Assembly: GCA_004292755.1 (NCBI GenBank)
Contig: RDXE01000077.1
Location: 1-41,917, forward strand
DNA length: 41,917 nt
DNA from: Alphaproteobacteria bacterium
Lineage (GTDB): Bacteria; Pseudomonadota; Alphaproteobacteria; Elsterales; Elsteraceae
Reading direction: 5' to 3'
Position numbers and translations under genes: made by a program. The notes beneath the pieces are model-generated. The model saw only the letters and a list, made by a program, of their open reading frames with translations. It had not been told where the DNA came from and ran no database searches. Shown one piece after another: positions 1 through 41,917 of this stretch; the first letter of the stretch is position 1; the number at the start of each line of letters is the position of its first letter.

Positions 1-36
1 GATGATCTGCTCTTCCGTGAACCGTGATCGCTTCAT
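1..36 (-). CDS. IS3-family transposase OrfA, N-terminus only (cut by window edge)
   Basis: Reading the minus strand from the ATG at 36-34 gives MKRSRFTEEQII, the usual beginning of OrfA of IS3-family (IS407/IS2-like) transposases, whose N-terminal helix-turn-helix binds the element ends. A purine-rich RBS (gaggac) lies just upstream, and the element's terminal repeat follows at about 75-99. Only 12 codons are inside the window, so intactness cannot be judged. Confidence 0.75.
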   Translation of the reverse strand, partial: MKRSRFTEEQII

Positions 37-99
37 TGTCCGTCCTCACTCCGGGCCGGACTCTAATCCATCTTGGCGGAAAATCAGGGGGTCAGGTCA
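1..99 (-). mobile_element. End of an IS3-family insertion sequence
   Basis: The stretch holds the OrfA start, its short leader and an outer end reading 5'-TGACCTGACCCCCTGATTTT on the minus strand (99 down to 80). This is a typical IS3-family terminus, beginning with TG. The outer boundary is placed at base 99 by the motif; the other end and any target duplication lie outside the window. Confidence 0.7.
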
Positions 100-416
100 T
101 CCGCCAATCAATATGTCCGGAATCCCATTGTCAACCGCATTTGCCGGACAGCATTTCGCTTGGCCGACAGACCCTCGTTTCTCGGACACCCCGCCACAGC
201 AGACCCAGAAAGCTCAAAATCCAACAAAGTCAATTGCTTGCGCGGCTTTGCGCCACATAACCTGTTGAATTGACTTGGCTTCCTTACCGTCACTTTTGAC
301 ACGGCGGTTACGGAAAGGCCGTCTACCGCGAAATGCCCAGGCTCGGTGTCAGCAGGAGACCATGAGCGCTGTTCGCGCTTCGTTCGACCCTAGCGTTGTT
401 TAGCGGGCAACCAGCG
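100..416. other. Non-coding stretch between two IS remnants
   Basis: No convincing gene. Overlapping short open frames on both strands lack RBSs and resemble nothing I know. The sequence is flanked by the IS3 end and the IS1380 remnant and is probably residue of past insertions. Confidence 0.4.
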
Positions 417-701
417 CTATGCCCTCCAATTGGCCCGGATCGCCCGAACCAAGCGGCGCAGGTGACCCGCGAGTTCCCGACCACTCGGACGCTTGGCCGG
501 GCGCAGCACGGCGGCGTCGAAGGTGTCGTCAAGGTCCAGCACGATGCGTCGCGGCACCTGCTGAAAGCTGGCGCAGTAGAGATCCACCATGGCTCGGCCC
601 ATGCGCAGCAATGCACGGGCATCTGGCCGGTTCTCCAGCCGCGAGATCGTCGATTGCGAGCAGAGATCCACGGCGGACGACTGAATTCTAAACCCGATCA
701 A
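417..701 (-). pseudogene. IS1380-family transposase fragment with internal deletion
   Basis: The minus-strand frame carries hallmarks of IS1380 transposases: DLCSQSTISRLEN near the start, a VDLYCASF segment, LDLDDTFDA with the first catalytic Asp region, then AVLRPAKRPSG and HLRRLVRAIRANW. In family members about 30 residues (the HGxQQLxLFNAHYD region) separate DDTFDA from AVLRPAKRP; here they are joined directly. The frame stops soon after RANW, so most of the catalytic domain is missing. The fragment cannot encode an active transposase. No plausible start codon or RBS is visible. Confidence 0.75.
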
Positions 702-757
702 GGACTTATGCTACACCCGCCACCCTCCAACGCTATCCTGGTGCATAATCCGGGCTA

Positions 758-767
758 GGTAGTTTCC
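758..767 (-). promoter_or_regulatory. Candidate FixJ-like box ahead of the Mla operon
   Basis: The plus strand reads GGTAGTTTCC, the core of the element seen in pairs at 6444/6516 and 23267/23297. It sits within CTAG...CTAG flanks (755-775) between the IS1380 remnant and the Mla operon. It lies 315 bases before the MlaE start, which is far, so the target could also be the small frame at 852. The match is seen; the function is inferred. Confidence 0.4.
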
Positions 768-851
768 AGTCCTAGTGGCGTCTCCGCGACGGGGCGTAGA
801 TTGGGGACCGACGACAGGAAGTTTTTTCTTGCCAGAATGAAGAGCGGGCAG

Positions 852-1085
852 ATGAGCCGGAACGTCGCGATCATCCTTCCGGCGTTCGCGCTATCGATAG
901 CCGCTATCGCCGTCGCGCAGCCGACGATCGCGGCGCCCAACTCGGGCCGCGACCTCGGTTCTCAGGACATCACCAAACGGAAAATGGCTTGCACCAACCG
1001 TTGGCACAGCCGAGCGATGACGAATACCGCCACGGGTCTCGTTCTGTCAGCGCCAACCCGTCAAATCATGACCTTTGGCGTATGA
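852..1085 (+). CDS. Possible small exported protein, doubtful
   Basis: From ATG 852 the frame begins MSRNVAIILPAFALSIAAIAVAQPTIAAP, which looks like a signal peptide with a possible AxA-type cleavage site, followed by about 50 polar residues without recognisable domains. It overlaps the MlaE start by 4 bases. A second in-frame ATG lies at 837. I do not recognise the protein. It may be a degraded leader of a lost gene or chance. Confidence 0.25.
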   Translation: MSRNVAIILPAFALSIAAIAVAQPTIAAPNSGRDLGSQDITKRKMACTNRWHSRAMTNTATGLVLSAPTRQIMTFGV

Positions 1086-2221
1086 GCGAACAGCCAGCCT
1101 CTTCGCCAGTGTGGCGGATCGAGGCAAACGCCGACACCTATGTTCTTCATCTGACAGGCGACTGGTTGAGCGTCGCTCTCGGCGCGGATCAAGGGACCGT
1201 GGACGCGGTTGCATCGGCGTTGGTGGGCCTCCCAGGTGCGACGGTTCGAACCGACGCGATCGGCCGCTGGGACACTGGGCTGATCGTCTATCTGCTCCAA
1301 CTGCGCGCGGCCGTCGCCCAGGGGTTCGTCCTTGATGATACCGCACTGTCGAAGCCGGTGGCGCGGTTGCTCCGACTGGCAGAGGTCGGTCTCGCCGCTC
1401 CGTCGCCGCCAATGGCGCGACCGACCGTTGGCTGGCTGGCTCGCTTGGGATGGGTCGCCATTCGCGGCGGTCGGGAGGCGATCGCTGTATCGGACCTGCT
1501 GGGCTCGACACTCCTGCGCACCGGCGTCGGCTTGACCGGGCGCTCCCAGACCCGCCGCGGTGATGTGATCGCCTTGATGCGCGACGCGGGCGCAGGCGCG
1601 CTGGCGATCGTCGCGGTGGTGAACTTCCTGGTTGGCGGCATCTTGGCCTTTGTCGGCGCGGTGCAGCTCGAGCGGTTCGGGGCCGAGATCTTCGTCGCCA
1701 ATCTGGTTGGTGTCGCCGTCGTGCGCGAGATGGCGGCGATCATGACCGCGATCGTGTTGGCCGGGCGCACCGGCGGCGCTTATGCGGCCGAGATCGCGGC
1801 GATGCAGGGCGCCGAGGAGATCGATGCCCTCGCCGTGCTTGGCGTCTCGATCCAGGACTACCTTATCCTGCCGAGGGTCGTCGCTTTGTCGACCATGATG
1901 CCGCTGCTCTATGTGTACGGCTGCGCCTTCGGTTTGCTCGGTGGGCTGCTGGTGGCGGTGCTCACCCTTGATCTGTCCGCGACCAGCTTCGTCAACCAGT
2001 TGATCGCGTCGGTGAACGCCGACCAATTCTGGATCGGGCTCTCCAAGAGCGTCGTGTTCGGCCTGCTGATCGCGCTCGCCGGATGTCGGCTCGGGTTAAA
2101 GGCGGGGCGCAGCGCGTCCGATGTCGGCCGAGCGGCGACGGCGGCCGTGGTTGCCGGGATCGTCGGTGTCATCGCGGTCGATGCGGTGTTCGCCCTCTGC
2201 GCCAACGCGCTGGGGATTTGA
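1082..2221 (+). CDS. mlaE: MlaE-family ABC transporter permease with N-terminal STAS-like domain
   Basis: Inner-membrane permease of an MCE (Mla-type) lipid transporter, 379 residues. Residues about 10-105 form a STAS/MlaB-like domain; residues about 125-375 are the MlaE domain with hydrophobic helices and the conserved segment VVREMAAIMTAIVLAGRTGGAYAAEIAAMQ, where the ATPase docks. The ATG at 1082 is chosen because the STAS-like fold begins just after it; a longer frame from 989 adds unlike sequence. The fusion replaces a separate MlaB. The ATPase gene starts 3 bases after the stop, so the two are co-transcribed. The family moves phospholipids or other hydrophobic molecules between membranes; the substrate here is unknown. 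Confidence 0.9.
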   Translation: MSEQPASSPVWRIEANADTYVLHLTGDWLSVALGADQGTVDAVASALVGLPGATVRTDAIGRWDTGLIVYLLQLRAAVAQGFVLDDTALSKPVARLLRLAEVGLAAPSPPMARPTVGWLARLGWVAIRGGREAIAVSDLLGSTLLRTGVGLTGRSQTRRGDVIALMRDAGAGALAIVAVVNFLVGGILAFVGAVQLERFGAEIFVANLVGVAVVREMAAIMTAIVLAGRTGGAYAAEIAAMQGAEEIDALAVLGVSIQDYLILPRVVALSTMMPLLYVYGCAFGLLGGLLVAVLTLDLSATSFVNQLIASVNADQFWIGLSKSVVFGLLIALAGCRLGLKAGRSASDVGRAATAAVVAGIVGVIAVDAVFALCANALGI

Positions 2222-2224
2222 GCC

Positions 2225-3028
2225 ATGGTAACCGATGCCGTCGACCAGGCCCGACTGACGGTGGAGGGAATGACGCTCGCTTTCGGGAAGAGGGTGGTGC
2301 AACGCGATCTGAGCTTCAGTGTGCAGCCGGGTTCGATCTTCGCGGTGATGGGCGAGAGCGGGTGCGGCAAGAGCACGGTGCTCAAAGCGTTGATCGGGCT
2401 GATCACGCCGACGGCGGGCCGCCGCGTCGTGGCAGGGGAGAACTATGACGCAGCAGCCCCTGCGCGCCGACGCGAGATCGGGCGCGATTTCGGCGTCCTG
2501 TTCCAGAACGGCGCGCTGTGGAGCTCGCTCACGGTTGCGGAGAACGTCGCGTTGCCGCTCCAGATGTTCACCTCGCTCCGACCATCTGCGATCGACGCGC
2601 TTGTGCGCGTGAAGCTGGCCCTGGTCGGCCTGGCGCCGGTCGGCGACCGTATGCCAGCGGAGCTCAGCGGCGGCATGCGCAAGCGGGCGGGTCTCGCGCG
2701 GGCGTTGGCGCTGGACCCGGGCTGTCTGTTCCTTGATGAGCCGTCGGCGGGGCTGGATCCAATCACCGCGAAGCGAATGGATGATTTGATCCTGGAGCTG
2801 CGCGACGGGCTGGGCGCGACCATCGTGATCGTCAGTCACGAGTTACCCAGCCTGTTTGCGATCTGCGACGACGGCATCTTCCTCGACGCGAAAACCCATT
2901 CGGCGATCGCCCATGGCGCGCCCAGAGACCTGCGCGACGGCTGTGATCACCCGACCGTTCGGGCCTTCATGACCCGCGCGCTTCCACCAACCGAGGTTCT
3001 GCAGGAGAACGGCCATGGCGGACTCTAA
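2225..3028 (+). CDS. mlaF: MlaF-family ABC transporter ATP-binding protein
   Basis: Cytoplasmic ATPase powering the neighbouring MlaE permease, 267 residues. Walker A is GESGCGKST at 43-51, the signature is LSGGMRKR, Walker B is CLFLDEPSAGLDP and the H-loop is SHE. The signature form with MRKR is characteristic of MlaF-like proteins. The gene starts 3 bases after mlaE and its last 14 bases overlap the MCE gene, so translation is probably coupled. The length matches the family (about 260-270), and nothing looks damaged. Confidence 0.93.
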   Translation: MVTDAVDQARLTVEGMTLAFGKRVVQRDLSFSVQPGSIFAVMGESGCGKSTVLKALIGLITPTAGRRVVAGENYDAAAPARRREIGRDFGVLFQNGALWSSLTVAENVALPLQMFTSLRPSAIDALVRVKLALVGLAPVGDRMPAELSGGMRKRAGLARALALDPGCLFLDEPSAGLDPITAKRMDDLILELRDGLGATIVIVSHELPSLFAICDDGIFLDAKTHSAIAHGAPRDLRDGCDHPTVRAFMTRALPPTEVLQENGHGGL

Positions 3029-3950
3029 GCCAGCGATCGTCGGCGGCTTTGTTCTGGGCAGCTTGGCGCTGGCCGTGGCCGCGATCTTGATGTTCGGCGG
3101 GGGCAAGCTGTTCGAAAAGACTGCCCGCGTCGTTGTCTATTTCACCGGTTCGATCGCCGGGTTGACCGTTGGTTCCCCGGTGACGTTTCGGGGCGTTCAG
3201 ATCGGCGCAGTCGAAAGCATCGTCGTAAAGGTCGATCCCGACGCCGGAAACGTCAACATCCCGGTCTATCTGACTCTGCGTCCGCAGCGGGTCGAGGGCA
3301 CCCAACCTGCCGACATCATCCGCGACTATGAACGCCTGATTGCGGCCGGTCTGCGCGCCAAGCTGGTCAGCCAAAGCCTGGTCACCGGGCAAAGCGCGGT
3401 CGACCTCGACTTCACGCCGACGGCGCCGCCGGTGCTGGTCGGTGGCGACCCGACGGTGATGGAGATTCCAGCACTGCCATCCGAGCTTCAGAAACTGAAG
3501 GACCAGGTGGCCGATCTCCCGTTGCGCGAATTGGCCGACGGCGCGTTGCGCACCCTGGCGTCCCTTGATCTCCTCAGTCGCCGTCTCGAAGAGAGATTGG
3601 ACGGGCTGGGCGATGACAGCAAAGTGATCATCGCCGCCGCCGCCGAGACTTTGGCCGAGGTCACCCGAACGGCGGGGGAAATGTCCGGATTGATCGAAGA
3701 TGGTCGGCGCGAGTTGCGCGGCCGCGGCGCGGAGTTTGGCCGCCTGCTGTCCACGGTTGATCGCGCCGCTGCCGACACCCAGACCTTGGTCAAATCCATC
3801 AATGCGTTGACCGATCCCCGCTCCCGCCTGCGTGCCGATCTGGAGGCGACCGCGCGCGACGCGGCCGCAACGGTCGCGTCGTTGCGCGGTTTCGCGCGGG
3901 AGATCGAGCGCAATCCCAGCGCTCTTGTCACAGGACGGAAGTCGCCATGA
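3015..3950 (+). CDS. mlaD: MlaD/MCE-domain substrate-binding protein
   Basis: Periplasmic, inner-membrane-anchored protein, 311 residues. An N-terminal membrane anchor (residues about 8-28, VGGFVLGSLALAVAAILMF) is followed by one MCE domain at about 38-118 (VYFTGSIAGLTVGSPVTFRGVQIGAV...), then a long helical, Ala/Leu/Arg-rich region at about 150-300. In relatives such helices help build a hexameric tunnel across the periplasm. It overlaps mlaF by 14 bases, and its stop overlaps the next ATG (ATGA at 3947). The long helical tail makes it closer to PqiB/YebT-associated MCE types than to the short E. coli MlaD. Confidence 0.9.
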   Translation: MADSKPAIVGGFVLGSLALAVAAILMFGGGKLFEKTARVVVYFTGSIAGLTVGSPVTFRGVQIGAVESIVVKVDPDAGNVNIPVYLTLRPQRVEGTQPADIIRDYERLIAAGLRAKLVSQSLVTGQSAVDLDFTPTAPPVLVGGDPTVMEIPALPSELQKLKDQVADLPLRELADGALRTLASLDLLSRRLEERLDGLGDDSKVIIAAAAETLAEVTRTAGEMSGLIEDGRRELRGRGAEFGRLLSTVDRAAADTQTLVKSINALTDPRSRLRADLEATARDAAATVASLRGFAREIERNPSALVTGRKSP

Positions 3951-4537
3951 CCTGTTTCTCGACCCGCGCGGTCGCTCTTCTTCTGCTTTTCAGCGTCGCG
4001 GGGTGCGGCGCGCTGTCGGGGCCGCCGGTGCGGCTCTATGTTTTGGGTGAGATCGCACCGCCAGTGGCGGCCCTCGTGGATGAGTCGGGGCGGCCGGTGT
4101 TCGTGCTGAAAACCGTCCAAGTGCCGGATTACCTCGACAACCAAGACATGCTGACGCGCGCTCTGGACAACGAGGTGGTCGCCAGCCGGTCTGGGCGTTG
4201 GGCAGAGCGGCTGTCCATCGGCATGACCCGGACCCTGATCACGGCGTTGAGTGAACGGGCGCCAGGTTATGTCCTGCTCGCCGCCACGCCCGCGTTCGGC
4301 GCGGTTCCCCGACAGATCACCGTCGATATCGACGCGTTCGACGCGCGCGCCGATGGTCAGATTTTCCTGGCGGCGCGATGGTCGATCGGGTCGGCGGGCG
4401 GCGATGTCGCCGCTGGTGGGCGGGTCGGGTTGGTCGGGTCTGCGCGCGCTCTCGGCGACGCCAACCTAGCCGCGGCAACGACGGCGATCCTCTATCGGCT
4501 CGCCGATGCGATCGCCGTGACTCTGCCGCCGGGCTGA
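3947..4537 (+). CDS. PqiC-like ABC transport auxiliary outer-membrane lipoprotein
   Basis: 196 residues. A lipoprotein signal peptide ends in the lipobox VAGC (Cys about residue 20), followed by an ABC_trans_aux/LPrePqiC type domain (RLYVLGE..., VPDYLDNQDMLTR, NEVVASRSGRWAERL). In relatives this lipoprotein sits on the outer membrane and receives substrate from the MCE tunnel. It takes the place of the soluble MlaC carrier, which is absent here. The ATGA overlap with the MCE gene implies translational coupling. It is the last gene of the operon, followed by a strong hairpin at 4575. Confidence 0.85.
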   Translation: MTCFSTRAVALLLLFSVAGCGALSGPPVRLYVLGEIAPPVAALVDESGRPVFVLKTVQVPDYLDNQDMLTRALDNEVVASRSGRWAERLSIGMTRTLITALSERAPGYVLLAATPAFGAVPRQITVDIDAFDARADGQIFLAARWSIGSAGGDVAAGGRVGLVGSARALGDANLAAATTAILYRLADAIAVTLPPG

Positions 4538-5021
4538 TGGCGGCTTTGAAGGGAGGTCGGCGCGACTGGCGCCGGGTCGTGGGCGCGCAGTGCCCGGCGC
4601 GCTCACGACCGTGTCTGAAAGGGCAGCCAACAAAACTTGTCGCGTTTGACGCCGAAGAGTGACTTGCTCTGGCTCCCGCGCTGGGAACCGGCTCTATGAC
4701 TTTATTGTATCAAGCATGGTCAATCGCTCGAATCAACCCATCCGAGCGGGATTTGTTCTCAGATCGCACAAAATGGGAACGTCAGGCGGCGTGGTGGACG
4801 TCGTGGGTTCCGTCCCTTGACGTGGCGCAGCAGCAGCACGGGTGGTGTTCCCCCGGCAGGCCCGATCCTGCGCGTGCCGCCGCGCCCCGAACTCGGGCGG
4901 TGGCAGGCCGCCAGCCGGGGCGTGCCTGACTCGGACGACGCCTCCGAACTGCTGCGGGTGCGCCCATTGCCGTGCCCAACGGCGGCTCCCAGGGATTATT
5001 GGCGCATAGGGGGCGATCATC
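4538..5021. other. 484-base non-coding stretch after the Mla operon
   Basis: It contains the hairpin at 4575-4610 and a weaker inverted repeat near 4728-4752 (gctcgaat/atccgagc) resembling the hairpin at 5322. Open frames here on both strands lack RBSs and recognisable motifs. No RNA gene seen. Confidence 0.4.
4575..4610 (+). terminator. Strong hairpin ending the Mla operon
   Basis: The arms 4575-4588 (GGTCGTGGGCGCGC) and 4597-4610 pair over 14 bases with a single G-U pair and an 8-base loop. It lies 38 bases after the PqiC-like stop. There is no clear T run, so it may act as an mRNA-stabilising end or a weak intrinsic terminator. Confidence 0.6.
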
Positions 5022-5177
5022 TTAGACATGGCCCAAAAAGATCAACACCACGAGCACGAGCAAAAGAAAGCCAACTCCTCCGCTCGGTTGATAGCCCCAA
5101 CCGCGACTGTAGCCCCAGTGCGGTAGCACTCCAAGGAGCGCCAAGACCAGAAGGATGAGGACAATAGTCGCCAACAT
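5022..5177 (-). CDS. DUF3309 small membrane protein
   Basis: A 51-residue protein, MLATIVLILLVLALLGVLPHWGYSRGWGYQPSGGVGFLLLVLVVLIFLGHV. It has two hydrophobic helices (about 2-18 and 36-50) around the WGYSRGWGYQPSGG loop typical of DUF3309. An excellent RBS (GGAGGAAAAG) stands directly before the ATG. These tiny inner-membrane proteins are common in proteobacterial stress regions; their function is unknown. It is probably transcribed from the 5178-5352 region, which contains a large inverted repeat. Confidence 0.85.
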   Translation of the reverse strand: MLATIVLILLVLALLGVLPHWGYSRGWGYQPSGGVGFLLLVLVVLIFLGHV

Positions 5178-5224
5178 CTTTTCCTCCAGCATGTGGTTGA
5201 CGATCGACCCCTGCGACCGCAGGC

Positions 5225-5268
5225 CTAGAGTAAATTTCCCTCACTTTGGCTCGGAATATTTACTCTAG
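5225..5268. repeat. Inverted repeat upstream of the DUF3309 gene
   Basis: The left arm CTAGAGTAAATTTCC (5225-5239) and right arm GGAATATTTACTCTAG (5253-5268) match over 11 perfect bases plus TTCC/GGAA with one extra base. It lies 48-91 bases upstream of the DUF3309 start. The halves recall the island box (TCGGAA...TAC), so it may be an operator; it could also be a bidirectional terminator for the genes transcribed toward it. Confidence 0.5.
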
Positions 5269-5321
5269 ATGCTTGTTTCTACGTGCTCTCGCATCAGCTA
5301 CGCTGACCGATGCGTCACCCG

Positions 5322-5341
5322 CTCGAATGAATCCATTCGAG
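5322..5341 (-). terminator. Hairpin after the DUF3185-like gene
   Basis: CTCGAATG and CATTCGAG form a perfect 8-base stem with a 4-base loop, 11 bases beyond the stop codon of the minus-strand BON/DUF3185 pair. No T run follows, so it is a candidate only. Confidence 0.45.
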
Positions 5342-5352
5342 CTGGATCTGCG

Positions 5353-5559
5353 CTAGTCTCGGTGGACAAAGGCGAGATAGGCGGCGCAGACCAGCGCCGT
5401 CGCCCCAGCCAGAACGATCCAGGTGGTTTGGTCGGTGTAGCGCCCGGTCAACGCTTCGCTGAGACGCTCCAACGGCGCGCCAGAGCTTTGCCAGGCGCTG
5501 CCCAGCATCACGACTCCAGCGGTACCGAGCGCGACCGCGGCCACCCGAGCGGCGATCAT
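5353..5559 (-). CDS. DUF3185-like small membrane protein
   Basis: 68 residues with two transmembrane helices (about 2-22 and 46-64) separated by a polar loop containing LTGRYTDQTTWIVLAG. This resembles the DUF3185 pattern (helix, short loop, TGxxTDKTxW, helix). The ATG overlaps the stop of the BON lipoprotein gene (ATGA at 5556-5559), so the two are translated together. The function is unknown; by context it is an envelope stress protein. Confidence 0.6.
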   Translation of the reverse strand: MIAARVAAVALGTAGVVMLGSAWQSSGAPLERLSEALTGRYTDQTTWIVLAGATALVCAAYLAFVHRD

Positions 5560-5870
5560 CGGACGATCAAATCGTTGCGGACACCGCGGACCCCCTGGAC
5601 CGACCGGGCGATCTCACCAGCGCGGCTGCGGGTCTGTTGCGACTCAACGAAGCCACTGAGCTGCACGACGTTCTGCATGGTTTCGACGCCGATCGCGCCG
5701 GACTTCAGATTTGGTTCGCCAAGCAGTGCGGAGTTGACCCGCGCGGTGATCGACGCGTCGTCGATGTATTCGCCAGCTGTCTCCTGGCCCCGGATCGCGG
5801 CACAACCAGCGACCGTGCCAATCAGCGCGGTTGCCAGCATCAGCGTTCGGATCGTCGATGACATCTTCAT
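5556..5870 (-). CDS. BON-domain lipoprotein
   Basis: 104 residues starting at 5870, where GGAGGAAATC provides a strong RBS; a longer frame to 5924 has none. The signal peptide ends in the lipobox VAGC, followed by one BON domain (DDASITARVNSALLGEPNLKSGAIGVETMQNVVQLSGFVESQQTRSRAGEIARSVQGVRGVRNDLIV). BON domains bind membranes and occur in OsmY-like stress proteins. It is the first gene of a two-gene unit with the DUF3185-like protein. Confidence 0.85.
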   Translation of the reverse strand: MKMSSTIRTLMLATALIGTVAGCAAIRGQETAGEYIDDASITARVNSALLGEPNLKSGAIGVETMQNVVQLSGFVESQQTRSRAGEIARSVQGVRGVRNDLIVR

Positions 5871-6067
5871 GATTTCCTCCAGCGGAATTCTCAAGAGTGA
5901 GGAAGCGTTTTGTATGCCATTCACGATAATTTATAAACACGCAGTTGTACGCATTTTTTGGTAAATGTAAAAATGGGAACTAATCATAATCAGGTAATAC
6001 TGATCAGGAAGCAGAACGCAGCTTCCGAAATCGGGAATTCTCAGTTCGAGTTCTTATCCACACGCCT

Positions 6068-6102
6068 GCCGGTGATTCGGCTCAAGACGGAGAATCACCG
6101 GC
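6068..6102 (-). terminator. Hairpin downstream of csbD
   Basis: GCCGGTGATT (6068-6077) and AATCACCGGC (6093-6102) form a perfect 10-base stem with a 15-base loop, 23 bases after the csbD stop on the minus strand. No T run is present. Confidence 0.5.
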
Positions 6103-6125
6103 AACCTGGTCAATCAGCATGCGGC

Positions 6126-6302
6126 CTAGGTTGGCGTCTTGAGGCTATCGCGCGCGCTGCCGACGGCGTTTTGGATCTTGCCTTCGGTCTTGTCTCGAAT
6201 GCCATCCGCGACAAGCTTGGCATCACCGACAACATTACCAATAGTTTCCTTGATGGTGCCCTTGGTTTGCTTGGCGACACCTTCGATTCTGTCTTTGTCC
6301 AC
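6126..6302 (-). CDS. csbD: CsbD-family stress protein
   Basis: A 58-residue hydrophilic protein, (M)DKDRIEGVAKQTKGTIKETIGNVVGDAKLVADGIRDKTEGKIQNAVGSARDSLKTPT, a complete CsbD domain. CsbD proteins are small, abundant general-stress proteins without known activity. The start is a GTG at 6302 preceded by AGGAGA; no ATG fits. It diverges from the triple-BON gene, and the 310-base gap between them contains two inverted copies of the island box. Confidence 0.88.
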   Translation of the reverse strand: MDKDRIEGVAKQTKGTIKETIGNVVGDAKLVADGIRDKTEGKIQNAVGSARDSLKTPT

Positions 6303-6443
6303 GATGAGCTCTCCTGTCTTCGAAACGATGCAGATCAGTCCGCAGTGCGGAACATTGGCACGGAACCACCGGGTTCGCCCTGCTCGGACGGCGCGGTCAC
6401 ACACCGCTCGCAAGGTGGGCAATGCACGCCACCAGAGCCAGGA

Positions 6444-6454
6444 TCGGAAACTAC
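6444..6454 (+). promoter_or_regulatory. Candidate FixJ-like box, copy facing csbD
   Basis: TCGGAAACTAC, an 11-base exact match to the left part of the site at 23267. It lies 142 bases upstream of csbD and is inverted relative to the copy at 6516, 61 bases away. Confidence 0.5.
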
Positions 6455-6515
6455 TCTGAGCCATGCCCCATTGGCGGGCACCGGTGTTGTCGAGCCGCCG
6501 TCGCGTGCTCAAACC

Positions 6516-6526
6516 GTAGTTTCCGA
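6516..6526 (-). promoter_or_regulatory. Candidate FixJ-like box, copy facing the triple-BON gene
   Basis: The plus strand reads GTAGTTTCCGA, the reverse complement of TCGGAAACTAC. It sits 87-97 bases before the ATG at 6613, a usual place for an activator site. Confidence 0.5.
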
Positions 6527-6612
6527 CTCTGCTGTCATCCGCAGCGGTCCGACATGAATTGCAGGCGTGCCGAACCATCATCGGTCACTGAACCAAGCCC
6601 GTGGAGGCAGTC

Positions 6613-7266
6613 ATGCCAACAGATAGCCAAATCCAGAAGGATGTCATCGCGGACCTCAACTGGGATCCATGCGTGACCGCCAGCCAGATCGGCGTAACCG
6701 CCCGGAATGGTGTGGTGGCACTCACCGGCCATGTTGGCTCCTACAGCGAAAAATACGCGGCGGAAAACGCGGCAGGGCGCGTCAAAGGCGTCAAGGCCGT
6801 GGCCGAAGAGATCGAGGTGCGCCTGCATGACACGGGCAAGCGGGGAGACGAGGAAATCGCCGCCGCCGCAGTTCAGCGGCTGGGTTGGAACGGCTCCGTG
6901 CCCCACGATGCGATCAAGGTGAAGGTCGAGAAGGGGTGGGTCACGCTCTCCGGCGAGGTCGAATGGCGGTTTCAGCGAGACGCGGCTGCAACCGAGATCC
7001 GGCACCTGCTGGGGGTGGTCGGCGTGTCCGACGCGATCACGATCAAGACGAGCGTCAGTACCGCCAGCATCAGTGCCAACATCACCAACGCCCTGCAACG
7101 GTCGTGGCTCTGGGAGGATGACAGCAACGTCAAGGTCACGGCCCAGGGCGGCGCAGTAAAGCTCTCTGGGACGGTTGAGTCCTGGCAGGACCGCCTCGCC
7201 GCTGGCCAGATCGCCTGGGCTGCGCCGGGCACTGTCTCGGTCGAAAACACCCTCATCGTCGTCTAA
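6613..7266 (+). CDS. Triple BON-domain protein
   Basis: 217 residues with three BON domains in tandem (about 3-70, 75-145 and 150-217), each with the G-x-V-x-L-x-G-x-V core (GVVALTGHV, GWVTLSGEV, GAVKLSGTV). There is no signal peptide, so it is cytoplasmic or unconventional. The ATG at 6613 is chosen because GGAGG stands 8 bases upstream; a GTG at 6601 is also in frame. Such OsmY-like proteins are induced by osmotic or starvation stress and are thought to bind membrane surfaces. A candidate regulator box lies about 90 bases upstream and a hairpin follows. Confidence 0.88.
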   Translation: MPTDSQIQKDVIADLNWDPCVTASQIGVTARNGVVALTGHVGSYSEKYAAENAAGRVKGVKAVAEEIEVRLHDTGKRGDEEIAAAAVQRLGWNGSVPHDAIKVKVEKGWVTLSGEVEWRFQRDAAATEIRHLLGVVGVSDAITIKTSVSTASISANITNALQRSWLWEDDSNVKVTAQGGAVKLSGTVESWQDRLAAGQIAWAAPGTVSVENTLIVV

Positions 7267-7290
7267 CAGCCACGGTAAGGTAACCGCTTT

Positions 7291-7315
7291 GGTCGGCCCG
7301 TGATTTGGGCCGACC
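7291..7315 (+). terminator. Intrinsic terminator after the triple-BON gene
   Basis: GGTCGGCCC and GGGCCGACC form a perfect 9-base stem with a 7-base loop, followed by GCCTTT. It is 24 bases after the BON stop and 24 before the oleate hydratase ATG. It either ends the first transcript or acts as a leader attenuator of the second. Confidence 0.7.
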
Positions 7316-7339
7316 GCCTTTCGTACGAGGAATTCTGCC

Positions 7340-8956
7340 ATGGCTGATCCTAAGCCTGCTATCCGCCCCACCACTGGTCGCGAGGCGACGAAGTACTGGC
7401 TGGTCGGGGGCGGTATCGCCTCCCTCTCCGCCGCCGCGTTCTTGATCCGCGATGGTGATGTCCCCGGTCACGCCATCACCATTTTGGAAGAGACTGGGGA
7501 ACTCGGCGGCAGCCTCGACGGCACGGGAGATCCAGGCCAAGGGTACGTACTGCGCGGAGGGCGCATGCTTGAAAGCAAGTACCTCTGCACCTTTGAACTG
7601 TTTGACTCGATTCCAGCGCTTGACGGCAGAAAGACCGTGACCGAGGAGATCTTCGCGTGGAACAAGACGCTGAAGACGGCCTCCAAGGCCCGTCTGTTTC
7701 GAGATGGTCACCCCCAGGTCGCTCCCAAATTCGGCCTCAGCGAACAGCATATCCTGACCATCGAACGTCTGGCGCTACAGCCGGAAGGTATGCTGGGAAA
7801 GAGCGCGATCACCGATCAGTTCAGCGCCAGCTTTTTCGAGACTGACTTCTGGTTCATGTGGTGCACCACCTTTGCATTTCAGCCCTGGCACAGCGCTGTA
7901 GAGTTCAAGCGCTACCTGGTGCGCTTTGTGCACATGGTCGAAGGGTTCGAACGCCTGCACGGTATCATGCGCACTGTCTACAACCAGCACGACTCGCTGG
8001 TCCGCCCGCTGCAGAAGTGGCTCGAGGAGCGTGGCGTGGTCTTCACCCTGAACACCCGCGTCACCGCGTTGAACAGCATCGCGGCCGCTGGCCGGAGTTT
8101 GGCGGTCAGCATCGACTTCGAGCGCGCTGGCGAGCGCGGCACGATCGGCGTCGCCTCCACCGACCATGTGTTGGTGACTCTCGGCTCGATGACCGAGGCC
8201 TCAAGCCTTGGCACCAACGATCAAGCGCCGCTGTTGCTCGGCAAGCCGGACGGTGGCGGTTGGGCATTGTGGGAGGCGCTTGCCCTCGGCCGACCCGAAC
8301 TGGGCCACCCAGGTGTCTTCGCTGACCATATCGACCAGTCCAAGTGGGTATCGTTCACGACGACGTTGCGCGACCCGAGCTTCTTGAATGCGGTCCGCGA
8401 CATCACCGGCAATGTGCCCGGCGAGGGCGGTTTGATCACGCTGCCGGAGTCTGCTTGGCTCGCGTCGATCGTAATTCCTGCGCAGCCGCATTTCATCGGC
8501 CAGCCGGACGATGTCAGTGTCTTTTGGGGCTATGGCCTTCGGGTCGATATCCCCGGCGACTTCGTCAAGAAGTCGATGGCCGACTGCTCAGGCCGCGAGA
8601 TCATGACCGAGTTGCTCGGTCATCTGCGACTGGACGCAGAGGCGGCACAGATCCTCGATACCAGCCTCTGCATCCCTTGCATGATGCCCTTCATCACCAG
8701 CCAGTTCCTCTGCCGGGAGCATGGCGATCGACCGCAGGTGACGCCGGCTGGCTGGAAGAACCTCTGGCTGATGGGACAGTTCTGCGAGCTGCCGGACGAT
8801 GTTGTGTTCACCGTCGAATACTCGATCCGCTCCGCGCAGGTCGCGGTCTACGCTGCCCTCGGCCTGAAACGGTCGCCACCCCCCGTCTACAAGGGCGCGT
8901 TCGACCCGCGCGTGCTGTATCGCGCGTTCCTCGCCTTGCATGATGTCCGTGCTTAG
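7340..8956 (+). CDS. ohyA: Oleate hydratase (FAD-dependent)
   Basis: Adds water across the cis-9 double bond of unsaturated fatty acids such as oleate, giving 10-hydroxystearate; peripheral membrane flavoenzyme. 538 residues, slightly shorter than most members (560-650). An N-terminal FAD fold has VGGGIASLSAAAFLIRDG at 22-39; GGRMLESKY at 73-81 contains the Glu (E78) expected to activate water; FFETDFWFMWCTTFAFQPWHSAVEFKRY at 165-192 is highly characteristic, and Y192 is a likely counterpart of the catalytic Tyr (by spacing, not structure). Many relatives have NQYDS where this one has NQHDS (215-219). The RBS is GAGGAAT. No obvious operon partner; the context suggests protection from toxic unsaturated fatty acids. 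Confidence 0.93.
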   Translation: MADPKPAIRPTTGREATKYWLVGGGIASLSAAAFLIRDGDVPGHAITILEETGELGGSLDGTGDPGQGYVLRGGRMLESKYLCTFELFDSIPALDGRKTVTEEIFAWNKTLKTASKARLFRDGHPQVAPKFGLSEQHILTIERLALQPEGMLGKSAITDQFSASFFETDFWFMWCTTFAFQPWHSAVEFKRYLVRFVHMVEGFERLHGIMRTVYNQHDSLVRPLQKWLEERGVVFTLNTRVTALNSIAAAGRSLAVSIDFERAGERGTIGVASTDHVLVTLGSMTEASSLGTNDQAPLLLGKPDGGGWALWEALALGRPELGHPGVFADHIDQSKWVSFTTTLRDPSFLNAVRDITGNVPGEGGLITLPESAWLASIVIPAQPHFIGQPDDVSVFWGYGLRVDIPGDFVKKSMADCSGREIMTELLGHLRLDAEAAQILDTSLCIPCMMPFITSQFLCREHGDRPQVTPAGWKNLWLMGQFCELPDDVVFTVEYSIRSAQVAVYAALGLKRSPPPVYKGAFDPRVLYRAFLALHDVRA

Positions 8957-9037
8957 TTTGGAATCCAGGTGTGCCCCGGATTGCTCATGCACCACAGCAG
9001 ATGGGCCTCAGGCCTCCCGACGCCGCGGGCAGGAAAC

Positions 9038-9060
9038 GCGAGGGGGTAAGTCCCCTGCGC
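9038..9060. terminator. Possible bidirectional terminator between ohyA and dps
   Basis: GCGAGGGG pairs with CCCCTgCGC around a 6-base loop with one bulged base. It lies between two convergent genes. Confidence 0.35.
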
Positions 9061-9087
9061 TCCATACCGACGGCGCCGGGCAGCGGG

Positions 9088-9567
9088 TTACTTCGGTGGT
9101 GTGTGTGATTCAACAAACCACAGCTGGTGGTCGATGCCGCCAGAGACCGCGGAGAACAGGTCTGCCGTATCCTGATCGCCGAACGCGGCGGCCAGGGTGA
9201 CGGCCTCGCGAACCGACTGTCCAAACGCGGCCAACGCCCCGGCGACCGCGAAGATGTGCTTGCGCTCATCCGCGACACCGAGCGTGTAGGGGATCAGGAA
9301 CGACCGCTCCGCGGCCACCTGGATTGTGCCATGCGCGGTGCCGCCCAGCGCGGCGGCGCGCTCGGCCATTAGGTCCGAGTAAGCCTCTGCCTCATGAGAC
9401 ACCTTGTCGAATAACTCGTGCACCGCAATGAAGGCGAGGCCGCGCACATTCCAGTGCGCCTGCTTCATCTGCCCATGCAGGTCGATGGCGGCGGCCAGGT
9501 GCTTGTTCAGCAACTCGACCGATCGCGCCCGAATGGCTTCGGGAAGAGTGTTGTGGGTCGGATACAT
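9088..9567 (-). CDS. dps: Dps-family DNA-binding ferritin-like protein
   Basis: 159 residues from ATG 9567. All Dps ferroxidase positions are present with E. coli spacing: H38 (in AHWNV), H50, D54, D65 and E69. The protein forms 12-subunit shells that oxidise and store iron with H2O2 and protect DNA. The N-terminus lacks a Lys-rich tail, so DNA binding is uncertain. It is the last gene of the minus-strand stress protein / PRC-barrel / dps module, 36 bases after the PRC gene. A remnant of a second dps start lies at 10480. Confidence 0.92.
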   Translation of the reverse strand: MYPTHNTLPEAIRARSVELLNKHLAAAIDLHGQMKQAHWNVRGLAFIAVHELFDKVSHEAEAYSDLMAERAAALGGTAHGTIQVAAERSFLIPYTLGVADERKHIFAVAGALAAFGQSVREAVTLAAAFGDQDTADLFSAVSGGIDHQLWFVESHTPPK

Positions 9568-9603
9568 GGCAGGAGCTTTCACGCGAGAGGGAAGCAACCA
9601 GGG

Positions 9604-10356
9604 TCAGACCGCAAAGAGTCCAAGCCCGTAGTAGGCCGAGATGGCTTGGGCATAGGTATCGTCGACCGTGACGGCCTTGCTGGCTGCGGGGGCGTCGCGC
9701 ACCTTCTGCTGGGTTGCATGGATATGCAGAAGACTGTTGGACCAATCAACTTCGCGCACCATTTGCGGCAGAATCAGCACGCGTGAGTCGGGCCACCAGT
9801 TGTTGGTATCCACACCCAAGTAAATAATGCGCCAGCTGGCGTCATCGAAGATAAAATCCTCGACATGACCAATATCGCCATCGGTGGCGCGGATGTGATA
9901 GCCGGTAACATTCGCTGTGCTCCGGAGATGCGAGTCGCCAGTATTTGCGACGATCTCATCGCCCTCGAAGCGCTCCGCCGGCTCGGTCGGCGACGGAAAT
10001 CCGATCAGCGGCGAGAGGTACGCATTGCCGCGCGGCTGGTAGCCGTTGGCACCGTAATGGTTGGCCAGATGACCTTCCATCTGGCGCGAGACCGGCAGGT
10101 CAGCCTCGGCGCCAGGCGCGTCTTCGACCTGCTGGCGGGTTAACCGCACCGGCAGTGTCCGCAACGCGATGCTGGGGATGCCAAGGGCCGAGGTCGGCAA
10201 CAGCACCTCACGCCCCGGGAGCCAATCGCCGGTATCGACGACCAGCCAGCGGATTGTCCAGCTCTGGTCGTCGAACAGCAGATCTCGAACCGTTCCGAGC
10301 GAACCGTCCGTTGCCTCGATGCGATAGCCATTGATCGCTGACGCATGCCACAACAT
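9604..10356 (-). CDS. Double PRC-barrel domain protein (intact copy B)
   Basis: 250 residues from ATG 10356. There are two PRC-barrel domains: about 6-75 (INGYRIEATDGSLGTVRDLLFDDQSWTIRWLVVDTGDWLPGREVLLP) and about 148-215 (VTGYHIRATDGDIGHVEDFIFDDASWRIIYLGVDTNNWWPDSRVLILP). They are joined by a linker containing the LTRQQVEDAPGAEADLPVSRQME segment common in these proteins. No signal peptide or membrane segment. PRC-barrel proteins of this two-domain type sit beside Dps and other stress genes in many alphaproteobacteria; their biochemical role is unknown. The start follows the chimera stop by 4 bases. Confidence 0.85.
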   Translation of the reverse strand: MLWHASAINGYRIEATDGSLGTVRDLLFDDQSWTIRWLVVDTGDWLPGREVLLPTSALGIPSIALRTLPVRLTRQQVEDAPGAEADLPVSRQMEGHLANHYGANGYQPRGNAYLSPLIGFPSPTEPAERFEGDEIVANTGDSHLRSTANVTGYHIRATDGDIGHVEDFIFDDASWRIIYLGVDTNNWWPDSRVLILPQMVREVDWSNSLLHIHATQQKVRDAPAASKAVTVDDTYAQAISAYYGLGLFAV

Positions 10357-10360
10357 CGGC

Positions 10361-10480
10361 TTAGGCCGCCGCCGTGACGGGACTGTCGGGCAGGTCGGTA
10401 ATGCTTGGATGTGCCGCCACCGGATCGGCATCAGCAGTGTCCAGGATTGCTTCGGGAAGGATATTCTGAGTCGGGTCCAT
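10361..10480 (-). pseudogene. 39-codon chimera of dps N-terminus and stress-protein C-terminus
   Basis: The minus-strand frame reads MDPTQNILPEAI, matching the Dps start MYPTHNTLPEAI, and continues directly as LDTADADPVAAHPSITDLPDSPVTAAA-stop. The second part matches the stress-protein end (AILDSSDAEQVTVHPSVIALPSTPSVAAA). The join falls at the shared PEAI/ARAI codons. The leader matches that of dps and the stop-to-next-ATG spacing matches the stress protein, so it may still be translated ahead of PRC copy B. It is a scar of a deletion inside a tandem duplication. Confidence 0.8.
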
Positions 10481-10516
10481 AACAGGAGCCTTCACGGCAG
10501 GAGTTGGAGGGCGGGG

Positions 10517-11267
10517 TCAGATCGGAAAGGGCTGAAAGCCATAGTAGACCGAGAGCCTATCGGCAGCGTCGGCATCACCGGTCTCGGCGGCGCTGGCTGG
10601 CGGGCTGTCGCGCACCTTCTGCTGCGTGGCGCGGATGTGGATCAGGCTCGCGGACCAATCGACCTCGAGCACCAACTGCGGCAAGATCAACACGTGCGCA
10701 CCCGGCCACCAATTGCGGGTGTCGACGGACAAGTATTTGACGCGCCAACCATCGTCATCGACGATGAAGTCGTCGATGTGGCCAATATCGCCGTCGGTCG
10801 CACGGAGGTGATAGCCGGTGACCGTGGCGATGCTGCGCAGATGCGCGTCGCCCATTTCAGTCACAGTGCCTTCACCCTCGAAGTGGCGCATTGGTTCGCG
10901 GAGCGATCCAAGTCCCATCAATGGGAGGACATCGGCGCCGCGGGGTAGGTACGTATTGGCGCTGTAGTGGTTGGACAGCTGGAGTTCCATCTGGCGCGAG
11001 ACCGGCAGGTCGGCCGAGATTCCGGGTGCATCCTCCACTTGCTGGCGCGTCAGCCGCACCGCCAGTTGTCGCTCCTCGGCGTCCGGGATGCCGAGGCACG
11101 CGGCTGGCAAGAGCACCTCGCGCCCCGGGGAGCCAATCGCCAGTATCGACGACCAGCCAGCGGATTGCCCAGCTCTGGTCATCGAACAGCAGATCTCGCA
11201 CCGAGCCGAGCGAGCCGTCGGTCGCTTCGATGCGATAGCCCCGGATCGCGGCGGCGTGGCACAGCAT
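10517..11267 (-). pseudogene. Double PRC-barrel protein, copy A, frameshifted
   Basis: A paralogue of the gene at 9604-10356. The first 48 codons from ATG 11267 (MLCHAAAIRGYRIEATDG...VVDTGDWLPG) are in one frame; the remainder (REVLLPAACLGIPDAEERQLAVRLTRQQVEDAPG... to FQPFPI) is in another. The shift is located by comparison with copy B: copy A has four G at 11127-11130 where copy B has three. A single-base insertion in this run, or a sequencing error in a homopolymer, explains it. The sequence is otherwise well conserved on both sides, suggesting the damage is recent. Confidence 0.8.
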
Positions 11268-11271
11268 CGGC

Positions 11272-11820
11272 CTAGGCCGCCGCGACAGAGGGCGTGCTGG
11301 GCAGTGCAATCACGCTGGGATGCACTGTCACTTGCTCGGCGTCCGAGCTGTCCAGGATCGCGCGCGCGCGCTCCATGTCCTGTTCGGTGCCATGGACCAT
11401 CACCAAGAAGCCGTCGGCTTTCACCGCGGCCTCATAGGCAAGAATGCTGTCGTTCGGGACACCCATGCTGAACAGCGCGGCGCCTAAGGCACTCAGCCCG
11501 CCGATGATCACCGCGTTCTCGACCGCGAACAGCAGTGTGGCGGCAAAACTGCCCAGCACCACGAGGCTGCCGACGACCGGCACGGTGAGAAACATGCCGC
11601 CCATGAACAAGCCCCACAGCGCGCCCCAGAACGCGCCTTGACGGCCCCAGAACCGAACTCGGTCGCCGGTGCTGTAGAAGCCGATCACCTTCTCCTCGAT
11701 ATGGTATCCCTGGCCGACGATGCTGAGCTTCCGCATCTCGAAGCCCGCACCGGCGAGTTTACGGATCGCTGCCTCAGCAGCGCTGTGCTGGGTGAACACC
11801 GCGATTGTGGTATCGGACAT
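11272..11820 (-). CDS. YflT/DUF1269-like general stress protein
   Basis: 182 residues. The N-terminal alpha/beta part (MSDTTIAVFTQHSAAEAAIRKLAGAGFEMRKLSIVGQGYHIEEKVIGFY) is typical of the heat-induced stress protein YflT fold. A central Gly/Ala-rich hydrophobic hairpin at about 58-118 is probably membrane-embedded, and a C-terminal half (YEAAVKADGFLVMVHGTEQDMERARAILDSSDAEQVTVHP) follows. It is the first gene of the dps module. A partial match to the island box lies 66-76 bases upstream. The biochemical function is unknown. Confidence 0.75.
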   Translation of the reverse strand: MSDTTIAVFTQHSAAEAAIRKLAGAGFEMRKLSIVGQGYHIEEKVIGFYSTGDRVRFWGRQGAFWGALWGLFMGGMFLTVPVVGSLVVLGSFAATLLFAVENAVIIGGLSALGAALFSMGVPNDSILAYEAAVKADGFLVMVHGTEQDMERARAILDSSDAEQVTVHPSVIALPSTPSVAAA

Positions 11821-11885
11821 GGGTAGCCTGCGCGTTGAGGTGGAGACCTCAACTTGGTAGCGGTCGCGCCGATGCGCGGGCAGCG

Positions 11886-11896
11886 TCGGACTCTAC
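11886..11896 (+). promoter_or_regulatory. Weak FixJ-like box upstream of the stress-protein/dps module
   Basis: TCGGACTCTAC matches TCGGAAACTAC at 9 of 11 bases. It lies 66-76 bases upstream of the stress-protein start on the minus strand and about 195 bases before the MaoC-Pta gene on the plus strand. Confidence 0.3.
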
Positions 11897-12089
11897 GCAG
11901 CTGTAGCGCCGTATCGTCAGTAGCGGACACCCAACCGCACCGCGCCTGCGTGCTTCCCGACCCTGGTGGGCACGCCAGTGGACCAGCAAGCTCAGTCCAA
12001 CCGCTGAGGTGTTCCCGTTGACCGACCTTTCATCTCCGACGTGCTCGTCGCTGCCAGCGGCAGCCACTGTGCATGGCTCGGAACCTGTG

Positions 12090-13460
12090 ATGGAGAACCG
12101 GACGTTCGATGACCTGGTCATCGGCGACACAGCGCAGATCTCCCAGATATCGACCCAACGCGACATCGATCTGTTCGCGGCGGTCAGTGGGGATCGCAAC
12201 CCAACTCATCTTGATCCGGCGTTCGCCAAAGCGCATCCGACACACCGCGTTGTCCTGCACGGCATGTGGGGTGCCGGGCTGATTTCTGCGGTTCTGGGCA
12301 CTCGATTGCCAGGCGCTGGGACGGTGTATCTGAGCCAGTCGCTGGAGTTCCACGGTGCGGTCAGCATCGGCGACACCATCACGGCTTCGGTGACGGTGCG
12401 CGCGAAGTCTGCTCAAGACAGCGAGGTGACGCTCGATTGCCGGTGCGCCAATCAGCACGGTGAAACCGTGATCACCGGTACAGCCAAGGTCCGCGCACCA
12501 ACTCAGAAAGTCCGTCGTGAGATGGTGGCGCTGCCCTATCTCCGCCTCAGCCACCGGGATGGCACGCGTGCCTTGCTGGCGCGGGCCGCGGGCGGTGCCC
12601 CGTCAGCGACGGCCGTGGTTTATCCGACCGATGCCGCCACCTTGGAGGCAGCGCTCGACGCCGCCGCGGCGGGACTGATCGTGCCGATCCTGATTGGCCC
12701 GAAGGCGCTCATCTACGCCGCGGCCGATGCGGCGGGGCTCAAGATCGGCACCTTGCGCGTGATCGACGCCGCCGACGCCGCGGACGCCGCTGGACAAGCT
12801 GTCGCCCTGGCCCGTGCGGGCGGTGTCGCCATGCTGATGAAGGGCGCGCTGCACACGGATGTGCTGCTGCACCCAGTGATGTCGTCGACCAACGGTCTGC
12901 GCACAGCGCGCCGCATCAGCCACGTCTTCCTGATGGACGTGCCCGACTACCCGCGCCCGTTGCTGCTCACCGATGCCGCGATCAACGTTACACCGGACCT
13001 CACCGCTAAGGTCGGCATTGTCCAGAATGCCATCGACCTCGCGGTGCGCATCGGTGTGACGCAGCCTCGCGTCGCCATCTTGTCCGCGGTCGAAACCGTC
13101 AGCGCCTTGCTGCCCTCCACGCTCGACGCGGCCGCGCTCTGCAAGATGGCGGATCGCGGCCAGATCACTGGAGGGCTGCTCGACGGTCCGCTTGCCTTCG
13201 ACAACGCGATCAACGAGGCCGCGGCCGCGCAGAAGGGCATTGTCTCGGCGGTCGCGGGCCGCGCCGATATCCTACTCGCGCCGGATCTTGAGTCGGGCAA
13301 TATGCTGGTGAAGCAGCTGACCTTCCTGGCAGGTGCTGAAGCCGCGGGCGTGGTACTCGGCGCGCGGATACCGATCATCCTAACCAGTCGGGCGGATGGC
13401 CCGTCGTCGCGGCTGGCGTCCTGCGCATTGGGTGCGATTATGGCGCGCGCCGCAGTATGA
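12090..13460 (+). CDS. MaoC-like hydratase / phosphate acetyl(butyryl)transferase fusion
   Basis: 456 residues. Residues about 1-140 are a MaoC/hot-dog domain (MENRTFDDLVIGDTA..., DRNPTHLDPAFAK, HGMWGAGLISAVLGTRLPGAGTVYLSQSLEFHGAVSIGDTI); residues about 150-456 are a Pta/Ptb domain (KGALHTDVLLHPVM, RRISHVFLMDVPDYPRPLLLTDAAINVTPDL, GQITGGLLDGPLAFDNA, ADILLAPDLESGNMLVKQLTFL). The enzyme converts acetyl-CoA (or another short acyl-CoA) and phosphate to acyl-phosphate. The ATG at 12090 begins the MaoC domain; a longer frame to 12009 adds nothing recognisable. The stop overlaps the acetate kinase start (ATGA at 13457), so both act in one pathway. The MaoC part may act on enoyl-CoA or be structural. 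Confidence 0.88.
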   Translation: MENRTFDDLVIGDTAQISQISTQRDIDLFAAVSGDRNPTHLDPAFAKAHPTHRVVLHGMWGAGLISAVLGTRLPGAGTVYLSQSLEFHGAVSIGDTITASVTVRAKSAQDSEVTLDCRCANQHGETVITGTAKVRAPTQKVRREMVALPYLRLSHRDGTRALLARAAGGAPSATAVVYPTDAATLEAALDAAAAGLIVPILIGPKALIYAAADAAGLKIGTLRVIDAADAADAAGQAVALARAGGVAMLMKGALHTDVLLHPVMSSTNGLRTARRISHVFLMDVPDYPRPLLLTDAAINVTPDLTAKVGIVQNAIDLAVRIGVTQPRVAILSAVETVSALLPSTLDAAALCKMADRGQITGGLLDGPLAFDNAINEAAAAQKGIVSAVAGRADILLAPDLESGNMLVKQLTFLAGAEAAGVVLGARIPIILTSRADGPSSRLASCALGAIMARAAV

Positions 13461-14632
13461 CAGACGCGATCCTGACGCTGAATGCTGGCTCCTCCAGCTT
13501 GAAGTTCGCGGTGTTCTCCGGCGGCAAAGCGCAGCTTCGCGGCGAGGTGGCGAGCCTCGACGACGCCCCGCGGCTGGTGGCCCGAAATGCCAACGGCAGG
13601 CTGCTGCCGGAGCATCCCTGGTCGACGGAGGCCCCACCACGCTTCGCTGAGATCCTGACTGGGTTGCTTGGCGTGATTGACGGCCATCTGGGTGCCACCC
13701 CACTCGCCGCCGTCGGCCATCGCGTGGTGCATGGCGGAGGCGCATACATCGTGCCCACTCAGGTGACGCCGACGCTGATCGCGGCGCTCACAGCGCTGGT
13801 GCCGCTGGACCCACTGCACATGCCGCGCAATCTCGCGCCAATTCAGGCGCTCGCCGAGGCGCGGCCGGGGCTGCCGCAGGTGGTCTGCTTCGACACCGCC
13901 TTCCACCACACCATGCCTCCCGTCGCGACCCGGTTCGCGTTGCCGCACGCTTTGGCCGATGCCGGGCTGCGGCGCTATGGGTTCCATGGGCTGTCGTTTG
14001 AATACGTCGCCGGGGAATTGGCGTTGACATCGCCAGCGCTCGCGGCGGGCCGCGTGATCGTGGCCCATCTGGGCGCCGGCGCTAGCCTGTGCGCCCTTCT
14101 CGGGGGCCGCAGCATCGAGACCACCTTCGGCTTCAGCACGCTGGACGGGCTGGTGATGGCGACGCGCTGTGGCCGGATCGATCCGGGTGCCTTGCTGCAT
14201 CTCGGCCGCCAGGGTTTGAGCTTCGCGGAGATCGAGACGATGCTGTATCAGCAGTCTGGCCTGCTCGGCGTCTCCGGCATCAGCGGCGACGTCCGAGTGC
14301 TGCTCGCCAGTCAGGATGCCCGCGCACGCGATGCCTTGGAGCTGTTCAGCTATCGGATAGCGGCGGAGGTCGGGGCGCTGGCGAGCGCATTGGGTGGTGT
14401 CGACGGGCTGGTCTTCACGGCGGGCATTGGGGAGCACATCGCCGAGATCCGCGCTGCCGTCTGTGGGCGGCTCGCTTGGCTTGGTGTGCGCCTCGACGCG
14501 ACCGCCAATGCGGCCGATGCGCCGTGCATCAGCACGCCCGACAGCCCGATCGAGGTGCAGGTGATCGCAACCGACGAGCAGACGATGATCGCTCGCCACA
14601 CCCGCGCAACCTTGGACGCGGCGGCGGGCTAG
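13457..14632 (+). CDS. ackA: Acetate kinase
   Basis: Transfers phosphate from acetyl-phosphate to ADP, giving acetate and ATP. 391 residues. The catalytic set is complete: N9 in LNAGSSSLK, R89 in GHRVVHGG, D146 in FDTAFHHTMP, H177 in YGFHG, R237 in MATRCGRIDPG and E374 in ATDEQTMIARHT. The hinge motif FTAGIGEH is at about 320-327. Translationally coupled to the MaoC-Pta gene by an ATGA overlap; converges with the nitroreductase gene, leaving 5 bases between the stops. It provides the ATP-yielding last step of the fermentation route encoded on the other side. Confidence 0.93.
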   Translation: MTDAILTLNAGSSSLKFAVFSGGKAQLRGEVASLDDAPRLVARNANGRLLPEHPWSTEAPPRFAEILTGLLGVIDGHLGATPLAAVGHRVVHGGGAYIVPTQVTPTLIAALTALVPLDPLHMPRNLAPIQALAEARPGLPQVVCFDTAFHHTMPPVATRFALPHALADAGLRRYGFHGLSFEYVAGELALTSPALAAGRVIVAHLGAGASLCALLGGRSIETTFGFSTLDGLVMATRCGRIDPGALLHLGRQGLSFAEIETMLYQQSGLLGVSGISGDVRVLLASQDARARDALELFSYRIAAEVGALASALGGVDGLVFTAGIGEHIAEIRAAVCGRLAWLGVRLDATANAADAPCISTPDSPIEVQVIATDEQTMIARHTRATLDAAAG

Positions 14633-14637
14633 CGGGG

Positions 14638-15726
14638 TTATGCCAGCACCGATCCGATCGGCCGACGCGCCGAGAAGGGCAGGGTCGGACCATACCCAAA
14701 CCGCATCACGATATCCGGTCGGCGGCCGGTCGCGCCGACCAAGGACGCCAATTCAGGCCGCAACCCTGGCACTTCGACCGGCTGATTGATGTGCGCTTGC
14801 GATAGTCCCAAGGCGGTTGCCTGCAACGCAAAGCGTTGGCAGGCGCGCCCGACCTGTACCCAGTGCGCCGGGTCTGCATGCTGACCGATGAACACCGCAA
14901 TTCCGGACGAGCTGCGCAGCTGGAGCGCGTAGCGGTCGGCCTCGCTTTCGGCACTGACCGCCAGGTCAAACATCAGTGGGCCCAACCAATCCGGCGCGGT
15001 CGGATGGTCGCTGGCGGCGCTGAACAGGCCATCGCCGGTCTCGGCCGCGCGGCGCGGGCTGAAGCGGAGCCAGGTCTTCAGTTCGCGCAGGAAGGCTGGA
15101 TCGGTCATCTGGGCCGTGTTGCCTGCGACCACCAAGTCGCGCAGCCGATCGATCATCGCCGGTTCGGTCAGGAGGATCAGCTCGACACCGGGGAGCGCGG
15201 CGGCGCTGGTCAGCTGCTGCAGGGCATCTGTTGCAACCGATCGGCCATCATACTCGGCCCGGCAGGATTGTCGTCTTGGGATGGCATCGAACAGCGCCGG
15301 TTCATCGGTGGGCGCACCGCCGAAGGTGAACAAGACGCGGCGGCCGCCGTTGGGATCGAAGGTGATCTGCCCCGGCTGGCCGCGCGCTCCCGCTGCGATC
15401 GCGAGCGTTTCGGCAACGCAGCCGAGACTGACAAACAGATGGTGATCGTCGGGATCGACGATCGGCGTCCGCCGCGCGAGGTCGGGGATGATGGCGATCT
15501 GGCGCTCGCTGACGTCGAACCGCCAGGGCTGCGCGTTGTGGCCGCTGCCCGCGAGCGTCGCGTAGCGCAGCAGCTCAAGGGCGGCGGGCTGCAAGGACAG
15601 CGGGCGGCGAGCGGCGGTGACGCCTGCGGTGTAGTCCGCCATCGAGCCCATGGAGCGCCATTGGAGGTATCCCGCAGCGCCGACCGCCACGGCGCCAGCA
15701 CCCAACAGGGCGGAGCGCCGGTTCAC
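14638..15726 (-). CDS. Acg-type nitroreductase with N-terminal signal or anchor
   Basis: 362 residues. The N-terminus MNRRSALLGAGAVAVGAAG resembles a Tat signal or anchor (twin Arg before a hydrophobic stretch) but lacks a clear cleavage site. The body has the Acg/Rv2032 nitroreductase arrangement: SGHNAQPWRF (61-70), VDPDDHHLFVSLGCVAETLAIAAGA, and near the C-terminus GRACQRFALQATALGLSQAHINQPVEVPGLRPELASLVGATGRRPDIVMRFGYG. In mycobacteria Acg proteins belong to the DosR hypoxia regulon and bind flavin. The GTG start overlaps the stop of the DHOD-like gene (GTGA), so it is the last gene of the PFOR operon. Confidence 0.82.
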   Translation of the reverse strand: MNRRSALLGAGAVAVGAAGYLQWRSMGSMADYTAGVTAARRPLSLQPAALELLRYATLAGSGHNAQPWRFDVSERQIAIIPDLARRTPIVDPDDHHLFVSLGCVAETLAIAAGARGQPGQITFDPNGGRRVLFTFGGAPTDEPALFDAIPRRQSCRAEYDGRSVATDALQQLTSAAALPGVELILLTEPAMIDRLRDLVVAGNTAQMTDPAFLRELKTWLRFSPRRAAETGDGLFSAASDHPTAPDWLGPLMFDLAVSAESEADRYALQLRSSSGIAVFIGQHADPAHWVQVGRACQRFALQATALGLSQAHINQPVEVPGLRPELASLVGATGRRPDIVMRFGYGPTLPFSARRPIGSVLA

Positions 15727-16689
15727 ACCAGCCCTGCCAAGCGCGTGGACGCCCCGACATCACCGGGGACGTAGGGGCCGCGGTAGCCAATCAGGCTGTC
15801 AACATAGGCATGGCGCTGGTGCGCCTCGGCATCAGGATGGGTGTCGCGCAGCAAGCCCTGGATGGCGGCGACGGACGAGAACTTCCGCGCCTCCAGCCAC
15901 TCCCGCAGCCGCGCCAGCATCCCGCTGAGATGATCGGGGCCGTGGCGCAGCAGAGATGCGGTGGTCATCACGGCGTCAGCCCCGGCGAGCAGGTACCGGA
16001 TCACTTCCGGCGCATCTTCGACTCCCGTACCGGCCGCGAGCGAGAGGCGCGGTGTCCGCCCTGACAACACCGACAGCCACAGCAGACCCAGCCTGATGTC
16101 CTGCGCGGTGCTCAGCGCGACATCGTTGTACCAACGCAACCGTACCAGATCGATATCGGGCTGATAGAGCCGATTGAACAGCACCAACCCGTCAGCGCCA
16201 ACCTGGTGCAGATTGCGCGCCAGCGCGCCGAAGGCTGAAAAGTGCGGGTGCAGCTTGACTGCCAAGGGGATCGTAATGCGAGCACGCACCGCCCGTACCA
16301 GGTCCACGCAGTCGGATTCCGCCTCAGGTCCAGTCACCGCAGCGCCGGACGCCACCCGATAGATGTTCAACTCAAGCGCAGAGGCACCCGCCTCCTGGAT
16401 CAGCCCGGCGTGATCGACCCAGCCGACCACCGTGCTGCCATTCAGGCTGGCGATCACGGGGATCTCCAGGGCGGCGCGGGCGCGGACGATTAGGTCGAGA
16501 TAGCCGTCTGGCCCCGCATTGTAGGCGGCAGCGCTGGGAAAATACGAACTCGCCTCGGGGGAGCTGTCCGCCCCCAGCGCCAGCATCTTCCAGCTGCCGC
16601 AACGAGTCGAGTTGGCCGCAGAGCGGCGAGGCCGAAGCGATGATGGGGTTGCGCAGTGGCAAGCCGAGATAAGTCGCGCTCAGATCCAT
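15723..16689 (-). pseudogene. Dihydroorotate dehydrogenase-like protein, broken by deletion and frameshift
   Basis: Relatives (about 330 residues, FMN-binding TIM barrel) often sit next to PFOR. Here the N-terminus MDLSATYLGLPLRNPIIASASPLCGQLDSLRQLEDAGAG is in one frame from ATG 16689; the rest (PEASSYFPSAAAYNAGPDGYLDLI...VIASLNGSTVVGWVDHAGLIQEAGASALELNIY...ASTRLAGLV) is in another. At the junction near 16560-16590 the residues usually between LEDAGA and EALSYFP (VVLPSLFEEQI and following) are missing, so an out-of-frame internal deletion is likely. An internal start could still yield a 287-residue barrel lacking its first strand. It lies 5 bases after the PFOR stop and overlaps the nitroreductase start. 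Confidence 0.75.
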
Positions 16690-16694
16690 GGTCG

Positions 16695-19600
16695 TCAGCC
16701 TTTGATGGCAGGTGCGTCGGGCTGGAACCGGCTGCCATCGCGGCGCGCCAGGGTTTCGTATTGGCGGTATTTCTCCATCACGGAGGCTTGCGCGGTCGCG
16801 AGCAGCTCGGCTGCCTCGGCTGGGCGACTGCTTGCAAGGCTGCGGTAGCGCAGCTCGTTGTAGGCATAGTCTTGCATCGGGATGTGCGGGCGCGGGCTAT
16901 CAAGCCGGAACGGTGCCTCACCAACGCTGCGCATCGCTGGGTTGAAGCGGAACAGTGGCCAGTAGCCAGAGGCAGTGGCGAGATCCTGCTGACGCATCCC
17001 AAAGCGCAGATCGAAGCCATGCGCGATGCAATGGCTATAGGCCAGGATCAGCGAAGGGCCAGGCCAGGCCTCGGCTTCGCGGAAGGCCAAAAGCGTATGC
17101 TGGGGATTTGCGCCGATCGCCACCTGCGCGACATAGACATTGCCATAGGCAATCGTCTGCAATCCGAGATCCTTGCGCGCGGTGCGCTTGCCAGCGGCGG
17201 CGAATTTCGCGACCGCGCCGATTGGCGTGGCCTTTGAGGCTTGGCCGCCGGTGTTGGAATAGACCTCGGTGTCCAGCACCAGCACATTGACATCACGGCC
17301 GCTGGCCATCACGTGATCCAGCCCGCCATAGTCGATGTCGTAGGCCCAGCCATCGCCGCCGACGAGCCAAATGCTGCGGCGGAGCAGGTGATCGATCACC
17401 GAGAGCAGATCGAGCACCAGCGGTGCCTCTCCCATACTCGCGAGCCGGCGCCGCAGTTCCGCAACGCGTTGGCGCTGGGTGGCGATATCCGACTCGCGGA
17501 TTTGCGGCGCCGAGAGGATCGCCTCGACCAGCGCTTCGCCCAATTGCGGCGCCAACTGCCGCAGCAGACGCGCCGCCAATGCGCCATGCATGTCGGCGGC
17601 CAAGCGGAAGCCAAGACCGAACTCTGCATTGTCCTCAAACAGGGAGTTGGACCAAGCAGGGCCACGGCCGTCGCGGTTGGTCGTCCACGGTGTCACTGGC
17701 AAATTGCCGCCATAGATCGACGAGCAGCCAGTCGCGTTGGCGATCTGCAGCCGATCCCCAAACAGCTGGGACAACAACCGCAAATAAGGCGTCTCGCCAC
17801 ACCCGGCACAGGCGCCGGAGAACTCGAACAGCGGCTCGAGGAACTGCACACCGCGGACATTGGCGAAATCAACGAGCGCTCGGTCATTCACCGGAAGCGT
17901 TTCAAAGAAAACGATGTTTTCTCGCTCGGCCTCAAGCACCGGCGCTTTCGCAGCCATGTTGATCGCCTTCTGGTCCGGCACGCTGGCGCTGATCGCCGGG
18001 CAGACCTCGACGCAGATGCCACAGCCGGTGCATTCCTCCACATAGATCTGCAGGGTGAAGCGGCTATCGGGGTAGCCGCGCGCGTTCACGGGTGCGGCCT
18101 TAAAGGTGGCGGGTGCCGCGTCGGTCAGACGCTCGGCCTCGAAGAAGCGGGCGCGGATCACCGAATGCGGGCAGGCGATCGAGCACTGGCCGCATTGAAT
18201 GCAGAGTTCCTGATCCCAGATCGGCACGCTATCGGCGATGTTGCGCTTCTCCCAGGCGGCGGTGCCGAGCGGGAAGGTGCCATCCACGGGCATCGCGCTC
18301 ACCGGCAGGCCATCGCCCCGACCAGCCATAACGATTGCGGTGAAGTCGCGGACGAAGGCGGGTGCCGAGGCGGGCACGATCGGCGGCCGCTCCAAGAGGC
18401 TGGTCGCGGTCGCAGGCACGGTGACTTCGTGCAGATGCTCCAGGGTATGGTCGACCGCAGCATAGTTTTTCTCGACCACCCCGGCACCCTTCCGGCCGTA
18501 GGTCTTCTCGATCATGTGTTTGATGCGCTGTATCGCTTCGTCGCGCGGCAGCACACCCGAGATGGCGAAGAAACAGGATTGCAGCACGGTGTTGATCAAC
18601 CCGCCAAGCCCCGTGTCGCGCGCGACCTGGGACGCGTCGATCACATAGAGGCGGAGTTGCTTGTCGATGATCTCCTGCTGCACAGAGCGTGGCAGATGGC
18701 TCCAGGCCTCCTCCGCGCTATAGGGGCAATTCAGCAGGAAGGTGGCGCCAGTGCCCGCCAAGCTGAGCACATCCACCCGGTCCAGAAAGGCGAATTGGTG
18801 ACACGCGACGAAGCTCGCTTGGGCGATCAAATAGGGGGCCTGAATCGGCTCTGGCCCAAAGCGCAGATGCGAGACGGTCTGCGCGCCCGACTTATGCGAG
18901 TCATAGACGAAGTAACCCTGGGCGAAGCGGTCGTCGTCTTCTGCCAAGATTTTCACGCTGTTCTTATTGGCGCCAACCGTGCCATCCGAACCGAGACCAT
19001 AGAACACTGCGCGGATGACGCTGTCGGGTTCGATGTCAAACGACGGGTCGTAGGCGAGGCTGGTTCCTGACACATCGTCATTGATGCCGATCGTGAAGCC
19101 ATTGCGCGGTGCTTGCTTTGCCAATTCCTCGAACACCGCCTTCGCCATCGCCGGGGTGAATTCCTTCGACGACAGGCCATAGCGCCCACCGATGACTCGC
19201 GGCATGGTCGCCCGCTCTCCGCTGGCGAGCGCTTGGGCCAGTGTCGTTATGACATCGAGGTACAGCGGCTCGCCGGTCGCGCCGGGCTCCTTGGTGCGGT
19301 CGAGCACTGCGATGGCGCGCACGCTGGCCGGAAGCGCCGCCAGAAAATGCTGGACGGAGAAGGGCCGGTACAGGCGCACCTGCAGCACGCCGAGCGCACC
19401 CTTCAGGAACTGCGCTGTGTCGCGCGCAACCTCGGCCGCCGAGCCGAGCAGCACGATCACCGACTCAGCATCGGCTGGGCCGTGATACTCGAACAACCGA
19501 TACCCGCGCCCAGTCAGCGCTTTGAACCGCGCCATCGCCCGTTCGACGATGATCGGGGTCGCGGCGTAGAACGGGTTGGCGGCCTCGCGCGCTTGGAAAA

Positions 19601-20306
19601 ACGTGTCGGGGTTGTGGGCCGTGCCGCGCATCACGGGGCGTTCGGGCGTCAGCGCGCGGGCGCGATGGGCGCGGACATGGTCGTCGCGGATCATCGCGCG
19701 GATGTCGGGGTCGGCGATCAGGGTTAGCTTGTTGAGTTCGTGCGAGGTCCGGAAGCCGTCGAAGAAATGCATAAACGGCACACGGCTCTTCAGGGTCGCG
19801 GCCTGCGCGATCAGCGCTAGGTCATGGGCTTCCTGCACCGAGGCCGACGACAGCATGGCAAAACCACTGGCGCGCGTCGCCATCACGTCTGAATGATCGC
19901 CAAAGATCGACAGCGCCTGGGTGGCGACAGCGCGCGCCGCCACGTGGAAGACAGTTGGTGTCAACTCGCCAGCGATCTTGAACATGTTGGGCAGCATCAA
20001 CAGCAGCCCTTGCGAGGAGGTGAACGTGGTGGTGAGCGCGCCGGATTGCAGCGCACCATGCACCGTCCCAGCGGCCCCACCTTCGCTCTGCATCTCCTGC
20101 ACCACCGGCACGCCGCCCCAGATATTGGGGATTCCAGCCGCAGCCCATTCATCGGCCAACTCGGCCATCGTCGACGACGGCGTGATCGGGTAGATCGCGC
20201 AGACTTCGTTGACCCGATAGGCGACGTAGGCCGCGGCGGTGTTGCCGTCCATGGTCGCGGTCACCGGGGCGGCTTTGTCAGGTCTTGTCGAAGGGATCGC
20301 GCTCAT
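16695..20306 (-). CDS. nifJ: Pyruvate:ferredoxin (flavodoxin) oxidoreductase
   Basis: Oxidises pyruvate with CoA to acetyl-CoA and CO2, passing electrons to ferredoxin; TPP and Fe-S enzyme, oxygen-sensitive in most organisms. 1203 residues, the usual single-chain size. The N-terminal pyrimidine domain has YPITPSSTMAELADEW; the 2x[4Fe-4S] insert has C702/C705/C708/C712 and C759/C762/C765/C769; the proximal cluster has C833/C836 (CAGCGE) and C861 (TGCSS); the TPP site has GDGWAYDIDYGGLDHV and DTEVYSNTGGQAS. The ATG at 20306 overlaps the stop of the GltD-like gene (ATGA). PFOR is uncommon in aerobic alphaproteobacteria, which use pyruvate dehydrogenase, and points to an anaerobic mode. Confidence 0.95.
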   Translation of the reverse strand: MSAIPSTRPDKAAPVTATMDGNTAAAYVAYRVNEVCAIYPITPSSTMAELADEWAAAGIPNIWGGVPVVQEMQSEGGAAGTVHGALQSGALTTTFTSSQGLLLMLPNMFKIAGELTPTVFHVAARAVATQALSIFGDHSDVMATRASGFAMLSSASVQEAHDLALIAQAATLKSRVPFMHFFDGFRTSHELNKLTLIADPDIRAMIRDDHVRAHRARALTPERPVMRGTAHNPDTFFQAREAANPFYAATPIIVERAMARFKALTGRGYRLFEYHGPADAESVIVLLGSAAEVARDTAQFLKGALGVLQVRLYRPFSVQHFLAALPASVRAIAVLDRTKEPGATGEPLYLDVITTLAQALASGERATMPRVIGGRYGLSSKEFTPAMAKAVFEELAKQAPRNGFTIGINDDVSGTSLAYDPSFDIEPDSVIRAVFYGLGSDGTVGANKNSVKILAEDDDRFAQGYFVYDSHKSGAQTVSHLRFGPEPIQAPYLIAQASFVACHQFAFLDRVDVLSLAGTGATFLLNCPYSAEEAWSHLPRSVQQEIIDKQLRLYVIDASQVARDTGLGGLINTVLQSCFFAISGVLPRDEAIQRIKHMIEKTYGRKGAGVVEKNYAAVDHTLEHLHEVTVPATATSLLERPPIVPASAPAFVRDFTAIVMAGRGDGLPVSAMPVDGTFPLGTAAWEKRNIADSVPIWDQELCIQCGQCSIACPHSVIRARFFEAERLTDAAPATFKAAPVNARGYPDSRFTLQIYVEECTGCGICVEVCPAISASVPDQKAINMAAKAPVLEAERENIVFFETLPVNDRALVDFANVRGVQFLEPLFEFSGACAGCGETPYLRLLSQLFGDRLQIANATGCSSIYGGNLPVTPWTTNRDGRGPAWSNSLFEDNAEFGLGFRLAADMHGALAARLLRQLAPQLGEALVEAILSAPQIRESDIATQRQRVAELRRRLASMGEAPLVLDLLSVIDHLLRRSIWLVGGDGWAYDIDYGGLDHVMASGRDVNVLVLDTEVYSNTGGQASKATPIGAVAKFAAAGKRTARKDLGLQTIAYGNVYVAQVAIGANPQHTLLAFREAEAWPGPSLILAYSHCIAHGFDLRFGMRQQDLATASGYWPLFRFNPAMRSVGEAPFRLDSPRPHIPMQDYAYNELRYRSLASSRPAEAAELLATAQASVMEKYRQYETLARRDGSRFQPDAPAIKG

Positions 20307-21934
20307 GCTCGCAAAGCCTTGGGTTCGGCGATCATCTCGATCGCGTGGCAGGGGCATTGCTCGAAGCAGACGCTGCAGCCGGTGCATCGCTCGAAGTCAA
20401 TGGCGTAGCGCTTGCCGGGGCCGAGCTTGACGATTGCTTGCTCTGGGCAGGCCCCGAAGCACTGGTCGCACTCGTAGCAGTTACCGCAGGAAAGGCAGCG
20501 CTGCGCCTCGTGCACGGCCTCCGGCTCCGTTAGACCGCCCGTGGTTTCGGCAAAATCCCCGCGCTCCGAGGGCGCAAGTTCACGCTGCACGGCGAGCGGT
20601 GCGGCGGCGTAGATCGGCAGATGTAGGTCAGCAAAGCCGATCAGCGGCGGGCGCAGCGAGGGCGCAACGGTCGCGCCCCGCAGCCACGCATCAATGTGGC
20701 GGGCCGCCTTCTTGCCTGCGCCGACAGCAGCTGTGACGCTGCGCGCACCGGGCACGGCGTCACCGCCAGCGAAAATGCCAGCGCGACCGGTCATCATCCC
20801 CGCATCGACCACCAGCGTGCCATCGGGCGCGAAAACCAGACCAGACAGTTGACGCAGAAAGCCGGTATCGGCCTGTTGGCCCAGCGCCAACACGACACTG
20901 TCCGCCGACAGGGTTTCAAACGTGCCGGTCGGCTTGGCGTTGCCTTCGGCGTCAAGCTCCATCCGCTCGATGGTGATCGCCTCGGCGCCGATGTCGTGGA
21001 TGCTGCTGAGCCACTTGATTTGGATCCCTTCGGCCAGGGCTTCATCCGCTTCAAAGGGATGCGCTTCCATATGGGCGCGGTCCTTGATGAAGACGACCAT
21101 CGCCTCCTCCGCACCCAGGCGTCGCGCGGTGCGCGCTGCATCCATCGCGGTGTTGCCCGCGCCATAGACAACAACGCGGCGACCGAGTGCAGGCGCCGTG
21201 CCCGTGCTGGCATCGTGCAGCAGGTTGATCGCGGTGAACACGCGCGCGGCATCGCGGGCCGGGATGTCGATGCGACGCCCGATCTGCGCGCCGATGGCGA
21301 TGAAAACCGCGTCAAACTGGCCTTCCGTCTGTTCCGCCAGCAGGTCGACCACCGTGTGGTTGCTGGTGATGCGCACGCCGAGAGCTTCGATGCCGCGGAT
21401 CTCCTTCATCAGATCCTCACGCGGCAGCCGATAGGCGGGGATGCCGTAGTGCATCATGCCACCGGGCAGCGGACCGGCGTCGCGGAGCTCCACAGCATGG
21501 CCCAGACGCGCGAGGTGATAGGCAGCGGCGAGTCCGCTCGGTCCACCACCCACGACGAGCACGCGTTTACCGCTGGGCGGCGGTGGTGCTGGCAGCGTCC
21601 ATCCCTGTTCGGCCGCCATGTCCCCGAGGAACCGCTCGACCGCATGGATGCTGACCGCGCTGTCCAACTGGCCGCGATTGCAGCTCGTCTCGCAGAGGTG
21701 GTAGCAGACCCGACCGTGGACCGCAGGAAACGGGTTGTCGCGCAGGATCATCTCCCACGCCGCGCGGTGTTTGCCCGCCTGGGCCAGTTCGAGCCAGCCC
21801 TGAATGTTCTCGCCGGCCGGGCACGCGTTGTTGCAGGGCGGCATCAGATCGACATAGTCGGGGCGTACGGCTCGCACCGGGCCAGCGCCCTTGTGGCCGA
21901 CAAGATCGATCACAGGGGTCAAATCGGCGGTCAT
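20303..21934 (-). CDS. GltD-like NAD(P)-dependent flavoprotein with C-terminal 2x[4Fe-4S] domain
   Basis: 543 residues. The N-terminal GltD-type Fe-S domain has Cys at 34, 38, 77, 81 and 85 (CNNACPAGENIQGWL..., CYHLCETSCNRG). An FAD site follows at about 129-134 (GGGPSG) and an NAD(P) fold around VVVYGAGNTAMDAARTARRLGAE. The C-terminus (480-543) has two ferredoxin-like clusters (CLSCGNCYECDQCFGAC; CTGCSVCFEQCP). It probably exchanges electrons between PFOR and NAD(P), the built-in clusters replacing a separate ferredoxin, which is absent here. The start at 21934 has a GGAAG RBS and overlaps the MFS stop; its own stop overlaps the PFOR ATG. Confidence 0.88.
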   Translation of the reverse strand: MTADLTPVIDLVGHKGAGPVRAVRPDYVDLMPPCNNACPAGENIQGWLELAQAGKHRAAWEMILRDNPFPAVHGRVCYHLCETSCNRGQLDSAVSIHAVERFLGDMAAEQGWTLPAPPPPSGKRVLVVGGGPSGLAAAYHLARLGHAVELRDAGPLPGGMMHYGIPAYRLPREDLMKEIRGIEALGVRITSNHTVVDLLAEQTEGQFDAVFIAIGAQIGRRIDIPARDAARVFTAINLLHDASTGTAPALGRRVVVYGAGNTAMDAARTARRLGAEEAMVVFIKDRAHMEAHPFEADEALAEGIQIKWLSSIHDIGAEAITIERMELDAEGNAKPTGTFETLSADSVVLALGQQADTGFLRQLSGLVFAPDGTLVVDAGMMTGRAGIFAGGDAVPGARSVTAAVGAGKKAARHIDAWLRGATVAPSLRPPLIGFADLHLPIYAAAPLAVQRELAPSERGDFAETTGGLTEPEAVHEAQRCLSCGNCYECDQCFGACPEQAIVKLGPGKRYAIDFERCTGCSVCFEQCPCHAIEMIAEPKALRA

Positions 21935-23187
21935 GACGACTTCCTGCTTCCGGTTTCGCGCAGGAAAAACGTCAAGACCAGCGCCAGCACGATCGCCCCA
22001 ACCCAAATGCTGTTCGCCATGCGGAAGGTATCCAGGTTCAACACGCCGCCGCTCGACAGCCGCATCAGCACCAAGCCGAACACGGGTGCTAGGAACGCGC
22101 TGAGGCTGAACACCAGGAAGTTCATCGCCCCGGTGGCGCTACCCTTAACGTTGTCGGGATTGGCTTCCTTAATCATTGTATAGGGGATCATCGCGGCGCC
22201 GGAGCCGATGCCGAACACCAAGCCGCCGATGTAGGGCGGGATGATGTGGCTGAAGTGGGCGACGGCGACGCCCGAGATCAGCATGACGATGATCCCGCCA
22301 TACAGCACGGGCTTGCGCTGGCCGCTGCGGTCGGCCAGATAGCCCAGCAGCGGCGCGCCGATCACCCATCCCAACGGCACCATTGAGGCTCGGGCGACCG
22401 CGTCGACGGTTGAGACGCCGAGACCCAGATGCAGGAACGGCACCCCCCAGATCATGTCGCCAATGGTGGTCGGCATGAACAGCAGGCCGCCGATAATCCC
22501 ACAGAGGTAGGATTGCGGGTTGGTGAGCACAACCTTGTAGGGGGCGAACATCGACCAGAACGAACCGGGCGCGCGATCCTCGCGCCGCGGCGTCACGACG
22601 AGCGCGATCACCGCCAGCACCACCAAAACGACGCCCGCATAGATCCAGAAGGCTTCCCAGGCGATCGGCCCATGCACGAGCGGGCTGACGGCGAATTGAC
22701 CGGCGAAGCCGCCCAGCATGCCAGCCAACTGCGTGAAGCCCACGGCGGTGGCCAGCCACTTGGCGGAGAAGCCGTGTACCGCCAGATAGACCGCCCCCGT
22801 GAAGGCGAAGGCCGACCCGGCGCCCTGCAACAGGCGGCCACCCTCAGCCATGCTCATGGTTCCCATGCCGAACAGAACGCTGCCGATACCGGTGGTCAGG
22901 ATGCCTATGAAGATCGGCAGTTTCGCGCCATAGCGATCGAGCGACGCGCCGGAGACCAAGGCGAAAGTCGCGTAGGTGTAGTAGTAGAGCCCAAGCAGCG
23001 AGCTGATCCCCAGCGTCGTCAGCGCGAACGCGGCCGTCAATTCCGGGATCATGACGCCCGGTGCCGACCGCAGCGCGTATTGCAGAAAATAGAACAGGCA
23101 GCACAGCACCCAGGCTGCCACAAACATCGTTCGGGGTTCTGAGCGTGCGGGCGTGAGCGTCACTCCCGCGCTGATCGATTCAGCCAT
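21931..23187 (-). CDS. MFS transporter, oxalate/formate antiporter-like
   Basis: 418 residues with about 12 transmembrane helices in two six-helix halves separated by a loop with PRREDRAPGSFW. N-terminal features (YFLQYALRSAPGVMIPELTAAFALTTLGISSLLGLYYYTYATFALVSGASLDRYGAK) match the oxalate:formate / monocarboxylate MFS group. It is first in the operon with the GltD-like and PFOR genes, with ATGA coupling. By context it may import pyruvate or another carboxylate, or export a fermentation acid; the substrate is not readable from sequence. The start at 23187 is chosen because helices begin soon after; a frame to 23223 adds only polar residues. Confidence 0.82.
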   Translation of the reverse strand: MAESISAGVTLTPARSEPRTMFVAAWVLCCLFYFLQYALRSAPGVMIPELTAAFALTTLGISSLLGLYYYTYATFALVSGASLDRYGAKLPIFIGILTTGIGSVLFGMGTMSMAEGGRLLQGAGSAFAFTGAVYLAVHGFSAKWLATAVGFTQLAGMLGGFAGQFAVSPLVHGPIAWEAFWIYAGVVLVVLAVIALVVTPRREDRAPGSFWSMFAPYKVVLTNPQSYLCGIIGGLLFMPTTIGDMIWGVPFLHLGLGVSTVDAVARASMVPLGWVIGAPLLGYLADRSGQRKPVLYGGIIVMLISGVAVAHFSHIIPPYIGGLVFGIGSGAAMIPYTMIKEANPDNVKGSATGAMNFLVFSLSAFLAPVFGLVLMRLSSGGVLNLDTFRMANSIWVGAIVLALVLTFFLRETGSRKSS

Positions 23188-23266
23188 GGCATGGTGTCCG
23201 TCGCCTGGAAGTCGGCAGTCCAACTGGTGACGAACGCTACCTGCTCGATCTACCGAAGCGGCAGGC

Positions 23267-23280
23267 TCGGAAACTACCGA
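23267..23280 (+). promoter_or_regulatory. Candidate FixJ-like box, best copy
   Basis: TCGGAAACTACCGA, itself partly palindromic (TCGG...CCGA). It lies 80-93 bases upstream of the MFS/PFOR operon and about 140 bases upstream of ldhA. It is paired with the inverted copy at 23297, 16 bases apart. Confidence 0.55.
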
Positions 23281-23296
23281 CCGTGGGTAGGGTAGC

Positions 23297-23310
23297 TCGG
23301 TAGATTCCGG
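23297..23310 (-). promoter_or_regulatory. Candidate FixJ-like box, inverted partner
   Basis: The plus strand reads TCGGTAGATTCCGG, which matches the reverse complement of the 23267 site at 12 of 14 bases. The two sites together also form a 12-base inverted repeat (11 of 12 paired). It lies 108-121 bases before the ldhA ATG. Confidence 0.5.
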
Positions 23311-23417
23311 CCCTGCGCACCCGGGCCTCCAGCCGCCACAACAATCGCGGGCGCGACTCGAGCCGGACGTGGCTCTGGCGAGGGCGGGGCCGTCACCAAC
23401 CGATCGAGGGAACTCCC

Positions 23418-24416
23418 ATGGACGTCACCGTGTTCAGCGCCAAGCCATATGACCGCTCCTTCCTGGACGCGGCGGCCGGGACGGCGCATCGGGTGACCTA
23501 CCTTGAGGCGCATCTGACGCCGGGCACCGCGGTGCTGGCTGACGGCGCCGATGTGGTGTGCGCCTTCGTCAACGACCGGGTCGATGCGGCGGTGCTGACC
23601 GCACTTCAGGGACTAGGCGTGCGCCTGGTCGCGTTACGCTCCGCGGGTTTCAACAATGTCGATTTGGTCGCGGCAAAGCATCTGGGCATCACAGTCGCGC
23701 GCGTCCCCGCCTATTCGCCGCAGGCTGTCGCCGAGCACACGGTCGCGCTGATGCTGTCGCTCAACCGCGGCATCCATCGCGCCTTTGCGCGGGTGCGGGA
23801 GGGCAACTTCGCCCTCGACGGCTTGCTTGGCTTCAACATGCAGGGCCGCAGCGTCGGCGTGATCGGCACCGGGCGGATCGGCGCTGCTGTGGTGACCATC
23901 TTGATGGGGTTCGGCTGTGATGTGCTGGCCTGTGATCCGCACTCCAACCCAACTCTGGTCGAGCGTGGGGTACGGTACATGGAATTGCCGGACCTGCTCT
24001 CGGCGTCGGACATCGTGACCCTGCATTGCCCACTGGTGCCGCAAACCCGCCACCTGATCGATACGGCCGCGATCGCCGAGATGCGGCGTGGCGCGATGCT
24101 GATCAACACCAGCCGTGGCGCCATCATCGACACCAATGCCGTGATCGCTGGTCTTAAGGATGGCGTGATCGGCCATCTCGGACTTGATGTCTACGAAGAA
24201 GAAGCAGCGCTGTTTTTCGAGGATCTCTCCGACCAGGTGATCCAAGACGATGTGTTTGCCCGACTGCTGACCTTCCCGAATGTCCTGATCACCGGTCACC
24301 AGGGGTTTTTCACCAGGGAGGCGATGGCTGCCATCGCAGAGACCACCTTCGCCAACATCACCGCCTTCGCGGCGACGGGGCATGCGCTGCACGAGGTTTC
24401 CGTCGATAAGGCGTGA
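23418..24416 (+). CDS. ldhA: D-lactate dehydrogenase (2-hydroxyacid dehydrogenase family)
   Basis: Reduces pyruvate to D-lactate with NADH. 332 residues, the usual length. The NAD-binding loop GTGRIG is at 150-155, the catalytic Arg at R233 ([10 protein letters not shown]), Glu in DVYEEE (257-262) and His at H294 in TGHQGFFT. The N-terminal substrate motif [10 protein letters not shown] is at 73-82. These are features of LdhA rather than generic phosphoglycerate dehydrogenases. RBS GAGGGAA before the ATG. It diverges from the PFOR operon across a 230-base region with two inverted candidate boxes, so both may be switched on together; it would reoxidise NADH during fermentation. Confidence 0.9.
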
Positions 24417-24516
24417 TGACCGCGGGCGAGCAGGTCGTCACCCTGTCGTGTGGGATCGACACCGACCCTGGCGAGGCAACCCCGAGCCGCTGGCAGGTCA
24501 GCAGGCGGGTCGATCC

Positions 24517-25647
24517 TCACCCAAGCAGCATACGGCGAAACCGCCACGCACTGAACGCCGCAAACAGCGTGCCGATCCCTGCCGTCGCGGCAAAGCTTGG
24601 CCAGACGATCTCGATGCCAGCGCCGCGAAACAGGATCGCCTGGGCGAAGCTGACGAAATGCGTCGAGGGCACAAGCTGCATGCCGTAGCGCAGGAACGGC
24701 GGCATGCTCTCCAACGGCGTGTTGCCACCCGACAGCATGTTCATCGGCAGCACGATCAAAATGAACAGCAGCCCGAGCTGGGGCATCGACCGAACGATCG
24801 TGCCAAGGAAGATGCCGAGCGAGGTCGCGAAGAACAGGTACACCGCAACTCCCGCCACAAACAGCGGCAGCGATCCCGTGATCGATAGGCCGAGCACGCC
24901 ACGTAGAATCAGCACCAGCGACAACACCACGGCGACGAGAATGACCGCGCCGGTGGCCAGGATTTTCGCCGCCATGATCTGCATCGGCGTCAGCGGCATC
25001 GCCAGCAGATGATCGATGGTACCGTGTTCGCGCTCGCGGATCAGCGCCGCGCCACTCAACAGCACCGCAAGCATGGTGACGTTATTGATGATTGCCATCA
25101 CGCCCCCAAACCGCGGGCTGTCGAGCGTCTGGTTGAAGGCCATACGCTGTTGCAGAGCGACCAGCTCGACGCGGGGCGCGACCGCGGCGTCGCCGCCGAG
25201 GTGACGTGCGATTTCGTCGGTCAGAATGCTTTGAATGTACCCTGCGCCGATGCCAGCCAGCATCATCGCCGTCGCATCGACATTGACTTGAAGTGCTGGG
25301 TGTCGCCCGGCCTGTAGGTCCGCCTCAAAGCCAGGCGGGATATCGATGACAAAGGTGAAGCGCGCGCTGTCCATTCCCGAATCAATCGCCGCGACGCTGA
25401 TCATCGTCGGTCGCTGAAACTGGGGCGCCAGAAACGCATCGGCGATGCGCCGCGATAGGACTGACTGATCCTCATCAGCGATGGCGATCGCAGCATTGCG
25501 CAGGTCGAAGGAAATGCCTGTCGCGGAGCTGTAAACCGCGAGACTGAACGAGTAGATCACGAAAAACATCAGAAAGCGGTCATGCCGAAGGCTACGCAAC
25601 TCCTTGATACTCAGCCAGAAGATGTTGGCGAGACCACGCACAGTCAA
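24517..25647 (-). CDS. yhhJ: ABC-2 type permease, YhhJ-like
   Basis: 376 residues. There is one N-terminal transmembrane helix (about 25-45), a large extracytoplasmic domain (about 46-175), then five helices in the C-terminal ABC-2 domain, including [25 protein letters not shown] and [16 protein letters not shown]. The start is a TTG at 25647 overlapping the RbbA stop (TTGA); a GTG two codons later is equally possible. It forms the second permease half of a YhiI-RbbA-YhhJ type exporter, in the same gene order as in E. coli. The substrate is unknown. Confidence 0.85.
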
Positions 25648-28352
25648 CGCTCCTGCTTACGCAACAGCGCAGCGCTGGCCGCGGTCAGTACCAGAATCGC
25701 GCCAACCAACGGCGCCATAAACGGCACCAGGTCAGCGAGCGGCAAGGCCTTGGTGAAGGCGCCAACGCTGATCTTGATGAAATAGGTGGTCGGGAACACG
25801 CTGCCGATCCAGTACGCCAAGCCCTGCAGGCTTGATACCGGCTGCAACAGGCCGGAAAACTGCGTGGCTGGCATCATCACGATCAACGATGTGCCGAATA
25901 ACGCCGCGGTCTGTGTGCGGGTGAACGCCGATGTTACCAGACCAATTCCAGTCGTCGCCGTCACATAGAGCAGCGCACCAAGCGTCAGCCCCACGAAGCT
26001 GCCCTTGAGGGGCACCTCAAACAGAAACACCGCCATCAGCACCATGATGAAAAAATTCACCATGCTGAGCCCGATATAGGGCAGCTGCTTGCCAAGCACG
26101 AACTCCAGCCGCGTGACCGGGGTGACGTAGAGGTTGGTGATCGAGCCCAATTCCTTTTCGCGCACGACAGCAAGGGCAATCAAGATCGCCGGGATCAACG
26201 CCAGCAGCAGCGCCAACGTGCTCGGCACCATGGCGTAGATACTGGCGAAGGCCTGATTGTAGCGGAACCGCACTTCGATCTCAGCCTGCGCCAGAGAGGC
26301 GCGTTCGCCCGCAAGGTCGCTGAGATGACGCTGGTGGGCGGCCGCCACATAGCCGCGCATCGACTCGGCCCGGAACGGCATGGCCGCATCAAGATGGGCG
26401 GCCACCGCTGTTGGCCGTCCCCGGCGCAGATCACGACCAAAGTTCGGGGGAAGCTCCAATGCCAGCGAGATGTCGCCCGATCGCATTCGGTGCTCCATAT
26501 CGGCATGGCTCACGAGCGGCGGTCGACGCGCGAAGTAGCCCGAGCCGACAAAGGCATCGGTGTAGGCGCGGCTGCCAGGCGTGTCGTCGCGGTCGAGCAC
26601 GGCGAAGCGGATCTGGTCGACATCCGTGCTGATGCCAAAGCCGAACATCAGCATCAAGATCGTGATGCCAAGCAGGGCGACCGTCATGCGGATTGGGTCG
26701 CGCCGCAGTTCCAGCAACTCGCGCCAGGAATAGGCGAGCATACGCCGCCGGAAGGCGCTGCCTGATGGTGGAGTGGACGGCGGTGGCGTCAGGTCGAGCG
26801 TTGTCGCCACTTCGCCGACAGCGTCGCGCAGATAGCCGATGAATGCCGCTTGCAGGTCAACGGCACTCCCTGCCGCGCAGACCTCCGCCGGGGTACCGCT
26901 CGCCAGCACGCGTCCCGCATGCATCAGCGAGATCCGGTCGCACCGCGCCGCCTCGTTCATGAAATGGGTCGATAGGAAGATCGTCACACCGTCGTCGCGC
27001 GACAGCCCAATCAGCAGATCCCAGAATGCATCACGCGCCACGGGATCAACGCCAGAGGTCGGCTCGTCGAGGATCAACATCTCCGGGCGATGGATCACGG
27101 CAACCGCCAGCGACAGGCGTTGGCGCACGCCAAGGGGCAAGTCGTCGGCCAGTGCGTCCATATGGGCTGTGAGGCCAAACCGCTCCGTCAATTCCGTGAT
27201 GCGCGGCGCGATCTCCGTGGCGGGCAGGTGGAACAGGCGTGCGTGTAAATCGAGGTTTTGCCGCACGGTCAATTCGACATAGAGCGAGAACGACTGCGAC
27301 ATGTAACCGACGCGGCCGCGCATCGCCACGCCACCCGCCGCGGTCGGCTGGCCGAACAGCAGTGCCCGACCCTCGCTTGGCAGCAGCAGGCCAGTCAGCA
27401 GCTTCATGGTGGTGGTCTTGCCGCAGCCATTGGAGCCGAGGAAGCCAAAAATCTCGCCGCGTTCGATGCGGAAGCTGACATTGTCGACGGCAACGAAGTC
27501 GCCAAAGCGCTTGGTAAGGCCGACGGCGATGATCACCGGGTCACCTGAGAATTCTGGGCGCGGCGGGATCACCAAGGGGCCCTGACGGTTCCCTCGGACA
27601 GCTGCGGGCAGCAAGGCGACGAAGGCCTCTTCCAGAGTCTCCGTTCCGGTGCTCTGGCGTAGGTCACCAGGGGTACCGAGAGCCAGCACGCGGCCTGCAT
27701 GCATCGCAACCAAGTGGTCGAACCGATCCGCCTCTTCCATGTAGGCGGTGGCGATCAGCAGGCTCATGCTTGGTCGACGGGCTTGGATCGCCGCGATCAA
27801 CTCCCAGAACTGTTGACGCGAGAGCGGATCGACACCAGTGGTCGGCTCGTCCAGGATCAGCAAGTCGGGGTCGTGGATCAGCGCACAGCACAGCGCGAGC
27901 TTCTGCTTCATGCCCCCCGACAGCTTCCCCGCTGGTCGGTCCACAAACGCCGAGAGACCGGTCGCCGCCAGCAGTGCGGCGATGCGGTGCATGCGCTCCG
28001 CCGTATTCTGGCCAAACAGACGGCCGAAGAAGTGCAGGTTCTCGCCGACCGTCAGGTCGGGATAGAGGTTTCGCCCCAGGCCCTGCGGCATATAGGCGAA
28101 GCGCGGGCATGCAGCGCGACGATGCGCGGCATCGGCCATGTCGCCTCCGAACACAGCCAGACTGCCCCTTTGAAGCCGCCGAGCTCCCGCGACCAACGCA
28201 AGCAGCGTCGACTTGCCAACGCCGTCGGGTCCGATCACGCCCAGCGAGGCCCCGGGCGCGAGGGTCAGCGTCACATCGGCAAGCACCTCGATCCGGCCAT
28301 AGCGGTGGCTTAGGCCACCGGCACGGACGACATCGTCAGCCGCGTCGGTCAC
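25644..28352 (-). CDS. rbbA: RbbA-like fusion: two ABC ATPase domains plus ABC-2 permease
   Basis: 902 residues. NBD1 at about 10-240 has Walker [10 protein letters not shown], signature LSGGMKQK and Walker [17 protein letters not shown]2 at about 275-500 has Walker [10 protein letters not shown], a divergent [13 protein letters not shown] in place of LSGGQ, and Walker [14 protein letters not shown]. The C-terminal half (about 530-902) is an ABC-2 membrane domain with an extracytoplasmic insert. E. coli RbbA was named for ribosome-associated ATPase activity, but the permease domain and neighbours argue for export. The GTG start at 28352 overlaps the HlyD-like stop (GTGA). Confidence 0.9.
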
Positions 28353-29416
28353 GGTGGGTCCCAGCTTTCGCGAGCAATCGACGACTGCAATTCGTCCGGC
28401 CATGCGACGGCGGGATCGATGCGGACATAGCCGATACCCGTCAAGCCAACGCGGACTTCCTCGGCATAGCGGCGTAGCAACAGCGGCGGCAGGTGGACCC
28501 GAGTCCGATACATCATCTTGTCGCGTTCGGACTGGGTCTCAACGTGGCGCGGCGTGAACTGCGCTTTCGCGTCGACATAAGTAACGCGGCCCGGCAGCAC
28601 TGTATCGGGCCGGGCGTCGAGTTTGATCCGCGCCTCGGCGCCGATCTGCAAACGCCCCCCGACGGCCGTTGGCAAAAACAGGGTCATGAACACCTCGCTC
28701 AAGTCGAGCAAGGTCAACAGCTTGCCGCCGGAGGCCAATACTTCGCCCGGCTGCGCGAGTCGGTACTGAACCCGCCCGGCGCGCGGTGCGCGCAACGTCG
28801 CCTCGCCGAGTTTTTCGCGCAGTGTATCGGCAGCGGCCGTGCTGGCAGCAACCGCCTCGCTTGCGGCTTGGACGCGGGTTTCAGCGGCGTGGAGCACTGC
28901 GAGCGCTGTGGCGGCCTGTGCGCGTTCTTGATCCACCCGTTGCTGCGCGACATGCCCTTGGGCGGCCAGGGTGAGCGTGCGTTGCAGATTGCGGCGCACG
29001 AGATCCAGTTCGCTTTGATGCTGCACCACCAGCGCGTCCGCCTCGGCGACGGATTGCTGCTGGCGGCGGGTCTCGGCCTCGGCTTGGCGCAGGTGGGCCG
29101 CGGCCTCCGCCGTGTCCATCCGAGCCAGGATTTGCCCCGCCACAACGAGATCACCTTCGCGCACCAGGATTTCTGCGATGCGACCGCCATAGGTCGTGGC
29201 AACGTCGACCTCTTCGGCTTCAAGCCGTCCATTGCTGAACGCGATCCCCGGCGGCAGTTCGGCTTGCTGTCGCTGCCACCACCGCCAGCCACCACCCAGA
29301 GCGGCCAAGACGACCACCAGCGCCAGAAGCCCTTTAGCGATGCCGCCACTCCAGAATGAGGGCCGGACCTCAGCAGTCGGCGGTGCGTCCGGTCCAGCGT
29401 TGGGCTTGGTCTCCAT
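28349..29416 (-). CDS. yhiI: HlyD-family membrane fusion protein, YhiI-like
   Basis: 355 residues. One N-terminal transmembrane helix at about 27-45 ([19 protein letters not shown]) is followed by a barrel-sandwich start ([40 protein letters not shown]), a long alpha-helical hairpin (about 100-215), and the matching lipoyl half ([42 protein letters not shown]). It is the periplasmic adaptor of the exporter formed with the two genes that follow. Start chosen at ATG 29416; a longer frame adds unlikely Cys/Arg-rich sequence. The stop overlaps the RbbA GTG. Confidence 0.88.
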
Positions 29417-29833
29417 CGTCTCAGGCCCGCCGTGATTGGCTGGCCGACAGCCGGAGAAACGGGAGGGCCGGGCGCCAGCAGGACCACACCGCGACAGGCA
29501 TCGCCGTGTGGCAGCGACTGCGTCGCCATGTTGGCGACAACCCGGCATCGACTGTTGACCCTGTTGAGACGCGCAGCATTCACCAATCTAGCCCGTCAAT
29601 GCACGGCTGTAGCAGCCTCGGAAACCACCCAGCGAGCACAGCAACCGACGGGGGTCGTTTCAAACACGCTTTAAATAAACAAAATAAAAATCAACCTGTC
29701 TCGAAACGATTGTAAAAAAATGCCGAATTTTCACTGCGTACATTCCGAGGCTTCTATTGCGAAATTTGTAGTTTTATCAAGGTGGTTGGCGGATCAACAG
29801 CGCCGTAACCAAGATCTGAACTGGAGATCCGAA
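29417..29833. other. Divergent intergenic region of 417 bases
   Basis: No gene. It includes a candidate box at 29618 and an AT-rich block at about 29670-29730 unlike the surrounding GC-rich DNA, probably promoter or upstream-element DNA for the lipoprotein gene at 29834. Confidence 0.45.
29618..29629 (+). promoter_or_regulatory. Candidate FixJ-like box between the exporter operon and the Gly-zipper gene
   Basis: TCGGAAACCACC differs from the 23267 site at one of 12 bases. It lies about midway, near 200 bases from each divergent start. Confidence 0.4.
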
Positions 29834-30076
29834 ATGCGTCTCACCACCAAGCTAGCGGGGGCATCCCTGTTGATCCTCAGTCTGTCCGCCTGCGGCAACT
29901 CGCAGGGCGATCGGGCCATCAGCGGTGGCGCCATCGGAGCAGGCGCTGGGTTGCTCGGCGGCGCTCTGCTGGGCGCGCCAGCGACGGGTGCTGTGCTTGG
30001 CGGCATTGGTGGCGCTGCCACCGGGGCGCTGACCGACCCTAAGACGATCAATCTCGGTCGGCCAATCTGGCGCTAG
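29834..30076 (+). CDS. Gly-zipper (YMGG-like) lipoprotein
   Basis: 80 residues. The signal peptide ends in the lipobox LSAC; it is followed by a Gly-zipper stretch, GGAIGAGAGLLGGALLGAPATGAVLGGIGGAATGAL, that would form a membrane-embedded helical hairpin. The ATG at 29834 follows GGAG by 11 bases. Such small outer-membrane or envelope proteins are often stress-induced; the function is unknown. The gene is 105 bases before the OmpA-like gene and likely shares its transcript. Confidence 0.8.
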   Translation: MRLTTKLAGASLLILSLSACGNSQGDRAISGGAIGAGAGLLGGALLGAPATGAVLGGIGGAATGALTDPKTINLGRPIWR

Positions 30077-30181
30077 CGCAGACCCTGCGTTCGAACCCGG
30101 GTCATCTCCGCCTCACCGCGCGACGCTCCCCACCCCGGGGAGCGAACCGCATACTCTGCCATTGGAATGAAGGAAACAGCT

Positions 30182-30652
30182 ATGAACACCACCTTTAAAT
30201 CGGCTCGAACGCTTGTGCTTGTCGGGTCTTTGGCTGTGCTGACCGCGTGCGCCGGGATGGAGACCCCTCCTCAGACAGCGAACACGGCTGTGTCGCCCAC
30301 GCCGATGCAAATCCCCGGCGCTGGTTGGTACCAAGTGATGTTCGATACCGCGCATTCCGACATCAACGCGAGCGGGCAAGTCGTGGTCCGCAGTGTCGCC
30401 ACTGCGCTCCAGCGCGATCCAAACCTGCGCGTGACCGTGATTGGCAAAACCGACCGCGTCGGCACTGAGGCGGCGAATGCAGCACTCTCGGAGAAGCGGG
30501 CCGGGCGCGTGCGCGACGCCTTGATCGCGACCGGGATGGTGCAATCCAGCCGGATTGAGGTCCGCTGGCTCGGTGAAGGTCGGCAGGATGTTCTGACCGC
30601 CGATGATGTTGCCGAGCAACGCAATCGCGTCGTCGACATCACGGTGCAATAG
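30182..30652 (+). CDS. OmpA/Pal-like lipoprotein
   Basis: 156 residues. A lipobox (LTAC) ends the signal peptide; an OmpA C-terminal peptidoglycan-binding domain occupies about 50-155 (VMFDTAHSDINASGQVVVRSVATALQRDPNLRVTVIGKTDRVGTEAANAALSEKRAGRVRDALIATGM...EQRNRVVDITVQ). It has the Asp and Arg positions typical for diaminopimelate binding (TDRVG, NRVVDI). Its likely role is to tether outer membrane to cell wall. RBS AAGGAA. The last 14 bases overlap the end of the convergent regulator gene. Confidence 0.88.
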   Translation: MNTTFKSARTLVLVGSLAVLTACAGMETPPQTANTAVSPTPMQIPGAGWYQVMFDTAHSDINASGQVVVRSVATALQRDPNLRVTVIGKTDRVGTEAANAALSEKRAGRVRDALIATGMVQSSRIEVRWLGEGRQDVLTADDVAEQRNRVVDITVQ

Positions 30653-33600
30653 CCCCCTCTGGCTCGGCGGTGCGCCTCGGCGCGCCGTCGACACCCTCAG
30701 CCGATTTGCCGTATCCAGCAGTAAAGGTAACCCGCATCAGCGCTGATATGGAGCGCACTCCCATCTTTCTCATGATGGCAGCCCGGTGGTTCTCGACTGT
30801 GCGCTGACTAATATTCAAATCAGCAGCGATGTTTTTACTTGGCATTCCATCGACAACGAGCTCAAGAATTTGCCGCTGGCGGCGCGAGAGCGATTTAATG
30901 TGCGCGGCTGCCGCGTCCCGACTCAAGCCAGACCGGTTGGACTCATCGGCCTGCAACAGAGCCTGCTCCACCGAAGCGCGCAGCCGCAGAGTGCCGACTG
31001 GCTTCTCTAGGAAGTCCAGCGCTCCTGCCTTCATTGCCGAAATCGCGATCGAAACATCGCTCCGACCGGTCACGAGAATGGGGATCAGTCGACTGTGCTG
31101 CTGCACGAGGTGGCGCAGAAGGTCCAGCCCACTGATGCCAGGCAAGTAGGCATCGATCAGGACGCACCCAACCTGCGCGGCAGCGTCGGCCGCCAAGAAC
31201 GCCTCGCCACTGTCAAAGGTCTGGACGACGGAACAGAGGTCCTGTAGCGCCTCAGCGAAGCTGGAACAGATCGCTGGATCGTCATCGATGACGATCACGC
31301 TCAATCCGGCGTCGGCCGAAAGCATCCGAGGGGGCTGCCGATCGGCTGGTACGTCGATAATCTGCTCGATGACCTCAAGCAGGACATCGGGTTTGATCGG
31401 TTTGTCGATGCGCCGATAGGGGTGCGCGGCGATCGCCTGCAATGCATCTGCCGACGCATCGCCGGACAGCACCAGGATCGGGACATCAAACCCTAAGGTC
31501 GCGCGAAGTGCCGCCGCTGCGGCCAAGCCGGTTCCATCCGCCTGTCCGAAGTCCAGGATGGCCAAATCCGGCGTCACGCGGTCACGCCTGACCACATCGA
31601 CCGCCGCCGCGCTATCGGGCACAGCAACCACCCGGTGCCCACCTGCTTGCAACGTCAGCGTCAAGAGGTGGCGCAAATCCGGTTCTGCGCCGACGACCAG
31701 GATCTCACCCGGCCGCTCACGCGTCATCCCCATCGGCGCCGCCGGCTGCGAGACCACAGCCGCAATCGGGACATCAATGGCAAAACTGGATCCGCGATGG
31801 AGCTGGGAATCGACACGCACCGAGTGTCCGAGCAATTCCGCAAGATGGCGGACGATCGTCAAGCCCAAACCCATGCCCTTGTTGCTCGTGCGCACCGCGT
31901 TGGCAACCTGGTGGTACTCGTCAAAGATGACTGGCAGTTCGTGGTGCGGAATGCCGATGCCGGTGTCCCAGACCTCGATGCTTAGGACCTCACCGCGGCG
32001 GCGGCAGCCGAACAGGATCCTGCCGCGCTCCGTGTATTTCAGCGCATTCGACAAAAAATTCCGCAGAATTTGTTCGAGCAGCATCGGATCGGTGGTGACC
32101 GACAGACCACACTTGATCGTTCTCAGATCAACACCATTGGTTTCAGCGATCCCGGATAACTCTGCGTCCAGGCGTGCCATCAGGGGCTGGATTGGCACTG
32201 GGGTGAGATTGACTTGGACGACACCGGCACCAATCCGATTGACATCAAGCAGCGCGTTCAGCATCCCAGACATGGCGTTCAACGCCGTGTCAAACCGCAT
32301 CATCAGCGCGTGCACCGCCTCGTCAGAGCTCGCGCGTGCCATCAGCCCTTGCAGGAGTTGCAGATTCTGCAAGGGCTGGCGCAAGTCATGGCTGGCCGCG
32401 GCGAGGAACCGGGTTTTCGCGACGGTGGAGCGTTCGGCCGTCGATCGAGCCTCCTCAAGCGCCTGCGCTGCGTGTTTGCGCTCGGTGACATCGGTGAAGG
32501 TGATCACCACGCCCTCCACCTGTCCGCTATCGGTGCGATACGGCAGCACGCGCCGCAGGAACCATTTGCCAGAGCCAATTTCGATGTCGCGCTCGATCGG
32601 CTCCTGATGGGCGAGAACAGTCCGGGCGTCCTGGGTGAGGTGCGCGTCCCGCGCCAGAGAGGCCAGATCGGTCAGTGGCCGACCGACATCTCCCATGCGG
32701 ACGTTGAAAAAACGCTCAGTCGAGGGTGTAAAGAACATAATCGTCAGTGCGGGGCTTAGAAAAATAGTTGCCACCAGGGTGCTGGATAACACGTTCTTAA
32801 GATATTCTGATGTCACTCGACTTTTCTCTAATGTTTCTTGTAATTCATTGTTGAGGGCGGCGAGCTCGTCATTCAGTGATTGCAATTCTTCTTGGGAAGT
32901 TATCAGCTCTTCATTTGTGGTGTGAAATTCCTCGTTGATCGACAAGGCTTCTTCGGCGAGTGTCTCGCGCTCTTCAAGCGACGCCTCGGCTGCGGACGCG
33001 GCGTCCTTCAGGGACTCGCGCAGGGCGTCGAGTTCGCGTTCAAGCTCTGCGATCCGGGTCTCATCGACCGATCCGCTTGCCGATGGAAGGACGCCTTGCG
33101 GTTCAACAAAGCTGACCAGCAGCAGTGCTTCTGCGCCCACGCGCAGCGGCCGAACGTCGATCCGAACACCACCAAGCGCGGTCTCGGTTTCAACGCGCTG
33201 CGCCCCGTTTGCTGCCACAGCGGCATGCAGCGCCCGCTGCACCGCAAGGCGCAAGCGCGCACGCAGCGGCGGGTTGACCATCGCCAGCAGATCTGTGGTC
33301 GGCGGTCCTGGTGGGGTCGCGATGTAGAGCGAGGTATCGCCCATCAGAAATCGGCACCGGAACTGGCGATCGATCAACACCGACGGCGGTGCGAAGGCAT
33401 CGACCAGAACGCCCTGACACAGGCTTTCCAGGGTCTCCGGTCGCGTGCCTTCGCTCTGCGCGCCAACCAGGCGCTGGGGCTTGGGGGACGCGACGGTGTC
33501 TAGCACCATGTGCAACGCAGTTGGGCGACTGCCCCCTGCTTGGCGATAGATACGATATGGCTTGGATAGCGCATCGAAGCGGTCATCCAGAGCGCCGACA

Positions 33601-34991
33601 GTTTCTGCCCGGCCGAGCATCAAGATTCCGCCCTCGCTTAGCGCAAAAAGAAACAACAGCATCGCTTTCATCTGGGCGTGTCTTCTCAAGTAAATCAGAA
33701 GATTCCGGCAGGAAACAAAGTCGATTCTTGAAAATGGTGGATCTGTTAAAATATCTTGTACGGCAAATATTATGTTTGCGCGTAAGTCTGCGGATACATG
33801 AAGTGTATTGTTTTTTCTAGAAAAAAACCGCGAGATTCGACTTGGAGAGATCTGTTCCGCAATTGAGTCTGGATAGACTCCGCGGCGCGCGATCGTAATT
33901 GAGTCTGCATCGAGGTCGGAGGCAAAGATCTGGAGCTTCAGCGGCCGGCCGGATGCCTCGATCGCCTCAGTGAAGAGAATCGCGAGCGAGTAGGCTTCCT
34001 CCCCGCTGCTACAGGCGGCGATCCAAACCCGAATTGGTTGCTGCACGGGATGATCGCGCACGATCTGCGGCAACACAGAGCCAGCCAGATAAGCGAACAC
34101 CTCAGGATCTCTGAAAAACGCCGTAACATTTATTAAAAGGTCTTTGGCTAATGTCATTATTTCATCTGGATGATTTTCTAGATACGCTGCATAATCGTTT
34201 ACTGAATCTATGTTAACTTCTGCTTGGTTGATCCGTCTGCCAATCCGTCGGTAGAGTGTACCAGGCTTGTAGTGCCTGAAATCATACGATGTCTTACTCA
34301 ACAGAATCTGCACAATCGTCGAAAGCGCGTCCTCAACATCGAGCCGCCGAGCCTGTCGTTGCACCGTCGGATCCTGCGCAGCCTGGTCGATACTGTCGGT
34401 CAGCGCCTGAAGCACGGCGTCCGGTGTTATCGCGCGATCGAACGCCGTCACTAGCAGCGCACCCTGCGACGGATCATCACGGGCTGCTGGGTCCGGCGCC
34501 CTCACGATCGCCAACCCGCCGCTGTCTGTGATCGCTTGCAGTCCGAGGCGACCAGTCGTCGGATCGTCGCTCAGCACGATGCCTGCGACAGTCGGGGCGT
34601 AGTTCGCTGCCAACGTCGACAGCAAGTGGTCGATCGGTGTGAACTCGCTTGGTACCCGAGGGTGCTGTGACAGTCTGATCAGGCCATTGGCGATCACAGC
34701 GACCACGCCCCTCGGGACGATGTAAACATGCGATCGTTGGATCGACATGCCCTCCGTCGCGTCAAACACTGACATTTGGGTGTTGCCAGCCAACACCAAC
34801 GCCGACAAATCTGGCTCGTCTTGGCCGAGTGACTGCAATATGATGATGGCCATCTCGCAGTCCGATGGAATGTCAGAGAGCAGACGGCGACAAAAGCCCA
34901 CTCCTCCCGCAAAAATGCCCATCCCAACCACCAGTCTCGGGCGAAACATGGCGGTCACCGTGGTAAACGCCGTCTGTGATTTTGCCGACAT
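30639..34991 (-). CDS. CheB-like/CheR/PAS hybrid histidine kinase with two receivers and LuxR HTH
   Basis: 1450 residues from ATG 34991 (GGAGC RBS). Order: CheB-like domain (about 15-195) whose catalytic Ser, His and Asp positions read F27, S54 and T146, so probably inactive; CheR methyltransferase (about 220-485) with the SAM motif ACSSGEEAY (326-334) and DFVSCRNLLIYL; coiled coil (about 640-730); PAS (about 735-830); HisKA with H868 (ASHDLRQPLQ) and HATPase (NFLSNALKY, DTGIGIP, GMGLGL); REC1 with D1147 but a degenerate acidic pair; FixJ-like REC2 with the DDD pocket, D1280 and K1330; LuxR HTH (about 1367-1423). No membrane segments. One polypeptide can thus sense, relay phosphate and bind DNA. 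Likely controls this island; the signal is unknown. Confidence 0.88.
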   Translation of the reverse strand: MSAKSQTAFTTVTAMFRPRLVVGMGIFAGGVGFCRRLLSDIPSDCEMAIIILQSLGQDEPDLSALVLAGNTQMSVFDATEGMSIQRSHVYIVPRGVVAVIANGLIRLSQHPRVPSEFTPIDHLLSTLAANYAPTVAGIVLSDDPTTGRLGLQAITDSGGLAIVRAPDPAARDDPSQGALLVTAFDRAITPDAVLQALTDSIDQAAQDPTVQRQARRLDVEDALSTIVQILLSKTSYDFRHYKPGTLYRRIGRRINQAEVNIDSVNDYAAYLENHPDEIMTLAKDLLINVTAFFRDPEVFAYLAGSVLPQIVRDHPVQQPIRVWIAACSSGEEAYSLAILFTEAIEASGRPLKLQIFASDLDADSITIARRGVYPDSIAEQISPSRISRFFSRKNNTLHVSADLRANIIFAVQDILTDPPFSRIDFVSCRNLLIYLRRHAQMKAMLLFLFALSEGGILMLGRAETVGALDDRFDALSKPYRIYRQAGGSRPTALHMVLDTVASPKPQRLVGAQSEGTRPETLESLCQGVLVDAFAPPSVLIDRQFRCRFLMGDTSLYIATPPGPPTTDLLAMVNPPLRARLRLAVQRALHAAVAANGAQRVETETALGGVRIDVRPLRVGAEALLLVSFVEPQGVLPSASGSVDETRIAELERELDALRESLKDAASAAEASLEERETLAEEALSINEEFHTTNEELITSQEELQSLNDELAALNNELQETLEKSRVTSEYLKNVLSSTLVATIFLSPALTIMFFTPSTERFFNVRMGDVGRPLTDLASLARDAHLTQDARTVLAHQEPIERDIEIGSGKWFLRRVLPYRTDSGQVEGVVITFTDVTERKHAAQALEEARSTAERSTVAKTRFLAAASHDLRQPLQNLQLLQGLMARASSDEAVHALMMRFDTALNAMSGMLNALLDVNRIGAGVVQVNLTPVPIQPLMARLDAELSGIAETNGVDLRTIKCGLSVTTDPMLLEQILRNFLSNALKYTERGRILFGCRRRGEVLSIEVWDTGIGIPHHELPVIFDEYHQVANAVRTSNKGMGLGLTIVRHLAELLGHSVRVDSQLHRGSSFAIDVPIAAVVSQPAAPMGMTRERPGEILVVGAEPDLRHLLTLTLQAGGHRVVAVPDSAAAVDVVRRDRVTPDLAILDFGQADGTGLAAAAALRATLGFDVPILVLSGDASADALQAIAAHPYRRIDKPIKPDVLLEVIEQIIDVPADRQPPRMLSADAGLSVIVIDDDPAICSSFAEALQDLCSVVQTFDSGEAFLAADAAAQVGCVLIDAYLPGISGLDLLRHLVQQHSRLIPILVTGRSDVSIAISAMKAGALDFLEKPVGTLRLRASVEQALLQADESNRSGLSRDAAAAHIKSLSRRQRQILELVVDGMPSKNIAADLNISQRTVENHRAAIMRKMGVRSISALMRVTFTAGYGKSAEGVDGAPRRTAEPEGAIAP

Positions 34992-35148
34992 TGGAGCACT
35001 GCTCCTTTCACGCTTCCAGATTTTGAGCCGACGGCATCGGAAGCCTGATAACGCCGGAAGTATGACAATAACACAAGAATCTCTGATTAACTCAAAAATC
35101 ACACAAGAAATATTGGAACAGAGGCATGACGCGATCTCTGAAAACTAA

Positions 35149-35162
35149 GTAGATACCGACTC
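35149..35162 (-). promoter_or_regulatory. Weak FixJ-like box between regulator and PRC-barrel gene
   Basis: The plus strand reads GTAGATACCGACTC, against GTAGTTTCCGACTC at 6516 (12 of 14). It lies about 158 bases upstream of the regulator start and about 175 upstream of the PRC gene, so it could mediate autoregulation. Confidence 0.3.
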
Positions 35163-35196
35163 TAGGCAGTTTGGTTGGGATTAGAGCCCTTAGGCA

Positions 35197-35231
35197 GCGG
35201 TAGATCGCGCTGCTAGGCCGCGTTCTACCGC
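35197..35231. repeat. Inverted repeat upstream of the PRC-barrel gene
   Basis: GCGGTAGATCGCG (35197-35209) and CGCGTTCTACCGC (35219-35231) pair at 12 of 13 positions with a 9-base spacer. It lies about 105 bases before the ATG at 35337. The half contains CGGTAGA, the same core as the 23297 site. Confidence 0.45.
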
Positions 35232-35336
35232 AAAGCCGGTTCCGCGGCTGGAGCTGAGCACGACCCCCTCCCATGCTCCTCCGGTCGCGGAAGCGCTGCT
35301 GGCCCCAATCTCGCCTAGGTTTGCAAGGAAAACATC

Positions 35337-35828
35337 ATGTCGATCAAAAACCAGATCCTGTTGGCTGGCGTCCTGGCCGCGGCCATTGCTGTCCCGGCGA
35401 TGGCGCAGACACCGCAACCAGCCCCCGCCCCGGCGCCAAGTGGCCTTACTCTCTCGCCTGCTGTGACCCCGACCCCGACACAGTCCACGGTCATGCCGAT
35501 CGCAACCCCGATCGCGGTGTCGATGTTCTACAACACGCGGCCGACGTCGAAAGCGTGGAACTCCTCAGAGGTTCTGAACACCTCGGTTCACAACCGCAAC
35601 AAGGAGAAGATCGGCACCGTCGAGCAGATCCTGGTTGACGATGATGGCCGCGCGGTCGCGCTGGTGCTGAACGTCGGCGGTTTCCTCGGCATGGGGGAAC
35701 ATCAAGTCGCGGTCAGCATGACATCATTACAGCTGAGCCGTGACTCCGCTGGCGCTTTGTCCGTCGTGCTTGATGTGACCAAGGCCTTGCTCGAGGCAGC
35801 GCCGAAGTACGAGATGCGCCGCAGCTAG
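35337..35828 (+). CDS. Exported PRC-barrel protein
   Basis: 163 residues. A signal peptide MSIKNQILLAGVLAAAIAVPAMAQ with an AMA-Q cleavage site is followed by a Pro-rich linker (PQPAPAPAPS...PTPTQS) and one PRC-barrel domain at about 73-155 (SSEVLNTSVHNRNKEKIGTVEQILVDDDGRAVALVLNVGGFLGMGEHQVAVSMTSLQL). Periplasmic or surface location is expected. This domain family is common in rhizobial and acetic-acid-bacterial stress genes; the function is unknown. A hairpin follows 8 bases after the stop. Confidence 0.85.
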   Translation: MSIKNQILLAGVLAAAIAVPAMAQTPQPAPAPAPSGLTLSPAVTPTPTQSTVMPIATPIAVSMFYNTRPTSKAWNSSEVLNTSVHNRNKEKIGTVEQILVDDDGRAVALVLNVGGFLGMGEHQVAVSMTSLQLSRDSAGALSVVLDVTKALLEAAPKYEMRRS

Positions 35829-36243
35829 CGCAGGTCCCGATCAAATGGTTCCATTGGATCGGGTACAAATGCGCGCACAAACAACAGGTTAGAGAGGGTG
35901 GCCTTTAGCGAAAGCGAAGAGCGCCCGCTCTCACACGACATCAGCCCGACCCGTTGCCCATTGGGCCACTGGTCGGGCTGGCAGTCCGTTACGGCCGGGA
36001 AGACGGCGGCATCTTTTCCCGGCCGACCAAGTCCCATTGCCGAGGTCATCCCCATGCCCCGATCATGCTGCAAGCCCAATGCCCGCCGACCGCTGCCGCG
36101 CCACCTCGGGCGCATCCTGCAACCGGTTCCGACCATGGGAGACCTCTGTCAGCGTCCCATGCGTGACGGCGCCGTCACCCGCGCTCCCGGGCTAGGCCCG
36201 GTTCCCTGGACACCCGCAGACGGATTGCTGTGAGCCAGGCGTC
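35829..36243. other. Structured non-coding stretch of 415 bases
   Basis: No convincing gene, but several perfect hairpins: 35836-35863, 35942-35980 with an inner stem at 35956-35966, 35992-36025 and 36187-36201. The density of long stems is unusual for plain spacer and may mark a structured RNA or untranslated leader. Confidence 0.45.
35836..35863 (+). terminator. Hairpin after the PRC-barrel gene
   Basis: CCCGATC (35836-35842) pairs with GATCGGG (35857-35863), with an inner AATGG/CCATT stem separated by one mismatch. No T run follows. Confidence 0.5.
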
Positions 36244-37368
36244 GTGTCTACTCCTCCCGTGCCGGGTGGCTTGCGACGAAGCCCAATGCGGCGTTTTGGC
36301 AAGATCGCCTTTCTATACTGGCAAGGGCCAGGAGCCTGGCGGTCTTGGGTTTTACTGATCAGCTTAATTTCAGCTGTGCTACTCGAAATTTTGGTTCAAT
36401 ATCTGATCAATATTTGGAATAGAGACTTCTTTAACGCGATCGAGAGGCGAGATCTTACGGTTTTGTTTACAGAAGCATTGGCATTCATACCGCTTGCCGT
36501 CGCGAGCTTGGTCTTTGCCCTAATCTCCGTATGGGGCCGCCAGACCCTACACCTGCGATGGCGCGCATCGCTCAGCGAATACCTCTACACGCTCTGGCTG
36601 AGTGAAGACCGCATCGGACGGATGCGTGCCCTGCCAGCAGACCACAGGATGGCGGAGTATCGCATCGCTGAGGATGGCGGGATTGCGACCGAGCTGCCAA
36701 TTGAACTTGGTCTCGGTCTGCTGACGGCCGTAGTCACTGCGATCACCTTCGTTGGCGTGTTGTGGTCGGTCGGCGATGGATTGCAGATAGTCGTTTTCGA
36801 GCGCTCGGTCACCGTCCATGGGTACCTTGTCTATGCGGTCGTATTGTACTCCGCCATTGTGACCGGTGGCGCCATGCTGATTGGCCGCAACCTTGCGCGC
36901 ATCACCGGCTCAACCAAGCGGGCAGAAGCAGAACTGCGAGCGATTGGCTCTGGTCTGCGCGAAGCGGCAGAACGGGATGATGGCGAGCCGCCGACGGAAG
37001 ACCCCAAACACGCAGTCACCATTGCGCTTGGAGAGGTAACCGCACGCAGGCTTGCCCTCCGCCCACAGTCGCTCCGGATGACTGCGATCGCCCATGGCAA
37101 TCTCCTCTTGGCGTCGTTTGTCGCGCTACTACTCTGTGCTCCCAAGTACATTAGTAATGCGATGACACTTGGTGAGGTTATCCAAGCATCAGCGGCGTTC
37201 GTTGTGGTTCAAGTGGCGTTCAACTGGATCGCCAACAGCTATGGCCGGATCGCGGAATGGACGTCCTCGGTGACCAGGGTTTCGACCTTGCTGTATGCGT
37301 TTGATCGGCTGGATTTGGAACGGTTGGAACGCGTTGAAGAGACCGTCGAGAGCGCGAAAGCGGATTGA
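36244..37368 (+). CDS. SbmA/YddA-type ABC transporter membrane domain without ATPase
   Basis: 374 residues (GTG start; ATG 36286 is an alternative). It matches the ABC_membrane_2 type: FLYWQGPGAWRSWVLLISLI, YLINIWNRDFFNAIERRDL, LRWRASLSEYLYTLWL, MAEYRIAEDGGIATELPIELGLGLLTAVVTAITFVGVLWSVGDG, LCAPKYISNAMTLGEVIQASAAFVVVQVAFNWIANSYGRIAEWTSSVTRVSTL. About six helices. In YddA-like half transporters an ATPase domain follows; here the protein stops just after the membrane domain and no Walker motifs follow. It is either a naturally split subunit or a truncated gene; IS66 begins almost immediately downstream. The first third is less GC-rich than its neighbours. Confidence 0.78.
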   Translation: MSTPPVPGGLRRSPMRRFGKIAFLYWQGPGAWRSWVLLISLISAVLLEILVQYLINIWNRDFFNAIERRDLTVLFTEALAFIPLAVASLVFALISVWGRQTLHLRWRASLSEYLYTLWLSEDRIGRMRALPADHRMAEYRIAEDGGIATELPIELGLGLLTAVVTAITFVGVLWSVGDGLQIVVFERSVTVHGYLVYAVVLYSAIVTGGAMLIGRNLARITGSTKRAEAELRAIGSGLREAAERDDGEPPTEDPKHAVTIALGEVTARRLALRPQSLRMTAIAHGNLLLASFVALLLCAPKYISNAMTLGEVIQASAAFVVVQVAFNWIANSYGRIAEWTSSVTRVSTLLYAFDRLDLERLERVEETVESAKAD

Positions 37369-37403
37369 GGGGTATCCATTCGGCGAGGCCCGCAGACCAG
37401 GGT

Positions 37404-37637
37404 TCAGGACTTTAATGACCTGACGCGGTTGTACTCGTGGAGGAGGAGATGAAGCTCCTCGACGCCTTCATCGGTGAAGGCGAGTGTGCCGTCGTCATCG
37501 TCGACGCCATAAACCCAGATGACGCCGTCCTCGGAGTCGAGACCGATCGTCAGCTCATGAATGAGATCTTCGTCGACGCCGAGGTTTTTGGCGACGCGGC
37601 CGACGGTGTGGACGTGGTGGACCTTGTTGCGCTGCAT
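37404..37637 (-). CDS. IS66-associated accessory protein
   Basis: 77 residues, MQRNKVHHVHTVGRVAKNLGVDEDLIHELTIGLDSEDGVIWVYGVDDDDGTLAFTDEGVEELHLLLHEYNRVRSLKS. Similar small acidic proteins follow tnpC in IS66-family elements of alphaproteobacteria; I know no function. The ATG comes one base after the tnpC stop, so it is likely translated from the same message. Confidence 0.6.
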   Translation of the reverse strand: MQRNKVHHVHTVGRVAKNLGVDEDLIHELTIGLDSEDGVIWVYGVDDDDGTLAFTDEGVEELHLLLHEYNRVRSLKS

Positions 37638-37638
37638 G

Positions 37639-39318
37639 TCAGGCGGCCTGGGCCAAGGCGATGGTCCTGGGCTTCCAGTTCCACGGGAGCAGCTCATCGA
37701 GTCGGTGGGCTGGGTAGCCGGCGATCCGGGCGAGCACGTCGGCCAACCAGGCTTGGGGCTCGACGTCGTTCATCTTGGCGGTGATGATCATGCTGTACAT
37801 CGCCGCGGCGCGCTCGCCGCCCCGGTCTGACCCACAGAAGAGCCATGACTTTCTGCCAAGAGCGATGCCTCTGAGCGCCCGTTCGGCGGCATTGTTCGAC
37901 AGACAGACTCTGCCGTCATCGAGGAACAGAGTGAAGGCCGCCCAGCGCTTGAGGATGTAGGTCATGGCCTTGGCCAGGTCGTGGCCGCGCGAGAGCTTGG
38001 CGCGCTGTTCCAGCATGTAGGCCTTCAGTTCGGCGACCAGCGGCGCGCTCAGTGCTTGGCGGACCGCTCGTCACTGTTCGGACCCTTGGCCATTGATCGA
38101 GCGCTCGATGCCGAACAGGGCGTCGATCCGGCGCACGATCTCGACGGCGATCGGCGAGACGACGATCTCTTTCTTGCCGGCCGCTCGGCGACGTGCGTTC
38201 TCGGTGAGATCCGCCATGGCGAAGAAGGGCCTGCGGGCATGAACCCAGCAGGCCGCCTCCTTGATCGGCGACGGACTTCGCCCGCCTTCGTAGAGTTTGC
38301 CGTATCCGTCAAAGGCATCGGCCTGAAGGATGCCGCCATAGTCGGCGAGGTGGGCCTGGGGATGTTCGCCCTTCCGATTGCGCGAGTAATAGAACATCGC
38401 CGACGGGGCATCCGAGCCTCTGAACGGCCGGTCGTCCCGCACGTAAACCCAACATCGGGCGATGTCGCACTTGCCGAGCGCCAGTACCGGTACGGTCGTG
38501 TCATCGCCATGCAGGCGCTCAGCCGCCATGACGTGGCCTTCCACCAGCCTCAGGAGCGGCTCCAGCGCCGCACAGCCGGCGCCCACCGCATCGGCCATGG
38601 TCGATAGGCTGATCGGCACACCTTCGCGAGCATAGCGCTCGGCCTGCCGGTTCAAGGGCTGATGCTGGCCGAACTTCTCGTAGTGGATCATGGCCAGAAG
38701 GCTCGGCCCCGCCCACCCCCTGGGGATCACGTGGAACGGTGCCGGCGCCTGGCTGATCTTCTCGCAGTCCCGGCAGGTGAACTTCTCCCGCACCGTCTCG
38801 ATCACCTTCCAGGAGCGGGGGATCGACTCCAGGGTACAGGTGACGTCTTCACCCAGCTTGCGCAGGCGCGCGCCACCGCAGCAGTCACAGGCGGTCGGCG
38901 GATCGATCACCACCCGCTCGCGCGGTAAATGCTCAGGGAAGGTGTTGCGCTCGGTCCGGCGCTTGCGCACGAAGCCGGCCACGGTGGTGGTCGTGGCCAC
39001 CGCCATCTCCGCGGCCAACTCATCCTCCGTGGCGGCCGCGTCGGCCTCCTCCAGCTGAAGCTCCATCTGATCGATCAGCCGGACCGACCGCTCGGAGCGC
39101 TGCCCGTAGATCTGGCGCTCGAGCTTGGCGATCCGGAGCTTCTGGTGGGCGATCAACGCCAGGTCTTCAGACGCCCGAGCCCGCGCCACCGCCAGCTCGG
39201 CGGCGACGACGTCCCTGTCGGCGAGGATCTCCAGGTTGCGCGCTCGCGCCGTCATCAGCGCGCTCTTCAGCGCCGCGACATCGTCCGGAAGGGCCTCGAG
39301 ATCGCCATCCATGACCAT
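37639..39318 (-). pseudogene. tnpC: IS66 transposase TnpC interrupted by an in-frame TGA
   Basis: The part from 39318 (415 codons) contains the N-terminal coiled region with LAVARARASEDLALIAHQKLRIAKLERQIYGQRSER, the zinc-finger CDCCGGARLRKLG and the catalytic region with MIHYEKFGQHQPLNRQ. It stops at TGA 38073-38071 after INGQGSEQ. The same frame then continues RAVRQALSAPLVAELKAYM and on to LEQRAKLSRGHDLAKAMTYILKRW...LDDGRVCLSNNAAERALRGIALGRKSWLF...WLADVLARIAGYPAHRLDELLPWNW, the normal C-terminus with the final catalytic Glu region. A C-to-T change (CGA to TGA) is enough to explain it. Without readthrough the transposase is inactive. Confidence 0.88.
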
Positions 39319-39384
39319 TATGGAATCATAGAATCCGCTGTTTGAGACTCCCCAAAATGCAGGTTCGGCCAGGTTTTTTTCGGC

Positions 39385-39732
39385 CTATCCGGCACTCTGC
39401 GGACGCCAGGTCTGCCGCGGATTGCGCCAATCGATCCCTTCGAGCAGATAGCCCATCTGGGCGGGCGTCATCGACACCACGCCTCCGGCCGTCTGGGGCC
39501 AGATGAACCGCCCACGGTCCAGCCGCTTGGCATAAAGCGACAGCCCCACACCGTCATGCCAGAGGATCTTCAGGAGGTCGCCGCGGCGACCGCGGAAGGC
39601 GAACAAATCACCCCCATGGGGATCGCGCTTCAGCCCTTCTTGGACCTGAAGCGCCAAGCCCTGCATGCCGCGTCGCATGTCCGTGTGGCCAGTTGCTATC
39701 CACACCCGCACCCCGCCGGGAACCGGGATCAT
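39385..39732 (-). CDS. tnpB: IS66 accessory protein TnpB
   Basis: 115 residues, canonical IS66 Orf2: MIPVPGGVRVWIATGHTDMRRGMQGLALQVQEGLKRDPHGGDLFAFRGRRGDLLKILWHDGVGLSLYAKRLDRGRFIWP. Required for transposition of IS66 elements by an unclear mechanism. Its ATG overlaps the tnpA stop (ATGA). Full length, no damage seen. Confidence 0.93.
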   Translation of the reverse strand: MIPVPGGVRVWIATGHTDMRRGMQGLALQVQEGLKRDPHGGDLFAFRGRRGDLLKILWHDGVGLSLYAKRLDRGRFIWPQTAGGVVSMTPAQMGYLLEGIDWRNPRQTWRPQSAG

Positions 39733-40136
39733 CGCCGCGACAACGCCTTCAGCACGCGCGCCAACGCGGCCGCGTCGACATCGCTGCCCGCGACGATCCG
39801 GTCGCCCTGCGCCAGCACGATCTCCATCCGACCGGTCACCGTGACGACAGGCTCGGCTGGCGCGGCTGCAGGCGCCAGCTCGGCAGCACCGGCAAGCTGG
39901 GCCGGCACGAACGTCACCGCGGCGTCGGTCGAGGGCACGCCCACCAGCCCTAGCTGCCGCCGCCAGGTGAACAGCATGTTCGCGTTCAGGTCATAGCGCC
40001 GGGCAACCACCGAGACCGACGCGCCGGGTGCATCCGCCTCGGCAACGATCCGCCGCTTCTCATCCTTCGACCAGCGACGCCGCCGCCGACGGCCCTGACG
40101 CAGATCGGGTACACCGTCCAATTCCGAAACCGACAT
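39729..40136 (-). CDS. tnpA: IS66 accessory protein TnpA (HTH)
   Basis: 135 residues from ATG 40136. A basic N-terminus RRRRRRWSKDEKRRIVAEADAPGASVSVVARRYDLNANMLFTWRRQLG forms the helix-turn-helix typical of IS66 Orf1 (Tnp_IS66 HTH/IS3-OrfA-like). The C-terminus (VTVTGRMEIVLAQGDRIVAGSDVDAAALARVLKALSRR) is also typical. It probably binds the element ends. Coupled to tnpB. Confidence 0.9.
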   Translation of the reverse strand: MSVSELDGVPDLRQGRRRRRRWSKDEKRRIVAEADAPGASVSVVARRYDLNANMLFTWRRQLGLVGVPSTDAAVTFVPAQLAGAAELAPAAAPAEPVVTVTGRMEIVLAQGDRIVAGSDVDAAALARVLKALSRR

Positions 40137-40140
40137 CAAC

Positions 40141-40174
40141 GATCGTGTCCACTAGCAGGTAAGTGGACACGATC
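40141..40174. repeat. Perfect inverted repeat at the tnpA end of IS66
   Basis: GATCGTGTCCACT (40141-40153) and AGTGGACACGATC (40162-40174) with an 8-base loop. It lies directly ahead of tnpA and probably belongs to the IS end or its promoter/operator. Confidence 0.6.
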
Positions 40175-40311
40175 ATCGTATCCACACTAGCGACCAATAT
40201 CGGGAGACCGCCTCAATCCAGTCCAGGCGGCCCACGCCGGAGGGGTACCCAGCCGAAGCCGTGAACTATTTTGCTGCGGCAGGATACGATCTGGAATGAG
40301 CGGAAAAAACT

Positions 40312-40917
40312 CTAGCGTGTCAGCAGCGACAAATCTTGTCGGCGCCCAAGGGCGCTCGCCTCGGCCGACCACGCGGCGTTGGGGCGCGTGCGCGACGAAA
40401 TCGATGCGGTGCTGCCGTTACAGGAGTATCGGGGTGGCTGTGGGGTAGGGCAGGGCGAGCTGGTCAAAGGCTTGGTGACCTGCCCTCTCGAGAGTCGGAG
40501 CCTCCGGCCAACCCGAGACAGTTCAGGCATCGACCCCGCCGGTGCCAGAGCGCCGCGTTGGGCGGGCGAAGGACGCGGCAGTGAGGGTTTCCAGTTCTCG
40601 AAGACCGTAGCGTGCGTGCCTACTCGGACAAAGACTACCACCTCAGGCTTCGTCGGGGTATCCAGCTTATAGATCAGCACAAAGTCGCCGCCGATATGAC
40701 AGTCACGATGGCCTTGCCACTCCCCTATAAGGGGATGGTCCTTGTACTCAGGCGGCAGTAGGCTGTCATTGGCGACAAGCAGCATCATGACTTTTTTGAG
40801 TTTTGACATATCAAAGCGTCCGCTTTCAGACAGACTCGCGAAGTCTTTCACGAAACGCTTTGTGTAGTCGCAAGCCCGCGGTAGCGGTGTGCGCTTACTG
40901 GACGTGGGCTTCTTCAA
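40312..40917 (-). CDS. YafQ/RelE-type toxin with abnormal C-terminal run-on
   Basis: 201 residues, but only about 1-107 belong to the YafQ mRNA-interferase family: YTKRFVKDFASLSE, DMSKLKKVMMLLVAND, YKDHPLIGEWQGHRDCHIGGDFVLIYKL, VVVFVRVGTHATVF. Likely catalytic positions are H61, H74, D78 and H102; the Trp after the Asp in E. coli YafQ is F79 here. Family members end within a residue or two of THxxLF. Here the frame continues about 95 residues of Pro/Ser/Arg-rich sequence, so the original stop was lost by mutation or recombination. Activity is uncertain. The first 23 bases overlap the antitoxin gene. Confidence 0.8.
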   Translation of the reverse strand: MKKPTSSKRTPLPRACDYTKRFVKDFASLSESGRFDMSKLKKVMMLLVANDSLLPPEYKDHPLIGEWQGHRDCHIGGDFVLIYKLDTPTKPEVVVFVRVGTHATVFENWKPSLPRPSPAQRGALAPAGSMPELSRVGRRLRLSRGQVTKPLTSSPCPTPQPPRYSCNGSTASISSRTRPNAAWSAEASALGRRQDLSLLTR

Positions 40918-41173
40918 GGTCGTTCAACAGGGCATCGGCGGACGCGAACCGGGCCGCACGAACGCGCACGATTTCGTCGGCTTCCAGCATCGCTTCGCGG
41001 GTATCGGCGTTGGGAACGCGCACTTCGAACGGCAGAGCTTTCTCGACGGCGATCCGCCGCAGCAGCAAACGCACGGCATCGGACACGGAGAGCCCCATAG
41101 CCGCGAGCGTGGCTGTGGCTTGTGCTTTCGTATCTGGATCCACGCGGACGTGTACCATGGCGGTGGCGGACAT
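40895..41173 (-). CDS. RelB/DinJ-family antitoxin
   Basis: 92 residues. The N-terminal ribbon-helix-helix, MVHVRVDPDTKAQATATLAAMGLSVSDAVRLLLRRIAVEKALPFEVRVPN, is typical of RelB/DinJ DNA-binding antitoxins. The acidic C-terminus (EAMLEADEIVRVRAARFASADALLNDLEEAHVQ) would wrap the toxin. It precedes and overlaps the YafQ-like toxin gene. A promoter with an embedded palindrome lies 70-107 bases upstream, consistent with autoregulation. Confidence 0.88.
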   Translation of the reverse strand: MSATAMVHVRVDPDTKAQATATLAAMGLSVSDAVRLLLRRIAVEKALPFEVRVPNADTREAMLEADEIVRVRAARFASADALLNDLEEAHVQ

Positions 41174-41243
41174 GACCGGTCCCCTTCTTCGGCTTTCCAG
41201 CGGGCACCCTCAAACGATCCGGGATGCAAATGGTGCTTCAGCA

Positions 41244-41272
41244 CATATATCGCGTCAAACACCGTAATACAA
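41244..41272 (-). promoter_or_regulatory. Sigma-70-like promoter of the antitoxin-toxin operon
   Basis: On the minus strand TTGTAT (41272-41267) and TATATG (41249-41244) are separated by 17 bases. The -35 hexamer lies inside the palindrome at 41264-41280, so a repressor bound there would block it. Confidence 0.5.
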
Positions 41273-41280
41273 TGTATTAC
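41264..41280. promoter_or_regulatory. Probable operator palindrome of the toxin-antitoxin operon
   Basis: GTAATACA-A-TGTATTAC is a perfect 8-base palindrome with one central base, 91-107 bases upstream of the antitoxin ATG and overlapping its -35 element. It is the expected kind of site for a ribbon-helix-helix antitoxin. Confidence 0.65.
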
Positions 41281-41500
41281 ACACTGAGCGCTTGGATGGT
41301 CGTTGCCGCCATTGACCGCGGCCGGATCGAGGCGTTGTAGGCCTCAAGCTCCCGCCGGGTCAGCCGAATATCTGGGGGTGACGAAATGTAGTGCTACCCA
41401 GAATATCGCATAATTCTGCTTATGCGTTTGTTGAGCATGGTACCTCAATCGCTGCTTAGCTTGTCACGGTCGGCCTCCCGCTAGCAGGCTGTTGAAGAAC

Positions 41501-41848
41501 TCACCACGGCTCGCAGACGAAGCCTGAATCGTCGCCCTTGTGAATGAAGATGTGGCCTACCAGCCGTCCGGCGGTTCCAACCGCGACCCAGCCGCGCCCG
41601 GATCGTTGATCTCCTTCATCGACGCCTTCCCAGGAGAATTCGGCGACTGGTGAGCCGTTTTGCGCGCCATATCGGATGTCGAGCCAAGCGGTGAGCGCGA
41701 TGAAGCGCATTTCACCTTCCTGCTTTTTGATCTCGATGAAGCCGGGGCCGAGGAGCTCAACGGCAACGTCGTCCCAGGTGTCCATCTCGGCGATCCGCCA
41801 CTTGCCTTGGAAGGGAGCAGCCAGCAGCTCGGCCTTCTTCCTGGCCAT
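41501..41848 (-). CDS. Conserved hypothetical passenger protein of an IS element
   Basis: 115 residues starting MARKKAELLAAPFQGKWRIAEMDTWDDVAVELLGPGFIEIKKQEGEMRF, with ALTAWLDIRYGAQNGSPVAEFSWEGVDEGDQRSGRGWVAVGTAGRLVGHIFIHKGDDSGFVCEPW at the end. I recall close relatives scattered through alphaproteobacterial genomes, often beside transposases; no function is known. It looks like a small beta-rich soluble protein. The ATG overlaps the transposase stop (ATGA), and the stop codon sits at the element end. Confidence 0.75.
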   Translation of the reverse strand: MARKKAELLAAPFQGKWRIAEMDTWDDVAVELLGPGFIEIKKQEGEMRFIALTAWLDIRYGAQNGSPVAEFSWEGVDEGDQRSGRGWVAVGTAGRLVGHIFIHKGDDSGFVCEPW

Positions 41849-41916
41849 CACAGGGCCGCCAGTTTGGGCAGACGGATCAGATTGTAGGCCGCCGCAGCGA
41901 AGGTGAACGACCAGTC
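41848..41916 (-). CDS. IS5/IS1182-like transposase, C-terminal end only
   Basis: The last 22 codons read DWSFTFAAAAYNLIRLPKLAAL then TGA. The AAAYNLxRLPKL motif is the common C-terminus of IS1182/IS5-type DDE transposases. It is cut by the window edge. The stop overlaps the passenger-gene ATG. Confidence 0.65.
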   Translation of the reverse strand, partial: DWSFTFAAAAYNLIRLPKLAAL

Positions 41917-41917
41917 G

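Follow-up and report, generated by a model that had tools for sequence, protein, structure and literature searches.

The window analysed here, an alphaproteobacterial stretch of 41,917 nucleotides, encodes on its minus strand a protein of 1450 amino acids. The coding frame (30642–34991, with the stop codon at 30639–30641) starts at an ATG at position 34991, with AAAGGAG just 5' of it, and all Pfam domains of the chain fall within this one uninterrupted frame. The first-pass annotation had placed the gene at 30639–34991 without stating its strand, and its coordinates, its order of domains and its union of kinase, receivers and HTH in a single chain are all borne out by the frame and the Pfam matches:

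30639–34991, minus strand: coding sequence, 1450 aa, CheB-CheR-coiled coil-PAS-HisKA-HATPase-REC1-REC2-LuxR HTH (frame, Pfam, relatives)
34419–34928, minus strand: CheB methylesterase-like domain, residues 22–191 (Pfam CheB_methylest, 1.7e-22)
33558–34325, minus strand: CheR methyltransferase, residues 223–478 (CheR_N 223–275; CheR 288–478, 1.6e-46)
32787–33074, minus strand: coiled coil with NEEL/EELQSLN repeats, about residues 640–735 (sequence and alignment)
32466–32801, minus strand: PAS_10 domain, about residues 731–842 (Pfam PAS_10, 731–836)
31764–32420, minus strand: HisKA and HATPase_c, residues 858–1076 (Pfam; HisKA 858–923, HATPase_c 968–1076)
31362–31706, minus strand: REC1, about residues 1096–1210 (Pfam Response_reg)
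30969–31298, minus strand: REC2, FixJ-like, residues 1232–1341 (Pfam Response_reg)
30729–30896, minus strand: LuxR/FixJ HTH, residues 1366–1421 (Pfam GerE, 1.5e-19)

Hydropathy indicated no transmembrane segment (the highest 19-residue Kyte-Doolittle mean, 1.83, lies at the start of the PAS domain), in agreement with the earlier view that the protein lacks membrane segments. The last 200 residues, comprising REC2 and the HTH, match the NCBIfam FixJ model at 6.4e-56 and, in a PDB sequence search, a FixJ crystal structure chain at 4.2e-38; the score of 189.1 bits against the equivalog cut-off of 255 marks this part as FixJ-like, not FixJ. As in hybrid histidine kinases, a HisKA domain with its H-box, a HATPase_c domain and a receiver occur in one chain, and as in FixJ/NarL-type output proteins a receiver with a phospho-Asp and an acid pocket is joined to a LuxR-type HTH.

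Active-site residues were read from an alignment of 31 family members. The H-box HDLRQPL is near-invariant, giving His868 as the phospho-acceptor of the window copy, and the HTH recognition helix SQRTVENHRAAIM (SQRTVENHRA.IM) is almost invariant. REC2 of the window copy keeps its acids (DDD) and its phospho-Asp1280, both near-invariant in the family. REC1 keeps Asp1147 and has lost the Mg-binding acid pair (GAE, versus EDD in relatives). The catalytic Ser, His and Asp of CheB are replaced by Phe27, Ser54 and Thr146, whereas most of the full-length relatives shown retain the triad (GASAGG, QHL, GxDG); the window CheB is 32% identical to those of relatives, which are 60% identical among themselves. 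In CheR the SAM motif ACSSGEE and FASD are retained and the all-alpha N domain is present. Judged from these residues, CheR appears intact, and esterase activity and phosphorylation of REC1 are unlikely in this copy. The methylation-type domains proposed earlier thus survive in part: CheR looks sound, but CheB has lost all three catalytic residues, and with CheB dead here reversible methylation is doubtful. The term phosphorelay, also used earlier, is likewise doubtful, as no HPt domain was found among the best 25 of 33 Pfam matches to the protein. Because of this and of the lost REC1 acids, direct transfer from His868 to Asp1280 seems likelier and would be the simplest reading.

The first-pass annotation had also held that the gene lies among genes sharing a candidate box, and this was upheld: a matrix retrained without the window sites finds five sites of at least 18 bits in the window, compared with a mean of 0.01 in 100 dinucleotide shuffles. 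The operator boxes of the window are as follows:

752–772, plus strand: toward the mlaE operon (989–4537); matrix, with a box also before the mlaE orthologue of relative G001
6441–6461, minus strand: facing leftward; matrix
6509–6529, plus strand: weaker box toward BON-ohyA (6601–8956); below 14 bits, retrained matrix
11883–11903, minus strand: weak box toward a YflT-like gene (11272–11820); matrix
23264–23284, minus strand: toward the MFS-gltD-PFOR run (23223–14638); matrix
23293–23313, plus strand: weaker box toward a D-2-hydroxyacid dehydrogenase gene (23418–24416); below 14 bits, retrained matrix
29615–29635, minus strand: toward the HlyD-ABC export operon (29548–24517); matrix and own-genome search
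29731–29751, plus strand: toward lipoprotein/OmpA genes (about 29834–30652); matrix
35142–35162, plus strand: toward a PRC-barrel gene (35337–35828), in the divergent upstream region of the regulator; matrix

Four of these nine sites are weak, and relatives have stronger boxes and −10 elements than the window. Within the genome of origin, both matches with at most one mismatch and five of the 13 with at most two lie in this 42-kb contig, which makes up 1% of the genome; at three mismatches the reversed control (276) exceeds the signal (105), hence that total is uninformative. We considered autoregulation through the adjacent box at 35142 and rejected it, since the box, by its orientation and its −10 element, faces the divergent gene. 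The window genes that were scanned include no further regulator, in agreement with the earlier claim. The window further encodes a small, membrane-like DUF3309 protein (5022–5192, minus strand) and a Dps/ferritin-like protein (9088–9597, minus strand), both typical members of related islands. IS66 transposase genes (38071–40139) and a YafQ-like toxin gene (40312–40917) lie near the contig end and are consistent with mobility of the island.

The box matrix was built from eight islands, the first examined, all of which carry the box (55 sites; column-permuted matrices give about 10). The sequence CGGAAACTAC..AG is common to the upstream regions of relatives and the window site at 23267, and TAGTTTCCGA lies within the operator box. 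In an alignment of 117 sites a TAnnnT element occurs on the opposite strand at a fixed distance, and we therefore read the operator as the 17-bp CTRRGTAGTTTCCGAnnC, centred near −45 and adjoining the −35 position; it precedes most transcription units of these islands and, on the computational evidence, is confined to them. The box lies about 23 nt upstream of the −10 element, the position of a class II activator. This element, which played no part in discovering the box, is confirmed in 65 sites from outside the matrix loci (at the key positions, A in 44/65 and T in 41/65). A gene start follows 50–300 nt downstream in the driven direction at 36 of 45 island sites, compared with 16 of 44 in the opposite direction. 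An EcfG-type sigma promoter reading of GGAAAC was rejected: no such pair was found, only the fixed-distance −10. In annotated islands the box precedes adhP-phosphoketolase-ackA, oleate hydratase, dps and usp-slipin genes, as well as PRC, BON, CsbD, DUF3309 and single-domain response regulator genes; in G001 it stands before orthologues of the mlaE, PRC and YflT-pta-ackA units of the window. Many family members also have it upstream of the regulator gene itself, at a distance of up to about 300 nt.

The same full-length chain occurs in about 25 other genomes or plasmids of Alphaproteobacteria and Caballeronia, mostly at 41–47% identity, so that the search for like architectures which the first-pass annotation had proposed finds a widespread family, not a one-off. 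Misassembly is ruled out because the identical architecture recurs full length elsewhere. Full-length relatives were found in Rhizobium and Falsiroseomonas, and plasmid-borne ones in Methylocystis, Phyllobacterium, Polymorphobacter, Lichenicola, Acidiphilium, Sphingomonas and Caballeronia. About 4% of the sampled genomes of the same class contain a full-length relative; in a sample of 398 genomes of the phylum a single clear full-length case was found in addition to the window. CheB is absent from some members, in part together with CheR, and a Methylocapsa member is divided into two ORFs. Public annotation labels relatives 'chemotaxis protein CheB' or 'CheR family methyltransferase'.

The association of regulator and box was examined in 385 genomes of the same class that had contributed nothing to the box definition. 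The exact box is present in 11 of the 16 genomes with the kinase-receiver-HTH half and in five of the 369 others (Fisher 3e-14, in genomes that are not phylogenetically independent). It is found in none of the 14 genomes whose CheB-CheR-PAS proteins stop before that half, a contrast weakened by the one to four matches that a looser pattern gives in some of these genomes. Nearly all genomes with the HTH half match the looser pattern (up to 32 matches in G331 and 22 in G001; 0–1 in controls); five of them lack the exact box, and one, G601, lacks even the looser one. The member in G067, without CheB and CheR, has kept its HTH, and three boxes are present. This correlation suggests that the HTH of the family binds the box, with the proviso that regulator and box are carried by the same islands, so that any island-linked factor would correlate.

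Taken together, these sequence comparisons indicate that the protein is probably a soluble, single-chain hybrid two-component activator of a mobile stress and fermentation island. A cue from the cytoplasm would act on the CheB/CheR-coiled coil-PAS half and so control autophosphorylation of His868, from which the phosphate would go to Asp1280 of REC2 in the same or another chain. Phosphorylated REC2 would then release or dimerise the LuxR-type HTH, which could bind the operator near −45 and recruit RNA polymerase as a class II activator, turning on the fermentation, redox, envelope and stress operons of the island. Both the direction of phosphotransfer and activation, as opposed to repression, are what we infer. 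Targets of the classes PFOR, acetate kinase, phosphoketolase, alcohol dehydrogenase, Dps and universal stress proteins suggest adaptation to low oxygen, energy limitation or general stress. A further-reaching proposal is that these proteins form an undescribed class of soluble one-chain sensor-activators, in which chemotaxis-type methylation of the protein's own coiled coil tunes the kinase and the fused HTH controls, through a dedicated operator, a mobile stress/fermentation regulon often found on plasmids, the esterase arm having decayed here to leave methylation one-way; this is speculative, and as a whole it seems to us rather unlikely.

The box might instead be the site of another regulator, whether an unlinked LuxR/FixJ-type protein or an ECF/EcfG-type sigma factor, with the chain described here feeding into it or merely sharing its island. 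In G001 the regulator gene is divergent from an ECF sigma gene with a PhyR_sigma2 match (L152:6473–7111), with a box between them, a second protein of that genome has a closely similar HTH and its own box, and sigma or HTH genes are present in some islands. However, no second DNA-binding gene recurs across the islands examined, and none is annotated besides the regulator in that of Methylocystis iwaonis. The 17-bp block with an ordinary TAnnnT −10 does not resemble a typical ECF −35/−10 pair, and the box is rare (16/385 genomes), whereas FixJ and EcfG are common in Alphaproteobacteria. We consider this explanation unlikely. That the operator is a repressor site appears a slim prospect: it abuts the −35 position, where repressors can bind too, but the fixed spacing from box to −10 and the weak −35 region make up the layout usual for activator-dependent promoters, and FixJ and NarL relatives often activate. 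Least probable is that the protein serves chemotaxis-type adaptation or signalling by methylation with a vestigial HTH, as the database label, the intact CheR motifs and the CheB triad of relatives might suggest, given that strong conservation of the HTH contrasts with decay of the window CheB (32% versus 60% identity), that G067 keeps HTH and boxes without CheB/CheR, and that no che operon is seen in annotated islands.

In several related islands a single-domain CheY-like response regulator (L056:29788–30162, L057:29453–29815, L059:26860–27219, L061:20821–21183 and L023:5399–5758) is divergent from or adjoins the main regulator and is box-driven in most cases; the window is without one. It is possibly a phosphate partner or sink. 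The M. iwaonis island encodes, about 7 kb from its regulator, a second CheB-CheR-PAS-kinase-REC protein without HTH (L057:13073–17095). G001 encodes a 472-aa protein (L148:4104–5522, minus strand) in which a LuxR HTH close to the N-terminus precedes PAS-like and HWE-like kinase sequence. A box lies upstream of its gene, and it is a reversed HTH-kinase fusion in what is putatively the same regulon.

A family filed as 'chemotaxis protein CheB' probably comprises the master regulators of mobile stress and fermentation islands, which occur in Alphaproteobacteria and in at least one betaproteobacterium. Since operator and promoter layout are explicit, sequence can be used to read out the regulon, and the family offers a system for asking whether CheR/CheB domains regulate a transcription factor. 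The open-access papers searched contained nothing relevant on the architecture or the box, and in them we found no description of a soluble CheB/CheR/PAS input combined with a FixJ-type output and a dedicated operator on mobile islands.

Compared by gene classes alone, these islands resemble the lxa locus of Burkholderia cenocepacia, a large low-oxygen-linked island of universal stress protein, metabolism and transport genes for which a CRP/FNR protein is the suggested regulator (PMC6127331, PMC9104464), whereas the candidate here is the CheB-CheR-PAS-kinase-REC-REC-HTH chain. Residues 20–846 are 30–40% identical to CheB-CheR-PAS fusions, often kinase-ended, in many Pseudomonadota genomes, but those matches end before the kinase-REC-REC-HTH half, and in the class sample their genomes lack the exact box. 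The HisKA-HATPase-REC1 stretch matches the NahK/ErcS' hybrid kinase model NF041832 at 327.6 bits, below its 400-bit cut-off, and that model has no HTH output. With FixL-FixJ and the FixJ-NarL proteins the present chain shares a REC2-HTH that is FixJ-like by sequence, and the box contains what we take to be a NarL-like TACYYMT half. In contrast to FixL-FixJ, this output falls below the FixJ equivalog cut-off, is fused to its kinase and has a different operator, and the PAS domain is a PAS_10 match.

The HTH of the Bacteroides hybrid two-component systems (HTCS) is of the AraC type. In these systems, as outlined in PMC11253607, a sensor kinase and a response-regulator transcription factor likewise form one polypeptide, and the protein described here similarly holds kinase, receiver and DNA-binding domain together and is linked to box-bearing genes. 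According to the same source, HTCS are membrane sensors of polysaccharide utilization genes, whereas the present chain is soluble, with a CheB/CheR/PAS input, two receivers and a LuxR/FixJ HTH. That a single chain can combine kinase and transcription factor is thus already known from HTCS (PMC11253607); what is new here is that the shared box is real and decodable.
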